From contig NZ_CP022685.1 of assembly GCF_002556545.1 (NCBI RefSeq), forward strand, positions 8,782,001 through 8,846,000: 64,000 nt of DNA, given 5' to 3'. Made by a program: the position numbers and the translations under genes. This DNA comes from Streptomyces formicae (GTDB lineage: Bacteria > Actinomycetota > Actinomycetes > Streptomycetales > Streptomycetaceae). The notes beneath the pieces were generated by a model. That model worked only from the letters and a program-made list of their open reading frames with translations. It searched no databases and was not told where the DNA came from. This document shows, one piece after another, positions 1 to 64,000 of this stretch; the first letter of the stretch is position 1; each line of letters starts with the position of its first letter.

Positions 1-1
1 G

Positions 2-598
2 GTCGACTACCTGGAGCAGATCAGGTCCGTCCAGCCCACCGGCCCCTACCACCTGCTCGGCTCCTCGCTCGGCGGCCTGATCGCCCAGGCCATCGCCGCC
101 CGCCTGGAGGAGCAGGGCGAAGAGGTGGCGCTGCTCGCGGTCCTCGACGCCTACCCGGGCAACGTCGGCAGGGTCGTGACCGCCGACGGCGAGCCCCCGG
201 CGGCCGAGGCGGGAGACCGCCCCGCGCCGGGCGGACAGGACGAGACCGACCGGGCCATGCCGGGCGACATCGACGCCGTCCGGATGGGCGTGGGCGGCGA
301 ACTCCTGAAGAAGATGCAGAAGGTGATCCGCAACGCGGCAGGGTTCGCGCCGGACCACACACCGCCCCGGTACGGCGGCGACCTGCTGCTCTTCATCGCC
401 ACCGGGGACCGGCCCGCCGAACTCCCGACCGAGGCGGCCGCCGCCACCTGGGAGCCCTACATCGCGGGCGCCATCGAGACGCACGACGTCGACGCGGGCC
501 ACTACGACCTGTTCCAGCCGGCGGCCGCCGCGCACATCGGGCGGGTCGTCGCCGACAAGCTCCGCGCCGCGGCCGACGCGGGAACCAGGGGGAAGTGA
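2..598 (+). CDS. Thioesterase C-terminal part (5' truncated by window edge)
   Basis: This is the 3' end of an alpha/beta-hydrolase thioesterase, either a type II enzyme or the last domain of an NRPS/PKS, that would release or proofread a carrier-bound product. The frame is open from base 2. It shows the nucleophile elbow G-S-S-L-G about 20 residues into the visible part and the late catalytic His in 'DAGHYDLF', the usual Asp/His arrangement of this family. A charged insertion of about 40 residues lies between the strand after the Ser and the lid. The stop at 596-598 is only 7 bases before the ATG of a P450 gene, so it is co-transcribed with the P450s and halogenase. Without the upstream sequence I cannot say whether it is free-standing or part of a megasynthase. 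Confidence 0.85.
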   Translation, partial: VDYLEQIRSVQPTGPYHLLGSSLGGLIAQAIAARLEEQGEEVALLAVLDAYPGNVGRVVTADGEPPAAEAGDRPAPGGQDETDRAMPGDIDAVRMGVGGELLKKMQKVIRNAAGFAPDHTPPRYGGDLLLFIATGDRPAELPTEAAAATWEPYIAGAIETHDVDAGHYDLFQPAAAAHIGRVVADKLRAAADAGTRGK

Positions 599-605
599 GT
601 CCACC

Positions 606-1784
606 ATGCCCAAGCCGTCCCACGTGCCGCTGCACGAACAACGCGACGGGATCGACCCCGTACCCGAACTGGCCCTGATGAGCAGGGACACCCCGCTCGT
701 CGAGTTCGACGTCCCCGGGACGTCGGAGCGCACCTGGCTCGCCGTCGGCAACGAGGTGGTGCGGGCGGTCCTCGGCGACGCGGACCGGTTCAGCTCGCTG
801 CCGCCCGCCGACACCGACGCCGACTCACGGCGGCTCGTCCAGCCCGGCAACCTGCTCCAGTACGACCCGCCCGACCACACCAGGCTCCGCAAGATGCAGA
901 CACCGGAGTTCACCGGGCGGCGGATGCGCAGGCTGGAACCGATGATCGAGGAGATCGTGGCGGACCACCTGGACGCCCTGGAACGGGCCGGGCAGCCCGC
1001 CGACCTCATCCGGCACTTCGCGGCGCCCATCCCCAGCCTGGTCGGCTGCCTCCTCTTCGACATCCCCCGCGACGACCACGCCGAACTCGCCCGCAACCTC
1101 GACATCAGCCGCACGGACGTGCACTCCCGGGAGCGGCGGATGGCGGCGGGCAAGGCCTACATGGCGTACATGGCCAAGTTCATCAAGCGAAAGCGCCGCG
1201 CCCCCGGCGACGACCTGATCAGCGCGCTGATCAAGGAGTACGGGACGGAGCTGAGCGACGACGAACTGGCCGGGACCGTCGCCACGCTCCTCGCGCCCTC
1301 CGTCCTGAACGTCGGCGGCACCCTCGGCCTCTCGATCCTCGCGCTCCTTCGCCACCCCGACCAGCTCGCCCGGTTCCGCGAGAGCCCCGAGCTGACCGAG
1401 AGCGCGGTCGAGGAGCTGACGCGGTACACCTCGGTCACCGCCGCGTCGCCGCGCACCGCCCTGGAGGACGTGACCCTCGCAGGACAGGAGATCAAGGCCG
1501 GTGACGTCGTGATCTGTTCGCTGTTCGCGGCCAACCGCGCCCGCTGCCCGGGAGCACCGACCGACGATCTGGACATCACGCGCGCGGACACCAGCCACGT
1601 CGCCTACGGGCACGGCATCCACCACTGCCTCGGCGCGCCGCTCGCGCGGATGACGCTGCGGATCGCGCTGCCCGCGCTCCTGCGCCGCTTCCCGGGACTG
1701 CGCCTCGCCGTCGCCCCCGAGGAGCTCCGCTACAAGGCGCCGACCGGCATCTACGGCGTCGAGACACTGCCCGTGGCCTGGTAG
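606..1784 (+). CDS. Cytochrome P450 (biosynthetic, altered I-helix)
   Basis: A 392-residue soluble bacterial P450. The heme-binding loop is 'YGHGIHHCLGAPLAR' (Cys341), the K-helix ExxR is E270-L-T-R273, and 'YDPPDHTRLRK' near residue 86 is the usual B/C region. The I-helix is odd: where most P450s have A-G-x-(D/E)-T, residues 231-235 read P-S-V-L-N, so both the acid and the alcohol used for proton delivery are absent. This suggests oxidation other than simple hydroxylation, such as phenol or aryl coupling, but that is inference. The start ATG follows G-rich DNA at the thioesterase stop. The closest relative visible is the next gene, so the pair probably arose by duplication. Confidence 0.93.
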   Translation: MPKPSHVPLHEQRDGIDPVPELALMSRDTPLVEFDVPGTSERTWLAVGNEVVRAVLGDADRFSSLPPADTDADSRRLVQPGNLLQYDPPDHTRLRKMQTPEFTGRRMRRLEPMIEEIVADHLDALERAGQPADLIRHFAAPIPSLVGCLLFDIPRDDHAELARNLDISRTDVHSRERRMAAGKAYMAYMAKFIKRKRRAPGDDLISALIKEYGTELSDDELAGTVATLLAPSVLNVGGTLGLSILALLRHPDQLARFRESPELTESAVEELTRYTSVTAASPRTALEDVTLAGQEIKAGDVVICSLFAANRARCPGAPTDDLDITRADTSHVAYGHGIHHCLGAPLARMTLRIALPALLRRFPGLRLAVAPEELRYKAPTGIYGVETLPVAW

Positions 1785-1792
1785 GGGACGAC

Positions 1793-2989
1793 ATGTCGCA
1801 GGAGCGCGGGACGATCCCGCTGTACACCCGCCGCACGGGCCTCGACCCGTCCGACGAGTTGCGCCGCGCCACCGAAGGGCAGCCCGTCAGCACGCTCGGC
1901 GAGGTGCCCGAAGGCGGCACCGCCTGGCTGGTGACGGGCTATCACGAGGTGCGCCAGGTACTCGGCGACCACGTCCGCTTCTCCACCCGCCGCCGCGTCG
2001 GCTCGCGGGCGCAGGACGCGGACGGCTACCGGCCCGACGAGGCCATCGGGCAGCTCATGGACTACGACCCGCCCGACCACACCCGGCTGCGCAAGATGCT
2101 CACGCCCGAGTTCACGCACCGCCGCATCCGCAGGCTCGGGCCGAGGATCGAGGAGATCGTCGAGGAGCGTCTCGACCACGTCGAACGCGCCGGTCAACCC
2201 GCCGACCTGGTGGAGCGGTTCGCGACGCCGGTCGCGGGCGCCGTCCTGTGCGAACTGATCGGGGTGCCCCGCGACGACCGGGGGGACTTCCTGCGCCGCT
2301 GCCACACACACCTGGCGACAGGACAGGGACGACAGCGCCGGGCGAGCGCGGGCAACGCGTTCACCCGCTACCTCGCCGCCCTCGTGGCACGCCAGCGCGC
2401 CGACCCCGACGAAGGCTTCATCGGCATGCTCGTGCGCGACCACGGCGAGGAGTTCACCGACAAGGAACTGCGCGGCGTCTGCGTCCTGTTGATGCTCGCG
2501 GGTCTCGACAACATCTCGGGCATGATCGGCCTCGGCACGCTCGCCCTGCTCCAGCACCCCGACCAGCTCGCGGCCCTGCGCCGCGACCCGGCGGCGCTGG
2601 ACCGGGCCGTCGACGAACTGCTGCGCCATCTGTCCGTGCCGCACGCGCCCACGCCCCGTACCGCCCTGGAGGACGTCACCGTCGCGGGCCGGCGCATCAA
2701 GGCGGGGGACACCGTCGTCTGCTCGATCCCGATGGCCAACCGCGACCCGGCGCTCACCGCGCTGCCCGACCGCCTCGACCTCATGCGCGAGCCGGTCGCC
2801 CACGTCGCCTTCGGCCACGGCATCCACCACTGCCTGGGCGCCGCCCTCGCCAGGCAGGAACTGCGGATCGCCTTCGCGGCGCTGCTGCGCCGCTTCCCGG
2901 CGCTGCGCGTCGCGGAACCCGCGCGGGACGTGGCGTTCCGGGTCAGGTCCACCGCGTACGGCGTGGAAAGCCTGCCGGTGGCCTGGTGA
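1793..2989 (+). CDS. Cytochrome P450 (second of tandem pair)
   Basis: A 398-residue P450 starting 8 bases after the first. Heme loop 'FGHGIHHCLGAALAR' (Cys347), ExxR at E275-L-L-R278, and the same 'YDPPDHTRLRKM' block as its neighbour. The I-helix reads A236-G-L-D-N240: the acid Asp is kept but the conserved Thr is replaced by Asn. Length and layout match carrier-protein- or peptide-acting P450s of nonribosomal peptide clusters, and the neighbouring thioesterase and halogenase support that setting. The ferredoxin partner is not encoded nearby. The exact substrate cannot be read from the sequence. Confidence 0.93.
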   Translation: MSQERGTIPLYTRRTGLDPSDELRRATEGQPVSTLGEVPEGGTAWLVTGYHEVRQVLGDHVRFSTRRRVGSRAQDADGYRPDEAIGQLMDYDPPDHTRLRKMLTPEFTHRRIRRLGPRIEEIVEERLDHVERAGQPADLVERFATPVAGAVLCELIGVPRDDRGDFLRRCHTHLATGQGRQRRASAGNAFTRYLAALVARQRADPDEGFIGMLVRDHGEEFTDKELRGVCVLLMLAGLDNISGMIGLGTLALLQHPDQLAALRRDPAALDRAVDELLRHLSVPHAPTPRTALEDVTVAGRRIKAGDTVVCSIPMANRDPALTALPDRLDLMREPVAHVAFGHGIHHCLGAALARQELRIAFAALLRRFPALRVAEPARDVAFRVRSTAYGVESLPVAW

Positions 2990-3053
2990 GACGAGAGGGC
3001 GCGCACCACCGAGGAGATTTCGTGCTCAACAGGGAGACAGGGGTGGGGACATC

Positions 3054-4667
3054 ATGAACGGACCGGGGACCAACGGCACGGCAGGACACGACCCGGCGGC
3101 GAACGGCGCGGCTGCCGCCGTGCGCGACGTCGTCATCGTCGGCGGCGGCACGGCGGGCTGGATGACCGCCGCGTATCTGACGGCGGCCTTCGGCAACCGC
3201 GTCAAGATCACGCTCGTGGAGTCGGCGGACGTCGGGACCATCGGCGTCGGCGAGGCCACGTTCAGCGACATCAGGCACTTCTTCGAGTTCCTCGGCCTCG
3301 CCGAACGGGACTGGATGCCCGCCTGCAACGCGACGTACAAGCTCGCGGTCCGCTTCGAGAACTGGCGCGAGCCAGGCCACCACTTCTACCACCCCTTCGA
3401 GCAGCTCAGGTCCGTCAAGGGCTTCCCGCTGACCGACTGGTGGCTGCGCTACCCCACCAGCAAGCGGTTCGACACCGACTGCTTCGTGATGGCCTCGCTG
3501 ATCGACGCCAACCGCAACCCGCGCTACCTCGACAACCGGCTCCTGGAGCAGGAGTTCGTCGAGTCCGACGACCTGCCGAACACGATCGCCGAGTACCAGG
3601 GGGCCCAGTTCCCCTACGCCTACCACTTCGAGGCGCACCTGCTCGCCAAGTACCTGACGAAGTACGCCACGGAACGCGGCGTGCGGCACGTGGTCGACAA
3701 CGTCGTGGACGTCGGCCTCGACGAGCGCGGCTGGCTCTCGCACGTGACCACCGCCGAGCACGGCCGCCTCACCGGCGACCTCTTCGTCGACTGCACGGGA
3801 TTTCGCGGGCTGCTCATCAACAAGGCGCTCGCGGAGCCGTTCGTGTCCTACCAGGACACCCTGCCCAACGACAGCGCGGTCGCCCTCCAGGTCCCCATGG
3901 ACATGGACAAGGACCCGCTGCGGCCGTGCACCACGGCCACCGCGCAGGACGCGGGCTGGATCTGGACCATCCCGCTGATCAGCCGCATCGGCACCGGCTA
4001 CGTCTACGCCAGTGACTACATCGATGCCGAGGAGGCCGAGCGCACCCTGCGCGAGTTCGTCGGGCCCGCAGCGGCCGACGCGTCCGCCAACCACATCAGG
4101 ATGCGCATCGGCCGCAGCCGCCGCTCCTGGGTCAACAACTGCGTGGCCATCGGCCTGTCCAGCGGCTTCGTCGAGCCCCTCGAATCCACCGGGATCTTCT
4201 TCATCCACTACGCGATCGAGCAGCTGGTCAAGTACTACCCGGCGGCCGACTGGGACCAGTCGCTGCGCGACCAGTACAACGGCGCGGTGATGAACGTCAT
4301 GGACGGCGTACGGGAGTTCCTCGTCCTGCACTACCGGGGCGCCAAGCGCGCCGACAACCAGTACTGGCGCGACACCAAGATCCGCACCGTGCCGGACCCG
4401 CTGGCCGAACGTCTGGAGCAGTGGGAGAGCAAGGTCCCCGACGCGGGCACCGTCTACCCGCGCTACCACGGGCTGCCGCCCTACTCGTACAACTGCATCC
4501 TGCTCGGCACCGGCGGCATCGACGTGCGGCCCTCGCCCGCGCTCGACCTGATCGACGAGAAGGACGCGCTCGCGGAGTTCCAGGCGGTGCGGGACAAGGC
4601 GCGGCACCTGGTGCGGACGCTGCCGACGCAGAACGAGTACTTCCGCCGGATGCGCGAGGGGGTGTGA
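3054..4667 (+). CDS. FAD-dependent tryptophan-type halogenase
   Basis: A 537-residue flavin-dependent halogenase using FADH2, O2 and halide to install Cl or Br on an electron-rich ring. The N-terminal nucleotide-binding motif is V-G-G-G-T-A-G-W (about residues 29-36). The catalytic Lys of the family lies in 'NATYKLAVRF' (K96). The diagnostic W-x-W-x-I-P motif is present as 'GWIWTIP', and 'GFVEPLESTGIFF' matches the chloride/FAD region of PrnA-like enzymes. The first 22 residues before the FAD strand are a low-complexity leader. It sits between two P450s and a flavin reductase, so it is almost certainly a tailoring enzyme of the same product. Free tryptophan versus a carrier-bound residue cannot be decided here. 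Confidence 0.93.
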   Translation: MNGPGTNGTAGHDPAANGAAAAVRDVVIVGGGTAGWMTAAYLTAAFGNRVKITLVESADVGTIGVGEATFSDIRHFFEFLGLAERDWMPACNATYKLAVRFENWREPGHHFYHPFEQLRSVKGFPLTDWWLRYPTSKRFDTDCFVMASLIDANRNPRYLDNRLLEQEFVESDDLPNTIAEYQGAQFPYAYHFEAHLLAKYLTKYATERGVRHVVDNVVDVGLDERGWLSHVTTAEHGRLTGDLFVDCTGFRGLLINKALAEPFVSYQDTLPNDSAVALQVPMDMDKDPLRPCTTATAQDAGWIWTIPLISRIGTGYVYASDYIDAEEAERTLREFVGPAAADASANHIRMRIGRSRRSWVNNCVAIGLSSGFVEPLESTGIFFIHYAIEQLVKYYPAADWDQSLRDQYNGAVMNVMDGVREFLVLHYRGAKRADNQYWRDTKIRTVPDPLAERLEQWESKVPDAGTVYPRYHGLPPYSYNCILLGTGGIDVRPSPALDLIDEKDALAEFQAVRDKARHLVRTLPTQNEYFRRMREGV

Positions 4668-4675
4668 CCAGCGGG

Positions 4676-5209
4676 ATGGACGCCGAGTTCCGCGAGATGA
4701 TGGCGTCGTTCCCCACCGGCGTCTCGGTGGTGACGGCCAGGGACGGCGGCTCCGCGCCGTGGGGCATGACGTGCTCGTCGCTGTGCAGCCTCAGCGTGGA
4801 CCCGCCGACGCTCCTGACGTGCCTGCGCACGGAGAGCCCCACGCTGCGCGCGGTGCTCGCCAGCGGGGCGTTCGCGGTGAACCTGCTGCGCGGGGACGCC
4901 GACTGGGTCGCGGCGCTGTTCGCCTCCGGCGCGCCCGACCGGTTCGACAAGGTCGCCTGGCGGCCCGCGCGGCACACCCGCAGCCCCGCGCTGATCGAGG
5001 CCGCGCACGCCGTCGCCGAGTGCACCGTGGCGCGCACCCACCCCTCGGGCGACCACGTGATCGTCGTGGGAACGGTGCGCGCCGTCGAGCGTTTCGGCGG
5101 CTTCGAGCGCGAGAGCGCGCTGCTCTACGGGTTCCGCAGGTACGGCGAATGGTCGCCGGGCGTCCCGGCCGCGGCCGGTGACTTCCGGGTCAGGGAACGG
5201 GAGGGGTGA
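4676..5209 (+). CDS. Flavin reductase partner of the halogenase
   Basis: A 177-residue short-chain flavin:NAD(P)H reductase of the split-barrel type that supplies reduced flavin to the halogenase. Family signs are the N-terminal 'MMASFPTGVSVVTA', the 'GMTCSSLCSLSVDPP' FMN loop, and 'GAFAVNLL' followed by the C-terminal 'GDHVIVVGTV' strand. ATG 4676 lies 8 bases after the halogenase stop. A GTG at 4664 overlapping that stop is an alternative that would add four residues. Tight coupling to the halogenase is typical of Trp-halogenase cassettes. Confidence 0.9.
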   Translation: MDAEFREMMASFPTGVSVVTARDGGSAPWGMTCSSLCSLSVDPPTLLTCLRTESPTLRAVLASGAFAVNLLRGDADWVAALFASGAPDRFDKVAWRPARHTRSPALIEAAHAVAECTVARTHPSGDHVIVVGTVRAVERFGGFERESALLYGFRRYGEWSPGVPAAAGDFRVREREG

Positions 5210-5215
5210 GGGCCG

Positions 5216-6595
5216 GTGGGGTTCCCCGGGGTGGGGGCGGGCGGCACGGCGACGGCGGGTGACGTGTTCGCGGCCGCCCCCGTCGCGCCGATCGCGGCGC
5301 ATCCGCTGCTCGTCTTCCTGCTCCAGGTCGGGCTCCTGCTGCTGCTCGCCATCCTGCTCGGCAGGGTGGCCGCCCGCTGCGGGCTCCCCGCGATCGTCGG
5401 CGAGCTGGGCGCGGGCGTGCTGCTGGGCCCCTCGCTCTTCGGCTGGCTCGCGCCGGGCGTCACGGCCTGGCTGCTGCCCGCGGACCCCGCGCAGGTCCAT
5501 CTCCTGGACGCCGTCGGGCAGCTCGCGGTGCTGCTCCTCGTCGGCCTCACCGGGATCGAGATGGACCTGCGGATGATCCGCCGCAGGGGAGCCACCGCGC
5601 TGCGCGTCAGCCTCGCCGGACTCCTGGTGCCGCTGGCGCTCGGCATCGGGCTCGGGCATCCGCTGGCCGGGATGCTCGGCATCGGCGCGTCCGACCGGCA
5701 GATGTTCGCGCTCTTCCTGGGCGTGGCGATGTGCGTCAGCGCCATCCCGGTCATCGCCAAGACCCTGATGGACATGAACCTCATGCACCGCGACGTCGGC
5801 CAGCTGACCCTCGCCGCGGGGATGATCGACGACACCTTCGGCTGGCTCATGCTCTCCGTCGTCTCGGCGATGACCGTGGGCGGGCTGAGCGCGGGGGTGT
5901 TCGGGCACGCCATCGGCTCCCTGCTGCTCGTCCTGGTCCTCGCGGTGCTGCTCGGCCGCCCGCTCGTGCGGCGCGCCCTGCGGCTCTGCAAGGGCTCGGA
6001 GGAGCGGACGGTCTCGGCGGCCGCCGCGATGATCGTCCTCGCTGCGGCGGGCACCCAGGCCCTCGGCCTCGAAGCGGTGTTCGGCGCGTACCTCTGCGGG
6101 ATGCTCATCGGCTCCAGCGGGGAGTTCGACCGGTCCCGTACGGCGTCGCTGCGCATGGTCGTCCTCGCGGTCCTCGCCCCCGTCTTCTTCGCCACGGCGG
6201 GGCTGCGGATCGACCTGCGGGCCCTCGCGGAACCCGCGGTGCTCGGGGCCGCCCTGATCGTGCTCGCGGTCGCGATCGTCGGGAAGTTCGTGGGCGCCTA
6301 CATCGGCGCGCGGCTGAGCAGGCTGAGCCGCTGGGAGGCGCTCGCGCTCGGCGCGGGGATGAACGCCAGGGGCGTCATCGAGGTGATCGTGGCCATGGTC
6401 GGGCTGCGGCTCGGCATCCTCGACACCCGGACGTACACGATCGTCGTCCTGGTCGCGGTGGTCACCTCCGTGATGGCGCCGCCGCTCCTGAAGGCGGCCA
6501 TGAAGCGCATCGACTGCACGCGCGAGGAGGAGCTGCGGCTCACCGAGTGGCGCGGGACGCCGGTGCGGGGAAGCCCGGAGCGGGCCGGGCGCTGA
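5216..6595 (+). CDS. CPA2-type cation/proton antiporter
   Basis: A 459-residue polytopic membrane protein with about 12 hydrophobic segments and a Na+/H+ exchanger (Kef-like) fold. The start is GTG 5216, 6 bases after the reductase stop. Family-like stretches include 'GELGAGVLLGPSLFGWL', 'AVLLLVGLTGIEMDLRMI', the unwound-helix region 'LTLAAGMIDDTFGWL' with paired Asp, and 'GAGMNARGVIEVIVAMVGL'. Antiporters of this type recur at the edge of halogenated peptide clusters, for example glycopeptides, where a self-protection or export role has been suggested. It is the last gene before a strong hairpin and so closes the operon. Confidence 0.88.
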   Translation: MGFPGVGAGGTATAGDVFAAAPVAPIAAHPLLVFLLQVGLLLLLAILLGRVAARCGLPAIVGELGAGVLLGPSLFGWLAPGVTAWLLPADPAQVHLLDAVGQLAVLLLVGLTGIEMDLRMIRRRGATALRVSLAGLLVPLALGIGLGHPLAGMLGIGASDRQMFALFLGVAMCVSAIPVIAKTLMDMNLMHRDVGQLTLAAGMIDDTFGWLMLSVVSAMTVGGLSAGVFGHAIGSLLLVLVLAVLLGRPLVRRALRLCKGSEERTVSAAAAMIVLAAAGTQALGLEAVFGAYLCGMLIGSSGEFDRSRTASLRMVVLAVLAPVFFATAGLRIDLRALAEPAVLGAALIVLAVAIVGKFVGAYIGARLSRLSRWEALALGAGMNARGVIEVIVAMVGLRLGILDTRTYTIVVLVAVVTSVMAPPLLKAAMKRIDCTREEELRLTEWRGTPVRGSPERAGR

Positions 6596-6605
6596 GGGGG
6601 AAGCG

Positions 6606-6639
6606 GAACTGCCGCGCTGCCGTGGGCACGCGGCAGTTC
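6606..6639 (+). terminator. Hairpin terminator after the halogenase operon
   Basis: A perfect 11-bp inverted repeat, GAACTGCCGCG and CGCGGCAGTTC, separated by 12 bases, begins 10 bases after the antiporter stop. There is no T-run, as is common in high-GC actinomycetes. It probably marks the downstream end of the natural-product operon. Confidence 0.7.
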
Positions 6640-6737
6640 GGCCTGCCCCGGGCCGGAACGCGACCCCGTCAGAGCACTGTGTGGACGCCCGGTTCTGTGC
6701 CCGCCGTGTGACCGCCCGCTGCGTAGAACTTGGGCTC

Positions 6738-7301
6738 ATGTTCATCACACACAAGCGAGCCGTCGCACAGTCGCTCCTGGCGGTATCGGCTCTTTTCGCA
6801 GGATCACTGCTGACGGCGTGCTCGGGCGATTCCTCGGCCGCGTCGTCCAGCAAGAGCTCGGCTCCCGCCGACCGCGCACTGGCGTACTCGGAGTGCATGC
6901 GGGCCAACGGAGTCCCCAAGTTCCCGGATCCGCAGCCCAACGGCGGCGGCCTCCGGCTCAGCCCGGACGACGGCGTCGACCCGAACTCCAAGGCGTTCAA
7001 GGACGCGGCCAAGGCCTGCCAGGACAAGGCCCCGCAGGGCCAGGGCCCGGGCGGCGGCGGTGGCGGGGGCGGCGGAGGCACCCTCGACTCGGCCAAGGTC
7101 GCGTCCTGGGCCAAGTGCATCCGTTCCAACGGGGTGCCGAAGTTCCCGGACCCGGAGGTCAACGGCTCCAGCATGGTCATCGACATCATGGGCGCCGGAG
7201 TCGACCCCGGTGACCCGAAGTTCCGCGAGGCCATGCAGAAGTGCCAGAGCAAGTACCCGGGCGGCGCGGTGCAGTTCGGTGGCGGAGGAGGCCCCCAGTG
7301 A
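6738..7301 (+). CDS. Lipoprotein with duplicated Cys-pair module
   Basis: A 187-residue lipoprotein. The signal peptide ends in lipobox L-L-T-A-C, giving a lipid-anchored Cys28. The mature part holds two copies of one module joined by a Gly-rich linker: each has an aromatic residue, a Cys, then 'R-x-N-G-V-P-K-F-P-D-P', and about 40 residues later 'A-x-x-C-Q-x-K'. Two Cys per module suggest one disulfide per module. The stop overlaps the GTG of the next gene by 4 bp, so it belongs to a MacAB-like export operon. I know similar lipoproteins next to such transporters in streptomycetes but no established function. An upstream in-frame start exists, but ATG 6738 gives the proper signal peptide. Confidence 0.85.
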   Translation: MFITHKRAVAQSLLAVSALFAGSLLTACSGDSSAASSSKSSAPADRALAYSECMRANGVPKFPDPQPNGGGLRLSPDDGVDPNSKAFKDAAKACQDKAPQGQGPGGGGGGGGGGTLDSAKVASWAKCIRSNGVPKFPDPEVNGSSMVIDIMGAGVDPGDPKFREAMQKCQSKYPGGAVQFGGGGGPQ

Positions 7302-8788
7302 CGACTCCGGACGAGACCGAGCCCCTGCCGGGCCGCGGCGACACCTCGGGCGCCCTGGAGCGGCACGGCTCCGGCGAGATGGTGAGCGGGCGGACCGGCG
7401 TGCTCACCCCGTCGGGCAACGGCGAACGGCCCGAAGGAGCGCTCGCCAAGCGCTCCGAGGGCAGCGTCGCCGAACGCCGGGAGGGGACCGCCGCGGAACA
7501 CCGGGACGCAAGCGCGGCCGAACGCTCCGAAGCGGCCGTGCCCGAGCTCGAGGCGGGCGGCGAAGGGGACGGCGGGGAGAGCGGCGAAGAGACGTCCGGC
7601 GGCGGCCGCAGGCGCCGGCCGCTGCGCACCTCGCTGATCGTGGTCGCCGCGATAGCCGTCGCCGCGGCCGCGGGCATCGCCGCCACCGGATCGCTCGGCG
7701 GCGACAACGGCGGCTCCGCGAGCGCCGCGCCCTCCGGGCCGCCCGCCACGGCCAAGGTGCAGCGGACCACGCTGACCGACTCCGAGACCGTGGACGGCAA
7801 CCTCGGCTTCGGCGACGCCTCGACCGTGCAGGCCCCCGCCGCCGCCTCCGGCGACACGGGCGCGGGCCAGAACGGGCAGAACGGGCAGGGCGGCGCGACG
7901 GGCGCCGACACAAGCGCGGGCACCATCACCTGGCTGCCCGAAGCGGGCAAGGTCATCCGGCGAGGCGACCCCGTCTACCGCGTCGACCAGCGGCAAGTCC
8001 CGCTGCTCTACGGCTCGTTCCCGCTCTACCGCACCCTCAAGGACGGCACCGAGGGCGCCGACGTCAAGATGCTGGAGAAGAACCTCCGCGCCCTCGGCTA
8101 CACCGGCTTCACGGTCGACGACACCTACACCTCCGACACGGCCGACGCCGTCAAGAAGTGGCAGGACGACCTGAACCGCACGGAGACCGGCACGGTCGCG
8201 CCCGGGGACGCCCTGGTGGCCGACGGCGCGCGGCGCGTCGCCGACCTCAAGACCGCCACCGGCGCCGCCCTCACCGGCAACCTGCTCACCTGGACCGGCA
8301 CCGAACGGATCGTCAGCGTCGACCTGGACGTGCAGTTCGAGGACCTGGTGCAGAAGGGCACCGAGGCGACCGTGAAGCTGCCGGACAACTCCACCGTCCA
8401 GGCCGAGGTGACCGACGTCGGGACGCCGACCACCTCGCAGGACAACTCCGGTGACTCCGGAAGCTCCGGGAGCAGCGGCAGCGGCGACAGCAACAACAAC
8501 AATCAGGTCACCCTGCCCGTCGAGCTGACCGTGAAGGACCAGAAGGGCCTCGGCCGCTACCAGGCCGCCGCCGTCGACGTCACGCTCAAGGCCGAGTCCC
8601 ACAAGGACGTCCTCGTGGTCCCCGTCGGCGCCCTGGTCGCCAAGCGCGGCGGCGGCTACGCCGTGGAGGTCGTCACGGCGGACGGCACGAAGCTCGTCCC
8701 GGTCAAGCTCGGCATGTTCGCGGACAGCAAGGTCGAGGTGTCGGGCACCGGCATCAAGGAAGGCACCGTCGTGGGGGTTCCCAAGTGA
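7298..8788 (+). CDS. HlyD/MacA-like adaptor with peptidoglycan-binding domain
   Basis: A 496-residue membrane-anchored periplasmic-type adaptor. A long charged cytoplasmic N-terminus (residues 1-108) contains imperfect repeats around 'AERREGTAAEHRDASAAERSE'. One TM segment follows at about 111-130. The extracellular part has a peptidoglycan-binding_1 domain ('GADVKMLEKNLRALGYTGFTVD', about residues 250-300), a Ser/Gly/Asn linker and a C-terminal barrel ending '[10 protein letters not shown]'. GTG 7298 overlaps the lipoprotein stop (GTGA) and follows a strong GGCGGAGGAGG. It couples the following ABC ATPase and permease to the cell wall, most likely for export of a peptide or small molecule. 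Confidence 0.87.
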   Translation: MTTPDETEPLPGRGDTSGALERHGSGEMVSGRTGVLTPSGNGERPEGALAKRSEGSVAERREGTAAEHRDASAAERSEAAVPELEAGGEGDGGESGEETSGGGRRRRPLRTSLIVVAAIAVAAAAGIAATGSLGGDNGGSASAAPSGPPATAKVQRTTLTDSETVDGNLGFGDASTVQAPAAASGDTGAGQNGQNGQGGATGADTSAGTITWLPEAGKVIRRGDPVYRVDQRQVPLLYGSFPLYRTLKDGTEGADVKMLEKNLRALGYTGFTVDDTYTSDTADAVKKWQDDLNRTETGTVAPGDALVADGARRVADLKTATGAALTGNLLTWTGTERIVSVDLDVQFEDLVQKGTEATVKLPDNSTVQAEVTDVGTPTTSQDNSGDSGSSGSSGSGDSNNNNQVTLPVELTVKDQKGLGRYQAAAVDVTLKAESHKDVLVVPVGALVAKRGGGYAVEVVTADGTKLVPVKLGMFADSKVEVSGTGIKEGTVVGVPK

Positions 8789-9534
8789 CCTCGCAGACAC
8801 CGGGAACACCCGCCGACCGGCCGGTGGTCGAGCTGGCGGGGGTGTCCAAGACGTACGGGGACGTGGCCGCGCTGCGCGGCGCGGACCTGGTCATCCGGCG
8901 CGGTGAACTCCTCGCCATCGTCGGCCCTTCGGGGTCGGGCAAGTCCACGATGCTCAACATCATGGGCACCCTGGACCGCCCCTCGGCGGGCCTGGTGCGC
9001 GTCGACGGGCACGACGTTGCCGACCTGAGCGACCGCGAACTGTCCGCGCTGCGGGCCGGGACCATCGGCTTCGTCTTCCAGCAGTTCCATCTGGCCTTCG
9101 GCGTACCGGCGTTGGACAGCGTCGCGGACGGGCTGCTCTACAGCGGCCGATCGCGCGGCGAGCGACGGCGCCTCGCCGAGCGGGCGCTGCGCAGGGTCGG
9201 CCTCGGACACCGGCTCTACCACGAGCCGCACCAGCTCTCCGGCGGCGAGAAGCAGCGGGTGGCCATCGCCCGCGCGGTCCTCGGCGATCCGCCGTTGCTG
9301 CTGGCCGACGAACCGACGGGCGCGCTCGACTCGCGGTCCGGGGCCGTCGTCATCGAGCTCCTGCACGAGCTGCACGAGGCGGGTACGACCGTGGTGGTCA
9401 TCACCCACGACCGGGACATCGCCGCGAACCTGCCCCGTGAGGTGCGGGTCAAGGACGGCCGGATCGAGCACGACTCCGGCGAGTCGGCCGCGGGGCGCTC
9501 CACGGCCCTGGTCCCCGAGGGGGCGCTGCGATGA
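8785..9534 (+). CDS. ABC transporter ATPase (MacB/LolD type)
   Basis: A 249-residue ATPase. Walker A is 'GPSGSGKST' (about residues 52-60), the Q-loop 'FVFQQFHL' follows, the signature is L-S-G-G-E and Walker B is '[13 protein letters not shown]', the wording characteristic of the MacB/LolD family. The H-loop His is in 'VVITHDRDI'. It starts at GTG 8785, overlapping the adaptor stop by 4 bp, and its own stop overlaps the permease ATG by 4 bp, so the partners are made in coupled translation. Confidence 0.94.
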
Positions 9535-10784
9535 GCACGGCGAACGCGACGAAGGAGCTGGAGCCCGCTGCCGGTGCGACGCCACCGCCCCGGCGGCCGA
9601 GGCCCGCCAGGATGAACCCGGCCGACGTGCTGAGGGTCGGCGGTTCGGGGCTGCGCTCGCGGCCCATGCGGGTGTTCCTCTCGGCGCTCGGCATCGCGAT
9701 CGGCATCGCCGCCATGGTCGGCGTGGTCGGCATCTCCACCTCCTCGTCGGAGGACCTCAGCCGACGGCTCGCGTCACTCGGCACCAACCTGCTCACCGTC
9801 ACCCCCGGCACCTCGTTCAGCGGCGACGACGCCCATCTGCCCGCCGAATCGGTGCAGATGATCGGCAACGTCGACCACGTCGAATCGGTCTCGGCCATCG
9901 GCAGGACGGACGCGAAGGTCTACCGCAACAACTACACGCCCAAGCAGGAGACCGGCGGGCTCACGGTGGCCGCCGCCCGCACCGACCTGCCGACGTCGGT
10001 CGGCGCGAAGGTCGTCGACGGCCGCTGGCTGAACTCCGCCAACAGCCGCTACCCGGCCGTGGTGCTCGGCCCCAAGGCCGCCGAACAGCTCGGCGTGCAC
10101 CGGGCGGGCGCCGACGTGAAGGTGTGGCTCGACGGGCAGTGGTTCACCGTCGTCGGACTGCTCGCCCCCAACGAGCTGATCCCCGGGCTCGACTCCACCG
10201 CGCTGGTCGGCTGGAACGTCGCGGAGCGCGAACTGAGCTTCGACGGCTACCCGACCACGATCTACACCCGCGCCGAGGAGTCCTCGGTCGGCGACGTGCA
10301 GTCCGTGCTCGGCGCCACCGCCAACCCCGAGACGCCCAGCGAGGTCGAGGTCTCCAGGCCCTCGGACGCGCTGGCCGCCAAGGAAGCCACCGACGACACC
10401 CTCAGCGGACTGCTGCTCGGGCTTGGCGGCGTGGCCCTGCTCGTGGGCGGCGTCGGCGTCGCCAACACGATGGTGATCTCCGTACTCGAACGCCGCTCGG
10501 AGATCGGCCTGCGCCGCTCGCTCGGCGCCACCCGGGGCCAGATCCGCACCCAGTTCCTGGCCGAGGCACTGCTCCTGTCCGCCCTCGGCGGGCTCGGCGG
10601 GGTCTTCCTCGGCATCGGCGTCACCGGCGGCTATGCCGCGTACCAGGGCTGGCCGTCCGTCGTGCCGGTCTGGGCGATGGCGGGCGGCGTCGGGGCCACC
10701 CTGGTCATCGGCGGCCTCGCCGGGTTCTATCCGGCCGTACGGGCGGCCAGGCTGCCCCCGACCGAAGCGCTCGCCACCACCTGA
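9531..10784 (+). CDS. MacB-like ABC permease (FtsX fold)
   Basis: A 417-residue permease. One TM lies near residue 45-65 ('[22 protein letters not shown]'). A large extracytoplasmic MacB_PCD domain follows, containing the family wording '[14 protein letters not shown]'. Three C-terminal TMs form the FtsX domain, with '[21 protein letters not shown]' between the first two. It completes the operon begun at 6738. With the PG-binding adaptor it resembles Gram-positive MacAB-type exporters. The substrate is unknown; the neighbouring halogenase cluster ends in its own terminator, so a link to that product is only possible. Confidence 0.92.
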
Positions 10785-10851
10785 GACCGCGGTGCTCCTG
10801 CTGGATTCGTCCCCCGTGCCCAGGGGAGCGCCGCGCCCGTCCGCGCCACCG

Positions 10852-11904
10852 TCAGGGCCGATCCCTGCGGGCGACGCGGGCGGGACCTCGCGGGTCCTCG
10901 GCCGGTGTCAGACCGGCCACGCGGGCCAGGCGCCGGAAGGAGTCCAGGAGGCCCGTACGGTCGTACGTACTGGTCGTCACGAGCACCTCCTGGGCGCCGC
11001 TCTCCTTGATCACCTGCTCCAGCTCGACGGCGACCTGCTCCTCCGTGCCGTACACCTGGCCGCGCAGCCCCGACTCGTAGAAGCCGCGCTCCTTCTCCGT
11101 CATGGCCAGCCCGGCGACCCGCTCGGCGGGCGGCAGCGGCGGGAACGTGCCGTGCGTGCGGGAGTACGCCATCGACCAGGCCTCGGGCACCAGGAGGCGG
11201 TGGGCGGCTTCCTCGGTCTCCGCGACGGCGACGGTCCCCGAAATCACGACGTACGGCTCCGTGGACCACGCTGAGGGCCGGAAGGACGCGCGGTACTCGT
11301 CGATGCCGCGCAGCATCTTCTCGCGGCTCCTGAGGTCCCCGATGACCAGCGGAAGCCCTGCCTCCGCGGCGATCCGGGCGCCCTCGCCGATGGCAAGGAC
11401 GAACGGCGGGACGGTGAGCCCCTCGGCGGGCCTGGCCCGCACCCCCGTCCCCGACGTACCGCGGAACCAGCCGAGCAGCTCGGTCAGCTGCGCCGCGAAG
11501 TCCGCCGCGTCGTGCTTGTCCCTGCCCAGCGCCTTGCGCACCCCGTCGGTGAAGCCGACGGACCGCCCGAGCCCCATGTCGATCCGCCCCGGGAAGAGCG
11601 ATTCCAGGACCCCGAACTGCTCGGCGACCACGAGCGATTGATGATTGGGCAGCATCACGCCGCCGGTGCCCACCCGGATGGTGCGGGTGGCGCCCGCGAC
11701 GGCCGCCGCGAGGACGGTGGGCGCGGAGCCCGCGACGCCGGGCACTCCGTGGTGTTCCGAGACCCAGAACCTGTCGTATCCGAGCGCCTCGACCTCCTGG
11801 GCGAGCCGTACGGTGTCGCGCAGCGCCGACGGCCCTTCGTGCCCCTCGCGGGTGCGCGAACGGTCGAGGACGGAGAAGCGGGTTCCCGCGATCACTGAGC
11901 TCAC
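10852..11904 (-). CDS. LLM-class flavin-dependent oxidoreductase (MsnO8-like)
   Basis: A 350-residue luciferase-like TIM-barrel protein. 'TRFSVLDRSR' at the N-terminus, 'LGYDRFWVSEHHG' (about residue 45), 'VGTGGVMLPNH' and 'FPGRIDMGLGRS' are typical of the MsnO8/YtnJ-like group that binds FMN or F420. Start chosen at GTG 11904, where homology to the family begins; longer frames only add low-complexity sequence. It is monocistronic and convergent with the ABC permease. The substrate is unknown. Confidence 0.88.
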   Translation of the reverse strand: MSSVIAGTRFSVLDRSRTREGHEGPSALRDTVRLAQEVEALGYDRFWVSEHHGVPGVAGSAPTVLAAAVAGATRTIRVGTGGVMLPNHQSLVVAEQFGVLESLFPGRIDMGLGRSVGFTDGVRKALGRDKHDAADFAAQLTELLGWFRGTSGTGVRARPAEGLTVPPFVLAIGEGARIAAEAGLPLVIGDLRSREKMLRGIDEYRASFRPSAWSTEPYVVISGTVAVAETEEAAHRLLVPEAWSMAYSRTHGTFPPLPPAERVAGLAMTEKERGFYESGLRGQVYGTEEQVAVELEQVIKESGAQEVLVTTSTYDRTGLLDSFRRLARVAGLTPAEDPRGPARVARRDRP

Positions 11905-11993
11905 GACTGTTTCAACGCGTGGGCGGCGCCCGCATTCCCCGCGCCGCGTTCCCCGCCCTGCGGAGCCCACCCCGCCTTCTTTACGCTGACGAC

Positions 11994-12482
11994 GTGACTC
12001 AGGACAACAGACCTCTGGCCGTCTTCGACCTCGACGGGACGCTCGCGGACACCGCGCACCGCCAGCGCTTCCTGGAACGCAAGCCGCGCGACTGGGACGC
12101 GTTCTTCGCGGCGGCTCCCCAGGACCCGCCCCTGGCGCGGGGCGTCGAGCTGGCCCTGGAGAGCACGGCGGAGTGCGAGGTCGTCTACCTGACGGGCCGC
12201 CCCGAACGCTGCCGCAAGGACACCGAGGAGTGGCTGACCCGCCAGGGCCTGCCCACGGGCCGCCTCTGGATGCGCCGCAACGACGACCGCCGCCCGGCCC
12301 GCCGCACCAAACTGGAGATCCTCCGCGACCTCGCCCGCAAGCGGGAGATCCGCATGCTCGTGGACGACGACGAACTGGTCTGCGACGAGGCGGAACGAGC
12401 GGGCTTCAAGGTCGTGCGGGCCCGCTGGGCAGCGACGTCGGAGGCACTGAAGACGGCCCAGGAACAAGAGGGCAGGACTTGA
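11994..12482 (+). CDS. HAD-superfamily phosphatase (PNKP phosphatase-like)
   Basis: A 162-residue HAD-type phosphohydrolase. Motif I is 'FDLDGTLADT' (two Asp, about residues 10-19), followed by 'HRQRFL'. Motif II is a Thr in 'VVYLTGRPERCR', and motif III/IV lies in 'MLVDDDELVCDEAERAGFKVVRA'. The short length and 'YLTGRP..CRKDTEEWL' resemble the 3'-phosphatase half of polynucleotide kinases and related acid phosphatases. GTG 11994 is the first start that keeps the Asp motif at the usual distance. It stands alone between divergent and convergent neighbours. Confidence 0.8.
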   Translation: MTQDNRPLAVFDLDGTLADTAHRQRFLERKPRDWDAFFAAAPQDPPLARGVELALESTAECEVVYLTGRPERCRKDTEEWLTRQGLPTGRLWMRRNDDRRPARRTKLEILRDLARKREIRMLVDDDELVCDEAERAGFKVVRARWAATSEALKTAQEQEGRT

Positions 12483-12567
12483 GTCAGGACAGGCGGCCCC
12501 GTAAGGAGTGCGGGGAGCTGCGCGAGCAACCCGATGAGGCCCGCGGTGAAGGCACAGCGCTGGGGGC

Positions 12568-12783
12568 CTACTCGTCGTCCTCCAGCCGGAACCCCACCTT
12601 CAGCCCCACCTGGTAGTGCTGGATCTGCCCGTCCTCGATGTGCCCCCGTACCTGGGTGACCTCGAACCAGTCAAGGGACCTCAGCGTCTGCGAGGCCCGC
12701 GCGATGCCGTTGCGGATGGCCTGGTCGACCCCTTCGTGCGAGGTGCCGACGATCTCGGTGACGCGATACGTGTGATCCGACAT
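12568..12783 (-). CDS. Dodecin family flavin-binding protein
   Basis: A 71-residue dodecin, a small protein that assembles into a hollow dodecamer storing or buffering flavin (and CoA in actinobacterial forms). It has the single beta-alpha-beta-beta layout: 'TYRVTEIVGTS' strand, 'GVDQAIRNGIARASQTL' helix, then 'DWFEVTQVRGHIEDG' carrying the flavin-stacking Trp, and a final 'YQVGLKVGFRLE' strand. Full family length. Monocistronic. Confidence 0.92.
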   Translation of the reverse strand: MSDHTYRVTEIVGTSHEGVDQAIRNGIARASQTLRSLDWFEVTQVRGHIEDGQIQHYQVGLKVGFRLEDDE

Positions 12784-12878
12784 GAGGGAGTGCCTCCCGG
12801 CAGTGGAGTGACGTCATGGAATGCCGTCACTCCACCGTGCCCCAGTCCGCGCGTACACGCGAGATGGCACACACCCCT

Positions 12879-12906
12879 TGACCGACTCATTGGTACAGAC
12901 CAAAAT
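12879..12906 (+). promoter_or_regulatory. dre-like operator within a candidate promoter
   Basis: TTGACC (12879-12884) and CAAAAT (12901-12906) form a sigma70-like pair with a 16-bp spacer. The spacer carries the palindrome TTGGTACAGACCAA (12890-12903). Its core TGGT-N4-ACCA matches the DasR dre consensus TGGTCTAGACCA at 10 of 12 positions and also resembles the repeats of Streptomyces chitinase promoters. It lies about 75 bp ahead of the sugar-binding lipoprotein gene. Confidence 0.55.
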
Positions 12907-12979
12907 CCAGCCATACCCGTTCGAGTTTCGTGCTCACCCCCCCGCGTCGGGCCCACCCTTCCCTGTCCGCAGGCAGAAA

Positions 12980-14266
12980 GTGACCCACGTGAAACCCCGC
13001 CGCCGCCCCAACGCATCCCGTGCCCTCGTCCTCGTCGTCGCCTCCTCGACCCTGCTCGCCGGGTGCGGGCTGTTGCCGGGGGAGGACGGGCGCAAGACCG
13101 TGACCCTCTGGCTGATGCGGGGCAGCGCGTCGCCGGAGTTCGTCGAGCGGTTCACCGAGGACTTCGAGAAGCAGCACGACGACATCGACCTGGACGTGCG
13201 CGTCCAGGAATGGACCGGCATCGGCGCCAAGGTGAAGAAGGCGCTCAAGGACGACAGCGGCGACGGACCCGATGTCATCGAGGTCGGCAACACCCAGGTC
13301 GCGCAGTACGTCGACGAGGGCGGCCTGTACGACCTCACCCTGGAGTCCGCGCGCGACCTCGGCATGGACGACTGGCTGCCGGGCCTCGCCGAGCCGGGAC
13401 GCTTCGACAACGCGCAGTACGGCATCCCCTGGTACGCCGCGAACCGCGTCGTGATCTACCACAAGGACCTGTTCGCCGACGCGGGCATCAAGAGCCCGCC
13501 GCGCACCCGCGCGCAGTGGCTGGAGGCCACCGAGAAGCTCAACACCGGCGGCAGGCAGGGCATCTACCTCGCGGGCCAGGACTGGTACACCCTCTCCGGG
13601 TTCGTCTGGGACGAGGGCGGCGACCTCGCCAAGGAGACCCGCGGGACATGGAAGGGCACCCTCCACGCACCCGCGGCGCTGCGCGGCATGGAGTTCTACC
13701 GCCAGTTGCAGGCGCTCGGGCAGGGGCCGCGCGACGCCGACGAGGAGCATCCGGCGCAGACCGGGGTGTTCGCGAAGGGCGACGTCGCGCAGATCATCGC
13801 CGTGCCGGGCGCGGCGCGGGCCATCGAGGAGAAGAACCCCGAGCTGAAGGGCAAGCTCGGCTACTTCCCCATCCCCGGCAAGACGGCGGGCAAGCCCGGC
13901 GCGGTCTTCACCGGTGGCTCCGACCTCGTGGTGCCCGAGCGCAGCGACGACCACAAGGGAGCCGTCGCGCTGATCGAGGCCCTCGCGGGCAAGAAGTGGC
14001 AGACCGATCTGGCGCGGACCATGAACTACGTGCCGAACAAGGCGAAGCTGGCCCCCGCCGTCGCGGGTGACGAGGGCAGCGCGGCGATGGCGGTCGGCGC
14101 GGCGAACGGCCGCGCGACCCCCAATTCGCCCCGCTGGGCCGGGGTCGAGGCCAAGAACCCCATCAAGGGCTACATGACCAAGGTCCTCAACGGCGGCGAT
14201 CCGGCCACCGAGGCGCGCAGGGCGTCGGGCCGGATCACCGACGCCCTGAGCGTGGCGGGTCCGTGA
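12980..14266 (+). CDS. Sugar ABC-transporter substrate-binding lipoprotein (orphan)
   Basis: A 428-residue family-1 extracellular solute-binding protein. A twin-basic start ('KPRRRPNASRALV') leads to lipobox L-L-A-G-C, so it is membrane-anchored. Family features are 'TLWLMRGSASPEFVERFTEDF', 'PDVIEVGNTQVAQYVDEG' and 'YGIPWYAANRVVIYHKDLF'. Start GTG 12980 has AGG 6 bases upstream; GTG 12989 is also possible. No permease genes follow, so it must share a permease/ATPase encoded elsewhere. The dre-like operator suggests control by amino-sugar or other GntR-type signals. Confidence 0.9.
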   Translation: MTHVKPRRRPNASRALVLVVASSTLLAGCGLLPGEDGRKTVTLWLMRGSASPEFVERFTEDFEKQHDDIDLDVRVQEWTGIGAKVKKALKDDSGDGPDVIEVGNTQVAQYVDEGGLYDLTLESARDLGMDDWLPGLAEPGRFDNAQYGIPWYAANRVVIYHKDLFADAGIKSPPRTRAQWLEATEKLNTGGRQGIYLAGQDWYTLSGFVWDEGGDLAKETRGTWKGTLHAPAALRGMEFYRQLQALGQGPRDADEEHPAQTGVFAKGDVAQIIAVPGAARAIEEKNPELKGKLGYFPIPGKTAGKPGAVFTGGSDLVVPERSDDHKGAVALIEALAGKKWQTDLARTMNYVPNKAKLAPAVAGDEGSAAMAVGAANGRATPNSPRWAGVEAKNPIKGYMTKVLNGGDPATEARRASGRITDALSVAGP

Positions 14267-14284
14267 GCCGACCCGGGGCCCGGC

Positions 14285-15247
14285 CTACGCGGCCGTGCTG
14301 AGGGAGAGCGCGAAGCGCCCTCTCTCATCCGTCCACCAGTGGCTCAGCTTCAGGTCCGCGGCGGCGAGTTCGGAGCGTACGCCATCCTCCCTGAACTTCG
14401 CCGAGACCTCCGTGCGGACGTCCTCGCCCGCGGTGAAGTCGACCGCGAGGTCGAGCGCCGGGATCTTCACCGTCTGGTCGGACCGCGAGCGCAGCCGCAT
14501 CTCGATCCACTCGTGCTCGCGGTCCCAGACGGCCACGTGCGCGAAGGCCGCGGGGTCGAAGTCGGCCTGCAGCTCGCGGTTCATCACCGTGAGGACGTTC
14601 TTGTTGAAGGCGGCGGTCACTCCGGAACCGTCGTCGTAGGCGGAGACGAGCACGGATTCGTCCTTCACCAGGTCCGTGCCGAGCAACAGCATGTCGCCGG
14701 GGGAGAGCAGCCCGCGCACCGAGGCGAGGAAGGCCGCGCGCTCCGCGGGCAGCAGATTGCCGATCGTGCCGCCGAGGAAGGCGACGAGGCGCGGCCCGGG
14801 GGTGCCGGGCAGCGCGAGCCCGCGGGTGAAGTCGGCGATCAGCGCGTGCACGGCGAGCGAGGGGCGCTGGGCGAGCAGCGCGTTCGCCGCCCCGGTCAGC
14901 GCGCTCTCGCTGACGTCCACGGGGACGTAGGTGTGCAGGGTGGCCATGGCGTCGATGAGGTGACGGGTCTTCTCCGAGGAGCCCGAACCCAGTTCGATCA
15001 GCGTCCGCGCGCCGGTGACCTCCGCGATCTCGGCGGCGCGGGCGACCAGGATCTCGCGCTCGGCGCGCGTCGGGTAGTACTCGGGCAGGGTGGTGATCTC
15101 CTCGAAGAGGGCACTGCCGCGTGCGTCGTAGAACCACTTGGGCGGCAGGGTCTTGGGGGTGCGGGTCAGGCCGTGCAGTACGTCGGCGCGCAGCGCGGCG
15201 TCGGTGGCGTCCTCGGGCAGGGTCCTGGTCAGGAGGAACGGGCTCAC
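14285..15247 (-). CDS. egtD: L-histidine N-alpha-methyltransferase EgtD
   Basis: A 320-residue SAM-dependent methyltransferase that trimethylates histidine to hercynine, the first committed intermediate of ergothioneine. Family sequence includes 'LPPKWFYDARGSALFEEIT' and 'LPEYYPTRAEREIL' near the N-terminus, the SAM site 'LIELGSGSSEKTRHLIDA', and 'VAFLGGTIGNLLP'. It starts at GTG 15247 overlapping the egtC stop by 4 bp and is the last gene of egtABCD, all coupled on the minus strand. Confidence 0.95.
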   Translation of the reverse strand: MSPFLLTRTLPEDATDAALRADVLHGLTRTPKTLPPKWFYDARGSALFEEITTLPEYYPTRAEREILVARAAEIAEVTGARTLIELGSGSSEKTRHLIDAMATLHTYVPVDVSESALTGAANALLAQRPSLAVHALIADFTRGLALPGTPGPRLVAFLGGTIGNLLPAERAAFLASVRGLLSPGDMLLLGTDLVKDESVLVSAYDDGSGVTAAFNKNVLTVMNRELQADFDPAAFAHVAVWDREHEWIEMRLRSRSDQTVKIPALDLAVDFTAGEDVRTEVSAKFREDGVRSELAAADLKLSHWWTDERGRFALSLSTAA

Positions 15248-15999
15248 GCGGTGGGCTCCTTGAGCGGTGTCAGCAGTACGTCGGTGCGGCTTGCGGCGAG
15301 CAGGGTGCGATCGGGCACCTCGCGCCAGTGCGGATCGTCGTCGTAGGGCTCTGAGGCGACGACGGTGCGGCGGTCGGGCTCCGCGAGGTACCAGAGGGTG
15401 TCGCCCCAGGCGGTCGCGGCGATCGTGTCGCCGTTGGTGAGCAGGAGGTTGAGGCGCGATCCGGGGGCGGCCTCCGCGACCTCGGCGACGGTGTCGGCGA
15501 GGGCCTGGCCCTCCTCGTCACCGGCCCGCAGCCGGTGCAGCACGAGCGCCCACACCAGCGCGGAGTCGCAGCGCGCCTCCATCGAGAGCAGCTCGGCGGC
15601 CGGAAGGCGGGCGGCGAGGGACGCGAGGGAGCGCGGCCAGCCCGCGATCGCGCCGTTGTGGCTGAACAGCCAGGGCCCCGCGGTGAAAGGGGCGGCCGCT
15701 GCCTCCCCGTCCGCGCCCCCGAGGGTCGCGTCCCGCACCGCGCCGAGCAGCGCCCCGGTGCGCACGACCCTGGCCAGGTCGGCGAAGGACTGGTCGCCCC
15801 AGATGGGCCCCGCGCGGCGGTAGCGGGCGGGCACCGGATCGCCCTCGGCGTACCAGCCCACGCCGAAGCCGTCGGCGTTGACGGTGCCGTGGCGCTGGCG
15901 CCGGGGCTCCCAGGACTGGCGGTACAGGCCATGCGCGGGCTCCACGAGCAGGCCCCCGAGCGGCTCGGGCGGGCCGAGGAAGGCGAGGTGACGGCACAT
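15244..15999 (-). CDS. egtC: Gamma-glutamyl-hercynylcysteine sulfoxide amidohydrolase EgtC
   Basis: A 251-residue class-II glutamine-amidotransferase-like Ntn hydrolase that removes the gamma-glutamyl group from gamma-glutamyl-hercynylcysteine sulfoxide. The start is fixed by the need for Cys directly after the initiator Met: 'MCRHLAFLG' at 15999 gives the N-terminal nucleophile Cys2. Other family blocks are 'NADGFGVGWY', 'FSHNGAIAGW' and 'SEPYDDDPHW'. Its ATG overlaps the egtB stop by one base (TGATG). Confidence 0.95.
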   Translation of the reverse strand: MCRHLAFLGPPEPLGGLLVEPAHGLYRQSWEPRRQRHGTVNADGFGVGWYAEGDPVPARYRRAGPIWGDQSFADLARVVRTGALLGAVRDATLGGADGEAAAAPFTAGPWLFSHNGAIAGWPRSLASLAARLPAAELLSMEARCDSALVWALVLHRLRAGDEEGQALADTVAEVAEAAPGSRLNLLLTNGDTIAATAWGDTLWYLAEPDRRTVVASEPYDDDPHWREVPDRTLLAASRTDVLLTPLKEPTA

Positions 16000-17342
16000 C
16001 AGGCAGCTCCCTCGGGACCGGCACAGGGAGCGACGTCGCGTGCCGTGCGGAACCCGGCGAAGATCTGCCGCCGCACCGGGTGGTCCCAGTTGCGGAACGT
16101 GCCCCGGCAGGCCACCGCGTCGACGGAGAAGGCGCCGCCGCGCAGCACCTTGTAGTCGCCGCCGAAGAACACGTCCGAGTACTCGCGGTAGGGGAACGCG
16201 GCGAAGCCCGGGTAGGGCAGGAAGCCGCTGGAGGTCCACTCCCACACGTCGCCGATCAACTGGCGTACGCCGAGAGGTGATTCACCCGCCGGGTAGCTCC
16301 CCGCGGGGGCGGGCCGCAGATGTCGCTGGCCCAGGTTGGCCCGCTCGGGCGTGGGGTCCGCGTCGCCCCACGGATAGCGCATGGAGCGATCGGATGACGG
16401 GTCGTACCTGGCGGCCTTCTCCCACTCCTCCTCGCTGGGCAGCCGCCGCCCGGCCCAGCGCGCGAAGGCGTCGGCCTCGTACCAACTGACGTGCAGGACC
16501 GGCTCGTCGGGCGGCACCTGCTCCACCCTCCCGAAGTGCCGGCGCAGCCACTGTCCGCCCTCGCGGCGCCAGAACAGCGGTGCGGTGAGCCGGTTCTGAC
16601 GGACCATCGCCCAGCCCTCCGGCGCCCACCAGCGCTCCTGGTCGTAGCCGCCGTCCTCGACGAAACGCAGGTAGGCGGCGTTCGTCACCGGTGTGGTGTC
16701 GATGAAGAAGGGCGGTACGAGACGGTGGTGGGCCGGGCGTTCGTTGTCCAGGGCCCATGGCTCGGTCGAGGTGCCCATGGTGAACGGGCCGCCGGGGACC
16801 AGGACTTCGGCGGGCCCGGCGAAGGGCGCTTCGAGCGGTGCGGGGTCGGGCGCGGTGAGCGCCGTCGGGCCCGCGCGCAACTGGTGCGTGATCAGCATCG
16901 TCTCGTCGTGCTGCTGCTCGTGCTGCGCGATCATGCCGAACGCGAACCCCGCGTCGGTGAGCGGAGTGCCGCGCAGCGGTGTCCGCTCCAGGACGTCGAG
17001 CGCGCGCCCGCGCACCTCGGCCGCGTAGTGGCGGGCCTCGGCGGGCGCGAGCAGCGGCAGGGCGGGGCGCTCGGCGCGGGGATGCTCGAAGGCGTCGTAC
17101 AGCGGATCGATCTCGGGCCGCATGGCGTCGCGCCCGGCGACCGCGCGCAGCAGCCACTGCTCCTCCTGGTTGCCGATGTGTGCCAGGTCCCAGACCAGGG
17201 GCGACATCAACGGCGAGTGCTGCGCGGTGAGTTCGGTGTCCTCGACACAGGTGGTGAGCAGATTGGTGCGGTCCCTGGCGGCGAGCAGCGCGGCGTGCGC
17301 GCGCTCCCGCAGGTCTTCGGGGTCGGCGGTGGGCCCTGTCAT
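15999..17342 (-). CDS. egtB: Ergothioneine sulfoxide synthase EgtB
   Basis: A 447-residue non-heme iron enzyme joining gamma-glutamylcysteine and hercynine with O2 to give the sulfoxide. The N-terminal DinB domain supplies the iron ligands, visible as His55 in 'WDLAHIGNQEEQW' and the HxxxH pair in 'AQHEQQHDETM' (His141, His145). The C-terminal FGE-sulfatase domain carries 'FTMGTSTEPWALDNERPAH', 'VSWYEADAFARWAGRRLPSE' and 'VWEWTSSGFLPYPGF'. Normal length; start ATG overlaps the egtA stop by 4 bp. Confidence 0.96.
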   Translation of the reverse strand: MTGPTADPEDLRERAHAALLAARDRTNLLTTCVEDTELTAQHSPLMSPLVWDLAHIGNQEEQWLLRAVAGRDAMRPEIDPLYDAFEHPRAERPALPLLAPAEARHYAAEVRGRALDVLERTPLRGTPLTDAGFAFGMIAQHEQQHDETMLITHQLRAGPTALTAPDPAPLEAPFAGPAEVLVPGGPFTMGTSTEPWALDNERPAHHRLVPPFFIDTTPVTNAAYLRFVEDGGYDQERWWAPEGWAMVRQNRLTAPLFWRREGGQWLRRHFGRVEQVPPDEPVLHVSWYEADAFARWAGRRLPSEEEWEKAARYDPSSDRSMRYPWGDADPTPERANLGQRHLRPAPAGSYPAGESPLGVRQLIGDVWEWTSSGFLPYPGFAAFPYREYSDVFFGGDYKVLRGGAFSVDAVACRGTFRNWDHPVRRQIFAGFRTARDVAPCAGPEGAA

Positions 17343-18715
17343 CGGCGGGCGTCCTTCCCGGGTGTGCCGTGAGGCGTGTGGTCAAGGGAGCGGGAGCCGG
17401 GCGCACCGCTGTGGCGCAGTGAGTCCAGGAGGTCGTCGGCGGGGCAGCGGCCGCGCGCCACGTACTGATCGCCGAAGGTGACGACGGCGTCCCGGACGTC
17501 CGTGCTCACGTCCATCCGGGGCAGCGCGTCGGCCGCCGCGGCGAAGCAGGCGACGGCCGCCTCGCGCAGCTCGGCGTCGGCCGGACCGTGACGCGCCGCG
17601 TCCAGCCAGAGCGGGCTCTGCGGCGCGGCGGGCGAGCCCGGTGGTGCGGCCCGCTCCGCGAGGGGCTTGACCGCGCGGTAGGCGGTCTCGGCGGCCTCCG
17701 GGTCGTCGAAGAGCGCGGCGGTGACGGCGAGCGGCACGATCCAGCCGTCCTCGCCGGGCTGCGCGTCGACCATGCGCAGTTCCAGGTGGCCGCGCGGGCG
17801 CACCGGCGGGAACAGCGTGGTCAGGTGGTAGTCGAGGTCCTCGCGGGTGGGCGCCCTCGGCGCTCTCGAACGGGTCCAGGCACGGAAGGTGAGACCTTCC
17901 GGCACGGGCCAGGCGGTGTGTCCCGTGCTGTCGTCGAGGTCTCTGACACACATGACGGGCGCGTCGAGCGCGTGCCGGGTCCAGGTCTCACGGGGCTCGC
18001 CGTCGAGCGGTGGCGCCCCCGACCTGCCCGGGGCGATGCCCGCCCAGATGGCCTGCCGGGTGGAGCGCCAGCCGGTGCCGCGGCCCTCCTGGAGCGGCGA
18101 GTTGGCGAACGCGGCGACCAGGACGGGCCCGAGCAGGTGCGCGAGGCGCCAGCGCCGCGCGTAGCCGAGCGGCCCCGGCTCCTCGTGTCCGGCGTCCAGG
18201 CAGATCTGCACGGACGCCGTCGAGCACATCATGCGGCGGCCGGAAGGACCTGCCCTGTCGAAGCAGGACTCCATGGCGTCGTAGCGCGGCTCGTGCAGGA
18301 TTCTGGCCGGTGGCCGCCACGGGTCGGCGCCGAAGCCGCTGAGGGTGAGCCGGTGGGAACACAACGCGTCACGGACGACGCGGAGATCGGCCCGCATGGC
18401 CGAGATGCACTCCATCAGGGACGAGGCGGGAAGCGAGCTGAGCTCCAGCTGCCCGCCGGGTTCGACGGTGATGAGCGAGTGCAGGGGCAGGGCCCGCAGT
18501 GCGGCATAGGCCGCTTCGAGGCGGGCGGTGGGAACGGGCTTGTGGGGCAGTCCCGGTTCGTGGACGAGCCATTCCAGTTCGACACCGGTGGTGCGAGGCG
18601 GCCCGGTCTTGAAGCAGATGCCGCGGACCAGCGCCTCCACCTCGGCCTCGGTCACCGTGTCCAGGGCCCTGGTACGCGCTGGTGTGTCGTGGTGCGTACA
18701 GTCTCCCTCTGGCAT
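17339..18715 (-). CDS. egtA: Glutamate-cysteine ligase EgtA
   Basis: A 458-residue GCS2-type ligase making gamma-glutamylcysteine for ergothioneine. 'TGVELEWLVHEPG' near residue 43, 'ITVEPGGQLELSS' and 'MMCSTASVQICLDAG' are the ATP/glutamate-binding blocks of the family. It is first in egtABCD; four enzymes overlap by 1-4 bp, implying one transcript and coupled translation. No egtE (the PLP C-S lyase) is present nearby, which is usual, since that step is encoded elsewhere. Confidence 0.95.
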   Translation of the reverse strand: MPEGDCTHHDTPARTRALDTVTEAEVEALVRGICFKTGPPRTTGVELEWLVHEPGLPHKPVPTARLEAAYAALRALPLHSLITVEPGGQLELSSLPASSLMECISAMRADLRVVRDALCSHRLTLSGFGADPWRPPARILHEPRYDAMESCFDRAGPSGRRMMCSTASVQICLDAGHEEPGPLGYARRWRLAHLLGPVLVAAFANSPLQEGRGTGWRSTRQAIWAGIAPGRSGAPPLDGEPRETWTRHALDAPVMCVRDLDDSTGHTAWPVPEGLTFRAWTRSRAPRAPTREDLDYHLTTLFPPVRPRGHLELRMVDAQPGEDGWIVPLAVTAALFDDPEAAETAYRAVKPLAERAAPPGSPAAPQSPLWLDAARHGPADAELREAAVACFAAAADALPRMDVSTDVRDAVVTFGDQYVARGRCPADDLLDSLRHSGAPGSRSLDHTPHGTPGKDARR

Positions 18716-18758
18716 GCCGGGGATCCTTCCTGTCGATGGTGCTCGCTATACCCAAAAC

Positions 18759-18792
18759 CCTCAGGGGCGTTCGCACAAGAGTGCCCCTAAGG
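18759..18792. promoter_or_regulatory. Inverted repeat between egtA and the macrodomain gene
   Basis: CCTCAGGGGC and GCCCCTAAGG, 10-bp arms with one mismatch and a 14-base spacer, sit in the divergent intergenic region 44 bp upstream of egtA and 82 bp upstream of the macrodomain gene. It could be an operator or an RNA hairpin in a leader; the sequence alone does not decide. Confidence 0.35.
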
Positions 18793-18874
18793 CCGTTTTC
18801 GCACCGGGAATTGAGTTGTGCCGCCCGCCACGCGGAGCTCACCATGCGTTCATGAACGACAACGGGGCACGGAC

Positions 18875-19723
18875 ATGAGCGCCCGGCTGCGCGCACAGGC
18901 GCAGGAGACGGAACAGATCGTCGCGGCGGGGGAGTACACCACGGGGAGCGGCCGCACGGTGGCGATCGCCGACGCCGTGGCCGCGGCCCGCGAGGGAACC
19001 CGGATCTTCGGTCCGGGACCGGTGGACGTCCCGCCGCGCCCGCCCGTGTCCACGCGCTTCGAGGTCACGGCCGAGAGCAGCCTGGAGGCCGCCCGCAGGC
19101 TCGTCGGCGCCGAGGACTCCCCGGTCGCGGTGCTCAACTTCGCCTCCGCGCGCAATCCCGGCGGCGGCTACCTCAACGGCGCCCAGGCCCAGGAGGAGGC
19201 ACTGTGCCGCGCCTCCGCGCTGTACACCTGCCAGCTGCGGGCCCGCGCGTTCTACGACCACCACCGCGCCGAGCGCGACCCCTTCTACAGCGACCGCGTC
19301 GTGTACTCGCCGGGCGTCCCCGTCTTCCGCGACGACCGAGGAGCCCTGCTCGACACGCCGTACACGGTCGGCTTCCTCACCTCCGCCGCGCCGAACGCCG
19401 GAGTGATCAGGCGTCAGGCGCCCGAGCGCGCCGCGCTGATCCCCGCGGCCGTCGCGGCCCGCGCGGAGCGCGTCCTGGAGACGGCCGCCGCCCAAGGCCA
19501 CCGCCGTCTGGTGCTCGGCGCGTGGGGCTGCGGCGTCTTCATGAACGACCCGGCCCACGTCGCGAACGCGTTCAAGGAACTGCTCGGCCCGGGCGGCCGC
19601 TTCCACGGACACTTCGCGCACGTCGTCTTCGGGGTGCTCGACCGTACGAAGGGCGCGGTGACCCGAGGCGCCTTCGAGACGGCGTTCGCGGACGTGGGCC
19701 CGGCGGGTCAACGCCAGCCGTAA
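18875..19723 (+). CDS. Macrodomain-type poly(ADP-ribose) glycohydrolase-like protein (TIGR02452)
   Basis: A 282-residue protein of the microbial PARG/DUF2263 family that removes ADP-ribose from targets. The catalytic signature G-G-G-x(n)-Q-E-E appears as 'NPGGGYLNGAQAQEEALCRAS' split across about residues 93-113, with the two Glu following the Gln as in bacterial-type PARG. The 'LVLGAWGCGVFMND' strand near residue 212 is the other macrodomain landmark. ATG 18875 is preferred over upstream starts, which add sequence unlike the family. Its 3' end overlaps the convergent MazF-like gene by 16 bp. Confidence 0.85.
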   Translation: MSARLRAQAQETEQIVAAGEYTTGSGRTVAIADAVAAAREGTRIFGPGPVDVPPRPPVSTRFEVTAESSLEAARRLVGAEDSPVAVLNFASARNPGGGYLNGAQAQEEALCRASALYTCQLRARAFYDHHRAERDPFYSDRVVYSPGVPVFRDDRGALLDTPYTVGFLTSAAPNAGVIRRQAPERAALIPAAVAARAERVLETAAAQGHRRLVLGAWGCGVFMNDPAHVANAFKELLGPGGRFHGHFAHVVFGVLDRTKGAVTRGAFETAFADVGPAGQRQP

Positions 19724-20175
19724 CGCTCCCTCAGACGGCGTACGACGAGGTCGAACCGCATCCGGTCGAGCGCGCACGCCTCACGCCGCATGCCCCGCTC
19801 GTGCACCCGGAGCACCCGGTCGACGTCCACCCACGACTCGCGTCCCTCACGGTCCCACGGCCCTGTGCCCATCGGCACCCAGTCGCCCTCGCCGTCGTGG
19901 CGCTTGCTCGACAGCTGCACGGCCAGGAGCGTGCCCGACGCCTCGCGGGCGACCACGAGAACCGGACGGTCCTTGCCGCGCCCGTCGTTCTCCTCGAAGG
20001 GCACGAACGTCCAGACGATCTCGCCGGGATCGGGGTCGCCGTCGTGCTCCGGCGCGTACTCGGTGCGGACGCGGCCCACCTGGTGCGGCGCGACCTCGGT
20101 GGTCGCGGTGGTGCCGGAGCGTCCCGGCGAGGCGGACATGTGCGGATCATCGATGGAAGCAGTCACACGGGTCAC
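19708..20175 (-). CDS. Orphan MazF/PemK-like protein
   Basis: A 155-residue protein whose core from 'PGEIVWTFVPFEENDGRGKDR' through 'PVLVVAREASGTLLAVQLSS' to 'SWVDVDRVLRVHE' matches the SH3-like barrel of PemK/MazF endoribonucleases. Family MazF proteins cleave mRNA when freed from an antitoxin, but no small antitoxin gene is adjacent. The N-terminal 45 residues are an extension with no motif. Starts at GTG 20175 (AGG 8 bases upstream), GTG 20166 or ATG 20139 are all possible. The 3' end runs 16 bp into the macrodomain gene on the other strand. Confidence 0.7.
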   Translation of the reverse strand: MTRVTASIDDPHMSASPGRSGTTATTEVAPHQVGRVRTEYAPEHDGDPDPGEIVWTFVPFEENDGRGKDRPVLVVAREASGTLLAVQLSSKRHDGEGDWVPMGTGPWDREGRESWVDVDRVLRVHERGMRREACALDRMRFDLVVRRLRERYGWR

Positions 20176-20237
20176 CGTAGGACCTGACCGGCCCAATCCG
20201 CAGAGCGGGTCCGCCGGATGACCCGCAGGCTCGGTGC

Positions 20238-21317
20238 ATGCCGCTTCGACACACACGCCGCTCCCGGGTCCTCGTCGTCCTCGCCGTGGCGGGCTCCGCG
20301 CTCGCCGCCGTTCCCGCCGCCACCGGCTCGTCCCCGCCCTCGCCCCCACCCGCGCACGCCGCCCCGCCGCTGCGCACCGCCTCCGCCTGGCTGCCCTACT
20401 GGAACCAGGACGCCGCCTTCAAGAGCGCCCTGCGCCACAAGGACCAGCTGCACACCGTCAGCCCCTTCTGGTACCAGGCCAAGTCCGCCGGGCGTGTCGC
20501 CGCGCACTCCGGCGCGGGCGACCGGCGTGTCGTGGACGGACTGCACCGGGCGGGCATCAAGGTCGTGCCCACCGTCATGGAGACCATGGCACCCGGCGCC
20601 CTCGCCGCCGTCGTCACCGATCCGGGCCACCGCGCCACCCACATCAAGGAACTGCTCAGAACCGTGCGCCTGGGCGCCTACGACGGCCTCGACCTCGACT
20701 ACGAGACCATCGCGCCGACCGGCGACGCCGCGTACAAGAAGGTCCGCGACGGCTACGCCACGATGGTCACCGACCTCTGCCGCCGCCTGCACGCCCTGCG
20801 CAAACAGTGCGTCATCACGGTCTCCCCGAAGACCGCGGGCACCGGCCGCGTCTGGGACTACCAGCGGCTCGGCAGGGCCGCCGACCGGCTGCGCGTCATG
20901 GCGTACAACCTGCACTGGGCCGAGGGCCGCCCGGGACCGCTCTCCACACCCGCCTGGTACGAGGACATCCTGCGCCGCGCCACCCGCGAAGTGCCGCGCC
21001 GCAAGCTGGAGATGGGGCTGCCCGCCTACGGCTGGGACTGGGCCGTCGGCAAGCGGGACCGGGCCAGGCACGTCACCTCCGTCGAGGCGGAGGCCCTGCG
21101 CCGCAAGGTCGGCGCCCCCTACCGCATCGACCCCGCGTCCCGCACGCCCCACTTCACGTACGAGGAAGGCGGGACACGCCGGACGGTCTGGTACCAGGAC
21201 GCGCGGGGCACCGCCGCGCACCTGCCCGCACTGCGCAGGCACCGGGTGACCAACACCGTCCTGTGGGCACTCGGCTTCGAGGACCCGGCGCTCTGGCGGG
21301 TCCTCGCGCGCGGCTGA
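20238..21317 (+). CDS. Secreted GH18-family glycoside hydrolase-like protein
   Basis: A 359-residue exported protein. A cleavable signal peptide ends near A-H-A (about residue 40). The GH18 catalytic motif DxxDxDxE is intact as 'YDGLDLDYE' (about residues 149-157), with 'MAYNLHW' and 'LPAYGWDWAV' forming later barrel strands and a C-terminal 'VLWALGFEDPALWR' typical of YaaH/SleL-like members. These act on peptidoglycan or chitin-like glycans, so a role in cell-wall or spore-wall remodelling is possible. No carbohydrate-binding module is visible. Two other long frames over the same DNA are GC artefacts. Confidence 0.85.
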   Translation: MPLRHTRRSRVLVVLAVAGSALAAVPAATGSSPPSPPPAHAAPPLRTASAWLPYWNQDAAFKSALRHKDQLHTVSPFWYQAKSAGRVAAHSGAGDRRVVDGLHRAGIKVVPTVMETMAPGALAAVVTDPGHRATHIKELLRTVRLGAYDGLDLDYETIAPTGDAAYKKVRDGYATMVTDLCRRLHALRKQCVITVSPKTAGTGRVWDYQRLGRAADRLRVMAYNLHWAEGRPGPLSTPAWYEDILRRATREVPRRKLEMGLPAYGWDWAVGKRDRARHVTSVEAEALRRKVGAPYRIDPASRTPHFTYEEGGTRRTVWYQDARGTAAHLPALRRHRVTNTVLWALGFEDPALWRVLARG

Positions 21318-21323
21318 ACCGCC

Positions 21324-22754
21324 TCACGGCGCCGGTGCCGAGTCGGGGACCGGCGTGGGCCACCGCTCGTACCAGCGCTGATCGTCCTCCAGTTGGGCGG
21401 CCAGCGAGATCAGGAGCGGCTCGCTGCCCGCGGGCCCGAGCAGCTGCGCGCCCACCGGGAGGCCGCCGGGTGTGTGTCCCGCGGGCACGTTGACGCCCGG
21501 CCAGCCGAGGACGTTCCACGGCCACGCGTACGGGCAGGCCGCGATCATCGCCCGGTCGGTGCGCCAGCCGTTCATGGTGGCCAGGGTGCCGACGCGCGGC
21601 GGGGGAGTGGCCGTCGTCGGCGCGATCACCACGTCGTACGCCGAGAAGACGGCGCCCACCCTGCGGTGCAGCGCCGCCTCGGCGCGCCGGGCCAGCTTCA
21701 ACGGGGCGCCGCCCAAGAGCCGCCCCATGCGGGCGGCTTCACGCGTGCGCGGGTCCAGGAGCGAAGGATCGGGGACGTGCCGTGTCCACTCGGCGATGCC
21801 CGCCGTGGCGCGCGGCACGAAGGCGAGCCCGATCTGCCCGTAGCGCGGATCGGCCGCCGACACGTCGTGCCCGAGCGCGGCGAGCCGCTCCGCGAGCGCC
21901 ACCACCCGGTCCCGCACCACGGGGTGCAGCCGCTTGGCCGTCGCCGTGAACGGCATGCGCAGGGAGAGCGCGACGCGCAGCCGCCCCGGATCGCGCGTCG
22001 CCGCCTCCGCGGCGCGCACGGCGGGCGGCCGGTGCAGGTCCCCCGCGTGGTTGCCGCTCGCCGCGTCCAGGAGCAGGGCGGCGTCCGCGACGGTCCTCGC
22101 CAGCGGGCCGTTGACCGTGATGCCCTGGAACGCCTCGGCCCACGGCCACGTCGATATCCGCCCGCGCTGCGGCTTGATCCCCACCAGATGCGTCCAGGCC
22201 GCGGGGATGCGCACCGAGCCCGCGCCGTCCGAGCCGAGCGCGGCGGGCACCAGCCCCGCGGCCACCGCGGCAGCCGAGCCGCCCGAGGAACCACCGGGCG
22301 TGTGAGAGGAGTTCCACGGATTGCGGGTGTCACCGAACCCGGGCCCCTCGGTGAACGGCCACTGCCCCAGCTCGCAGCTGTTCGTCTTGCCGACGAGCAC
22401 GGCCCCGGCAGCCCGCAGCCGGCGTACCGCCTCCGAGTCCCGCAGCTTCGGCGGGAACTCGCCCCTGCACCCGAACGCGGTCGGCTCGCCCGCGATGTCC
22501 ATGTCGTCCTTCACGGCCAGCGGCACCCCGAGCAGCGGCCGCCCGGGAAAGGGGCCGCCCGCCGCCAACTCCCGGTCGGCGGCGTCCGCCTCGGCGAGCG
22601 CGGCCTCGGCCCGCACCAGCTTGAAGGCGTTGAGGACGGGCTGCGCCGCCTCGATCCTGGCCAGCGTCCGCTCGGTCAGCGCACGCGAGGACACCTCTCC
22701 CTCGGCCAGCGCGCGGGCGGTGCGCGCCAGGCCATCGGCACGGTCGGCAGTCAT
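21324..22754 (-). CDS. Amidase (amidase-signature family)
   Basis: A 476-residue amidase-signature hydrolase. The Ser-cis-Ser-Lys centre is visible: Lys in 'LAVKDDMDI' (about residue 81), the Gly/Ser-rich 'HTPGGSSGGSAAAVAAG' and the nucleophile Ser in 'GSDGAGSVRIPA'. Close in wording to GatA and to broad aliphatic amidases; with no GatB/C nearby it is a free amidase. Start ATG 22754 gives normal length. Tail-to-tail with the GH18 gene, 6 bases apart, and divergent from a LacI regulator that may control it. Confidence 0.9.
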   Translation of the reverse strand: MTADRADGLARTARALAEGEVSSRALTERTLARIEAAQPVLNAFKLVRAEAALAEADAADRELAAGGPFPGRPLLGVPLAVKDDMDIAGEPTAFGCRGEFPPKLRDSEAVRRLRAAGAVLVGKTNSCELGQWPFTEGPGFGDTRNPWNSSHTPGGSSGGSAAAVAAGLVPAALGSDGAGSVRIPAAWTHLVGIKPQRGRISTWPWAEAFQGITVNGPLARTVADAALLLDAASGNHAGDLHRPPAVRAAEAATRDPGRLRVALSLRMPFTATAKRLHPVVRDRVVALAERLAALGHDVSAADPRYGQIGLAFVPRATAGIAEWTRHVPDPSLLDPRTREAARMGRLLGGAPLKLARRAEAALHRRVGAVFSAYDVVIAPTTATPPPRVGTLATMNGWRTDRAMIAACPYAWPWNVLGWPGVNVPAGHTPGGLPVGAQLLGPAGSEPLLISLAAQLEDDQRWYERWPTPVPDSAPAP

Positions 22755-22913
22755 GTGGGGGGCACCTTCGGTCGACGACGGGTGCCCGCACGTTAACCGG
22801 CGAGTAGGCCAACGGGGAACGCGCCCAGGGAAGTTGCGCGCCCGGCTCCGCCCGACCACGCCCCGCCGCCCGCCTGCGGGCGCCCCTTCCCGGTCTGCGA
22901 AGATGCCCATGTC

Positions 22914-23948
22914 ATGGTGCAGATACCGAACCAGCAGCCAGCGCAGCGCTCCGTGCCGACGAGCGCCGACGTCGCACGCCTGGCGGGGGTCTCCCGCGCC
23001 ACCGTCTCGTACGTCCTCAACAACGCCAGCGCCGTCCGCATCAGCGAGCCCACCCGCCGCCGCGTGCACGATGCGGCCAGGGAACTGGGGTACGTCCCGC
23101 ACGCCGCCGCCCGCAGCCTGCGCGCCGGGCACAGCCGCATGGTGCTCATGCCCACGTCGGAGATCCCGATGGGACTCCTGTTCAGCCAGTTCTTCAATGA
23201 GCTGCAGTGGGCGCTCAGCCGCCTGGACTACACCGTCGTGCAGTATGCGAGCCTCGGCATGACCGGCGAGGACGCCGCGCGCGCCTGGGCCGAGCTGCGT
23301 CCGGTTGCCGTGCTCGCGCCCGACGCGTCCGCGCTCGGGCCCCGGGGCGTGACGGTCCTCAAGCGCTCGGGCGCCAAGGCGGTCTTCACGCTCGGACCGC
23401 AGCGGGTGGAGGGCGCGCACGCGCTCCTGATGGACGGACGCAGGGTGGGCGAGGCCGCCGCCCTGCACTTCCTAGCGCGCGGGCGGCGCCGCATCGGCGC
23501 GATAGTCCCGGCGGAGGCCGGGCTCGAGATGTTCTGGCAGCCGCGCGTGCAGGGCATGCGCGAGGCGGTCGAGGCGGCGGGGAGCACGAGCGCCGCCGTC
23601 ACCGAACTCTCCCTCGCCTACAGCGAGGAATCGGCCGCGCGGCTCGCGGCACGCTGGCGCGACCTCGGCGTCGACGCCGTCTTCGCGTACAACGACGAGT
23701 ACGCGATGCTGCTGATGCGGGCGTTGCAGGACGAAGGCATCGACGTGCCGGGCGACACGGCCGTCATCGGCTCCGACGACCTGATGCTCGGCAGACTCCT
23801 GCGCCCCCGGCTCAGCACCGTCCGCATCGAGCTGCCGTCCGGGCGCAGCCTGGCCGAACTCGTCGACCGCGTGGTGCGGGACCCGGGGGCCGAACCCGAG
23901 GTGCACGACGTCCTCGGAGCGGACGTCGTGCACCGCGAGTCGAGCTGA
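22914..23948 (+). CDS. LacI-family transcriptional regulator
   Basis: A 344-residue regulator. The N-terminal helix-turn-helix is 'TSADVARLAGVSRATVSYVLNN' split at about residues 15-36, followed by the hinge 'RRVHDAARELGYVPHAAARSLR'. The periplasmic-binding-like effector domain ends with 'GDTAVIGSDDLMLGRLLRPRLSTV', the standard LacI dimer segment. It is divergent from the amidase gene, which is the obvious candidate target. The effector is unknown. Confidence 0.92.
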   Translation: MVQIPNQQPAQRSVPTSADVARLAGVSRATVSYVLNNASAVRISEPTRRRVHDAARELGYVPHAAARSLRAGHSRMVLMPTSEIPMGLLFSQFFNELQWALSRLDYTVVQYASLGMTGEDAARAWAELRPVAVLAPDASALGPRGVTVLKRSGAKAVFTLGPQRVEGAHALLMDGRRVGEAAALHFLARGRRRIGAIVPAEAGLEMFWQPRVQGMREAVEAAGSTSAAVTELSLAYSEESAARLAARWRDLGVDAVFAYNDEYAMLLMRALQDEGIDVPGDTAVIGSDDLMLGRLLRPRLSTVRIELPSGRSLAELVDRVVRDPGAEPEVHDVLGADVVHRESS

Positions 23949-23963
23949 CGCTCCGGTCCCGGC

Positions 23964-24347
23964 TCACTGCTCCTGCGGCTTGGCCTGCTCCTCGGCGACC
24001 TGGCGGCGGACCTCGTCCATGTCCAGCTTCCTGGCCTGCCCGATGACGTCCGTAAGAGCCTCGGCGGGGAGCGCGCCGGGCTGGGCGAACACCGCGACCT
24101 GATCACGGATGATCATCAGGGTCGGAATGGACTGGATGTTGAACGCGGCGGCCAGCTCGGGCTGGGCCTCCGTGTCGACCTTGGCGAAGACCAGGTCGGG
24201 GTTGTCCTCCGCCGCCTTCTCGTAGACGGGGGCGAACTGACGGCACGGCCCGCACCACGACGCCCAGAAGTCGATCAGGACGAATCCGTTGTCCGTGACC
24301 GTCTGGTCGAAGTTCTCCTTGGTGAGCTCCACGGTCGAGCTGCTCAT
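23964..24347 (-). CDS. Thioredoxin
   Basis: A 127-residue thioredoxin with active site W-C-G-P-C at residues 31-35, the cis-Pro in 'QSIPTLMI' and a C-terminal acidic/Gln-rich tail of about 20 residues beyond the usual fold. It is divergent from a flavin-disulfide oxidoreductase gene, which could be its electron donor, although that enzyme is built like a Lpd-type protein and not a thioredoxin reductase. Confidence 0.95.
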   Translation of the reverse strand: MSSSTVELTKENFDQTVTDNGFVLIDFWASWCGPCRQFAPVYEKAAEDNPDLVFAKVDTEAQPELAAAFNIQSIPTLMIIRDQVAVFAQPGALPAEALTDVIGQARKLDMDEVRRQVAEEQAKPQEQ

Positions 24348-24514
24348 GGTGTTTCCCTACTTCCTGATATCGGGCGTAGCCGCTGTGCACAACCGCCGGT
24401 GGGACGGACGTATTCCGACCGTCCCACGCGCGGGAGTTCCCGCGCGCGACACCGGGGGCGTTCCGCGCGCGTACCCGTGTGGCCACGGCGCACACCTGCG
24501 GAGAGACTGTGCTT

Positions 24515-25939
24515 ATGACGGATGCCATCACGTACGACGTAGTAGTCATCGGAGCGGGCCCCGTGGGGGAGAACGTCGCGGACCGGGCCAGGGCCAACGG
24601 GCTCAGCGCCGCGATCGTGGAGAGCGAACTCGTGGGCGGGGAGTGCTCGTACTGGGCGTGCATGCCGAGCAAGGCCCTGCTGCGCCCCGTGATCGCCCGC
24701 GCCGACGCCCGCCGCACCCCCGGCCTGCGGCAGGCCGCGCAGGGCCCCCTCGACACGGCGGAGGTGCTCGCCCACCGCGACGACTACACCTCGCACTGGA
24801 AGGACGACGGCCAGGTCGGCTGGCTGGAGGGCGTCGGCGTCGACCTGTACCGAGGGCACGGTCGCATCGCGGGCACCCGCAAGGTCACGGTCACCGGACA
24901 GGACGGCACCGAGCGCACCCTGGAGGCCCGCCACGCGGTCGCCGTCTGTACCGGCACCCGCGCGGCGCTGCCCGACCTGCCGGGGCTCGCCGACGTCAAG
25001 CCCTGGACCAGCCGCGAGGCGACCAGCGCGGACCGGGTGCCGGGGCGCCTGCTCGTGGTGGGCGGGGGAGTCGTCGCCGTGGAGATGGCCACGGCCTGGC
25101 AGGCGCTCGGCTCCGAGGTGACGGTCCTGGTGCGCGGCGGCGGCCTGCTGCCCCGCATGGAGCCCTTCGCCGGTGAGCTGGTGCGCGAGGCGCTCACCGA
25201 GGCGGGCGCGCGGGTCCGCGACGGCGTGTCCGTGACGGCCGTGCGCCGCGAGGACGGCACGGTGCGGGCGACCCTGGACAATGGCGAGACCCTCGAAGCC
25301 GACGAGATCCTGTTCGCCACGGGCCGCGCGCCGCGCACCGACGACATCGGCCTGGAGACGGTGGGCCTCGAACCCGGCTCGTGGCTGCCCGTCGACGAGA
25401 GCCTGCGGGTCGAGGGCAGCGACTGGCTGTACGCGGTGGGCGACGCGAACCACCGCGCGCTCCTCACCCACCAGGGCAAGTACCAGGCCCGCATCGCGGG
25501 CGCCGCGATCGCCGCCCGCGCCCAGGGGGTGCCGCTCCTGGAGATCGACCGCTGGGGCGCCCACGCGGCCACCGCCGACCACGCCGCGATCCCCCAGGTC
25601 GTCTTCACCGACCCCGAGGCGGCGTCGGCGGGCCTGACCCTCGCCGAGGCGGAGGCGGCGGGCCACCGCGTCCGGGCGGTCGACTACGACATGTCGGGCG
25701 TGGCGGGCGCGGGCCTCTACGCCGACGGCTACCGGGGCAAGGCGCGCATGATCGTCGACCTCGACCGCGAGGTCCTCCTCGGCGTCACGTTCGTCGGCCC
25801 GGGCGTGGGCGAACTCATCCACTCGGCGACCGTCGCGGTGGCGGGCGAGGTCCCGATCGACCGCCTCTGGCACGCGGTCCCCTCCTACCCGACGATCAGC
25901 GAGGTGTGGCTGCGGCTGCTTGAGACGTACCGGGGCTGA
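24515..25939 (+). CDS. Pyridine nucleotide-disulfide oxidoreductase (class I)
   Basis: A 474-residue FAD/NAD(P)H enzyme. FAD site 'VIGAGPVGENVA', redox pair C44-x4-C49 in 'GGECSYWACMPSKALLRP', NAD(P) site 'LLVVGGGVVAVEMA', second FAD motif 'LYAVGDANHRALL' and C-terminal 'HAVPSYPTISEVW' (dimer His/Glu). The redox motif differs from the common 'TCLNxGC' but keeps both Cys. The ATG has GGAGAG 9 bases upstream. No lipoamide complex genes are near, so substrate (a low-molecular thiol, quinone or metal) is open. Confidence 0.9.
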   Translation: MTDAITYDVVVIGAGPVGENVADRARANGLSAAIVESELVGGECSYWACMPSKALLRPVIARADARRTPGLRQAAQGPLDTAEVLAHRDDYTSHWKDDGQVGWLEGVGVDLYRGHGRIAGTRKVTVTGQDGTERTLEARHAVAVCTGTRAALPDLPGLADVKPWTSREATSADRVPGRLLVVGGGVVAVEMATAWQALGSEVTVLVRGGGLLPRMEPFAGELVREALTEAGARVRDGVSVTAVRREDGTVRATLDNGETLEADEILFATGRAPRTDDIGLETVGLEPGSWLPVDESLRVEGSDWLYAVGDANHRALLTHQGKYQARIAGAAIAARAQGVPLLEIDRWGAHAATADHAAIPQVVFTDPEAASAGLTLAEAEAAGHRVRAVDYDMSGVAGAGLYADGYRGKARMIVDLDREVLLGVTFVGPGVGELIHSATVAVAGEVPIDRLWHAVPSYPTISEVWLRLLETYRG

Positions 25940-25965
25940 GCGGCTAGCCTGGAGCGAGCGGCGCT

Positions 25966-25993
25966 CCCCACCGGGCGCCGCGCGGCGGTGGGG
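25966..25993 (+). terminator. Possible terminator hairpin after the disulfide oxidoreductase
   Basis: CCCCACCG and CGGTGGGG, perfect 8-bp arms with a 12-base loop, 26 bases after the stop. There is no T-run. It separates this gene from the FluC pair. Confidence 0.45.
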
Positions 25994-26085
25994 CCCGCCG
26001 TACCCGAACCGCGGCACGCACGCCGCCGACGGTCCCTACTTGCGAACGAGTGCGCCCGGGCACGGGCGACGCGAGTAGGAGGCAC

Positions 26086-26589
26086 ATGCCCAGGCAAGAC
26101 CCGCGGCCCGCGGCGGTGGACGCACCCATGGACCCCGACGTCGACCTGTCCGTGCCCGCGGAGCGGGGCGGGCTGACGCGCGGGCAGGGCGGCGTCCTCG
26201 CGGCGGTCTCCGTCGGCGGCGCGATCGGCGCCAGTGCCCGCTACGCCGCGTCGCTCCACTGGCCGGTGGCCCCCGGCGGCTTCCCCTGGGCCACCCTCGC
26301 GGTGAACGCCGTCGGCTGCGCGCTGATCGGCGTCCTGATGGTCCTCGTCACCGAAGTGTGGACGCCCCACCGTCTGGTGCGGCCCTTCCTCGGCACGGGG
26401 GTGCTCGGCGGCTTCACCACGTTCTCGACGTACACGGTGGACATCGAGCGTCTGCTCAGCGGCGGCTACGCCCGCACGGGCCTGGCCTACCTCGCCCTGA
26501 CGCTGCTCGCGGCCGTGGCCGCCGTATGGGGCGCGGTGCGGGTGACGCGCCGCCTGACTCGCCGCCTCACCGAGGGGAGGGGGCGATGA
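26086..26589 (+). CDS. crcB: Fluoride channel FluC/CrcB, first subunit
   Basis: A 167-residue small membrane protein with four hydrophobic segments after a 30-40-residue soluble leader. Fluoride-channel signatures are 'GAIGASARY', '[19 protein letters not shown]' and the Na+-site/phenylalanine-box stretch '[12 protein letters not shown]'. FluC channels are inverted dimers, and actinomycetes often make them from two adjacent genes, as here. A strong TAGGAGG lies only 3 bases before ATG 26086, so initiation may be slightly displaced. No fluoride riboswitch was recognised upstream. Confidence 0.92.
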
Positions 26590-26960
26590 ACTGGCTGCTC
26601 GTCGTCGCGGGCGCGCTGATCGGCGCCCCGCTGCGCTATCTGACGGACCGGGCGGTGCAGGCCCGGCAGGGCACGGCCTTCCCCTGGGGAACCCTCACCG
26701 TGAACGTCGTGGGCTGTCTGATCCTCGGCGTCGTCACGGGAGCGGTGGCGGCGGGCGCCGCCTCCCCGCACACCCAGCTCCTCCTCGGCACCGGCCTGTG
26801 CGGCGCCCTCACGACGTACTCGACCTTCTCGTACGAGACGCTGCGCCTGGCCGAGGAGGGCGCGGGGTTCTCCGCGGTGGCCAACGCGGTCGGCAGCGTC
26901 GCCGCGGGCCTCGGCGCTGCCTTCGTCGGGGTGGCCGTCGCCGAGGCCCTGTGGCTCTGA
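26586..26960 (+). CDS. crcB: Fluoride channel FluC/CrcB, second subunit
   Basis: A 124-residue, four-TM FluC with '[12 protein letters not shown]', '[19 protein letters not shown]' and '[12 protein letters not shown]'. Its ATG overlaps the first FluC stop by 4 bp, so the two are made together, consistent with an antiparallel hetero- or homodimer that exports F-. Compared with the first copy it lacks the soluble leader. Confidence 0.93.
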
Positions 26961-26969
26961 CGTACGCGG

Positions 26970-27743
26970 CTACCTCAGATGGTTCAGCAGGCCGTCGAGC
27001 GCCGCGGTCAGGGACGCGGAATTCGACGCGTCGAACCACGTCGTGCGGATGCGCTCGTTGCTGCCCTTCGGGGTCTCGTGGTCGCCCGCGAGCTGCGTGA
27101 GCGAGCGGGTGTCGTCGCCCAGGGAGCGCCCGACGCCCTGGAAGAGGCCGCGGACATAGCGGGCGGCCTCCTCGGCGGGGATGCCCTGGCGCGCCGCCCA
27201 GTCGGCGAGCGTGGCCAGGTACGCGTAGTGGGTGGTCAGCGTGCCCGTCAGGGTGGAGAAGACGCCGAAGTCCGCCTCGTCCGCGACGGGCAGCGCCCCG
27301 CCGAGGCGGTCGAAGAGGGTGTCGACGGCCGGGTGCGAGGGACAGGTCACGGTGACGGAGCGGCGCTCGCGCACGGTGGGCAGCGGGATGGTGCGCACCA
27401 CCGGGGCGTCGGTGCCGAGCGTCCTGCGCAGCTCGTCGATGGCGACCCCGGCCACGGCACTGACCACGATCTTGTCGGCGTCGACGCGGAGTCCGGCGAG
27501 GGCCGCGCGGTCCTGGGGACGGACCGCGATGATCACCAGCCGGGAGCGGTCCACCACGTCCTGGTTGTCGGCGCACACCCGCGCGTTCGGATACCGCCGG
27601 GCCAGCTCGGCGGCCGTGCGGGCGCCCCTCGGCGAGAGATGAATCTCGGGAGCGTCCGCGACCCCGTCGCTCAGTCCCTCCACGAAGGCTCGGCCCAGCT
27701 CGCCCACGCCGATGATCCCGATGCTGCCCACTGCGCCGTCCAC
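26970..27743 (-). CDS. Pyrroline-5-carboxylate reductase-like protein
   Basis: A 257-residue NADP-binding dehydrogenase of the ProC family. The Rossmann motif is 'IGIIGVGELGRAFVEGL', followed by 'LVIIAVRPQD' and 'VVSAVAGVAIDELRR', and the C-terminal helix region 'GSNERIRTTWFDAS' stands where ProC proteins have 'PGGTT..' for proline binding, so the substrate pocket is altered. It is shorter and more divergent than housekeeping ProC and may be a paralogue with another imine substrate. Starts at GTG 27743 with GAGGAG 6 bases upstream. Confidence 0.75.
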   Translation of the reverse strand: MDGAVGSIGIIGVGELGRAFVEGLSDGVADAPEIHLSPRGARTAAELARRYPNARVCADNQDVVDRSRLVIIAVRPQDRAALAGLRVDADKIVVSAVAGVAIDELRRTLGTDAPVVRTIPLPTVRERRSVTVTCPSHPAVDTLFDRLGGALPVADEADFGVFSTLTGTLTTHYAYLATLADWAARQGIPAEEAARYVRGLFQGVGRSLGDDTRSLTQLAGDHETPKGSNERIRTTWFDASNSASLTAALDGLLNHLR

Positions 27744-28053
27744 TGCGTCTCCTCATCGTCCCGGGTGGTGCCACAGGGGCGCTGGTCAACCCCTTGGCCG
27801 GTGTCGCCGGGGTGATCCGTGCGTGCGATTCGGCGACCGAACACGATCTTCGTGCCCGCGTCATCTCTTGGGGGTTGCTTCTGCGAGGCGAATGTGTGGG
27901 GCATCTCACCTGACGCAACCGGCGAATTCCACCCGCATGGCTCCGATAACATGATCGAACTCACAACGATCGCCCAGATCGCCGTACAGCACTAGAAATC
28001 CATGCTATCTAGCGCAAAAAGTGAGCCATTTCCCAAAAACTAACAAATCGGTC
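27744..28053. other. Non-coding gap of about 310 bp
   Basis: I see no convincing gene. The first two thirds are normal GC, while 27990-28060 is unusually AT-rich and contains CTAGA (27992-27996) and TCTAG (28008-28012) as short arms. It most likely holds promoters for the divergent ProC-like and PAP2 genes. Confidence 0.4.
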
Positions 28054-29409
28054 ATGGAATTGATATCTAGAGCACCGCGGAACCCTTCGCGAAAAGACAG
28101 CAGAAACATGCTCGCCGCGCTGCGCAGGCCGCGAGTGATCCTGTGGACCGTGGCAGCCGTCGTGGCCCTCGGGTTCATGGTCGCGCTGGAGATCGCCGCA
28201 CGGCACTACGGCGTGCCCGGACCGATCACCAACCAGGCGCGCGAGGTGATCTTCGCGCCCAAGTCCGGGCCGCTGCTGTACGCCAGCATGGGGCTGATGA
28301 TGGTCGTGCTGACCTGGCGCGAACGGTTCATCGCCATCGGCGTCGCGGTCGGCATAGACGTCGTCTTCTTCCTGGTGCGCTGGGCGGTCGACGCCAAGAT
28401 GATGTTCGGCAACGGCGCGCTGTGGGTGATCATCGCCTGCGCGGTCATCGCCGTCACGCGGCGCACCGGCAACGAACGCATGCTGCTCCTGAAGGGCGTC
28501 GGCCTGGGACTGCTGCTCGTCGCGGGCCGCAAGACCGGTGACACCTGGCTGCTCATCACCTCGAAGACCCGCCCCCTGGTGCTCGACCAGTACGTGGCGA
28601 CCGCCGATCACGCGCTCGGCAACCCCTCGTGGGTGGTGGGCCGGATCATCAGGGCCACGGGACCCGTCGGCTCCCACGTCCTCGACTGGGTCTACATCCA
28701 GCTCGCGGTGGCCGCGGTCGCCGTCGCGGTCTACCAACTGCGCAACGTGGCCAAGGAGCGCCGCTTCCCGACCCACCACCTGGTGCGGACCTTCCTGGTC
28801 ATCGGCCTGCTCGGCCCCGGCATCTACATGATCTTCCCGGTGGTCGGACCGATCTTCGCGTACGGCGGCGACGGCGGACAGTGGGCGGTGGCCAACCTGT
28901 GGCCGGACACCCCGCCGCCGATGAACCTCCCGCAGCACATGCCGTTCAACGAGATCACCCCGCGCAACTGCATGCCGAGCCTGCACACCGCGTGGGCCAC
29001 CGTGATCTTCATCCACTCCCGCAGAGGCCCGCGCGTGCTGCGGTACGGCGGCACGTTCTGGCTGATCGCCACGCTCGGCGCGACGCTGGGCTTCGGCTAC
29101 CACTACGGCGCGGACATCGTCGCCGGTGTGGTGTTCACGCTCACGATCGAGTCCGCCCTGCGCGCGTACGACCGAGGCTGGGAGCGGTCGAACGTCCAGC
29201 TGGTCGCCCACGGCGCGGTCGTCTTCACCGCGCTCCTGGTCTCGTACCGCTACCTGCCCGCGCAGATGGCCGACTACCCGTGGCTCTTCGGCCCGCTGAT
29301 CATCCTGTCGATGGTCTCGGTGATATACGGCTACATGCGGCTCAACAGGGTGTGGGAGCCGAAGGCCGTACCGGCCCTCAAGCCGGAACCGCAGCCCGAA
29401 CTCGTCTGA
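28054..29409 (+). CDS. PAP2-superfamily (Aur1/Ipt1-like) membrane phosphotransferase or phosphatase
   Basis: A 451-residue integral membrane protein with about 9-10 hydrophobic segments. The PAP2 active-site motifs are present: 'NCMPSLHTAWA' (S-x-H) and 'GFGYHYGADIVAG' (H-x3-D). The long N-terminal membrane part before the motifs resembles PAP2_3/inositolphosphotransferase-like actinobacterial proteins, so it may transfer or remove a phospho-group on a lipid or cell-wall intermediate. ATG 28054, GTG 28021 and ATG 28108 are all feasible; none has a clear ribosome-binding site. Followed by a strong bidirectional terminator. Confidence 0.82.
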   Translation: MELISRAPRNPSRKDSRNMLAALRRPRVILWTVAAVVALGFMVALEIAARHYGVPGPITNQAREVIFAPKSGPLLYASMGLMMVVLTWRERFIAIGVAVGIDVVFFLVRWAVDAKMMFGNGALWVIIACAVIAVTRRTGNERMLLLKGVGLGLLLVAGRKTGDTWLLITSKTRPLVLDQYVATADHALGNPSWVVGRIIRATGPVGSHVLDWVYIQLAVAAVAVAVYQLRNVAKERRFPTHHLVRTFLVIGLLGPGIYMIFPVVGPIFAYGGDGGQWAVANLWPDTPPPMNLPQHMPFNEITPRNCMPSLHTAWATVIFIHSRRGPRVLRYGGTFWLIATLGATLGFGYHYGADIVAGVVFTLTIESALRAYDRGWERSNVQLVAHGAVVFTALLVSYRYLPAQMADYPWLFGPLIILSMVSVIYGYMRLNRVWEPKAVPALKPEPQPELV

Positions 29410-29428
29410 GTCGACCTCGTCGGAGTCG

Positions 29429-29468
29429 ACGCGGGCGCCGCGCCGCGTGAGCGGGGCGGCGCCCGCGT
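29429..29468. terminator. Bidirectional terminator
   Basis: ACGCGGGCGCCGC and GCGGCGCCCGCGT, perfect 13-bp arms with a 14-base loop, placed exactly between the convergent PAP2 and glycosyltransferase genes. Confidence 0.8.
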
Positions 29469-30724
29469 CAGGCGGCGGGCGCCCGGCGGGCCAGGGCGGA
29501 CCTGTAGCCGCGGCGCACCGCACGCACGCGGGCCCCCGCCCAGGCCCGCACCCCGGCACGGGCGCGCCGGAACGCGCGCCCGTGCCGCGTCGCCCGCAGC
29601 TCGGCGAAGAGGGCCTCGTGCCGCCGTACGATCGGTTCCGGATCGAAGCGGTGGGCGCTGCGCAGCGCGGCCTTGCCCATCTCCCGGCGCCGGGGCGCGT
29701 CCTCGATCAGCTCCACGATCGCCTTGGCGAGCGCGTGGCCGTCGCCGGTCGGCACGAGGCGGCCGTCGTGCCCGTCCTCGATGATCTCCGCGGGCCCCAG
29801 CGGGCAGTCGGTGCTGACCACCGGCACCCCGCAGCGCATCGCCTCGACGAGCGTCATGCCGAAGGACTCGGCATCGGACGCGGAGGCGACCAGGGACGCC
29901 TTCCTGAACTCCTTCTCGATCGGCGAGCGCACCCCCATGAGCGTGACGTGCGCGCCGAGCCCGAGCCCGTCGATCATCTCCTGGAGGCCCGCCCGCGCGG
30001 GGCCGCCGCCGTAGATCCGCAGCTCCCAGTCGGGGTGCAGCGCCGCGACCGCCGAGAACGCCTCCACCAGCAGATCGAACCGCTTGCCCGGCACCAGACG
30101 CCCCGCGGCAGCGACGACCTTCGCCGAACCCTCCGCGGGCACCTCGGCGGGAGCGGGCACGATGTTGGGCACCGCCAGGACCCGGACCCCGGGCAGCGGC
30201 ATCCGCTTCCGGTAGACGGCCGCGTCCGCCTCCGTGGTGGTCACCACAGCGTCGAGCCCCCGGTAGTGGCGGGCGAGGACGGCCCGCAGCCGCTTGCTGT
30301 GCGCGTCGTGGCGCAGGTGCTCCTGGGCGATGCGCAGCGCCCTGCGCGGACCGAAGCGCGCGAGATAGACGTTGATCCCGGGACGGGTGCCGATGACGAC
30401 GTCCGCGTCGCAGCCGCGCAGGAAGCGCTCCGCGCGCACGTCGTGCAGGCGCGTGTACTGGTGATGGCGCTTGTCGGCCTCGGGGAAGACCGTCGCGGGC
30501 TCGGCGAACAGCGGGTCCGCCATGTCCGAACCGCCCACCCGGGTGTCCACGAGCGGTACCAGCGTGATGCGCGGATCCACCGTGAAGCGCGGCGCCTCGC
30601 GGTGCCGCGACAGCGAGGCCACCTGGACCTCGTGCCGGTCGGCGAGGGCGGCAGCGAGGTTGAGGGTGGTGCGGATGGTGCCGCCGACGCCGTAGGCGTT
30701 GTGCAGCAGAAAGACGACCTTCAT
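29468..30724 (-). CDS. Family-4 glycosyltransferase
   Basis: A 418-residue GT-B glycosyltransferase of the GT4 group. The N-terminal 'VVFLLHNAYGVGGTIRTTLNLA' acceptor-domain loop (about residues 3-24), 'VVAAGRLVPGKRFDLLVEAFS' starting the donor domain, and the E-x7-E motif 'SDAESFGMTLVEAMRCGVPVV' are visible. A basic C-terminal tail of about 45 residues follows. No signal peptide; it would work on a cytoplasmic or membrane-face acceptor with a nucleotide-sugar donor. Divergent from the response-regulator gene and close to its repeat array, so it could be in that regulon. Confidence 0.9.
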   Translation of the reverse strand: MKVVFLLHNAYGVGGTIRTTLNLAAALADRHEVQVASLSRHREAPRFTVDPRITLVPLVDTRVGGSDMADPLFAEPATVFPEADKRHHQYTRLHDVRAERFLRGCDADVVIGTRPGINVYLARFGPRRALRIAQEHLRHDAHSKRLRAVLARHYRGLDAVVTTTEADAAVYRKRMPLPGVRVLAVPNIVPAPAEVPAEGSAKVVAAAGRLVPGKRFDLLVEAFSAVAALHPDWELRIYGGGPARAGLQEMIDGLGLGAHVTLMGVRSPIEKEFRKASLVASASDAESFGMTLVEAMRCGVPVVSTDCPLGPAEIIEDGHDGRLVPTGDGHALAKAIVELIEDAPRRREMGKAALRSAHRFDPEPIVRRHEALFAELRATRHGRAFRRARAGVRAWAGARVRAVRRGYRSALARRAPAA

Positions 30725-30797
30725 GTGGTGCTTTCCCCCTGGTGGAGCGGTGATCCGGTCACCCTGGCACCGCGGGGTAAGCCGGAGGACCGCCGAC

Positions 30798-30838
30798 GGT
30801 GAGAGACGGGTAAGAACGCGGGTGAGAGCCCGGTGAGA
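30798..30838. promoter_or_regulatory. Four phased direct repeats, likely response-regulator binding array
   Basis: Heptamers GGTGAGA (30798), GGTAAGA (30809), GGTGAGA (30821) and GGTGAGA (30832) start 11, 12 and 11 bp apart, one helical turn each. OmpR-family regulators bind head-to-tail to repeats with about 11-bp spacing. The array lies 60 bp before the OmpR-type regulator gene and 74 bp before the divergent glycosyltransferase. Confidence 0.6.
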
Positions 30839-30897
30839 AGAGGACCCCTCGGCCCCCGGAGGGCGGCAGGGCCCGGTCGGCTTGGCAGACTGGTCGG

Positions 30898-31641
30898 ATG
30901 CCCCACACCGTGCTGCTCGCCGAGGACGACCGCGCCATCCGCCATGCCGTCGAGCGCGCGCTGACCCTTGAGGGGTACGAGGTCACGGCCGTCGCGGACG
31001 GCATCCAGGCACTCGCCACCGCCCATCGGCAGCCGCCGGACATCCTCGTACTCGATGTGATGATGCCCGGCATCGACGGCCTCCAGGTCTGCCAGGTGCT
31101 GCGCGCCGAGGGCAACCGCACGCCGATCCTGATGCTCACCGCCAGGGTGGAGACCGCCGACCGGATCGCCGGGCTCGACGCGGGAGCCGACGACTACGTG
31201 GCCAAGCCGTTCGAGATCGAGGAGGTCTTCGCGCGGCTGCGGGCGCTGCTGCGCCGGGTCGACGGGGAAGCGCCCTTCGGCAGGGCGGCGGCGCCGGAGG
31301 AGACGGCCGAGCGGGACGAGGCCCCCGCCGCCGCGGCCGACCTGATCACGGCGGCCGACCTCAGGATCGATCCGGGGGCCCGCAGGGTCTGGCGCGGCGG
31401 CGTGGAACTCGACCTCACCCGCACGGAGTTCGACCTCCTCGAGCTGCTCGCCCGCAACACCGGCATCGTCCTCGACCACACGGCGATCTACGACCGGATC
31501 TGGGGCTACGACTTCGGGCCCAGCTCCAAGAACCTCGCGGTGTACGTCGGCTACCTGCGCCGCAAGCTGGACGTCGTCGCGGGCGCGGCCCCGCTCATCC
31601 ACACCGTGCGGGGCGTGGGATACGTCCTGAGGGAGTCCTGA
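30898..31641 (+). CDS. OmpR-family response regulator
   Basis: A 247-residue two-component regulator. Receiver domain: acidic pair in 'LLAEDDRAIR', phospho-acceptor Asp53 in 'ILVLDVMMPGIDG', Thr in 'ILMLTAR' and Lys103 in 'DDYVAKPF'. A 20-residue Ala/Glu-rich linker separates it from the winged-helix DNA-binding domain ('LTRTEFDLLELLARN', 'VYVGYLRRKLD', 'HTVRGVGYVLR'). The sensor kinase follows 8 bases downstream. Direct repeats just upstream suggest autoregulation. Confidence 0.95.
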   Translation: MPHTVLLAEDDRAIRHAVERALTLEGYEVTAVADGIQALATAHRQPPDILVLDVMMPGIDGLQVCQVLRAEGNRTPILMLTARVETADRIAGLDAGADDYVAKPFEIEEVFARLRALLRRVDGEAPFGRAAAPEETAERDEAPAAAADLITAADLRIDPGARRVWRGGVELDLTRTEFDLLELLARNTGIVLDHTAIYDRIWGYDFGPSSKNLAVYVGYLRRKLDVVAGAAPLIHTVRGVGYVLRES

Positions 31642-31649
31642 GCCCGGCC

Positions 31650-33095
31650 ATGCGCGCCTTCTCCTTCCGCCGGGGTCCGCGCGGCTCGCGCCGCTCGCGC
31701 ACGAGCCTGCGCACGACCTTCGCCGCCTCGTTCGCGGCGGTCGCCGCCGGGGTCACGCTCCTCGTCGGCCTGCTCAGCTACGACGCGGCGGCACAACTGG
31801 TGCGCAGGGACCAGCAGTCGGTCTTCGCCGAGGTCGTCGGAGACCTGCGCTCCCAGGTCCGCCACCGGAGCCTGGACACCGAGGACTACGCCACCGGGGA
31901 CCTCGACCACGACGGGCTGCGCGACGATCTGACCAGGCCCACCCGCGCCGACGTCCAGGTGCTCGCGGCGGGCGGCCGGATCCTCGACCGGGGGAGCCGC
32001 GCGCTGCCGGTCGACGCGGCGGAACGCGCGATCACGACCGACCCGGAGCCGGGCAAGGTGGCGCGGCGCGACATCGAGATCGACGGCGAGGACTACCGCC
32101 TGGCGACGGTCGCGCTCGGCGGCGGCAGGGGCGCGGTGCAGGTGGCGCAGCAGTTCAGCGACACCGAGGACCTCCTGAAGGACCTCCAGGACCGCACGCT
32201 CCTCTTCGCCCTCCTGGTGGTGGTCTCCGCGGGCCTCTTCGGCTGGTGGCTCGCCCGCCGCATCACCGGACGTCTCGTCCGCCTCGCGTACGCGGCGGAG
32301 GGCGTCGCCGCCACCGGCCGGGTCGACATCCAGGTGCCGGTCGTCGGGCGCGACGAGGTGGGCAGGCTGGGCCGGTCCTTCGATCACATGCTGGGGCGGC
32401 TCGCCAAGGCCGAGGACGACCAGCGCCGCCTGGTCCAGGACGCGGGGCACGAGCTGCGCACGCCGCTCACCTCGCTGCGTACGAACATCTCCCTGCTGCA
32501 CCGCATCGACGAACTGCCGCCGGGCGCGCGGGCTGAACTGGTCGCCGACCTGGCCGAGGAGTCCCGCGAACTGACCGATCTGGTCAACGAGTTGGTCGAC
32601 CTCGCCGCGGGCCGTCCGGACGACGAGCGGACCGAGGAGCTGACGCTCGCCGACGTGGCGCGCGAGGCGGCGGCCGTGGCGGGGCGCCGCACCGGCCGCA
32701 CGATCACCCTGCGGGCCGATGGCCCGCAGGTCTTCGAGGGGCGGCCCGCCGCGCTGCAGCGCGCCGTCACCAACCTCCTGGAGAACGCGGCCAAGTTCGA
32801 CCGAGGGGGCACCGCGCCCATCGAGATCGTCGTCGAGGGGCGCCGCGTCACGGTCCTCGACCGCGGTCCCGGCATCGCCGCCGACGACCTGGCCCACGTC
32901 TTCGACCGCTTCTACCGCGCCCCGGGCGCCAGGGGCCTGCCGGGCTCGGGCCTCGGCCTCTCCATCGTGCGGGAGGTCGCCACCAGGCACGGCGGCACGG
33001 TCTTCGCCGAGGCGCGGCCGGGCGGGGGAGCCGCCCTGGGGTTCGAGGTGGGGTCCGGGGCGGTGGACGGCGGAAGGGCCTCCGGCAGGGCATGA
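31650..33095 (+). CDS. Sensor histidine kinase (MprB-like)
   Basis: A 481-residue membrane sensor kinase. Two TM segments (about 24-44 and 180-200) enclose an extracellular domain of about 135 residues. A HAMP domain follows, then HisKA with the phospho-acceptor His267 in 'DAGHELRTPLTSLR', and HATPase_c with N-box 'NLLENAAKF', 'DRGPGIAADD' and 'GSGLGLSIVREV'. Architecture and wording resemble MprB/CseC-like envelope-stress sensors. It forms an operon with the preceding regulator and ends at a long bidirectional hairpin. Confidence 0.95.
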   Translation: MRAFSFRRGPRGSRRSRTSLRTTFAASFAAVAAGVTLLVGLLSYDAAAQLVRRDQQSVFAEVVGDLRSQVRHRSLDTEDYATGDLDHDGLRDDLTRPTRADVQVLAAGGRILDRGSRALPVDAAERAITTDPEPGKVARRDIEIDGEDYRLATVALGGGRGAVQVAQQFSDTEDLLKDLQDRTLLFALLVVVSAGLFGWWLARRITGRLVRLAYAAEGVAATGRVDIQVPVVGRDEVGRLGRSFDHMLGRLAKAEDDQRRLVQDAGHELRTPLTSLRTNISLLHRIDELPPGARAELVADLAEESRELTDLVNELVDLAAGRPDDERTEELTLADVAREAAAVAGRRTGRTITLRADGPQVFEGRPAALQRAVTNLLENAAKFDRGGTAPIEIVVEGRRVTVLDRGPGIAADDLAHVFDRFYRAPGARGLPGSGLGLSIVREVATRHGGTVFAEARPGGGAALGFEVGSGAVDGGRASGRA

Positions 33096-33099
33096 CGAA

Positions 33100-33153
33100 G
33101 GGGCCTCCGGCGGGAGCGGGGCGATGTCGCCCCGCCCCTCCGCCAGAGGCCCC
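33100..33153. terminator. Long bidirectional terminator
   Basis: Outer arms GGGGCCTC and GAGGCCCC enclose an inner GCGGGGCGA/TCGCCCCGC stem. It lies 4 bases after the kinase stop and 14 bases before the end of the convergent TPR gene. Confidence 0.75.
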
Positions 33154-33167
33154 GGTCGACCTGTCGC

Positions 33168-33527
33168 TCAGACCTGCGGCAGGTCACCGCTCAGCGCCGC
33201 GGCCATCCGCAGGTGCGGGGTCGCGTCCGCCTGCCTGCCCTGGCGCTCCAGGGTGCGGCCCAGCATCAGTCGGGCGTAGCTCTCGACCGGGTCGAGCGCG
33301 ACGACCTTGAGCAACTCGGTCTCGGCGCGCCGCAGTTGCGCCGAGTGGTAGTAGGCGCGCGCCAGGAGCAGACGCGGGGCGACCTGCTCGGGCACCTCGT
33401 CGGCCAGGGCGTCGAGGATCCGCGCCGCCGTGGCGTACTCCTTGGCGTCGAAGAACTGCCGCGCGCGCTCCCAGCGCTCCGCCGCGGTCCCGTGGTCGTA
33501 GTAGGTCATTTCCATGATCTGCTCCAC
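33168..33527 (-). CDS. Small tetratricopeptide-repeat protein
   Basis: A 119-residue, all-helical protein made of about three TPR units: 'WERARQFFDAKEYATAARILD', 'VAPRLLLARAYYHSAQLRRAE' and 'ESYARLMLGRTLERQGRQADA'. It would be a protein-interaction adaptor of unknown partner. GTG 33527 is chosen because AAGGAGG stands 6 bases upstream; internal Met codons at residues 5 and 7 are alternatives. Monocistronic. Confidence 0.85.
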   Translation of the reverse strand: MEQIMEMTYYDHGTAAERWERARQFFDAKEYATAARILDALADEVPEQVAPRLLLARAYYHSAQLRRAETELLKVVALDPVESYARLMLGRTLERQGRQADATPHLRMAAALSGDLPQV

Positions 33528-33724
33528 TGTCTGCCTCCTTCAGTGGGCTGCAACGACGCCTAGTAGTTGAATATTCCACGATGTCTACGAGCGCACTACG
33601 TAGCAGCCGTCCTTAGGCGGGCGCCCGTTGAATGCCGCCACACCTCGCTCCTGCGCCCCCGTGGCCACGGCGTACCAGGGAACCCGAAGCTCACCGCATC
33701 ACGAAGTTCACTCTGGAGCGCACC

Positions 33725-34855
33725 ATGCCCTACGAAGAGAATTCCGGAGACGATGAAGTCGCCCTGGCGAGGCGACGTCTGGACCAGCTCGACCAGCAGA
33801 TCATCCGCGTCGTGAAGGAACGCGTGTCGTTCTCGGCGCTCGTCCAGTCGACCCGCATCGCCCACGGCGGCTGCCGGACCGACAGCACCCGCGAGAACGT
33901 CGTCATCGGCCGTTACCTGGACGGCCTCGGCCCGGCGGGCCGGGACATCGGCCTGAGCCTGCTGAGGCTGTGCCGGGGCAGGGACCCCGCGCCCACGGCC
34001 GCGCGCGGCCGTGGGCGGACCCGCAGGGCCTTCCTGGGGCCTGCCGCTTCGGTGTCCCACCAGGCAGCCGAGGCGTGGCCGGGACCGCCCGGCGCGGAGC
34101 TGCTGCCGGTGGACTCCTTGGAGGAGGCCGTGGCGGGGCCGGGGGAGGGGGTGGCGGAGGAGTCCGTCGTACCGCTGGAGAACAGCGTCTCGGGGCCGGT
34201 CCACGACACCCTGTTCGCGCTCGCCGCCACCGAAGGCGTGACCGTGGCGGGGCAGGCGCGCCTCCCCGTGAACTGGGTGCTGGCCGCGGCCCCTGGCACG
34301 GACCTCACCAGCATCGACACCGTGGCAAGCCACCCGCACGCCCTCGCGCAGACCAAGCGGTGGCTCACCGGCGTACTCCCTCGGGCCGCCCGCACGAGCA
34401 CGTCCTCCACGTCCCGTTCGGCGGCAGGACTGTTGCGGCCGGACGCCCCGTACGAAGCCGTCATCTGCACCCGGCAGGCGGCCGAGCACTACCGCCTGCG
34501 CGTTCTCGCGTGCCCGGAACGGGCCCGGACCCCGGTGACCCGCTTCGTTCTCGTGCGGCCCACGGCCGCGCCGCCCGCCCCGACCGGCAACGACGTCACG
34601 AGCGTGGTGCTCACCGCGTCCGCCGGGGCCCTGACCGGGATCCTGGAGTGCCTGACACAGGAGCGGGCGGAGATCCTCGGCCTGCACGCGCTCCCCGCCG
34701 GAGAGGCGTCCCGGCTGCTCTGGCTCGACGTCCGCGGCCACGCGACCGACGCGCACATGCTGCACGTCCTGAGCGCCCTGCACGAACACTGCGAGCGCCT
34801 GCGCGTGGCGGGGACCTATCCCGCCGCCGCTCCCCACGACCATCAGGAGCCCTGA
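33725..34855 (+). CDS. Fused chorismate mutase - prephenate dehydratase (P-protein-like)
   Basis: A 376-residue bifunctional enzyme predicted to turn chorismate into phenylpyruvate. Residues 1-85 are an AroQ mutase of the Streptomyces type ('ARRRLDQLDQQIIRVVKERV', 'RTDSTRENVVIGRYLDGLG', 'LLRLCRG'). Residues 101-280 are prephenate dehydratase ('RRAFLGPAASVSHQAA', 'ESVVPLENSVSGPV', and the catalytic T-R-F in 'PVTRFVLVRP'). Residues 290-365 are an ACT domain, which keeps 'GAL' but has 'LHALP' where Phe-regulated enzymes have 'IESRP', so feedback control may be lost. Such a fusion is unusual in actinomycetes, whose PheA is normally separate from the mutase. ATG 33725 has GGAG upstream; its stop overlaps the next ATG by one base. 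Confidence 0.88.
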   Translation: MPYEENSGDDEVALARRRLDQLDQQIIRVVKERVSFSALVQSTRIAHGGCRTDSTRENVVIGRYLDGLGPAGRDIGLSLLRLCRGRDPAPTAARGRGRTRRAFLGPAASVSHQAAEAWPGPPGAELLPVDSLEEAVAGPGEGVAEESVVPLENSVSGPVHDTLFALAATEGVTVAGQARLPVNWVLAAAPGTDLTSIDTVASHPHALAQTKRWLTGVLPRAARTSTSSTSRSAAGLLRPDAPYEAVICTRQAAEHYRLRVLACPERARTPVTRFVLVRPTAAPPAPTGNDVTSVVLTASAGALTGILECLTQERAEILGLHALPAGEASRLLWLDVRGHATDAHMLHVLSALHEHCERLRVAGTYPAAAPHDHQEP

Positions 34856-36480
34856 TGCCGACCCCCGTACCCCCCGCCTCCACACCCCCCACCGGCGACC
34901 CGTCCACCGACATCACCGGCGCCGAACTCGTGCTCCGCGTCCTGAGGGACGAGGGCGTGCGCCACGTCTTCGGCAATCCCGGCACCACCGAACTGCCCCT
35001 GATCCAGCGGTTGGCGAGCCAGCGCGACATCCAGTACGTGCTCGCGCTGCAAGAGGCGTCGGCGGTGGCCATGGCCGACGGCCACGCACGCGTCACAGGA
35101 CGACCGGCGTTCGTCAACCTGCACGCGGCCGCCGGGCTCGGCAACGGCATGGGCGCGCTGACCAACGCGGCCGCCGCGCGGGTTCCCCTCGTGGTCACGG
35201 CCGGACAACAGGATCTGCGGCACCTCATCCACGAACCCGTCCTCGCCGGTGATCTGACGGGTCTGGCCCGGGCGACCGTCAAGTGGTCCCACGAGGTGAG
35301 CACCCGCACCGAGCTCGGCACGGCCCTGCACCAGGCGTTCCGCATCGCCCAGGCGCCGCCCGCGGGGCCGGTGTTCCTCTCCCTGCCGATGAACCTGCTC
35401 GACGAAGTGGGCCCGCCGCCGCCGCGGCGCACCACGATCCGCTACGCCGCCGCGGCCCCCGTCGGCGACCTCGCCAAACTCCTCAACGAGACACCGCGCG
35501 ACGACATCGCGCTGGTCTTCGGCGACGAACTCGCGCGCCTCGCGCCCGCCGAGGGTCTCGCGCTCGCGGAGCGGCTCGGGACGCCCGTGTGGGGCACCGG
35601 CTGGCCCGCCACCAACCCCTTTCCCACGCGGCATCCGCTGTGGCGCGGGTACCTGCCCACCCATGTGCCGGGCATCCGCGAGGCCCTTGCCCCGTACCGC
35701 CTGGTCGTCATCGCCGGGGCGCAGCCGTTCTCCCTCTACTATCCGTACGCCCCCGGGCCGCTGCTCAGCGACCGCACCCAGGTCGCCCAGATCACCGAAG
35801 ACCCCTCGGCGCCGGGGCGCGACACTCCCGTCGACATGGCCTTGCACGGCCAACTGCGGCCCACCCTGCGTGAGTTGCTCGACTCGCTGCCCTCCGAGGG
35901 GGAAGCCGGGTACGCGTCGCAGGACCCGTCGCGGCACGGCCCCGAGCTGCCCGCGCTCGATCTCCCCTCCCTGGCCCGCGTGTTGGCGGCCACGCTCCCC
36001 GACGGCGCCATCGTGTGCGACGAGGCCCCACAGGCGGCCCGCCACATCCGCGCGGCTCTGGACCTGCGGCGCGCCAACCAGTACCAGTGGGTGGCGGGCG
36101 GGCTGGGCTGGGCGATGCCCGCGGCCGTCGGCGTCAGTCTGGCGCGCGACCGTGCCGCCGTGCTGTGCACCGTCGGCGACGGCGCGGCGATGTACTGCCC
36201 GCAGGCCCTGTGGACCGCGGCGCGCCTGGAACTCCCCATCGGATTCGTGGTCGCGAACAACCGCGAGTACCGGGTCCTCAAGGACAACTGGCGACAGCGC
36301 GACCCCCGGCCGCCCCGGCACCTCGGCATGGACCTCGACCGGCCGGCCGTGGACTTCGTCGCGCTGTCCCACTCCATGGGCGTGCCCGCGGGCCGGGCCG
36401 GATCGACCGGGGAACTCACCGAGACCTTGACCGACGGCTACCGCACGGGCCGTCCCTTCCTCGTCCAGGTGGACCTGTAG
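34855..36480 (+). CDS. ThDP-dependent 2-oxo-acid decarboxylase (benzoylformate decarboxylase-like)
   Basis: A 541-residue thiamine-diphosphate enzyme in three-domain PDC/BFD layout. The ThDP-activating Glu67 is in 'LALQEASAVAMADGHAR', the substrate His (His70 of MdlC) is kept as His90 in 'NLHAAAG', and the ThDP/Mg motif runs from 'GDGAAMYCPQ' to 'VANNREY'. 'NPGTTELPLI' has Thr where MdlC has Ser26, and the loop holding MdlC His281 reads 'FSLYYPYAPG' with Tyr/Pro instead. So the enzyme is BFD-like but with a changed pocket. TGATG overlap with the mutase-dehydratase gene suggests that phenylpyruvate, or a close relative, is its substrate. Confidence 0.87.
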   Translation: MPTPVPPASTPPTGDPSTDITGAELVLRVLRDEGVRHVFGNPGTTELPLIQRLASQRDIQYVLALQEASAVAMADGHARVTGRPAFVNLHAAAGLGNGMGALTNAAAARVPLVVTAGQQDLRHLIHEPVLAGDLTGLARATVKWSHEVSTRTELGTALHQAFRIAQAPPAGPVFLSLPMNLLDEVGPPPPRRTTIRYAAAAPVGDLAKLLNETPRDDIALVFGDELARLAPAEGLALAERLGTPVWGTGWPATNPFPTRHPLWRGYLPTHVPGIREALAPYRLVVIAGAQPFSLYYPYAPGPLLSDRTQVAQITEDPSAPGRDTPVDMALHGQLRPTLRELLDSLPSEGEAGYASQDPSRHGPELPALDLPSLARVLAATLPDGAIVCDEAPQAARHIRAALDLRRANQYQWVAGGLGWAMPAAVGVSLARDRAAVLCTVGDGAAMYCPQALWTAARLELPIGFVVANNREYRVLKDNWRQRDPRPPRHLGMDLDRPAVDFVALSHSMGVPAGRAGSTGELTETLTDGYRTGRPFLVQVDL

Positions 36481-36488
36481 GACCCCGC

Positions 36489-37550
36489 TCAGCGCTGCCC
36501 GCGCCACTCCCTGGCAAGGAGGTAGCCGAGGTAGGCGCCGCCGAGGGCGAGGGTGTAGATGCCCACGGGCAGGTCGTCGAAGAGGGGCAGCTGCTGGGCG
36601 GTCAGATCGGCCGCGACCAGGAGCAGCGCGCCCAGGAGCGTGGACAGGACGAGATGCGGTCCGCTGCCGCGGCTGATCCGCTTGGCGATCTGCGGAGCGG
36701 TCAGCGAGATGAACGCGATCGGGCCCGCGACGCTCACCGCTCCCGCGGACAGCGCGATGGACAGCAGGACGGCGAGCGTCTTGGTGCGGGCCGGCGCGGC
36801 TCCGATGCTGGTGGCCAGGTCGTCGCCCATCTCGCCCATGGCCAGCGGCCGGGCGATCAGGGCGGCCAAGGGGAGCGCCACCGCGAGGACGAGCCAGATG
36901 GTGGTGGCGTCGTCCCAGGAGCGGGCGGTGAGGCTTCCGTTGATGTACGCGGTGAGCGAGGTCGCCTTGTCGCGTTCGATCGAGTAGACGACGTACTGGG
37001 TGAGCGACGTGGCGATCGCCGCGACGCCGATACCGGCCACGACGAGGCGTCCTGGACTGCGGAACCCGCTGCCCGTGGAGACGTAGACGACGCCCATGGC
37101 GACCAGCGCCCCGACGAGCGCCCCCAGGGGGACGGGGACCGTGTCGGGGAACAGCAGGGCGACGGTGGCGGCACCGGCTCCCGCACCCGCGCCCAGGCCG
37201 ATGACGTCGGGGCTGCCCAGCGGATTGCGGGTGACCGACTGGAACAGGGCGCCCGACAGGCCGAAGGCGGCACCCGTGCCGATCGCGACGACGAGACGGG
37301 GCCCGCGCAGCCGGTTGAGCACGAAGGCGTCGATGCCGGACGCGTCGCCGGTCAAGGCCGAGGGCAGATCGGCGAGTTCGATGCCGAGGCGGCCCAGGTG
37401 AAGGGTGGCGACGGCGGCGACGGCCAGCAGGACGAGGATGAGCAGAGCGGCGGCCGCGGTCCTGCGGCGTACGGGTATCGCTACCTGTCCGCCGATCCGC
37501 AGCGTGGTGCGGCGGGCGGTTCGGGTCGGCCTGGAGTCCGTGGTGGTCAT
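36489..37550 (-). CDS. Iron-siderophore ABC permease (FecCD family), second subunit
   Basis: A 353-residue permease with about ten TM segments. Family signatures are 'LVVAIGTGAAFGLSGALFQSVTRNPLGSPD' broken over residues about 78-107, 'GAPIAFI'-type 'VAGPIAFISLTAPQIAKRI', and 'LPVGIYTLALGGAYLGYLL'. ATG 37550 overlaps the stop of the first permease by 4 bp. Last gene of the operon; its end is 8 bases from the stop of the convergent ThDP enzyme. Confidence 0.93.
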   Translation of the reverse strand: MTTTDSRPTRTARRTTLRIGGQVAIPVRRRTAAAALLILVLLAVAAVATLHLGRLGIELADLPSALTGDASGIDAFVLNRLRGPRLVVAIGTGAAFGLSGALFQSVTRNPLGSPDVIGLGAGAGAGAATVALLFPDTVPVPLGALVGALVAMGVVYVSTGSGFRSPGRLVVAGIGVAAIATSLTQYVVYSIERDKATSLTAYINGSLTARSWDDATTIWLVLAVALPLAALIARPLAMGEMGDDLATSIGAAPARTKTLAVLLSIALSAGAVSVAGPIAFISLTAPQIAKRISRGSGPHLVLSTLLGALLLVAADLTAQQLPLFDDLPVGIYTLALGGAYLGYLLAREWRGQR

Positions 37551-38584
37551 GAGGTCCCCCGCATCTTGCGGACGGCGATCAGCAGGGCCGGAGCGCCGAT
37601 GAAGGCGGTGACGACCCCGACCATGAGTTCCTGCGGTCGCAGCAGGACACGTCCGACGACATCGGCGAGCAGGACGAGCGACGGGCCGAGGAGCGCCGAG
37701 AAGAGCACCTGGAAGCGGAAGTCGGTGCCCACCAGGACCCGTACGAGATGGGGTACGGCCAGGCCGACGAACGCGATCGGTCCGACGGCCGCGGTGGCCG
37801 CGGCGCTCAGCAGGGTCGCGGCGAGCAGCCCGGCCGCCTTCACCTGGTGCGGTTTGGTGCCGAGCGAGGTCGCGGTGTCGTCGCCCATCGCCATGGCGTT
37901 GAGGCGCGGGCCGAGCAGCGCGGCGATGAGGAGACCGCCCAGGGCGAAGGGCAGCACCGACCGGACGACGTCGAAGTCGCGGCCGCCCAGGGCCCCGACG
38001 ACCCAGTAGCGGTAGGTCTCGAACACCTTGGGATGGCTCAGCGTCACGGCCTGGATGAACGCGGTGAGCACCGCGGAGAGCACGGCCCCGGCCAGCACGA
38101 GCCGGGCGGGACCGCCGAGGCCGCCCGCCGTGCCCAGGGCGTGGACGGCCAGCGCGGTCAGGAACGTGCCGGGCAGTGCCCACCACATGGTGTCGCTCTG
38201 TCCGGACGCGCCCAGGTACGCGGTGGCGGCGACGATGCTTGCCGAAGCGCCCGCGTTGATCCCCAACAGGCCCGGCTCGGCCAGCGGGTTGCGGGTGATG
38301 CCCTGCATCAGGGTTCCCGCGACGGCCAGGCACGTGCCCGCGAGCACGCCGAGGACGGTGCGCGGGTAGCGGCTCTCGACGACCGTGCGCAGATAGGTGT
38401 CGCCACCGCCGCCGAGCACGTCGAAGACGTCGCCGGGGGAGTTGCTGTGGCTGCCGAACATCACGCTCGCCAGCAGGGCGCAGGCCAGCAGCGCGAGGGA
38501 GAAGGTCAGGGCGAGGGAGAGCCGGGCCGCGCTCCGCCGGCGTACGCGGACGGAGCGCGGCAACAGGCCGGTGTTCGTGGTCAC
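37547..38584 (-). CDS. Iron-siderophore ABC permease (FecCD family), first subunit
   Basis: A 345-residue FecCD permease with 'YPRTVLGVLAGTCLAVAGTLMQG', 'ITRNPLAEPGLLGINAGA' and 'VGPIAFVGLAVPHLVR', the BtuC/FepD-like coupling regions. It starts at GTG 38584, 8 bases after the binding-protein stop. It pairs with the following permease as a heterodimer. No ATPase gene is in the operon, so a shared ATPase elsewhere is required. Confidence 0.93.
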   Translation of the reverse strand: MTTNTGLLPRSVRVRRRSAARLSLALTFSLALLACALLASVMFGSHSNSPGDVFDVLGGGGDTYLRTVVESRYPRTVLGVLAGTCLAVAGTLMQGITRNPLAEPGLLGINAGASASIVAATAYLGASGQSDTMWWALPGTFLTALAVHALGTAGGLGGPARLVLAGAVLSAVLTAFIQAVTLSHPKVFETYRYWVVGALGGRDFDVVRSVLPFALGGLLIAALLGPRLNAMAMGDDTATSLGTKPHQVKAAGLLAATLLSAAATAAVGPIAFVGLAVPHLVRVLVGTDFRFQVLFSALLGPSLVLLADVVGRVLLRPQELMVGVVTAFIGAPALLIAVRKMRGTS

Positions 38585-38592
38585 TTGGGCGA

Positions 38593-39639
38593 CTACTTGT
38601 CGGCCTTGGCGATGGCGGCGTCGATCATCGGCTGGTACCGCTTGATGCTGTACGGCACGGTGAGCGGGTTGATCATGGAGGACGCCGTCACGAACGACTG
38701 GTCCGTACTGTGCACGAGAGCGCCCTTGTCGACCGCGGGGATGGCCGCGTAGAGGGGCTGCTTCTCGATCTCCTTGCGCGTCTTGTCGTCGGCGTAGAAG
38801 GTGAAGACCAGGTCGCTGCCGGACAGTTTGTCGGCGTTCTCCAGACCGATGAGAGCGGAGTCGGTGCCCTCCGTCTCCTTGAAGGTGTCGACCACGGGGT
38901 CGACCTTCAGGCCGAGCTTCGAGAGCATCTCGACGCGCTGCTCCTTGGGCTTGAACACGCCGAGGGTGCCGGGGCCCGACGTGTAGATGTAGGAGAAGCT
39001 GACGTTCTTGTACTTCGGCCGGGTGGCCGCGGCGTCGGACAGCTGCTTGTCGATCCTGCCGGTGAGGTCCTCGGCCTTCTCCGGCTGCCCGAGCGCCTTG
39101 GCGACGATCTCTATCTGCTGGTCCCAGTCGGTGCTCCACGCCTTGTCCGGGTAGGCGACGGTGGGAGCGATGTCCTTGAGGATGTCGTACTGCTTCTGCG
39201 TGACGCCCGACCACGGCGCGAGGATCACGTCCGGCTCCAGCTCGGTGATGGCCTCGATGTCGAGTTCCTCACCGCCCTTGAACTGCTTGGGCAGTTCCTT
39301 GCCCGACTTCTTCACCGCGTCGTGGACCCAGGGGAGATAGCCGGTCTTGTCACTGCCCCACGCGTAGCTCTCGACGCCGACGGGGACGGTGCCGAGCGCG
39401 ATGGCGGTCTCGGCCGAACCCTGCCCGAGCGTGACGATCCGCCGGGGCTCGGACTCGATGGTCGCCGAACCGAGCGAGCTCTTGATCGTCACGGGGAACG
39501 CCCCGTCTCCCGAGGTCTTTCCGGAGGACTTGTCTTCCTTGTCCGAGCCTCCGCACCCCGCGGCCAGCAGGCAGAGGGAGGCGGCGAGCGCGGCGGCGCC
39601 AAGCGTACGACGGTGGGGGCCGGTGAACACTGCGGGCAT
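38593..39639 (-). CDS. Iron-siderophore substrate-binding lipoprotein
   Basis: A 348-residue FepB/FhuD-like binding protein. Signal peptide with lipobox L-A-A-G-C (Cys29), an acidic Lys/Ser linker, then 'PRRIVTLGQGSAETAIALG', 'ELDIEAITELEPDVILAPW' and the C-terminal 'KGALVHSTDQSFVTASSMINPL'. It captures a ferric siderophore, probably hydroxamate type, for the two permeases downstream. AAGGA is 8 bases before the ATG. An iron box lies about 90 bp upstream, so expression should rise under iron limitation. Confidence 0.93.
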   Translation of the reverse strand: MPAVFTGPHRRTLGAAALAASLCLLAAGCGGSDKEDKSSGKTSGDGAFPVTIKSSLGSATIESEPRRIVTLGQGSAETAIALGTVPVGVESYAWGSDKTGYLPWVHDAVKKSGKELPKQFKGGEELDIEAITELEPDVILAPWSGVTQKQYDILKDIAPTVAYPDKAWSTDWDQQIEIVAKALGQPEKAEDLTGRIDKQLSDAAATRPKYKNVSFSYIYTSGPGTLGVFKPKEQRVEMLSKLGLKVDPVVDTFKETEGTDSALIGLENADKLSGSDLVFTFYADDKTRKEIEKQPLYAAIPAVDKGALVHSTDQSFVTASSMINPLTVPYSIKRYQPMIDAAIAKADK

Positions 39640-39727
39640 GACGGGTCCTTCGTTGCGGGCAGGAACGACGACGCCCTGCTGCCGGGCGGGTGGACCGGGC
39701 GGGCAAGGTCGTACGTCCAGAGGAATG

Positions 39728-39746
39728 TTAGGTGAGCCTAACCTAC
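39728..39746 (-). promoter_or_regulatory. DmdR/IdeR iron box
   Basis: The 19-mer TTAGGTGAGCCTAACCTAC is close to the DmdR1 operator TTAGGTTAGGCTAACCTAA and is nearly palindromic. It lies about 90 bp upstream of the siderophore-binding-protein ATG. It also lies 160 bp upstream of the divergent chaplin, which is probably too far to matter. Confidence 0.85.
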
Positions 39747-39905
39747 GTTGATCTCCGGGTGGGGCGGTTCGGGATCATTCGCTGCGCTCACCCGCATGTG
39801 GGTTCTCCGTCGGCTTCCCGGGTGGTTTTCGCGCCTCCCCCGTGACTCCGACGCGTCGCTGGGGGAGGGCGTAGATGTCCACACGCAACCGAAGTAAGGA
39901 CTCCC

Positions 39906-40148
39906 ATGCGCATCCGTACCGCTCTAGCCGCCGCCTCCCTGGCCACTGCCGCCCTCCTCGGCGGCGCGGGAGCCGCGGTCGCCGACGACGGTCCCGGCGC
40001 CGACGCAGTCGGTGTCGCGGAGAACTCGCCGGGCGTGGTCTCCGGAAACGTGCTCCAGGCCCCGATCGACCTGCCGCTCAACGCCTGCGGAAACAGCGTC
40101 GACATCATCGGGCTGCTGAATCCCGCGTTCGGCAACTCCTGCCGCTGA
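39906..40148 (+). CDS. Short chaplin
   Basis: An 80-residue secreted hydrophobic surface protein. Signal peptide residues 1-27 (ends A-V-A). The mature part is a single chaplin domain: 'NSPGVVSGNVLQAPIDLPLN', then Cys61, 'GNSVDIIGLLNPAFGNS' and Cys79. The two Cys define the ChpE/ChpH-like short class that assembles into amyloid on aerial hyphae and spores. AAGGA precedes the ATG by 8 bases; a hairpin follows the stop. Regulation by developmental genes is expected from the family, not shown here. Confidence 0.95.
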   Translation: MRIRTALAAASLATAALLGGAGAAVADDGPGADAVGVAENSPGVVSGNVLQAPIDLPLNACGNSVDIIGLLNPAFGNSCR

Positions 40149-40179
40149 CAGGCCGGTTCCGCACGCCGGAGCCGCTACG

Positions 40180-40210
40180 CCCCTGTGCGGACGTCACGTT
40201 CGCACAGGGG
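40180..40210 (+). terminator. Hairpin after the chaplin gene
   Basis: CCCCTGTGCG and CGCACAGGGG, perfect 10-bp arms with an 11-base loop, 31 bases after the chaplin stop and before the convergent VOC gene. Confidence 0.65.
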
Positions 40211-40256
40211 TGCCGGGGGCGCGTCCGCTCAGCCAAGACGGATCGGTCGAAAGGGA

Positions 40257-40688
40257 TCAGTCGAGGCAGAACTCGTTGCCCTCGACGTCCTGCATCAGGA
40301 GACACGACTCGTAGTCGCCGTCGGCGACGAGCAGCTCCAGGCGTACCGCGCCGAGCGGGATAAGCCGTGCGCACTCGGCCTCGAGCGCGGCGACGCGTTC
40401 CTCCCCCACGAGCCCGGTGGCGACCCGCACGTCGAGGTGCAGCCGGTTCTTGACGACCTTGCCTTCGGGGACGCGCTGGAAGAACAGCCGCGGACCCACG
40501 CCCGTGGGATCGACGCAGGCCGCTGAACCCCGGTGCTCGGGCTTCAGCGTGCGATCGAAATCGCTCCACGTGGCGAACCCCTCGGGCGGCGGCGGTATGA
40601 CGTACCCCAGCACCTCGCACCAGAAGCGAGCGACGCGCGCGGGTTCCGCGCAGTCGAAGGTGACTTGGACCTGCTTGATCGATGTCAT
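40257..40688 (-). CDS. VOC (glyoxalase/bleomycin-resistance fold) family protein
   Basis: A 143-residue two-module VOC protein. 'VQVTFDCAEPARVARFWCEVLGY' starts the first beta-alpha-beta-beta-beta unit and 'NRLHLDVRVA..' the second, with 'MQDVEGNEFCLD' as the terminal metal-ligand Glu strand. 'FATWSDFD' is typical of the large Streptomyces VOC subgroup of unknown substrate. Next to a SUKH-like gene on the same strand, 9 bases apart, suggesting co-transcription. Confidence 0.85.
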   Translation of the reverse strand: MTSIKQVQVTFDCAEPARVARFWCEVLGYVIPPPPEGFATWSDFDRTLKPEHRGSAACVDPTGVGPRLFFQRVPEGKVVKNRLHLDVRVATGLVGEERVAALEAECARLIPLGAVRLELLVADGDYESCLLMQDVEGNEFCLD

Positions 40689-40697
40689 CGGCTCACC

Positions 40698-41303
40698 CTA
40701 GTGGTGCGTGAAGCGCTGGCCCGCGGCGATCTCGTCGGCGATCACCGACCAGAGGGTTTCGTCGTCCTGGAAGGGCAGCGGGTCGATGCCGCTCGTCTCC
40801 TGGCGGACACGCTCGACCTCGTGCTCCAGGCGCTCGAAGTCGGCTTCCTCGTCGTCCTCCCCGCCGAAGGTGAACTCCTCCAGCAGGCGCTGGAATTGGA
40901 GGGTGACCTGGATGAGGGAGGAGACGTCCGCGTGGAGTTCCCGCGCGGTCTCCTCGTCGGCGTCGAAGGCGTACACCTTGCCGGAACCGGGGTCGAGGGC
41001 GAGATGGGCGTTGAGCAGCCAGCCGATGACGGGCCATGCGCCCGCGTCCTGGGGGGCGTCCTCGAAGTCCTCGGTGTCGACGACGTCCTGGACCAGGGGC
41101 AGTCGGCCGGATTCCTCGTCGGGCTCGCGCAGCGAGAGCGTCCCGGTCGGGACGCCGACGGTCCCCAGGAGGCGGGCGCCCCCGGTGTCCGAGGCGGCGG
41201 GCGGGAAGGCGGTGGCGGGCAGGGTCGCGAGCCGGTCCTCGCCGAAGAGGGCGGCCGGCTTGCTGTGGGTGACGTGGAAAAGCACGGGGGAAGGGTGCCA
41301 CAT
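40698..41303 (-). CDS. SUKH-4-like immunity protein family member
   Basis: A protein of about 201 residues. 'RLATLPATAFPPAASDTGGAR', 'LLGTVGVPTGTLSL' and 'GWLLNAHLALDPGSGKVYAFD' with a C-terminal Leu/Trp-rich helix resemble SUKH-4 family proteins, which neutralise toxins in some polymorphic-toxin loci but are also found alone in streptomycetes. No toxin or nuclease gene is adjacent. ATG 41303 and GTG 41285 are both possible starts. The family assignment is from general pattern only. Confidence 0.5.
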   Translation of the reverse strand: MWHPSPVLFHVTHSKPAALFGEDRLATLPATAFPPAASDTGGARLLGTVGVPTGTLSLREPDEESGRLPLVQDVVDTEDFEDAPQDAGAWPVIGWLLNAHLALDPGSGKVYAFDADEETARELHADVSSLIQVTLQFQRLLEEFTFGGEDDEEADFERLEHEVERVRQETSGIDPLPFQDDETLWSVIADEIAAGQRFTHH

Positions 41304-41351
41304 CTCTCCAAGTCGGTTGCGTCCGCGAGGACGGCGGTCAGAGCATGGGGC

Positions 41352-42155
41352 ATGGACTACGCCGCCCAGTTCCGCCGTGAGACCCGGGCGTTCGAGATCG
41401 CGGTGCGCCGGGCAGCGGAGGAGTCCGCGAGCGACGGGGTGCCGCTGGTGCCGTCGTGCCCCGGGTGGTCGGTCACCGACCTGATGTTCCACCTGGGCTC
41501 GGTGCACCGGCAGACGATGCGGGTGATCACCGAGGGGCTGCGCGAACCGCCGCGTGGCTTCGACCCCGCCGCCCGCCGCCCGCCCGCCGTCGGCGCGGGC
41601 TGGCCGGACCCCGAACGGGCCCCGAACCGGGGCCCGTTGCCCTCGGCGCTCGTGGACTGGTTCACCGAGGGGGCCACCGCGTTGGCCGAGCTGTTCGCCG
41701 TACGGGATCCCGCCGAGCCGGTGTGGTCCTGGTCGAGGGAGCAGACGGTCGGGTTCTGGCAGCGGACGGGGACCATCGAGGCGGCCGTGCACCGCTGGGA
41801 CGCCGAGCACGCCATCGGTGCCGCCCGCCCGATCGAACGGCACCTGGCGGCGGAGGCCGTCACTCACACCTTCGAGGTCATGGCACCCGCCCGTCGTGCC
41901 TGGCGCACGGCCCCCGCCGGGCAGGGCGAGCGGCTGCGGTTCAAACAGGCGGACGGGTTCCGCATCTGGGTCGTCCAGACGGATCCCGAGGAGGTCCTGC
42001 TCAACCAGGGCAGCGGCTGCTGCGAGGTCGAGCTGACGGCCACAGCATCGGACTTGGCGCTCTTCCTGTGGCACCGGATCCCCACCGACGGCCTGGGGGT
42101 ACGCGGCGACGTCTCGCTCCTGGACCGGTACTTCAAACTGGTGCCGCCCCTTTAG
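41352..42155 (+). CDS. Maleylpyruvate isomerase/mycothiol-dependent enzyme family protein
   Basis: A 267-residue DinB-fold protein of the MDMPI group. N-terminal helix bundle 'VPSCPGWSVTDLMFHLGSVHR' includes the His metal ligand, 'HRWDAEHAIG' gives the second and third ligands, and the C-terminal domain 'LFLWHRIPTDGLGVRGD' is the family's SCP2-like tail. Members use mycothiol or act on thiol adducts; substrate unknown. Its TAG stop lies in the first copy of a 16-bp tandem duplication. Confidence 0.87.
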   Translation: MDYAAQFRRETRAFEIAVRRAAEESASDGVPLVPSCPGWSVTDLMFHLGSVHRQTMRVITEGLREPPRGFDPAARRPPAVGAGWPDPERAPNRGPLPSALVDWFTEGATALAELFAVRDPAEPVWSWSREQTVGFWQRTGTIEAAVHRWDAEHAIGAARPIERHLAAEAVTHTFEVMAPARRAWRTAPAGQGERLRFKQADGFRIWVVQTDPEEVLLNQGSGCCEVELTATASDLALFLWHRIPTDGLGVRGDVSLLDRYFKLVPPL

Positions 42156-42184
42156 CGGTGCACCCCTCTAGCGGTGCACCCCTC
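42153..42184. repeat. Perfect 16-bp tandem duplication at a stop codon
   Basis: TAGCGGTGCACCCCTC occurs twice head to tail (42153-42168 and 42169-42184). The first three bases of the first copy are the stop codon of the MDMPI-family gene. This looks like a recent slippage event. Confidence 0.9.
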
Positions 42185-42200
42185 AAGCAGCGGCAGACCT

Positions 42201-43040
42201 TCAACGGAAAGCGGCGACGTTGCGGGCCACCCAGTCGCCGAAGGGGCGCGGGGCGTGGCCGATGACGCGCTCCACGTCCGGGCTGATCCGCAGCTCGTCG
42301 GGGTTCGGGGCGGCGATGATGTCCAGCGTGTCGTCGGCGAGTTCGGCGGGAACGGCCTGGACCATCCCGGCCTTGGCCTCGTCGCGGGTGAGTTCGTGGA
42401 ACCGTATCGGCGAGCCGAGCGCCTCGGCGATGACCTCCGCCTGCTGACGCGGTGTGATCACCTCGGGGCCGGTCAGCTCGTACACCGCGCCGCTGTGCAG
42501 CTCGTCGACGAGGCAGGCCGCGGCGACCTCGGCGATGTCCGCGGGATCGACGACCGGCACCCCGACGTCACCGAACGGCGCCGCGGCGGTCCCTCGCCTG
42601 CGGACGGACTCCGCCCAGGCGAAGGCGTTGGAGGCGAAGCCGCCCGGTCGCAGCAGGACCCAGTCCATGCCGGATGCGCGCAACGCGTCCTCCACCGCAC
42701 GCATCGCGACCCGCGACGCGCCGAGCGGCCTGGTCGCCACGCCCTGCGAGGACAGCAGGACGACCCGACGGACCCCGCGGGCCGCGGCAAGGTCGATGAT
42801 GTCGGTCGGCTTGGCCCCGGGGGAGTGGAGGTCGCCGGAGAGCAGGAGGAACAGCGCCTTCGCCCCGTCCAACGCGGTTGCCAGACTCGACGGTTCGGCC
42901 AGGTCGGCCGTCACGTGCCGCACGCCGTCCGGCACTGTCGCCGCGTGCCGCGACACCGCTGTCACCTGCTCGCCCGCCTCGACCAGGGCCTGCGTCAAAG
43001 GGCGGCCTATGTTCCCGGTAGCTCCGGTCACCACGATCAT
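42201..43040 (-). CDS. NmrA-like NAD(P)-binding oxidoreductase
   Basis: A 279-residue atypical short-chain dehydrogenase. N-terminal 'VVTGATGNIGRPLTQALVEAG' is the NADP site; 'ALFLLLSGDLHSPG', 'VVLLSSQGV' and 'DWVLLRPGGFASN' follow, as in QOR2-like quinone-sensing reductases. It lacks the YxxxK catalytic pair of classical SDRs. It is divergent from an HxlR regulator with a palindrome between them, the standard arrangement for electrophile- or quinone-responsive pairs. Confidence 0.9.
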   Translation of the reverse strand: MIVVTGATGNIGRPLTQALVEAGEQVTAVSRHAATVPDGVRHVTADLAEPSSLATALDGAKALFLLLSGDLHSPGAKPTDIIDLAAARGVRRVVLLSSQGVATRPLGASRVAMRAVEDALRASGMDWVLLRPGGFASNAFAWAESVRRRGTAAAPFGDVGVPVVDPADIAEVAAACLVDELHSGAVYELTGPEVITPRQQAEVIAEALGSPIRFHELTRDEAKAGMVQAVPAELADDTLDIIAAPNPDELRISPDVERVIGHAPRPFGDWVARNVAAFR

Positions 43041-43092
43041 GTTCTGCTCCTAGTTGGTTGTGCGCTACGGGAGGTGACGCTAGGAGGGGGGG

Positions 43093-43107
43093 CTTACTTT
43101 CCGTAAG
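43093..43107. promoter_or_regulatory. Candidate HxlR operator
   Basis: CTTACTTTCCGTAAG (CTTAC-N5-GTAAG) in the divergent intergenic region between the NmrA-like and HxlR genes; a further GTAAG half-site starts at 43121. HxlR/YodB-type proteins bind similar TTAC/GTAA inverted repeats. Confidence 0.5.
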
Positions 43108-43133
43108 GACATACCCAGAGGTAAGCTCCCGAC

Positions 43134-43502
43134 ATGGATGAAGGCGCGCAGTTGACGCAGGGTGAGGCGGGCACCGGGTATGAGGTGTTTCACACCGACT
43201 GCCCGGCGCGCGACGTGGTCGACCACGTGACCAGCAAGTGGGGCATCTGGGTCCTGATCGCCTTGCGGAGCAACGACCTTCGGTTCTACGAACTGCGCGA
43301 CAGCATCCGGGGCATCAGCGAGAAGATGCTCGCTCAGACCCTGCGCGCGCTGGTGGAGGACGGCCTGGTCTGGCGCGAGGTCGAGCCGACGACACCGCCC
43401 CAAGTCACGTACGGACTGACCGAGTTCGGTCAGCACCTGGGCGAGCCGGTGACGGAGCTGTTCGACCGGATCACGGAGCGGCTGTCCCGCTCGTCGGCCT
43501 AG
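43134..43502 (+). CDS. HxlR-family transcriptional regulator
   Basis: A 122-residue winged-helix regulator. An early Cys in 'HTDCPARDVVDHV' is the redox/electrophile-sensing position of YodB-type members. 'SKWGIWVLIALRSNDLRFYELRD' and 'GISEKMLAQTLRALVEDGLVWRE' are the DNA-binding helices, and 'YGLTEFGQHL' the wing. Likely represses the divergent NmrA-like reductase and itself. Confidence 0.92.
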   Translation: MDEGAQLTQGEAGTGYEVFHTDCPARDVVDHVTSKWGIWVLIALRSNDLRFYELRDSIRGISEKMLAQTLRALVEDGLVWREVEPTTPPQVTYGLTEFGQHLGEPVTELFDRITERLSRSSA

Positions 43503-43700
43503 GCACAGGGCGTACAACCGAGGGCTGACGGCGGCGTGGTGATTGTCCTCCGCGGGCGGATGCGGCGCGGGAGCGCCGGGTGACAGCGTTCCTGTCATGC
43601 GTACGGGCGGTGGCAGAAGACGCCGGTGCGTGGCAGCGGGCCCGTCGGTGAAGGTCAGGTCGGTCGGGCCCGGTTTCGTCCAGGAGACCCGGGAGACACC

Positions 43701-44896
43701 GTGACGTTCACACCGTTCGAGAGTCGGAGAGGTTTCGGGCGCCGTCGGCTGCTGACGGCCGCGCTGGCGGCGGGAGCGGCCGTGCCGCTCGGTCTCGCCG
43801 GGCCCGCACGCTCGGCCACCGGTGACCCGGCCCCGGCGCGCCTCACGCTGCCCCGTCCCACGGGACCGCACCCGGTGGGCACCGTGGCGTTGCGGCTGCG
43901 CGGCGCGGTGGGTCCCGGCGGGCGGCGCAGGGACCTGATGACGAGCCTCTGGTATCCCGCCCGGGACGTCGAGCGGTACCCGCGGGCGCCGTGGATGACC
44001 GAGGGCGCACTGCGGGAGCTGCTCGCCGCCTCGGGGTTCGCCCCCGATGTCGTACGGTCCCGCTCACCGCCGGTCACCAGGGAGCCCCGGCGCGGCGGAG
44101 CGACCGGGGGCTGCCCGTCGTGGTGTTCTCGCACGGGGCGCACAGCCACCGCGCGGACCACACGGTGATCGTGCAGGAACTGGCCAGCCGGGGCTACGCG
44201 GTGGTGACGGTGGACCACACCTACGACGCGTTCACCGAGTTTCCCGACGGCCGCGTCCTCGTCCCGTCCAGGGACCCGCAGCACGCGATGGGGCCTGCGG
44301 ACTTCGCCGCGGACATCCGCTTCGTCCTGGACCGCGTCGAGGACCTCGCCGAGGGGCGCGGTCCAGGCAGCGAAGGACCGCCGCTGCCCGAGCACCTTGC
44401 CGGTGCGCTCGACACCCGGCGCATCGGCGTGTTCGGCTGGTCGAAGGGCGGGACGGCGACCGCCCACGTCATGGCCGCCGATCCGCGGGTGCGGGCCGGG
44501 CTGAGCCTCGACGCCCCGATGGAACCCCTCGTCTCCGGCGACCTCGACCGGCCCTTCATGATGATGACCGCCACGTTCCCCCGGCAGGACGATCCCCATG
44601 TCGCCGCGTTCTGGGAGCGGTTGCGCGGCTGGCGGCTGGACATCAGGGCCCAGGGAGCCGTCCACTCCTCGTACGGCGACAACCAGGTGCTCATCCCCCA
44701 ACTGGCGAAGTTGGTGGGAATGAGCGACGAGGAGCTGGGCGACTGGATCGGCACGCTGGATCCGGATCGTGCCGTACGCATCCAGCAGGCGTACCCGTCG
44801 GCGTTCTTCGACCTGCACCTGCGCCACCGAAGGGGGCGCCTGCTCGAAGGGCCGTCGCGGCGGTTCCCTGAGGTGGCGTTCCTCGGGAGCTCGTGA
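43701..44896 (+). pseudogene. Frameshifted secreted alpha/beta hydrolase (PAF-acetylhydrolase/lipase-like)
   Basis: Two overlapping frames together make one hydrolase of about 398 residues. The first (from GTG 43701, GGGAG upstream) carries a twin-arginine signal 'FGRRRLLTAALAAG' and the N-terminal domain up to about 'ASGFAPDVV'. The second picks up with 'VPLTAGHQGAPARRS', then 'LPVVVFSHGAHSHRADH', the nucleophile 'GVFGWSKGG' and the late His in 'GAVHSSYG'. The switch is near 44055-44062 and fits a single-base loss. Either a true pseudogene or a sequencing error; every catalytic landmark is intact after the shift. Confidence 0.8.
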
Positions 44897-45162
44897 CCGC
44901 GTCAGGGTCGCCTCCTGCTGAGTGGCCGGTTCTCAGCCGAGCAGCAACTCGCGGGTGCGGGCGAGGAGGTCGTACTGCCCCTGGCTACCCGGCGGCCCCT
45001 GTTCACCTGACTCCTGTTCACCGGTCATCGAAGCCAAGTTGACCCAACTGGACTCCGCGGACGACCACCGATGATAGGCCCGTGACCAGGCGTTTAGACT
45101 GCGACGCGGACCAACGTCGTGGCGAACGCGCCGCGACCGAACATTCTTTGGGGGAATTCCAC

Positions 45163-45660
45163 GTGCGTATCCGTACGGGGGCGGCTTCCGCTGCCCTGGC
45201 CACTCTGCTCGCCGTCGGTGCGGCCGTCCCGGCCCATGCCGCGGGCTCCGACACGCAGCAGTACCGCAGCGTCGCCTCCGCGACGTCCAGCCGTGCCGGC
45301 TCCGGCGTCGGCGCGTTTCAGACCCTGGGCGACAACGTCCACTTCTCGCACACGGTGCGGGGACACATCAACGCCCACGGCTGGTGGAAGAACCTGAGCG
45401 GCCCGGCGAGGGGCGTCAAGGCCAAGGTGACGGTGTGGCTCCAGGTCAAGCGCGGGGGTGAGTGGAAGACCCTCACCAAGGAGGCGAAGAACGTCTACTC
45501 GGGCGGCGGCAGCGGCAAGCGCACGGCGGCCGCGTACAAGTGCACCTACAACGTGGGCGTGCACGAGTTCCGCAGCGTCATCGACGTCGACCTGATCGGC
45601 TACCCGGACGACAGCCACAAGAAGATCACCGCGACGCAGAAGCTCGGCTGCGGTTTGTGA
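45163..45660 (+). CDS. Secreted protein of unknown function
   Basis: A 165-residue exported protein: signal peptide 1-27 ending A-H-A, then a mature beta-rich domain with Trp-Trp in 'AHGWWKNLSGPARG', Lys-rich strands and two Cys, one in 'AYKCTYNVG' and one near the end 'KLGCGL', likely a disulfide. GTG 45163 has GGGGGA 7 bases upstream. I do not recognise the family. A textbook terminator follows. Confidence 0.8.
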   Translation: MRIRTGAASAALATLLAVGAAVPAHAAGSDTQQYRSVASATSSRAGSGVGAFQTLGDNVHFSHTVRGHINAHGWWKNLSGPARGVKAKVTVWLQVKRGGEWKTLTKEAKNVYSGGGSGKRTAAAYKCTYNVGVHEFRSVIDVDLIGYPDDSHKKITATQKLGCGL

Positions 45661-45715
45661 CCAGGGGCTGGTCACGGGCTGACCAGGGGCTGATCAAGGG
45701 CCCGATGAAGGACTG

Positions 45716-45750
45716 AGGCGGTGCCGGAGCGTGATGCTCCGGCACCGCCT
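45716..45750 (+). terminator. Strong hairpin terminator with T-rich tail
   Basis: AGGCGGTGCCGGAGC and GCTCCGGCACCGCCT, perfect 15-bp arms with a 5-base loop, followed by GCTTTG; it terminates the secreted-protein gene. Confidence 0.9.
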
Positions 45751-45814
45751 GCTTTGTGCCCAGCGGGCCGCGCCGCATGCCTAACAACTTCAAAAAACTA
45801 GCGATACCGAAAAG

Positions 45815-45825
45815 CTAACTGTTAG
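45815..45825. promoter_or_regulatory. Short palindrome before the MDR oxidoreductase
   Basis: CTAACTGTTAG, a perfect 11-base palindrome within an AT-rich stretch (45780-45840), ends 16 bases before the ATG. It is a plausible repressor site; no regulator gene is adjacent. Confidence 0.4.
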
Positions 45826-45841
45826 TGCTACGGTCATCGGC

Positions 45842-46735
45842 ATGAAGAAAGTGAGCTTCGCCGAGTTCGGCGGCCCCGACGTCCTGCACCTGATAGCTGC
45901 CGAGGAGCCCCACGCGGGCCCGGGCCGGATACGTATCGCCGTACGGGCGGCGGGCGTGAACCCCGTCGACTGGAGGATCCGCGAAGGCCAGTTCCGCGAG
46001 GTCCGCCCGCTCGACCTGCCCGCCGGGGTCGGCCTGGACGCCGCCGGAGTGGTGGACGAGGTCGGCGAGGGAGTCGAAGGGGTCGAGGTCGGCGACCGGG
46101 TGTTCGGCGAAGGAGTCGACACCTACGCCGAGTTGGCGGTCCTTTCGGCGTGGGCCCGGATGCCGGAGGGGCTGACGTTCGAGGAGGCGGCGGGGTACCC
46201 CTCGGTGGTGGAGACCGCGCTGCGCGTCATCCGTGAGAGCGGCGTGCGGCCCGGGCAGACGCTGCTGGTCAGCGGCGCGTCCGGGGGAGTGGGTTCGGCG
46301 GTCCTGCAGATCGCCCGTGACCGTGGCATCACGGTGATCGGCGTGGCCGGTGCCGCGAACCTGGAGTATCTGCGGGACCTGGGCGCCCTCGCCACCACGT
46401 ACGGCGACGGCTGGGTGGAGCGGGTGCGCGCACTGGGCACCGTGGACGCCGCGCTCGATCTGGCCGGTTCGGGCGTGATCCGTGAACTGGTCGAGCTGAC
46501 AGGAGATCCGCGGAGGGTGATCTCCATCGCCGATCTGGGGGCGCCGGACCTGGGCGTTCGGTTCTCCGGCGTGGCGGGCAGCGTGCCGGACGCGCTCGCC
46601 GAGGCCGTCGACCTCATCGCGCGGGGCAAGCTCCACATCCCGGTCGAGAAGTCGTACGCGCTCGCCGACGCGGCGGCGGCACACGTGGACAGCCAGGCCG
46701 GTCACACACGGGGGCGGCGGGTCATCGTCATCTGA
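45842..46735 (+). CDS. Zinc-independent MDR/quinone oxidoreductase
   Basis: A 297-residue medium-chain dehydrogenase/reductase of the quinone-oxidoreductase group. 'VRAAGVNPVDWRIREG' (residue about 36), 'GLDAAGVVDEVGEGV' in the GroES-like half, the NADPH site 'LLVSGASGGVGSAVLQIARDRG' split at about 140-160, and a C-terminal 'GKLHIPVEKSYALADAAAAH'. No zinc-ligand cysteines, consistent with a zeta-crystallin-like reductase for quinones or enones. Confidence 0.9.
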   Translation: MKKVSFAEFGGPDVLHLIAAEEPHAGPGRIRIAVRAAGVNPVDWRIREGQFREVRPLDLPAGVGLDAAGVVDEVGEGVEGVEVGDRVFGEGVDTYAELAVLSAWARMPEGLTFEEAAGYPSVVETALRVIRESGVRPGQTLLVSGASGGVGSAVLQIARDRGITVIGVAGAANLEYLRDLGALATTYGDGWVERVRALGTVDAALDLAGSGVIRELVELTGDPRRVISIADLGAPDLGVRFSGVAGSVPDALAEAVDLIARGKLHIPVEKSYALADAAAAHVDSQAGHTRGRRVIVI

Positions 46736-46763
46736 ACGGCCGTCTCCTGCCCGGCTGTACGGC

Positions 46764-46797
46764 CCGGCAGGCCGCCTTCCACGCGGCGGCCTGCCGG
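46764..46797 (+). terminator. Hairpin terminator
   Basis: CCGGCAGGCCGCC and GGCGGCCTGCCGG, perfect 13-bp arms with an 8-base loop, 28 bases after the oxidoreductase stop. Confidence 0.75.
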
Positions 46798-46841
46798 ACC
46801 CGGCCGATACGTGTGCGACACAGAAGGACACAAGGAGCCCC

Positions 46842-47963
46842 ATGCACACTCCTGTCACCATCATCGGCGCCGGACTCGGCGGCCTCGTCCTGGCCCGCGT
46901 CCTGCACCTCCACGGCATCCCGGTCACGGTCTACGAGGCGGACGCCTCCGTGACGACGCGTTCGCAGGGCGGGATGCTCGACATCCATGAAGACAACGGT
47001 CAACTCGCGCTCAAAGACGCTGACGTGATGGACGAGTTCCGGGTCCTCATCCTGGAGGGCCGCCAAGCGATACGGCTCATGGACCGCGACGGAACCGTCC
47101 TGTTCGAGAAGGCCGACGACGGCACGGGCGCGAGCCCCGAGGTGCAGCGCGGCGAACTCCGGCAGATCCTGCTCGACGCGCTCCCCGAGGGCACCGTCCG
47201 ATGGGGCCACAAGGTCACCGGCGTCCGTGCCCTCACCGACGGCCGCCACGAGGTGACCTTCGCCGACGGCCATGCCGTCGACACGCGCCTCCTGGTCGGC
47301 GCGGACGGCGCATGGTCACGTGTCCGACCGCTGCTCTCCGACGCCACACCCGCGTACGTCGGCCGGTCCTTCGTCGAGACCCACCTGCTCGACGCCGACA
47401 CCCGCCACCCGGCCACCGCGAAAGCGGTCGGCGGCGGGACGCTCGTCGCTTTCGACCCGGACGGGAACGGGAAGTGGCTCGTGGCCCACCGGGAAAGGGG
47501 CGGGGCCCTCCACGCCTACATCACCCTGGCCGAGCCGCGGAGTTGGTTCGACACCATCGATTTCACCGATGCCGACGCGGCCACCGCGCGGATCGCGGCG
47601 GAGTACGACGGCTGGGCACCCGAACTCACCGCCCTGATCACCGAGGGCAGCACGACTCCGGTCCTGCGCCCCCTTCACGCACTGCCGGTCGGGCACCGGT
47701 GGGACCGGGTGCCGGGGGTGACGCTTCTCGGCGACGCCGCCCACCTCTCGACGCCCAACGGTGCAGGCGCGGGCCTGGCCATGCTGGACGGTGCCGAACT
47801 CGGCAAGGCCATCGCCGCCCACCCCGGCGACGTCGAGACGGCCCTCGCCGCGTACGAGCGAGAGCTGTTCCCCCGCAGCGCCGATGCGGCCGCCGCGGTC
47901 GCGCACCACCCCACGCCCCAGGAAATGATGGCCTTCTTCACCGGCCGAGAATCGCTGACGTGA
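46842..47963 (+). CDS. TetX-like FAD-dependent monooxygenase
   Basis: A 373-residue class-A flavoprotein monooxygenase. FAD motif 'IIGAGLGGLVLARVL', the substrate-side 'SQGGMLDIHEDNGQLAL' that parallels the 'GGTLDLH..GQ' block of TetX, 'LLVGADGAWSRVRPLL' (DG motif) and 'LLGDAAHLSTPNGAGAGLAM' (GD motif). Length and motif order match tetracycline destructases and related actinobacterial enzymes, but many relatives act on other aromatics. AAGGAG precedes ATG by 5 bases. No tetracycline cluster is visible. Confidence 0.87.
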   Translation: MHTPVTIIGAGLGGLVLARVLHLHGIPVTVYEADASVTTRSQGGMLDIHEDNGQLALKDADVMDEFRVLILEGRQAIRLMDRDGTVLFEKADDGTGASPEVQRGELRQILLDALPEGTVRWGHKVTGVRALTDGRHEVTFADGHAVDTRLLVGADGAWSRVRPLLSDATPAYVGRSFVETHLLDADTRHPATAKAVGGGTLVAFDPDGNGKWLVAHRERGGALHAYITLAEPRSWFDTIDFTDADAATARIAAEYDGWAPELTALITEGSTTPVLRPLHALPVGHRWDRVPGVTLLGDAAHLSTPNGAGAGLAMLDGAELGKAIAAHPGDVETALAAYERELFPRSADAAAAVAHHPTPQEMMAFFTGRESLT

Positions 47964-48016
47964 CCGCCACCGCCGTCGAGGAGGGCCCGCCCCTGCTCGA
48001 CGGCGGCTTCATGGTC

Positions 48017-48739
48017 CTACTTCAGGTGACGGTCGTAGAACCGGCCCCCGTCCTCCACCTCGAACCACGGGGTACCGACGTGTCCGCCCAGATTGGCGTG
48101 CAGCGTCTTCTCCTTGCTGCCGAAGGCGTCGAACAGGTCAAGGGCCCGCTGCCGGGGGTTCCCTTCGTCGTCCCACTGCAACAGGAGCAGCAGCGGAACG
48201 GTGACCTGCCGGGCCTCCTCGCGCTGGGCGCGGGGTACGAAGCCACCGGCGAAGAAGCCGGCGGCCGCGATGCGCGGATCGACCGCCGCGAGGTGGATGC
48301 CGAGGGCGGTCCACCCCGAGTACCCGACAGGGCCGCCGATCTCGGGCAGCGTGAGGAGGGCGTCCAGGGTGGTCCGCCACTCCGGGACCGCCTTCTCGAC
48401 CAGGGGGCCGATGAGCGACTCGAAGATCTCGTCGACCGGCTCACCGGCCTGCATCGCCCGGCGGAGCTCGGCGCGGACCTGTTCGTCGGCGGCGGAACGG
48501 GGCCGGTCACCGCATCCGGCGGCGTCGATGGTGGCCACCGCGTAGCCGTACGACGCGGTGTGCCGGGCCCGGGCCACCAGCCGGGGCTGCGCCTTGGGCA
48601 GTCCGTTGTTGTGGGCCATCAGGATCAGCGGGGTCGGTGCGGCGGATTCAGGCGTCCACAGGGTGCCGGGGATCTCGCCGAGGGTGAACTCGCGCTCGAG
48701 GATGCCGTCGTCGAGGCGTTGTTCGGAAGTGAATTGCAT
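48017..48739 (-). CDS. Alpha/beta hydrolase (dienelactone-hydrolase-like)
   Basis: A 240-residue hydrolase. 'TPLILMAHNNGLPKAQPRLV' is the strand/oxyanion region, the nucleophile elbow is 'VGYSGWTALG' (G-x-S-G-W in place of the usual G-x-S-x-G), and 'LLLLLQWDDEGNPRQRAL' and 'HANLGGHVGTPWFE' supply the Asp and His. GAAAGG is 7 bases before the ATG. Monocistronic; substrate unknown. Confidence 0.82.
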   Translation of the reverse strand: MQFTSEQRLDDGILEREFTLGEIPGTLWTPESAAPTPLILMAHNNGLPKAQPRLVARARHTASYGYAVATIDAAGCGDRPRSAADEQVRAELRRAMQAGEPVDEIFESLIGPLVEKAVPEWRTTLDALLTLPEIGGPVGYSGWTALGIHLAAVDPRIAAAGFFAGGFVPRAQREEARQVTVPLLLLLQWDDEGNPRQRALDLFDAFGSKEKTLHANLGGHVGTPWFEVEDGGRFYDRHLK

Positions 48740-48994
48740 GATCGTGCCTTTCGGGAGTGCACAGGAACGGCGCTCCCGGACGACCTGTCTATCGTCCGAC
48801 CGTGACCCCGGAGGAGAGCACCCACGTCGATACGTTCACGGGTACCACCTCCTCTTCTCTCGCACGGCCTCCAGGAAAGTAGCAGCAGGCGCGAAGGCCC
48901 GCCAACGAATTTCTCGACGCCATACTCCGAGCCCCCGGCGCCTACCCTGCGGCCCGCCGCCGGACCCGAGAAGGCGCCGCATTATGTTGGCCGG

Positions 48995-49447
48995 ATGCAG
49001 CCACAGCAGGACCACCCCGCCCCGCCCCCACCCACCGCCCCGACGGCGACCGCGCGATCACGCGGCCGAACCGCGACCGCGGCCGTGTGGCTGGCCGTTG
49101 GCCTCGTCATCGGGGGCGGGGGAGTCGGCGCGGCGTGGGCGCTGAACGGCGACGGTACGACGTCGGAGAGCGGGACGGCGGCTGCCGACGCGCACGCCGC
49201 GTGCGAGGCGCTCGACGGATTCGACGAGTCGCGGTACACGGAGAAGGGCCCGACCGGCGAGATCGCGGTGAACCGGTACGCCGCGGCGGGAGCCTTCTCG
49301 GCGTCGGCCGCCGCGGGCGACGAGCGGTACGAGCCGCTCGCCCAGGCGATCCGCCGCTCGCAGGAGCGCCACGCCAGGGTCTTCGACTTCGACGCCGCCG
49401 CGAAACGGGACTTGGACAAGGCCCGCGGGATCTGCCGGGACCTGTAG
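48995..49447 (+). CDS. Single-pass membrane-anchored small protein
   Basis: A 150-residue protein with a Pro/Thr-rich cytoplasmic start, one TM helix at about 26-50 ('TAAVWLAVGLVIGGGGVGAAWAL') and an extracellular helical domain with two Cys ('HAACEALDGF' and the penultimate 'GICRDL'). Not recognised; resembles many actinobacterial anchored proteins of unknown role. The start ATG gives the expected topology. Confidence 0.75.
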   Translation: MQPQQDHPAPPPPTAPTATARSRGRTATAAVWLAVGLVIGGGGVGAAWALNGDGTTSESGTAAADAHAACEALDGFDESRYTEKGPTGEIAVNRYAAAGAFSASAAAGDERYEPLAQAIRRSQERHARVFDFDAAAKRDLDKARGICRDL

Positions 49448-49635
49448 CCCGCCCTCGCCGACGAGAGCTGAGGCGACACGCCGATGAGAGCCGAGGCGAC
49501 AGGGGAACTACCGATCAAACCCGGTGGCGTTCTAATCTCTTGACGGAGCGAAGCTCGGCCGTGTTGCTACCGACCGCTGCTCCTCTCCCGGGCTCCTGGA
49601 CCCGAGCCTGCACACATTCGTGTCGTCCGAGACCC

Positions 49636-49669
49636 GTTGGGGCCGCATCGCCGACTGTGCGGCCCCAAC
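49636..49669. repeat. Perfect inverted repeat (hairpin)
   Basis: GTTGGGGCCGCA and TGCGGCCCCAAC, perfect 12-bp arms with a 10-base loop, 188 bp after the preceding gene. It could be a distal terminator or the 3' end of a small transcript. Confidence 0.7.
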
Positions 49670-49770
49670 CGCCGCCCTCCTGTGCGCCCGGCTCGGAACT
49701 CCCGCTCCCGGCCGACGGCGGAGGGCAACCCGCGCGCGGGTCACGGGGGAGCCGTGCCCCACGCGCACCC

Positions 49771-49804
49771 GACGGCCGTCATCACGCGTGTGGTGACGGC
49801 CGTC
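49771..49804. repeat. Inverted repeat with nested palindromes
   Basis: GACGGCCGTCATCAC and GTGGTGACGGCCGTC, 15-base arms with one mismatch around GCGT. Each arm itself contains the 10-base palindrome GACGGCCGTC. This could be an operator pair for a dimeric regulator or a hairpin. Confidence 0.6.
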
Positions 49805-50004
49805 CCCATCCCGGGGTCACACCTTCAGAACCGGGTACGACCCCTGTCGCGACGCTACCGCCGACGGGTGGCCGCGCCCTCGCCCTTGACGGAATGTGCC
49901 ACGAATCTATGCCCGCACATTGCCCTCGACCCCCTCCGCGCATGCGAGTGTCGTGGTCTCTTTTAATGATCACCGGCCTGTGACCAGGGCCTTTCAATCG
50001 GGGG

Positions 50005-50697
50005 ATGAGTTGCTTGGGCGCGATTGTCTTCAACCTGACGACCGCCGCACTGATGGTGCTGATGTTCAAGAGCGGCATGCTCCTGATCGGTGACGGTGAC
50101 GTCCGTGAGCGGCCGGTTCCCTACGCGGCCCTCGCGCTCGCGGCCGTCGCTGTCGGCGCGGTGGTGCTCCAGCTGAGCTGGTCGGGGGCGATGGACACGT
50201 TGGACGGCGACCCGCACGAACCCGGCTGGTGGCGCGTGGTGACCTCGGTGTTCATGCAGAACGGCGGGGTGTTCGGGACCGTCTGGAACATCGCCACCCT
50301 CGCGGTGATCGCCGCGCTGGCGCAATGGTTCTGGGGCGGGCCGCTGATGCTCGCGCTGTTCGCGGGCGGCATTCTGCTGCCGCAGCGGATCGACGCGCTC
50401 TTCGGCGAGAGCGCCCCGAGCACGGACCCGCGCAACTTCGCGGGAAGCTCCGGCGCGACGTACTTCCTCGCCGCGACGCTCGCGGCGGGGCTCGTGCTGT
50501 CGAGCACCGATCCCAAGGCGCGCCTCATGGCGGTGGGCGTGCCGGTGGCCGGGCTCACGATGTGGCTGGCCCAGGAGAACGGCCACGGCCTGGTGGCCTG
50601 CTACGGCTTCGTACTCGGCGCCGTCGTTCTGCCGCTGGCCCGCCGCTCCCCGCGCGCCCTGCTGCCCACGCTCGCCGCTCGAAGCGAGAGGTCATGA
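50005..50697 (+). CDS. Rhomboid-like intramembrane protein
   Basis: A 230-residue membrane protein with six hydrophobic segments in the rhomboid layout. The L1-like 'GWWRVVTSVFMQNGGVFGTVWN' lacks the usual His of 'FLHGG', the catalytic Ser motif is 'GSSGATYFLAA' (Gly-Ser-Ser-Gly) and the last TM has His in 'NGHGLVACYGFVLG'. The Ser/His pair needed for proteolysis is therefore plausibly present. It may be an active rhomboid protease or a close inactive relative. The ribosome-binding site before ATG 50005 is weak. Confidence 0.7.
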   Translation: MSCLGAIVFNLTTAALMVLMFKSGMLLIGDGDVRERPVPYAALALAAVAVGAVVLQLSWSGAMDTLDGDPHEPGWWRVVTSVFMQNGGVFGTVWNIATLAVIAALAQWFWGGPLMLALFAGGILLPQRIDALFGESAPSTDPRNFAGSSGATYFLAATLAAGLVLSSTDPKARLMAVGVPVAGLTMWLAQENGHGLVACYGFVLGAVVLPLARRSPRALLPTLAARSERS

Positions 50698-50703
50698 GCA
50701 GGC

Positions 50704-51252
50704 TCAACCGGACGGCGTGACCGGGGACCAGGCGCCCATCCACTGCTGAGCGCCCCACGCCTCGTACCGCCGCACCTCGGTGAACCCCAGTTTCGCCGCG
50801 AGACGCATCGAGCGGTGGTTGGCGGTCTGGGTGCAGAGCACCACCGGCTCGCCTGGCCGTGCGTCGGCGAACCAGGCGAGCGCCGCCGCGCACGCCTCGA
50901 CGGCGTAGCCGTGTCCCCATGCCGTCGGCAGGAGCAGGTAGCCGAGTTCGGCCTCTCCGGCATCCGGGCGCACCTGACTGCGACGTTCCGCGTCGCGTCG
51001 GTTGAGTTCGACGGTGCCGATCATCGCGCCGTCGAGCTCGATCACGAAGAGGCCGGGCCGCCTCCCGGGCGTCTCGGGCAACGCGCGCTCGCACTCGTCG
51101 CGAGGCCGCGGGCCGCCCAGGTAGGTGCCCACTTCCGGCGATGCGAACAGCTCCACGAACGCCGCTCGGTCCCGGGCCTCGGACGCGCGGAGCACGAGGC
51201 GTTCGGTCCTTATCGGGGCGGGCGGCCAGGCGACTTGACCGGGTTCAGCCAT
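50704..51252 (-). CDS. GNAT-family acetyltransferase (RimJ-like)
   Basis: A 182-residue N-acetyltransferase. 'IRTERLVLRASEARDRAAFVEL' opens the domain as in RimJ/RimL relatives, 'FVIELDGAMIGTVEL' is the central strand, 'GYLLLPTAWGHGYAVEAC' the acetyl-CoA motif A and 'TANHRSMRLAAKLGFTEV' motif B. It could modify a protein N-terminus, a ribosomal protein or an amine. The next gene on this strand is a methyltransferase 20 bases upstream, so they may be co-transcribed. Confidence 0.9.
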   Translation of the reverse strand: MAEPGQVAWPPAPIRTERLVLRASEARDRAAFVELFASPEVGTYLGGPRPRDECERALPETPGRRPGLFVIELDGAMIGTVELNRRDAERRSQVRPDAGEAELGYLLLPTAWGHGYAVEACAAALAWFADARPGEPVVLCTQTANHRSMRLAAKLGFTEVRRYEAWGAQQWMGAWSPVTPSG

Positions 51253-51272
51253 GGCGGGGAACTTAGCGCACG

Positions 51273-52127
51273 TCAGGCGCGGCGTGCGGCCCAGACCGTG
51301 CGTTCGGTGCGTACGGCCAGGTCCTCGCGGCGCAGGATGCTGCGCGGACCGTCGATGTCGAGGAGTTCGTCGAGCGCGGCCAGGTCCTCGGCGCCGAGCG
51401 TCTCCGCGGCTGTGCCGCGGATGCGCTGCAGGCTGCCGCGGGCGTAGCGGCCGATCGCCTCGCTGCGGTCGCCTTCGATGTTCACGACGACGCTGCGCTC
51501 GTCCTCGACGAGGAATCCGGCGGCGGACAGCATCGGCCCCCAGTCGGCGCCGCGGTGCGGCACGTGCTCGGCGTGGAAGCTCTCGGTCGCGGCATGGCAG
51601 CGCTCCTCCAGGCCCGGCCGGTCCTCGGGGGCGTCCGCGGGCAGGAAGCGGGGGAAGCCGTCCAGTTCGACGACGGCGAACAGGCCGCCGGGCGCGAGCA
51701 TGTCGTGGACACCGCGCAGGGCCAGGTCGGGCCGGGCCATGTGGTGCATCGACGCCGAGGCCCACACCAGGTCGGGTGTACCGAGATCGGGCCACACGGA
51801 GTCGTCGAGGTCGGCCTGCACGGTGCGCACGCGTTCTCCCACCCCACGGGCGCACGCCTTCTCGCGCAGGTCCTTGAGATGGCTCGCCGAGGTGTCGACC
51901 GCGGTGATCCGCGCCTCGGGAAAGCGGTCGAGGAGGGCGAACGTGCCCGCTCCCGTGCCGCAGCCCAGATCCACGATCTGGCGGGGCGTGGTCTTCAGCG
52001 GGAGCCAGGCGGTGATGGACGCGATGTGCTCGGCGAGCACCTCGGCGTCCAGGTCGAGGATCTCCGCCTGGGCGCTGTCCTGGTGGTCGGCGCCGTGGTG
52101 GGGCGTGTGCTGGTGCGCTTGGGTCAT
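51273..52127 (-). CDS. Class I SAM-dependent methyltransferase
   Basis: A 284-residue methyltransferase with a His-rich N-terminus ('HQHTPHHGADHQ'). SAM motif I is 'IVDLGCGTGAGTFALLDRFP', followed by 'ITAVDTSASHLKDLREKA', 'DLVWASASMHHMARPD' and 'LAPGGLFAVVELDG'. The His stretch could bind metal but may be incidental. Substrate unknown. Same strand and spacing suggest an operon with the GNAT gene. Confidence 0.9.
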   Translation of the reverse strand: MTQAHQHTPHHGADHQDSAQAEILDLDAEVLAEHIASITAWLPLKTTPRQIVDLGCGTGAGTFALLDRFPEARITAVDTSASHLKDLREKACARGVGERVRTVQADLDDSVWPDLGTPDLVWASASMHHMARPDLALRGVHDMLAPGGLFAVVELDGFPRFLPADAPEDRPGLEERCHAATESFHAEHVPHRGADWGPMLSAAGFLVEDERSVVVNIEGDRSEAIGRYARGSLQRIRGTAAETLGAEDLAALDELLDIDGPRSILRREDLAVRTERTVWAARRA

Positions 52128-52207
52128 GCCGCCACCTTAAGCAGGGCATGCGCCATGGGCATCAAGCCTTGCGTCCTACGCAAGAAGATGGCTCGGTACG
52201 CTGCCCG

Positions 52208-52831
52208 TCACGCAAGATCCGGCACCTGTCGGGCCGGAAGCCCCGGACCGCCCTGATCGTCGTGGTCGACGGCTTCCCGCTGGTGACCGCGGCGGGCGTC
52301 CCGGTCGAAGATCCCGATGATCTCGCACGGGCCGCCCTCGGAACCGATGGCGTGCGGCATCATCGTGGGGAACTCGGCGGCCTGGTGGGTCTCGATGCGG
52401 AAACGACGGTGGCCGAGCATGAGGATGGCGGTGCCCGACAGGACCACGAGCCATTCGCGGCCGGGGTGGGCCCGCATGCGCGCGGGATTGTCGGGTGGCG
52501 GTTCGGTCATCCGCTGACGCATGACGCTCATGCCGGGGTCGCTCTTGATGGGCCAGCGCATCAGGCCGTGAGCGCCGTCGATCGTCGGGCTGATGACGAC
52601 ATCGTCGGCGGCGTTCTCCACGAGCTGGTCCAAAGTGGTGTCCAGGGCGCGTGCGAGCGTGACGAGCTGGTCAAGGGCGAGCCGCCGACGGCCGTTCTCG
52701 ATGCGGCTCAGTGAGGACTGGCTGAGGTGGGCGCGCGCGGCCAGCTCTTCGAGGGACCAGCCCTGCGCGACCCGCAGCGCGCGGATCCGTTTGCGTACGA
52801 GACCGTCCAGCTGCCCGTCGTCTTGCGTCAT
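52208..52831 (-). CDS. XRE-family regulator with C-terminal cupin
   Basis: A 207-residue regulator. The helix-turn-helix is 'LRVAQGWSLEELAARAHLSQ' plus 'SSLSRIENGRRRLALDQL' (about residues 20-58). The cupin half begins near 'MSVMRQRMTEPP' and contains 'HPGREWLVVLSGTAILMLGH' and 'AAEFPTMMPHAIGSEGGPCE'. Such HTH-cupin proteins control small metabolic operons with the cupin as ligand sensor. The methyltransferase gene downstream on the same strand is a possible target. Confidence 0.9.
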   Translation of the reverse strand: MTQDDGQLDGLVRKRIRALRVAQGWSLEELAARAHLSQSSLSRIENGRRRLALDQLVTLARALDTTLDQLVENAADDVVISPTIDGAHGLMRWPIKSDPGMSVMRQRMTEPPPDNPARMRAHPGREWLVVLSGTAILMLGHRRFRIETHQAAEFPTMMPHAIGSEGGPCEIIGIFDRDARRGHQREAVDHDDQGGPGLPARQVPDLA

Positions 52832-52947
52832 GGGCAACAGAGTAGGCCCTGGGCGCAAACCGCAACGCCGGGCTCCCGTCCGCCGTGTGGCACGGGCTGG
52901 GCGGCCCGATCCGGGCCGCCCAGCGTGATCCTGCCTCCCGGCCGACC

Positions 52948-53316
52948 TCAGTCGACGGGAGCCACCCGGATCAGGTTGCCGTCGGGGTCCGCGACGACGA
53001 ACGTACGCCCGAAGACCGCGTCGCTCGGCTCGCTGACCACGCGGACCCCCTTCGCCACCCACTTCTCGAAGAGGCGGTCGATCACGTCGGGCCCCCCGTC
53101 GAGGGTGAGGCAGACCTCGCTCGTGCGGGGCACCTCCGGGGTCAGGCTGCCGTCGAACGCCCCGCTCCAGACGGCGAGGTCCGCGCCGTCGCCGAGATCG
53201 AAGGCGAGGTACTCCGGGGTGTCGAAGCTGGGCTCGCGCTCGAGCAGGTCCCCGTAGAAACGGGCGGCCGCGCGGGCGTCGTTGACGTAGACGATGAACA
53301 CAATCGGGGCTGGCAT
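52948..53316 (-). CDS. VOC family protein (glyoxalase-like)
   Basis: A 122-residue VOC protein. 'VFIVYVNDARAAARFYGDLLERE' begins the fold and 'VVADPDGNLIRVAPVD' is the terminal strand. AAGGAG is 5 bases before ATG 53316. It is divergent from a WYL/HTH_11 regulator 52 bp away, which is a common VOC-YafY arrangement. Confidence 0.87.
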   Translation of the reverse strand: MPAPIVFIVYVNDARAAARFYGDLLEREPSFDTPEYLAFDLGDGADLAVWSGAFDGSLTPEVPRTSEVCLTLDGGPDVIDRLFEKWVAKGVRVVSEPSDAVFGRTFVVADPDGNLIRVAPVD

Positions 53317-53368
53317 CGCGCACTCCTTGGGTCGGTCTTTCCGAACACCTGGAGCGTGCCTGTTAATC

Positions 53369-54361
53369 ATGACGGATCCCGTCACGATTTCTGAGATCCT
53401 CGGTTCCGTGACCCCGGATCGCTTCTTCTCGCTCCTGCTGGCGCTGCAGTCCCGGGAGACCATGACGACCGTCGATCTCGCCGAGCAGGTCGGGGTCTCC
53501 GTCCGTACGGTCCTCCGGGATCTGCGGTGGCTGGAGGAGGCGGGCTTCCCGTTGCTGATCAAGCGCGGGCGCCTCGGCGGAGTGACGCTTCTCCCCGGCG
53601 GTGTGCTCGACACGTCACGGCTCACTCCGGACGAACGGGACCACCTCGCCCTCCACGGCCTCGACGACGCTCAACGCGAACAACTGGGGGCCACGGCCGA
53701 CACCCGGCGCGCGGACCTGAAGGTGCGATCGGGGCTGCGCCCGTCGAGCACCGGTGCACTGCCCCTGAGCGCGGTCGTCACCACCGACAACAGACCGTGG
53801 TTCTTCCGGGACGCCGCGGGCATGCCGCCCGCGGCGCTGGTCGGTGACCTCCGGCGCGGAGTCCGGCTGCGCATCTCCTACCGACGCTCGGAGGAGACCG
53901 AGGCCGCCTGGCGGGTCGTGGACCCCTACGGCCTGCTGGCCAAGGCCGGGAGGTGGTACCTCGTGGCGGACGTGGAGGGCCGCCCCCGGCTCCACGCGCT
54001 GGAACGCCTCATCGGCTGGGAGCCGATGAGGGCAGCCCGCCGGTTGCGTCCCGACGCGACCCTGGACGGCGTCGCGGCGGAACTGACGGCCCGCTGGGAG
54101 AACCCGGAAACCTTCCGGATCCATGCCGAACTCGACGCGGACCGCCTCGGCCTGGCACGGCGCGTCCTCGGCCGCAGACTGGCGGTCCAGGACACTGAAA
54201 GCGCGCGCGGTGGGCGCGTGGCCATCACGGTCACCGGCCGCGACGTGGAAGACGTACGCCTGCTCCTGCAGTTCGGCGCGAGCGTCACCGTGACCGGTCC
54301 CGAGGAAGCCCGGGAGCACATCCGGCGACTGGCCGCGCAGATCCTGGAGACCAACTCCTAG
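53369..54361 (+). CDS. YafY-type transcriptional regulator (HTH_11 + WYL)
   Basis: A 330-residue regulator. HTH_11 winged helix 'RFFSLLLALQSRETMTTVDLAEQ' then 'VSVRTVLRDLRWLEEAGFPL', and a WYL domain with 'VRLRISYRR' and 'RVVDPYGLLAKAGRWYLVADVEG', the Trp-Tyr-Leu being intact. A C-terminal WCX-like region ends 'LLLQFGASVTVTGPEEAREHI'. Likely controls the divergent VOC gene. A later GTG near 53408 is an alternative start. Confidence 0.92.
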   Translation: MTDPVTISEILGSVTPDRFFSLLLALQSRETMTTVDLAEQVGVSVRTVLRDLRWLEEAGFPLLIKRGRLGGVTLLPGGVLDTSRLTPDERDHLALHGLDDAQREQLGATADTRRADLKVRSGLRPSSTGALPLSAVVTTDNRPWFFRDAAGMPPAALVGDLRRGVRLRISYRRSEETEAAWRVVDPYGLLAKAGRWYLVADVEGRPRLHALERLIGWEPMRAARRLRPDATLDGVAAELTARWENPETFRIHAELDADRLGLARRVLGRRLAVQDTESARGGRVAITVTGRDVEDVRLLLQFGASVTVTGPEEAREHIRRLAAQILETNS

Positions 54362-54483
54362 CGGACGACGGGCTCTTGTGCGTCGCCCGGGGCGCTGGCC
54401 CGTCCCCCCCCGCCTCTGAAGGTGATCTTCGGGCCGTAGATTGGGCATGCGAGGCGACCCCCTGGAAAGGGGCATGAAGCGGA

Positions 54484-55404
54484 ATGATCGTCGACTTACA
54501 GGCCCCGGTCCGAAGGCGTGCCGCCCGGCTGGTCGGGCGGGCCCCCGCAGGTGCGCGGCCGTATCTGGAGTTGCTGCGGCTGGACCGGCCCGTGGGGGCC
54601 TGGCTGTTGGTGGTGCCCGGCTGGATCGCGCTGGCGGCGTTCGCCGGGCCTCGGGACGGGGGCCTTTTCGGGGTGCTGCTCCTGGTGTACGGGGTGCTGT
54701 CGCGAGGGGCCGCCTGTGGGCTCAACGACGTGCTGGACGCGCGGTTCGACGCGCAGGTGCCGCGTACGGCGGGGCGGCCCGTCGCCTCCGGGCGGCTGAC
54801 GGCAGGGCGGGCGCTGGTGCTGTCCGTCGTGGTGGGGGCCGCGGCTCCGTTGGTGATGGCTTTCTGGAGCGTGGAGGCCGTGGTGTGGGCGGCGGCGGGG
54901 GCGCCCCTCGCGGCGGTGTATCCGTTGATGAAGCGGGTCACTCCGTGGCCACACGTGTGGCTGGGGTTCACCATCAACTGGACGGTGCCCCTGGTGTACG
55001 TCCTGCTCACAGGAAGGATTGGGCTCGCGGGCGGGGTGCTGTACGGGGCGATGATCTGCTGGTCCGTGGGGACGGACGTGATCTACGCCTGCCAGGACCG
55101 GGAGGCCGATGTGCGGGCCGGGGTGCGGTCGGCCGCCGTGCTCCTGGGAAGGCGCAGCCGGGTGTTGGTGGGAGGCGCGTACGCGGGGTGCCTGGTGCTG
55201 CTCGCCTGGTTCGGGGCCGTGGCCGGGCTCGGGCCGCTGTACTGGCCCGGACTGTGCGTTGTCGCGGGGCAGTTGGGCTGGCAGGTGTGGCGGGCCGACC
55301 CTGCCGACGTCGCGGCCTGCGGGCGGGCGTTCGCCACCAACCCGCTGTGCGGACTCCTTGTCCTCGTGGCCGTGCTCGCCGGGCGGGTCGGTACTCTCGG
55401 CTGA
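54484..55404 (+). CDS. UbiA-family prenyltransferase, TTA codon near start
   Basis: A 306-residue integral membrane aromatic prenyltransferase with about eight TM helices. The two Asp-rich motifs are N81-D-V-L-D-A-R-F-D89 and 'YACQDREADVR' (Asp205, Asp209), which bind the prenyl diphosphate through Mg. 'RLDRPVGAWLLVVPGW' precedes the first. The fifth codon is TTA (54496-54498), so translation probably depends on the bldA leucyl-tRNA. Codon use is unusually G-ending in third positions compared with neighbours. The MpaB-like oxygenase follows 26 bases downstream. Confidence 0.9.
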   Translation: MIVDLQAPVRRRAARLVGRAPAGARPYLELLRLDRPVGAWLLVVPGWIALAAFAGPRDGGLFGVLLLVYGVLSRGAACGLNDVLDARFDAQVPRTAGRPVASGRLTAGRALVLSVVVGAAAPLVMAFWSVEAVVWAAAGAPLAAVYPLMKRVTPWPHVWLGFTINWTVPLVYVLLTGRIGLAGGVLYGAMICWSVGTDVIYACQDREADVRAGVRSAAVLLGRRSRVLVGGAYAGCLVLLAWFGAVAGLGPLYWPGLCVVAGQLGWQVWRADPADVAACGRAFATNPLCGLLVLVAVLAGRVGTLG

Positions 55405-55430
55405 GGGCGACACGGAGCGTGGAGGCGCTG

Positions 55431-56324
55431 GTGGGACTGCGGGAACGGATCGCGGCGGAACTCACGGCGACCATGCACGGCGGTGATCTCAAGCTGGAGC
55501 GGTACGCGGGGCCGCCCGGCGATCCCGGACTGTTCGGCATCGCGCCGGGGGACCCGGTGTGGCGGGTGCACGGGCACGCCACCGGGATGCTCACCGGCGG
55601 GTTCGCCGCGCTCATGCTCCAGTCGCTGCATCCGCTGGCCATGGCGGGCGTCGACCAGCACTCCGATTTCCGCGCCGATCCGGTCGGGCGGCTGAACGGA
55701 ACCGTACGGTTCATCACCACGACCACGTTCGGCTCCGCAGCTGCCGCTCGCGAGGTGATCGACCTCATCCGGCGGATCCACACCCGGGTGCACGGGACCG
55801 CCCCTGACGGCAGGCCGTACCGCGCGGACGACCCCGACCTGCTCACCTGGGTGCACACCGCGGAGGTGCGCAGCTTCCTCGCCGGTCACCAGACCTACGC
55901 TCCCCGGGCGCTCCGGCTGACGCCCGCCGAGTGTGACGCCTACTACCGTCAAGTCGCCCCTGTCGCCGAGGCGTTGGGCGCACGGGACGTACCCCGCACG
56001 TCCCGCGAAGTCGAGCGCTACCTGAACCGTGCCCGCCCCCAACTCCACGCCACCGCAGCCGCGTTGGACTCCGTGCTGTTCCTCCGCCGCTTCGGACGAA
56101 CCCGCCGGGAGCGGCTGGTCGCGGGCCTGCTCACGAGCGCCTCGGTCGGACTCCTCCCCGACTGGGCCCGCACCGAACTCGGCATCCACCGCCCGGCCTT
56201 CGTCCGCTCCGGCTGGGACCGCCCCCTGGCGACGGCCGTGGGACGCACCCTCCAGTGGGGGCTCGGCCCCTCCCAGATCCAGGCGGCCGCACGGGGACGT
56301 CTTGCGGGGGTGGGGCAGGGCTGA
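55431..56324 (+). CDS. MpaB-like (DUF2236) oxygenase family protein
   Basis: A 297-residue protein of the DUF2236/ER-bound-oxygenase family related to MpaB and rubber oxygenases. Recognisable blocks are 'MLTGGFAALMLQSLHPLAMAG', 'VDQHSDFRADPVGRLNGTVRF', 'WVHTAEVRSFLAGHQ' and a C-terminal 'RPLATAVGRTLQWGLGPSQ', with His/Arg residues that hold b-type heme in characterised relatives. GTG 55431 is chosen for GGAGG 5 bases upstream; GTG 55419 is possible. It follows UbiA in what looks like one transcript. Confidence 0.82.
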   Translation: MGLRERIAAELTATMHGGDLKLERYAGPPGDPGLFGIAPGDPVWRVHGHATGMLTGGFAALMLQSLHPLAMAGVDQHSDFRADPVGRLNGTVRFITTTTFGSAAAAREVIDLIRRIHTRVHGTAPDGRPYRADDPDLLTWVHTAEVRSFLAGHQTYAPRALRLTPAECDAYYRQVAPVAEALGARDVPRTSREVERYLNRARPQLHATAAALDSVLFLRRFGRTRRERLVAGLLTSASVGLLPDWARTELGIHRPAFVRSGWDRPLATAVGRTLQWGLGPSQIQAAARGRLAGVGQG

Positions 56325-56386
56325 CGCCGGAGTCTTCGGGACGTCCGACAGCCGCAAGCTCCCCCGCGGAGCGGGACACGTGGCTC

Positions 56387-56842
56387 GTGTACTTCGCCGA
56401 TCGCGGGTACGCGGACATCGCGCGGCGCCCTCTGCCGTTCGCCACCCCGGAGATCTTCGACGTCGAGGACCACGATGGCGTCCTGGTGACGCACGAACGT
56501 GAGCTCCCCGTACGGGACGTCGACGCGCTGCTCGCGGTTCTGCGCGCCCTGGCCCCCGTGCCCGGCACCGACGCCATGCGGCAGTTGACCGTGCGGGGCG
56601 ACGACGGTCCGCTGTGGCGTGATCACGACTGTTTCCGCGACGCGCTCGCGGCCCACGTGCCGGACTTCGAGGCGGGGGTCGCGCGCACGCGAAAGGCACT
56701 GCGGTCGCTCCCTGATGCCCCGGTGGCGGCGATCCACGGTGACCTCGCCCCGCCCAACATCCACGTCGACGCCGAGGGCCGCCCCGTCGCGGTGCTCGAC
56801 CTCGGCTTCTGCACGACAGTGGGCGACCCGGCCTTCGCCTGA
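56387..56842 (+). pseudogene. Truncated phosphotransferase (APH-like) remnant
   Basis: About 150 residues matching the middle and kinase motifs of an aminoglycoside-phosphotransferase-fold enzyme: 'FATPEIFDVEDHDGVLVTHE', then the catalytic loop 'VAAIHGDLAPPNIHVDAEGR' and the Mg site 'VAVLDLGFC'. It stops five residues past 'GDPAF', where family members continue for about 60 residues, and it lacks the N-terminal nucleotide-binding lobe. Upstream in-frame sequence runs into the preceding gene and shows no kinase features. Best read as a decayed fragment; low chance it is expressed. Confidence 0.65.
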
Positions 56843-57004
56843 AGCAGGCGCCCGCCGTCATCCCCCAGCTCCGTACGCCGCGTTGTCGGTGGCCTGTCGT
56901 CGGTTGTCGGCGCCGTGTCGGTCCCGTGTCGGTGGGGGCTGGCACCTTTCGAGAGGTCCGGCCGGGTGGCCACCCGGCGGTGACTTCGGGAAAGGGGATG
57001 TCTC

Positions 57005-58525
57005 ATGCACGACGTAGTGATCGTGGGCGCGGGCCCTGTCGGTCTCTTCCTCGCCTGCGAGCTCGGCCTCGCGGGCTGTTCCGTGCTGGTCCTGGAGAAG
57101 GAGTCGGAGCAGGAATCGCCGTGGCGCGAGGAACCGCTCGGCACGCGCGGCCTGTTCGGCCACTCGGTCGGGGCGTTCTACCGCCGGGGGCTGCTGGACG
57201 AACTGGTGTCAGCGTGCTTCGTCCTCGACGGACGTGGCGTCCGCGTCGACGCCGACGAGCCGTCACGGCCGCGTCTGGTGGGCCACTTCGCCGGGATGAT
57301 GCTCGATGCGGACAAGATCGACACGGCCGCCCTGCCCTTCCGGCTGCCCAACCCGGCCGAGGGCCTGATGATGATCAGCCTCCAGGCGCTCGAGTCACTG
57401 CTGTCCGAGCGCGCGGCCAAACTGGGCGTCGACATCCGGCGCGGCGTCACCGTGGACGCGGTCACGCAGGACGAGGACCACGTGGTCGTGTCCGCGGGAC
57501 AGATCGGTTTCGAGGCGCGTTGGGCCGTCGGCTGTGACGGTGGACGGAGCACGGTGCGAAGCCTGACCGGTTTCGCATTCACGGGCACCGAACCGCAGTT
57601 CACCGGGTACACCGTGATCGGCACCTTCGACGACCCGGAGAAGCTGCGCCCCGGGATCACTCTGACGCCGACGGGCATGTACGTCCGGATGGCCGCCGAG
57701 GGGCACATCGCCATGATGGACTTCGACGGCGGCGCGTTCGACCGCTCGCTGCCGCCGTCCCGCGACCACCTCCAGGCGGTGCTGCGCCGCGTGTCGGGGA
57801 CCGACGTCACCCTGAGCGACGTCCGGCTCGTCTCCACCTTCACCGACCGGGCCAAGCAGGCGACGACGTACCGGCAGGGCCGCGTCCTCCTCGCGGGCGA
57901 CGCCGCTCACATCCACTCGCCGCTCGGCGGCCAGGGCCTGAACACCGGTATCGGCGACGCCGTGAACCTGGGCTGGAAACTCGCGGCGACCGTGCGGGGG
58001 CACGCCCCGGACGGGCTCCTCGACACGTACGGCAAGGAGCGCCACCCGATCGGTGCCCGGGTGCTCGACTGGTCGCGCGCCCAGGTGTCGATCATGAAGC
58101 CGGACCGGCACTCCCAGGCGATCCAGGGCGTGGTCCGTGACCTGCTCGGCACCCGGGACGGGACGACGTACGTCTTCGAGAGGCTGTCAGGCGCGTCGAT
58201 CCGCTACCCCCTCGGCGGCGCGCACCCGTTGACGGGCCGCGACGCCCCCGAATTCCGCCTCGGTGACGGAACGTACCTCGGCGAGCTGATGCGGGACGGA
58301 CGCGGCGTCGTCCTCGACTTCAGTGCCGACCAACGGCTGAGCGGACCGGCGGCGGGCTGGGGGAGCCGACTCCGTCATGTGGCAGGGGCGCCCGAGGACG
58401 ACCTCGGGCTGGGGGCCGTACTGGTCCGCCCGGACGGCACCGTCGCGTGGGCCGACGGCCCCGACTTCGCGGTGGACGCGTTCGAACGGGAGGTCTCCCG
58501 CTGGTTCGGCCGCCCGCGAGCGTGA
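57005..58525 (+). CDS. Aromatic-ring FAD monooxygenase (class A)
   Basis: A 506-residue flavoprotein hydroxylase of the polyketide/rifampicin-monooxygenase type. 'VVIVGAGPVGLFLACELGLAG' is the FAD site, 'RWAVGCDGGRSTVR' the DG motif and 'GRVLLAGDAAHIHSPLGGQGLNTGIGD' in two pieces the GD motif; a C-terminal thioredoxin-like domain of about 120 residues follows. Members hydroxylate phenols, anthracyclines or rifamycins. Near UbiA and MpaB-like genes but separated from them by the phosphotransferase remnant and a 162-bp gap. Confidence 0.9.
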   Translation: MHDVVIVGAGPVGLFLACELGLAGCSVLVLEKESEQESPWREEPLGTRGLFGHSVGAFYRRGLLDELVSACFVLDGRGVRVDADEPSRPRLVGHFAGMMLDADKIDTAALPFRLPNPAEGLMMISLQALESLLSERAAKLGVDIRRGVTVDAVTQDEDHVVVSAGQIGFEARWAVGCDGGRSTVRSLTGFAFTGTEPQFTGYTVIGTFDDPEKLRPGITLTPTGMYVRMAAEGHIAMMDFDGGAFDRSLPPSRDHLQAVLRRVSGTDVTLSDVRLVSTFTDRAKQATTYRQGRVLLAGDAAHIHSPLGGQGLNTGIGDAVNLGWKLAATVRGHAPDGLLDTYGKERHPIGARVLDWSRAQVSIMKPDRHSQAIQGVVRDLLGTRDGTTYVFERLSGASIRYPLGGAHPLTGRDAPEFRLGDGTYLGELMRDGRGVVLDFSADQRLSGPAAGWGSRLRHVAGAPEDDLGLGAVLVRPDGTVAWADGPDFAVDAFEREVSRWFGRPRA

Positions 58526-58562
58526 GCGGTCGATCCTGTTACCCGGCTATGACAGAACGATC

Positions 58563-58593
58563 TTGACATGGGCCATCTGCACACAATTAGGTT
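58563..58593 (+). promoter_or_regulatory. Candidate housekeeping promoter
   Basis: TTGACA at 58563-58568 and TAGGTT at 58588-58593 with a 19-bp spacer, about 63 bp upstream of the DD-carboxypeptidase start. Confidence 0.5.
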
Positions 58594-58655
58594 CAGAGGG
58601 CAACGAGTTCACACTGTAAGCCCGGCGTTCCCCAGCGCCGGAGAGAGGGGTGCCC

Positions 58656-59714
58656 ATGGGCTCCCACGCCCGACACGCCCGCCCCAACCGGATGCACCGC
58701 ACCGGTGCCCGGATCGCGACGGTCGCACTGGTCGGGGCCGTCCTGCCGATCACTGCCGGGGGTCTCGCCCAGGCGGCGACCACCCAGGCCCCGCACTCCG
58801 TCGATGTCGACGAGACCGGCCGACAGGCCGCTCCGCGGCACGGCGAGGCCACGGCTCCCGTCGGGCAGGGGCAGGGGCAGGGGCAGAGGCAGGATCAGGG
58901 GCAAGGCGCGCCGGACGTGGAGGACCGGACCGACCCCGTCGTCAAGGCCGACCACGCCTTCCTGCTCGACACCCGCGACGGGAGCCAGGAGCGGGAGTTG
59001 TGGGCCGGGGCCAAGGCGGACGAGGCCGTGTCGATGGCCAGCACGACCAAGATCATGACCGCCTTGGTGGTGCTGAGACACCCGGAGTCCCTCGACCGGC
59101 AGATCACGGTGAAGCAGGAGTACCGGGATTACGTCGCGAGGGTCGGTGCCAGTACCGCCGACCTCCAGACCGGCGACAAGCTGACCGTCAGGCAACTGCT
59201 CCACGCCGCGCTGATCCCGTCGGGGGCGGACGCCGCGAGGGCCCTCGCCGACAACTTCGGCAAGGGGGGCACCGAGGAAGCGCGGATCGCCGACTTCGTG
59301 GACCAGATGAACGCCGAGGCGCAGCAACTCGGCCTGACCAACACACACTTCGACTCCGTGGACGGCATCTCGAACGGCGCCAACCACAGCACCGCCCGCG
59401 ACATGGCCAAGCTCGGCCAGCGCGCGATGCTGCAGCCGGTGTTCGCGGACGTCGTCAAGCGGCAGCAGTTCAAGACCGAGGCCCCGGCCGCCAATGGCCG
59501 TACCCGGTACTACACCTGGAACAACACCAACGAACTGTTGAGCAAGTACGAAGGCGCCCTCGGCATCAAGACCGGCAGTGGCCCGGAGGCCGGTTACTCC
59601 TTCGTCTTCGCCGCCAAGCGCGACAACCGCACCCTGGTCGGCGCGGTCCTCGGGACCGACAAGACCCGCTTCGAGGACGCCACCAAGATCCTCGACTGGG
59701 GTTTCGCGCACTGA
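58656..59714 (+). CDS. Secreted D-alanyl-D-alanine carboxypeptidase
   Basis: A 352-residue penicillin-binding-type serine peptidase trimming cell-wall stem peptides. Signal peptide 1-41, then a low-complexity linker rich in Gly-Gln pairs (about 70-85). SxxK is S129-T-T-K132, the second motif is S189-G-A191 where most enzymes have S-x-N, and KTG is K305-T-G307. Streptomyces K15-like enzymes also lack the Asn (S-G-C), so it may still be active. ATG 58656 is favoured over GTG 58650 because GAGAGAGGGG lies 5-6 bases upstream. A very strong terminator follows. Confidence 0.9.
   Translation: MGSHARHARPNRMHRTGARIATVALVGAVLPITAGGLAQAATTQAPHSVDVDETGRQAAPRHGEATAPVGQGQGQGQRQDQGQGAPDVEDRTDPVVKADHAFLLDTRDGSQERELWAGAKADEAVSMASTTKIMTALVVLRHPESLDRQITVKQEYRDYVARVGASTADLQTGDKLTVRQLLHAALIPSGADAARALADNFGKGGTEEARIADFVDQMNAEAQQLGLTNTHFDSVDGISNGANHSTARDMAKLGQRAMLQPVFADVVKRQQFKTEAPAANGRTRYYTWNNTNELLSKYEGALGIKTGSGPEAGYSFVFAAKRDNRTLVGAVLGTDKTRFEDATKILDWGFAH
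58863..58892 (+). repeat. GGGCAG hexanucleotide repeat inside the carboxypeptidase gene
   Basis: Four exact GGGCAG units and a fifth AGGCAG, encoding the Gln-Gly part of the linker. Copy-number change would keep frame and only lengthen or shorten the linker. Confidence 0.75.
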
Positions 59715-59760
59715 GCGACCGGCGCCGCAGGAACTGAGCGCGTACGCACGTGAACACCGG

Positions 59761-59803
59761 GCCCCGGCCCGCCCGCACCTCGTCATCGCGGGCGGGCCGG
59801 GGC
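59761..59803. terminator. Very strong bidirectional terminator
   Basis: GCCCCGGCCCGCCCGC and GCGGGCGGGCCGGGGC, perfect 16-bp arms with an 11-base loop, between the convergent carboxypeptidase and O-methyltransferase genes. Confidence 0.88.
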
Positions 59804-59830
59804 TCTCCGTCGTGGTGGCGTCGTACGTGT

Positions 59831-60493
59831 CTAGAGGCGGCAGCTGATCTCCATCCCGTCCTCCACGGGGAACGTGACGCTCTGGTAGCCGTTCCCGGGG
59901 TCGCGGACGTAGTCGAGGTAGGGCGCGAGGTCTTCGAGGTCGACGTCGTCGGCGACGACGAGGGTGCCGGGTGCGAGGCCCGGTTCGAGGATGCGCAGGA
60001 CGGGCAGGCACAGGTCCTTCCAGCCGTCGAGGAGGACGAAGTCCGCGGGCTCGGCGACCGCGGCGAGGGTGTCGCGGGCGTCTCCTTCGAGGACGGTGAT
60101 CAGGTCGTCGAGCCCCGTCTCGGTGAACGTCCGGCGGGCCGCCGCGGCCTTGGCGGTGCTCAGTTCCGTACTGATCACCCGCCCCGTCCCGTTGTCGCGC
60201 ACCGCGGCGGCGAGATGGAGCGTGGAGATGCCGAAGGACGTGCCGAACTCGACGACGGTGGCGGGGCGGGCGGCCCGGACCAGGTTGTAGAGGAGGCGGC
60301 CGCCCTGTGCGGAGATCGGCATGTACACCTCCGCCTTGGCGTCGGCCTGCTCCTGCGGGTCGTGGGGCGCGAATCCCTGGGGTCGCGCCTCCCGGATCCG
60401 CCTGCTGGTCGCCTCGTCCTGCTCGGCATGCCGGAACATCCGGTCGAGGGCGGAAGCGACGCGGGGGTCTTCGAGGGTGTTGGTGGGTGCCAT
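59831..60493 (-). CDS. O-methyltransferase (CCoAOMT-like)
   Basis: A 220-residue SAM-dependent methyltransferase. 'GRLLYNLVRAARPATVVEFGTS' leads to the SAM motif 'VEFGTSFGISTLHLAAA', then 'GRVISTELS', 'GDARDTLAAV' and the metal/acidic 'FVLLDGWKDLCLPVL'. Typical of catechol- or small-phenol O-methyltransferases. It is divergent from a TetR gene with a clear inverted repeat between, so is probably repressed by it. Confidence 0.88.
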   Translation of the reverse strand: MAPTNTLEDPRVASALDRMFRHAEQDEATSRRIREARPQGFAPHDPQEQADAKAEVYMPISAQGGRLLYNLVRAARPATVVEFGTSFGISTLHLAAAVRDNGTGRVISTELSTAKAAAARRTFTETGLDDLITVLEGDARDTLAAVAEPADFVLLDGWKDLCLPVLRILEPGLAPGTLVVADDVDLEDLAPYLDYVRDPGNGYQSVTFPVEDGMEISCRL

Positions 60494-60502
60494 GGAGCCA
60501 GG

Positions 60503-60529
60503 CTAGACGCACCGTTGCGTAGCGTCTAG
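60503..60529. promoter_or_regulatory. TetR operator between O-methyltransferase and TetR genes
   Basis: CTAGACGC and GCGTCTAG are perfect 8-base arms 11 bases apart, with a nested ACGCACCGTTGCGT. It sits 10 bases from the methyltransferase ATG and 35 bases from the TetR ATG, placing it over both transcription starts. Confidence 0.75.
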
Positions 60530-60563
60530 AAGTTCTGGCCTACTCTGGCCCCAGGAGGCAGAC

Positions 60564-61229
60564 ATGGGACGAGGACGTACGGCCGCCGCGGCGGTCGGGC
60601 CACCACCGGCGGCGCGCCACCACGGCAACAGGCACGGCCGCAGCGAGCAGGCCCGGCAGGCAGTGCTCGAGGCGGCCGACGACCTCTTGGTCGAGAAGGG
60701 TTTCACCGGCGTCACCATCGAGGGCATCGCGGCCCGGGCGGGTGTCGCCAAACAGACCGTCTACCGCTGGTGGAAGACCAAGACCGACGTCCTCCTGGAC
60801 GCCTTCCTCCAGGACGCGGCCGAAGCCCTGACTCCGCCGGATCACGGCGACCTGGCCCAGGACCTGCGCGCTCACCTGCGCCAACTGGCCCTGTTCCTCA
60901 CCCGGTCCGACGCGGGCGCCGTCTTCAAGGCCCTCATCGGGCACGCCCAGCACGATCCGGCGTTCGCCGCCGCCCTGCGGTCCGGGTACCTCGACGAACA
61001 GCGCCGCCGCGACCGGCTCCCGCTGGAGCGCGCGGTGGCACGCGGCCAACTCGCCGCCGGACTCGACATGGCGGCGGAGATCGACCAACTCGTGGGCCCG
61101 GTCTACCACCGCGTCCTGATGGCGGCGGAACCCGTCGACCAGGAATTCACCGACCGCCTCGTCGCGGCGTTCCTGCGCCGCGCGGACGTGGTGGACCTGG
61201 CCGACGCGGGGGAGGCGGGGAGCCGATGA
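60564..61229 (+). CDS. TetR-family regulator
   Basis: A 221-residue repressor. The DNA-binding domain is 'ADDLLVEKGFTGVTIEGIAARA' then 'VAKQTVYRWWKTKTDVLLDAFL' (about residues 37-80); 'VYRWWKTK' is typical of the AcrR-like C_TetR group. The ligand domain shows nothing specific. AGGAGG is 6 bases upstream. Followed with a 4-bp overlap by a small unknown gene. Confidence 0.94.
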   Translation: MGRGRTAAAAVGPPPAARHHGNRHGRSEQARQAVLEAADDLLVEKGFTGVTIEGIAARAGVAKQTVYRWWKTKTDVLLDAFLQDAAEALTPPDHGDLAQDLRAHLRQLALFLTRSDAGAVFKALIGHAQHDPAFAAALRSGYLDEQRRRDRLPLERAVARGQLAAGLDMAAEIDQLVGPVYHRVLMAAEPVDQEFTDRLVAAFLRRADVVDLADAGEAGSR

Positions 61230-61597
61230 CTCTGAAGGCGGGCCAGCGAGTGGTGCTGGCAGCGGACACCCGGCTGACCGACGCGGCCGAGGTGTCGGGG
61301 GTCGTCATCGGGTTCCTGTGCCTGGCGGCGGGCACCGCCGGGACCGTCGAGCAGGTGGTCGGCCACCAGGACGAGAGCGACGAGGTGCGCGAGTACGAGC
61401 GGCTCAAGTCGCTGCTGGACGCGTTCGGGAGCGGGATGCCCCCGGAGAGCAGGAAGCAGCTCGAAGAGAAGGTCGACTCTCTGGAACCCGCGTGGACCGC
61501 CTTCCAGGAACGTGGGCCCCGCGTGAGCGTGCGGGTCCGCTTCGACAACGGGTTCATCTTGGACGGGGCGCAGGCGGACGTCTTCGTCCCTGCCTGA
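61226..61597 (+). CDS. Small protein of unknown function coupled to TetR
   Basis: A 123-residue soluble protein with an SH3-like start ('LKAGQRVVLAADTRL'), a Gly/Val-rich strand region and a central Lys/Glu-rich helix 'YERLKSLLDAFGSGMPPESR' and 'KQLEEKVDSLEPAW', then two final strands. It starts by ATGA overlap with the TetR stop. I do not recognise it; co-expression with the repressor suggests a modulatory or related protective role. Confidence 0.75.
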   Translation: MTLKAGQRVVLAADTRLTDAAEVSGVVIGFLCLAAGTAGTVEQVVGHQDESDEVREYERLKSLLDAFGSGMPPESRKQLEEKVDSLEPAWTAFQERGPRVSVRVRFDNGFILDGAQADVFVPA

Positions 61598-61681
61598 GGG
61601 GACCTCCCGGGGGTGGACCGGTGTACGGCGGTGGTGCTCGCGCCGGTTCGGCCCTGCTCGCCCGAGACGTCAGAATGCGGC

Positions 61682-62152
61682 GTGACCACGTTCACCGTTC
61701 GCAAGGCACAGGTCACCGACGCCGCCGCTCTGGCGCGGCTGCGGTGGCGTTTCAAGCAGGAGGACGACCCGAGCCCGAGCGGTGCGGAGGAGCTCTTCAT
61801 CCGTGCGTGCGCCGAGTGGATGCGCACCCGGCTGACGGGGACGTGGACGGCCTGGGTCGTCGAGGTCGACGACGTGGTGAGCGGCCACGTCTTCCTGAAC
61901 CACGTGGAGAAGGTCCCCGAGCCGGGCGCCGACGCGGACCGGCTCGGTTACGTCACCAATTTCTACGTCTGCCCGGAGCATCGAGGCCGAGGTCTCGGCA
62001 GGGCGCTGTTGGAAGAAGTCGTCCGACATGGACGGCACCACCCCCTGGACACCTTGATCGTCTGGCCCTCGGAACGGAGCGCGTCCCTCTATCGGCGCGT
62101 GGGCTTCGCGGTGCCTGAGGAAACGTTGGAGCTGCCGATCCGGCCCCTGTGA
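61682..62152 (+). CDS. GNAT-family acetyltransferase
   Basis: A 156-residue acetyltransferase. 'FTVRKAQVTDAAALARLRW' opens the domain, 'TAWVVEVDDVVSGHVFLN' is the central sheet and 'VTNFYVCPEHRGRGLGRALLEE' the acetyl-CoA pyrophosphate loop (R-x-x-G-x-G). 'SLYRRVGF' is motif B. GTG 61682 is chosen since upstream residues do not fit the family. Substrate unknown. Confidence 0.9.
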   Translation: MTTFTVRKAQVTDAAALARLRWRFKQEDDPSPSGAEELFIRACAEWMRTRLTGTWTAWVVEVDDVVSGHVFLNHVEKVPEPGADADRLGYVTNFYVCPEHRGRGLGRALLEEVVRHGRHHPLDTLIVWPSERSASLYRRVGFAVPEETLELPIRPL

Positions 62153-62217
62153 CCCTCACTCACTAGCCCCTAGCGGAAGAGCTGTTCGCGAACCGCCGGG
62201 CGAGCAGCGGCAGTTCG

Positions 62218-62721
62218 CTACGCCGGTCCGGTCGGGAAGTCGTCCTCGAAGTAGCTGTCATGCCGTACGCGGAACTCCTTGAGTTCCTCGCTGCCTCGCT
62301 GGGACATTTCCGCGACCCTTTCGAAGAACTCCTCGCGCGGGGCGCCGGGGGCGAAGAGCATGAGCATCGACATGGGCTCGTCGGTCACGTTCTTGAAGGC
62401 GTGCAGGCCACCGGGCGGTACGTACAGGAAGTCGCCGGTCCGGCCGGTCACCCACTTGTCGCCGTTGAACAGCTCCAGTTCGCCGGACAGGACGTAGAAC
62501 GCCTCCGACATCGCCTTGTGGAAGTGGGTCTTGGCGCCGGCGGCCCGTGCCGCGAGGTCCACCTGGTAGAGGCCGTACTCGCCGCCGGTGGACTCCTGCG
62601 TGGCGAGGTAGCGGTAGGTGTCGCCGCGCGGCGAGGTGAGGTCCGGCGGGGTGTCGGCGGTGCGGAAGGAGGCGTTCACTTCGCCCTTGTCGCCGTGGTA
62701 ACGGGGAGCGGGGTAGGACAT
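62218..62721 (-). CDS. Cupin-domain protein
   Basis: A 167-residue single-domain cupin. Metal-binding motif 1 is 'KTHFHKAMSEAFYVLSGELEL' split at about residues 67-87 (His, His, Glu) and motif 2 'DFLYVPPGGLHAFKNV' gives the last His. 'DTYRYLATQESTGGEYGLYQVD' precedes. Likely a small dioxygenase, isomerase or sensor for an aromatic or polyketide compound. Divergent from a MarR gene, which probably controls it. GGAG is 7 bases before ATG. Confidence 0.88.
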   Translation of the reverse strand: MSYPAPRYHGDKGEVNASFRTADTPPDLTSPRGDTYRYLATQESTGGEYGLYQVDLAARAAGAKTHFHKAMSEAFYVLSGELELFNGDKWVTGRTGDFLYVPPGGLHAFKNVTDEPMSMLMLFAPGAPREEFFERVAEMSQRGSEELKEFRVRHDSYFEDDFPTGPA

Positions 62722-62807
62722 GGCGGTGCTCCAGACTCCGGGAACATGTTTCAACGTGGGATCTTTTGACGCCGAAATGGAACCATGCCGTATCGTTCGA
62801 TGGCAAG

Positions 62808-62823
62808 TCTCTTAAGGTTGAGA
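62808..62823. promoter_or_regulatory. Candidate MarR operator
   Basis: TCTCTTAAGGTTGAGA, an imperfect palindrome with TCTC/GAGA ends, 25 bp ahead of the MarR ATG and 86 bp from the cupin start. It lies in a locally AT-rich divergent promoter region. Confidence 0.45.
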
Positions 62824-62848
62824 TACATGGTGCGGAAGGAGACCCCAA

Positions 62849-63355
62849 ATGGCCGACGCGATGGACCTGGTCGCCGAGCAGTGGCGCAAGGAGCGTCCCG
62901 AACTGGCCGACGCCCTGGGGGCGATGGAGATCTTCGGGCGCGTCCAGCGGATGCAGCGGGTCTACGACCGCCACTTCAAGAAGCTGTCCGACGAGTTCGG
63001 CCTCAACCTCGGCGAACTCGACATGATCTTCACGCTGCGCCGCTCGGGACCGCCGTACACACTCACCGCCGGGGCCTTCGCCAAGGCCGCCCTGGTGAGC
63101 CCCGGCGCCGTCACCAACCGCATCGACCGCCTGGAGGACAAGGGCCTGGTCGAACGCGTCCGCGAGACCAGTGACCGCCGCTCGGTGCAGATCCGTCTCA
63201 CCGGACGCGGCGAAACCCTCGCCGTCGAGGCGCTCGCCGCCCACCTGCGCGACTACGAGGAGATCCTCTCGCCCCTCGATCCGCAGGAGCGCGAACAGGT
63301 CTCCTCCGGCCTGCGCAAGATCCTGACCGCGCAGGGCGACACCGCGCTCGACTGA
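62849..63355 (+). CDS. MarR-family regulator
   Basis: A 168-residue winged-helix dimer. 'LDMIFTLRRSGPPYTLTAGAF' and 'AKAALVSPGAVTNRIDRLEDK' are helices 3-4 with 'GLVERVRETSDRRSVQIRLTG' the wing, and the C-terminal 'LAAHLRDYEEILSPLDPQER' dimer helix. GGAAGGAGA is 6-7 bases before ATG. Divergent from the cupin gene, its likely target. Ligand unknown, often an aromatic acid. Confidence 0.93.
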   Translation: MADAMDLVAEQWRKERPELADALGAMEIFGRVQRMQRVYDRHFKKLSDEFGLNLGELDMIFTLRRSGPPYTLTAGAFAKAALVSPGAVTNRIDRLEDKGLVERVRETSDRRSVQIRLTGRGETLAVEALAAHLRDYEEILSPLDPQEREQVSSGLRKILTAQGDTALD

Positions 63356-63389
63356 CGGTTCGCACCTCGGCGCGACCGTGCGCGAACCG
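63356..63389 (+). terminator. Possible hairpin after the MarR gene
   Basis: CGGTTCGC and GCGAACCG, perfect 8-base arms around an 18-base loop, starting right at the MarR stop. Confidence 0.45.
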
Positions 63390-63598
63390 CACCGGGAGCG
63401 TCGTGCGCCACCTCGACCCACGCACCCTGCGCGGTCGCCACCCCTCGTCCCCCACAAGGGTGGAGTACGCCCAAAACCCCTCATCTGGGCGGTAGTCGAC
63501 GGTGAAATTGACGTGGCCCCTCGTTCTCGGCGCACACCCGGGCGCGCGGTGGCCGCCGACCGTGCGTCTGCGGATATCCGACCAAGGAGGACCGCCCC

Positions 63599-64000
63599 AT
63601 GACCGCCGACCTCTCCCCGCAGCCCTTGGACGCGTTTCTGAGGTCCGTCGCCTCGACCACGTACGAGGAAGCCCGTCGACTGCCCGGCGCCGCCGTCGCG
63701 AGCGCGCGGGACTTCGACGAGATCCAGGCGTACGTCATGGACCTGTACGAAGGCGTCAACGCCGTCGAGAGCTACGTCGAAGCCGACGGTCAGGTCGTCG
63801 ACCTCGTCCCCGAGGACGCGCATCCCGCGGCGCGCCGCTGGGGCGGCCTCGCCGTAGCTCCCGATCAGGACCCTCCTCAACTGGCTGACGCTGAAGCGTC
63901 GATGGCGAAGGACCCGAGGTCGAGGGAGGTGGTGAGTCCACCGGTGCGGAACGCGTCGGCCGCACGGAACGCGCCCGCGGGTACCGCATCGCTGTACCGC
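63599..64000 (+). CDS. N-terminal part of an unidentified protein (3' truncated by window edge)
   Basis: The frame is open from ATG 63599 to the end of the window (134 residues) with AAGGAGG 8 bases upstream, so the start is well supported. The first 60 residues, with 'DAFLRSVASTTYEEARRLPG' and 'DFDEIQAYVMDLYEGVNAVESY', recall the activation region of bacterial neprosin-domain proteins, but that is only a resemblance. From residue about 85 the sequence is Arg/Ala/Pro-rich and unstructured. No signal peptide is visible. Confidence 0.55.
   Translation, partial: MTADLSPQPLDAFLRSVASTTYEEARRLPGAAVASARDFDEIQAYVMDLYEGVNAVESYVEADGQVVDLVPEDAHPAARRWGGLAVAPDQDPPQLADAEASMAKDPRSREVVSPPVRNASAARNAPAGTASLYR

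Follow-up and report, generated by a model that had tools for sequence, protein, structure and literature searches.

A chorismate mutase fused to a prephenate dehydratase is directly followed by a ThDP enzyme in the window analysed here (the whole 64,000-nucleotide stretch of Streptomyces formicae DNA), which raises the question of whether the two genes jointly turn chorismate into an aromatic aldehyde or acyloin. A sequence-only reading had proposed such a module, and the gene pair that it described is confirmed: the coordinates are exact, and both the fusion and the overlap are seen (Table 1). As had been claimed, the stop codon of the fusion gene overlaps the start of the ThDP gene, with TGA and ATG sharing one base (TGATG). 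The GC fractions at codon positions 1-3 (0.75/0.56/0.91 in the fusion gene and 0.76/0.53/0.92 in the ThDP gene) resemble those of high-GC coding DNA.

Table 1. Features of the gene pair, in window positions
Feature	Position	Strand	Basis or remark
GGAG, likely ribosome-binding site of the fusion gene	33715..33718	+	6 nt before ATG; read from sequence
Fused chorismate mutase (AroQ-delta type)-prephenate dehydratase-ACT tail, 376 aa	33725..34855	+	Pfam, NCBIfam, solved relatives of both halves
Mutase domain, residues 10-86	33752..33982	+	Alignment to 2qbv
Dehydratase domain, residues 102-278	34028..34558	+	Pfam PDT
ACT tail	34601..34828 (limits approximate, by eye)	+	GAL kept; HALP (residues 321-324) replaces ESRP/QSRP
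AGGAG, likely ribosome-binding site of the ThDP gene	34845..34849	+	5 nt before ATG, within the end of the fusion gene
Benzoylformate-decarboxylase-like ThDP enzyme, 541 aa	34855..36480	+	Pfam, NCBIfam, PDB relatives

The fused enzyme

Profile searches bore out the fusion of an AroQ-type mutase to a prephenate dehydratase. The N-terminus scores above the cut-off of the NCBIfam model PRK07857 (78.8 bits versus 73), just under that of TIGR01808 (50.1 versus 52.15) and under that of Pfam CM_2 (22 versus 27), three models that we take to stand for the AroQ-delta type. Among mutases of solved structure, those of the Rv0948c type are closest, and Arg16, Arg33, Arg44, Arg56 and Glu57 of the fusion align with Rv0948c Arg18, Arg35, Arg46, Arg58 and Glu59 (2qbv), presumably the catalytic, active-site residues of AroQ-delta mutases; together with the PRK07857 match, these residues point to an AroQ-delta mutase. 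Residues 102-278 match PF00800 (PDT) with an E value of 5.4e-36 and 124.5 bits against a cut-off of 25.2, and the score of this half with the curated equivalog PRK11898 is under the cut-off (147.1 bits versus 219). Asn153 (ENS), Gln209 (SHPHALAQ) and Thr272 (TRF), at positions assumed to be catalytic per E. coli PheA, are kept and, with the PF00800 match, suggest a prephenate dehydratase. A prephenate decarboxylase, which we take the BacA/SalX type to be, is disfavoured because the TRF and ENS motifs and the glutamine are all retained.

The domain order of E. coli PheA (the P-protein) is mutase-dehydratase-ACT, as in the S. formicae fusion. The latter differs from PheA in its AroQ-delta mutase and in the loss of the ESRP motif, and it reaches 77.4 bits out of 577 with the bifunctional NCBIfam model PRK10622, in a match that covers the dehydratase part. 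ESRP, which we assume to be the phenylalanine-binding motif of the ACT domain, is present as such or as QSRP in all 17 usable Streptomyces dehydratases, taken as housekeeping enzymes (the best match per genome, with the S. formicae copy L002 included; 20 loci less L008, L011 and L012, dropped as mis-framed). By this motif the fusion, with HALP, does not resemble a feedback-regulated PheA, and from the loss one would expect no inhibition by phenylalanine. Mutase and dehydratase had been said to be normally separate, and the S. formicae genome indeed also contains a separate mutase and a separate dehydratase, 44% and 34% identical to the respective halves of the fusion; the fusion is therefore an additional supply of phenylpyruvate, probably one free of feedback.

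It was too strong to say that no such system had been described in streptomycetes. As far as the available text of the review PMC7497051 goes, a Streptomyces tropolone cluster encodes TrlH, a bifunctional chorismate-to-phenylpyruvate enzyme with a reported role in phenylpyruvate supply, and TrlG, proposed to turn phenylpyruvate into phenylacetate. A trl-like locus (L169) likewise combines dehydratase and mutase in one protein that has lost ESRP (LHLVP in place), but the order there (L169:8544-9737) is dehydratase-ACT-mutase, against mutase-dehydratase-ACT in S. formicae, and the two fusions are 41% identical over their mutase parts and 31% identical over their dehydratase parts. The L169 fusion adjoins an AfsA hotdog protein, a class-II DAHP synthase lies within the locus, and no ThDP-enzyme match was found among the genes called there. 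Mutase and dehydratase are fused in both orders within Streptomyces, and the two orders probably arose independently. Measured against the accessible account of TrlH, a bifunctional chorismate-to-phenylpyruvate enzyme is known from Streptomyces, and the domain order, the ThDP partner and the clade of this partner are new; no description of a mutase-dehydratase/BFD pair was found in titles and abstracts of the open-access literature.

The ThDP enzyme

All three TPP-enzyme domains of the second protein exceed the Pfam cut-offs. Its earlier description as benzoylformate-decarboxylase-like agrees with the top NCBIfam model, the benzoylformate decarboxylase (BFD) model PRK07092 (E 1.3e-120), although the score of 403.7 bits is under the cut-off of 493 of this curated equivalog. 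Among the best 60 of 145 PDB rows, 49 are BFDs, the other 11 are acetolactate/acetohydroxyacid synthases, carboxyethylarginine synthases or BbmA, and none is PPDC or IpdC by name. The enzyme lies on the BFD side of the family and not with the PPDC/IpdC/PDC group (COG3961).

Like the Pseudomonas putida enzyme of this family (BFDC, 1bfd), it keeps the equivalents of Glu47 and His70 (Glu67 and His90 here), but it differs at Ser26, His281, Thr377 and Ala460 (Thr44, Tyr296, Pro392 and Val474; positions 281, 377 and 460 were checked separately). Two members of the set Ser26, His70 and His281, which we take to be the active-site set, are thus replaced. Threonine at the Ser26 position also occurs in 88 of 94 aligned relatives. 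The 281 position is occupied by tyrosine in the window enzyme and its relatives from Streptomyces sp. NBC_00083 and S. atriruber and by phenylalanine in that of Embleya; in the same alignment tyrosine is also found outside this clade, in L051, L052, L058, L069, L116 and L132. An equation of BFDC Phe464 with Asn478 was given up: there is a two-residue insertion, the alignment puts Arg480 opposite, and the counterpart is unsure.

ObaH and TpoG provide precedents, within the available text of PMC5490192 and PMC11481866, for ThDP decarboxylation beside a dedicated supply of phenylpyruvate-type substrates in specialised-metabolism clusters. ObaH (obafluorin) was shown to act on such a substrate (PMC5490192), and for TpoG (Pseudomonas tropolones) one was inferred by the authors, who put the enzyme into COG3961 together with IpdC (PMC11481866); the S. 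formicae enzyme matches BFD models instead. BFD-like decarboxylases also operate in Streptomyces specialised metabolism, namely those of kendomycin and VemE, a proposed arylglyoxylate decarboxylase (PMC5132015, in its accessible part). Two loci comparable to these (L042 and L043) encode enzymes with histidine at the 281 position, unlike Tyr296 of S. formicae, and have as neighbours a type III PKS, or an ECH-family protein and an aldehyde dehydrogenase.

Occurrence in other genomes

The matches listed from 391 other genomes place a mutase beside a ThDP match in a single one, G304, and there without a dehydratase. This genome is that of NBC_00083 (identical DNA over 3,000 bases), in which the dehydratase was lost in frame while the mutase part, within a remnant of 129 residues, and the ThDP gene remain (the tail was placed by tblastn). 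The ThDP proteins of the two strains are 77% identical and their surroundings differ; the MPY start and an AGGAG with 5-nt spacing are again present in NBC_00083, where stop and start overlap by 4 nt versus 1 nt in S. formicae. The ThDP gene is under purifying selection between the two (dN 0.155, dS 0.637, ratio 0.24, 536 codons); at nearly equal dS, the mutase part shows weaker constraint (0.47 over 75 codons).

Of 94 loci searched by tblastn with the fusion (L041-L134, where L041 and L055 come from the same contig), one reached an E value of 0.01 or lower, and L182 and L183 gave nothing at this threshold (best 0.031). The flanking DNA examined around the ThDP relatives of S. atriruber, Embleya hyalina, G637 and G734 contains no mutase or dehydratase. 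No single protein spanning both domains was found among the matches listed for 100 other genomes, and no match spanning both among those at E <= 1e-34 from 196 other genomes. A pattern scan of genome contigs for the fusion alone gave no match, which is weak evidence of absence because most patterns lie in the part missing from NBC_00083 and one starts with differing letters; a second contig scan, which again brought up NBC_00083, covered the best 80 matches, absence from which proves little. Among the matches listed, conservation of both genes was found in none of the other genomes, and the pair appears to be hardly conserved in relatives. The sequence-only reading had counted a lack of co-occurrence against the module, and this is nearly what we found: the mutase stays beside the ThDP gene in NBC_00083, but the dehydratase is gone.

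Two further observations concern these genomes. G001, one of the 100 genomes with no listed match across both domains, proved to carry a fusion in the reverse order. The ThDP frame of G637 is devoid of the middle domain and looks decayed.

Proposed route, alternatives and genomic setting

We propose that the fused enzyme would convert chorismate through prephenate to phenylpyruvate beside the housekeeping pair, a step well supported by sequence, and that, as the loss of ESRP suggests, phenylalanine would leave it uninhibited. The ThDP enzyme would then decarboxylate phenylpyruvate or a closely related aromatic 2-oxo acid on its cofactor, and either free the aldehyde or pass the carbanion to an acceptor aldehyde to yield an acyloin. 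Because the housekeeping dehydratase also yields phenylpyruvate, the fusion would be a losable flux booster, which would account for NBC_00083 having the ThDP gene without the dehydratase half. Of the chorismate-to-aldehyde module originally proposed, the part leading to phenylpyruvate is well supported, whereas the use of phenylpyruvate is thrown into doubt by the BFD-side placement and the two differing BFDC positions. Against a module also speak the ThDP relatives without mutase or dehydratase, the missing dehydratase and the less constrained mutase part of NBC_00083, and neighbours that are not of an aromatic pathway. The whole two-step reading, with two translationally coupled genes forming a precursor module of specialised metabolism, is accordingly a tentative one, to which we give somewhat less than an even chance. 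If this reading is true, the pair is a compact cassette that takes chorismate to an aromatic aldehyde or an acyloin and is free of feedback by phenylalanine; genome-mining tools that seek PKS or NRPS genes could overlook such a cassette. The pair also opens a small ThDP clade for testing.

The scarcity of the pair would also fit an accidental adjacency, in which the 2-oxo acid used by the ThDP enzyme is an unrelated one, and the fusion independently boosts phenylalanine and is now being lost: among the matches listed, mutase and ThDP gene are neighbours in two genomes only (the window included), one of them without a dehydratase, and four other clade members have the ThDP gene with neither partner. 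We consider this unlikely; the overlap, and the ribosome-binding site of the second gene inside the first, occur in both genomes although the two ThDP proteins share only 77% identity and the surroundings differ. Also unlikely, to a similar degree, is that the ThDP enzyme is a carboligase joining the phenylpyruvate carbanion to an aldehyde, with an acyloin and not free phenylacetaldehyde as product. This would agree with the replacement of BFDC His281, presumably the residue that protonates the carbanion, by Tyr in three of the four enzymes named above and by Phe in that of Embleya, and with the genes of the thioester-reductase kind (aldehyde- or alcohol-releasing) that adjoin two of the five other clade members, namely an A-T-R protein in Embleya (L056:5456-8587, TIGR01746 322.5 bits versus a cut-off of 213.35) and a G637 protein (L182:7965-9071) that is above the Pfam NAD_binding_4 cut-off but reaches only 80.3 with TIGR01746. 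However, tyrosine at the 281 position is not clade-specific, and its presence in six outside relatives, along with the unsure counterpart of Phe464, lowers the odds of a carboligase; neither the window nor NBC_00083 showed a recognisable reductase of this kind close to the pair (similarity to window proteins, by eye), and the G637 ThDP frame, lacking its middle domain, is seemingly decayed. ObaH supplied with glyoxylate gave no acyloin, in the available text of PMC5490192.

Extended to the entire Streptomycetaceae ThDP clade, as acyloin synthases that join the phenylpyruvate carbanion to aldehydes, some from neighbouring thioester reductases, with this strain having recruited a feedback-free fusion, the carboligase idea becomes improbable, and the outside tyrosines and the unsure Phe464 counterpart lower its odds too. 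Slightly less probable again is the decarboxylation of an arylglyoxylate such as benzoylformate, as by a true BFD or as proposed for VemE, with the overlap reflecting aromatic metabolism generally. Both the top-scoring models and the closest solved structures are those of BFDs, and Streptomyces has such proposed enzymes (VemE, in what is accessible of PMC5132015) and comparable loci (L042, L043), but these enzymes read HHY, with the histidine of position 281 kept, and group in a separate clade, and the pair has no recognisable neighbour that would lead from phenylpyruvate to an arylglyoxylate.

Of the genes scanned with Pfam, the four closest to the pair encode a TPR protein, two FecCD permeases and a siderophore-binding protein, and none has a place in an aromatic pathway. 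We do not favour a connection with the genes for siderophore uptake (36489-39639), because their DNA recurs in relatives without the pair beside it: it is mostly matched in six of 40 relatives (G015, G004, G019, G005, G021 and G002) and over about 770 bases in three more, with no match to the gene pair alongside these matches. Carriage on a plasmid was likewise set aside, as the PLSDB records matching the fusion (40 at an E limit of 1e-5) and the ThDP enzyme (67 at 1e-50) are all under 60% identity. Elsewhere, the S. formicae genome encodes two PaaA/PaaC-family proteins, so that a phenylacetate sink is possible.

The fused mutase-dehydratase gene

Domain models and the window sequence confirmed both the gene positions (table below) and the observation in the sequence-only reading that a fused AroQ-type mutase-dehydratase gene is overlapped by a benzoylformate-decarboxylase-like gene. 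One base is common to the fusion stop and the ThDP start, the AGGAG of the ThDP gene is placed within the 3' end of the fusion gene, and the composition of the pair by codon position is that of high-GC coding DNA.

Features of the gene pair, its downstream neighbours and the related remnant
Feature	Coordinates	Strand	Genome	Basis
Chorismate mutase (AroQ-delta type) fused to prephenate dehydratase with ACT tail, 376 aa	33725-34855	+	S. formicae (window)	domain models
ThDP enzyme, benzoylformate-decarboxylase kind, 541 aa	34855-36480	+	S. formicae (window)	domain models
Two FecCD permeases and siderophore-binding protein, convergent with the pair, 9 nt past its end	36489-39639	-	S. formicae (window)	
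Fusion-gene remnant: mutase part joined in frame to last part of ACT tail; dehydratase absent, ThDP gene intact	L057:9597-9986		Streptomyces sp. NBC_00083	

Residues 10-86 of the fusion can be aligned with Rv0948c, a Mycobacterium tuberculosis mutase of solved structure; here Arg16, Arg33, Arg44, Arg56 and Glu57 stand opposite Arg18, Arg35, Arg46, Arg58 and Glu59, which we take to be the active site of that enzyme. The mutase half scored above the cut-off of the curated model PRK07857, just under that of TIGR01808 and also under that of Pfam CM_2, and the dehydratase half retains the TRF, ENS and SHP..Q positions. Judging from these sequence features, the fusion very probably makes phenylpyruvate. 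Its ACT tail retains GAL and carries HALP in place of ESRP/QSRP, one or the other of which is present in all 17 usable Streptomyces dehydratases (3 of the 20 dehydratase loci were mis-framed and excluded). Because ESRP is presumably required for phenylalanine binding, we infer that phenylalanine feedback would be lost in the fusion. Stand-alone dehydratase and mutase genes lie at 4.71 Mb and 5.67 Mb, respectively, in the same genome, which makes the fusion, at 8.82 Mb of the 9.61-Mb contig, an extra copy.

Distribution of the pair and the NBC_00083 remnant

No listed match among 100 other Streptomyces genomes spans mutase and dehydratase; one of these genomes, G001, has both domains in a single gene in reverse order, which appeared as two matches. 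Likewise, none of the matches printed for 196 other genomes of the class (E <= 1e-34 only) spans both domains. In a DNA search of 391 further Streptomyces genomes, only G304 had adjacent close matches to both genes among the matches listed; G304 is Streptomyces sp. NBC_00083 (identical across the 3,000 bases compared), and its match in the fusion is limited to mutase bases 19-226. Co-occurrence of the two genes in other genomes is thus poor. The next closest ThDP DNA among the matches listed was that of S. atriruber (69%). A search of 393 further genomes sampled from the family, some of them also in the genus set, yielded G304 again, G617 (probably Embleya hyalina) and the ThDP relatives G637 and G734. 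When the fusion was used as a tblastn query against 94 extracted loci (L041-L134), with flanks no longer than ~10 kb and shorter where contigs ended, E <= 0.01 was reached only in the NBC_00083 locus; two further loci, L182 (from G637) and L183, gave nothing at this threshold.

In NBC_00083, the gene upstream of the ThDP gene encodes only 129 aa. Its mutase part, which agrees with the window fusion at 44 of 75 residues, continues in frame into a match to fusion residues 341-366 (13/26 identical, E 0.006). The ThDP gene, 77% identical, is preceded by the same ribosome-binding site as in the window and overlaps the upstream gene by 4 nt. Excision of the dehydratase is the simplest reading, because it is hard to account otherwise for an ACT tail that has no dehydratase. 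The mutase remnant may be inactive, since the third mutase helix is absent too (Pfam CM_2 gives only 17 bits). Between the window and NBC_00083, dN/dS is 0.24 for the ThDP gene (536 codons, dS 0.64) and 0.47 for the mutase part (75 codons, dS 0.62), the two dS values being almost the same; this indicates that the ThDP enzyme is kept up in the absence of the dehydratase half.

The ThDP enzyme and the proposed second step

Benzoylformate decarboxylases supply both the top-scoring curated model for the ThDP enzyme, whose cut-off it does not reach, and its 49 highest-ranking PDB rows. In the alignment with the Pseudomonas putida enzyme (BFDC), Glu47 and His70 are retained, and Ser26, His281, Thr377 and Ala460 are replaced by Thr44, Tyr296, Pro392 and Val474, respectively (BFDC positions 281, 377 and 460 were checked in the mapping). 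Thr at the Ser26 position is common (88 of 94 aligned rows), and Tyr at the His281 position recurs in six relatives beyond the clade described next (L051, L052, L058, L069, L116 and L132). In the 94-row tree, the window enzyme groups with those of NBC_00083, S. atriruber and Embleya hyalina (SH-aLRT 100 by a quick method), and a 21-row set that also includes G637 and G734 supports the six as one group at 100/99. Streptomyces enzymes that resemble venemycin VemE (PMC5132015) and whose genes neighbour type III PKS or ECH-family genes and an aldehyde dehydrogenase have His at the 281 position and form a separate clade. Four loci with BFD-like genes (L042-L045, from G014, G025, G015 and G041) resemble the venemycin/kendomycin 3,5-dihydroxybenzoate pathway, with type III PKS, ECH-family and aldehyde dehydrogenase genes (Pfam on four L042 and two L043 proteins only).

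Comparable chemistry is described in passages of a review of the Streptomyces tropolone cluster, where TrlH is bifunctional, converting chorismate to phenylpyruvate, and TrlG is proposed to convert phenylpyruvate to phenylacetate; the proposed trl functions are largely deduced from knock-outs and, according to the review, still need verification (PMC7497051). From its gene content, we read a G001 locus (L169:1589-9737) as trl: it encodes a MaoC-like protein, class-II DAHP synthase, HpaB with flavin reductase, FAD monooxygenase, a hexapeptide protein and an AfsA hotdog protein. The fusion adjoining the latter has the dehydratase first and the mutase last, opposite to the order in the window. 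ThDP enzymes also occur in specialised-metabolism clusters as Pseudomonas TpoG (PMC11481866, in part) and obafluorin ObaH; the relevant part of the ObaH report describes formation of aldehyde and, with glyoxylate, no acyloin (PMC5490192).

Of the chorismate-to-aldehyde module that the sequence-only reading put forward, the fusion chemistry is well supported by sequence. That the ThDP enzyme acts on the fusion's product is a reasonable guess: the gene overlap speaks for it, poor conservation of the pair and an altered active site against it. The complete two-step route is accordingly possible but somewhat doubtful, and a carboligase role, in which the ThDP enzyme would join a phenylpyruvate-derived carbanion to an aldehyde to give the acyloin also envisaged there, is unlikely.

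Genomic surroundings

A TPR protein is encoded upstream of the pair on the opposite strand. Most of the siderophore-transport DNA on the other side was matched in 6 of 40 relatives with no pair match beside it, and NBC_00083 carries different neighbours. On this basis the pair appears to have moved as an independent unit.

At the S. atriruber ThDP locus, neither mutase nor dehydratase was found and no pathway was recognised in the ten frames scanned. Upstream of the Embleya ThDP gene are genes for an A-T-R protein, whose thioester-reductase domain scores above its cut-off, and for a flavin amine-oxidase-like protein; the contig stops 0.7 kb past the ThDP gene. The A-T-R NRPS-like, flavin amine-oxidase-like and ThDP genes lie in a row (L056:5456-11689), a possible small gene cluster. 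The ThDP frame of G637 (L182:9171-10415) is without the middle domain and looks decayed; it adjoins an LnmK-like gene and, upstream, genes for acyl carrier protein, ketosynthase and reductase (NAD_binding_4 above cut-off, TIGR01746 below). In G734, the surroundings include P450-like, cucumopine-synthase-like and SDR genes.

Elsewhere in the window, two P450s, a tryptophan-halogenase-like protein, a flavin reductase and a Na/H exchanger (606-6595) are perhaps the end of a cluster starting before the window. Ergothioneine-type genes occupy 14285-18655 on the minus strand: a histidine-specific methyltransferase and an FGE-sulfatase/DinB protein (Pfam), and two others named by eye.
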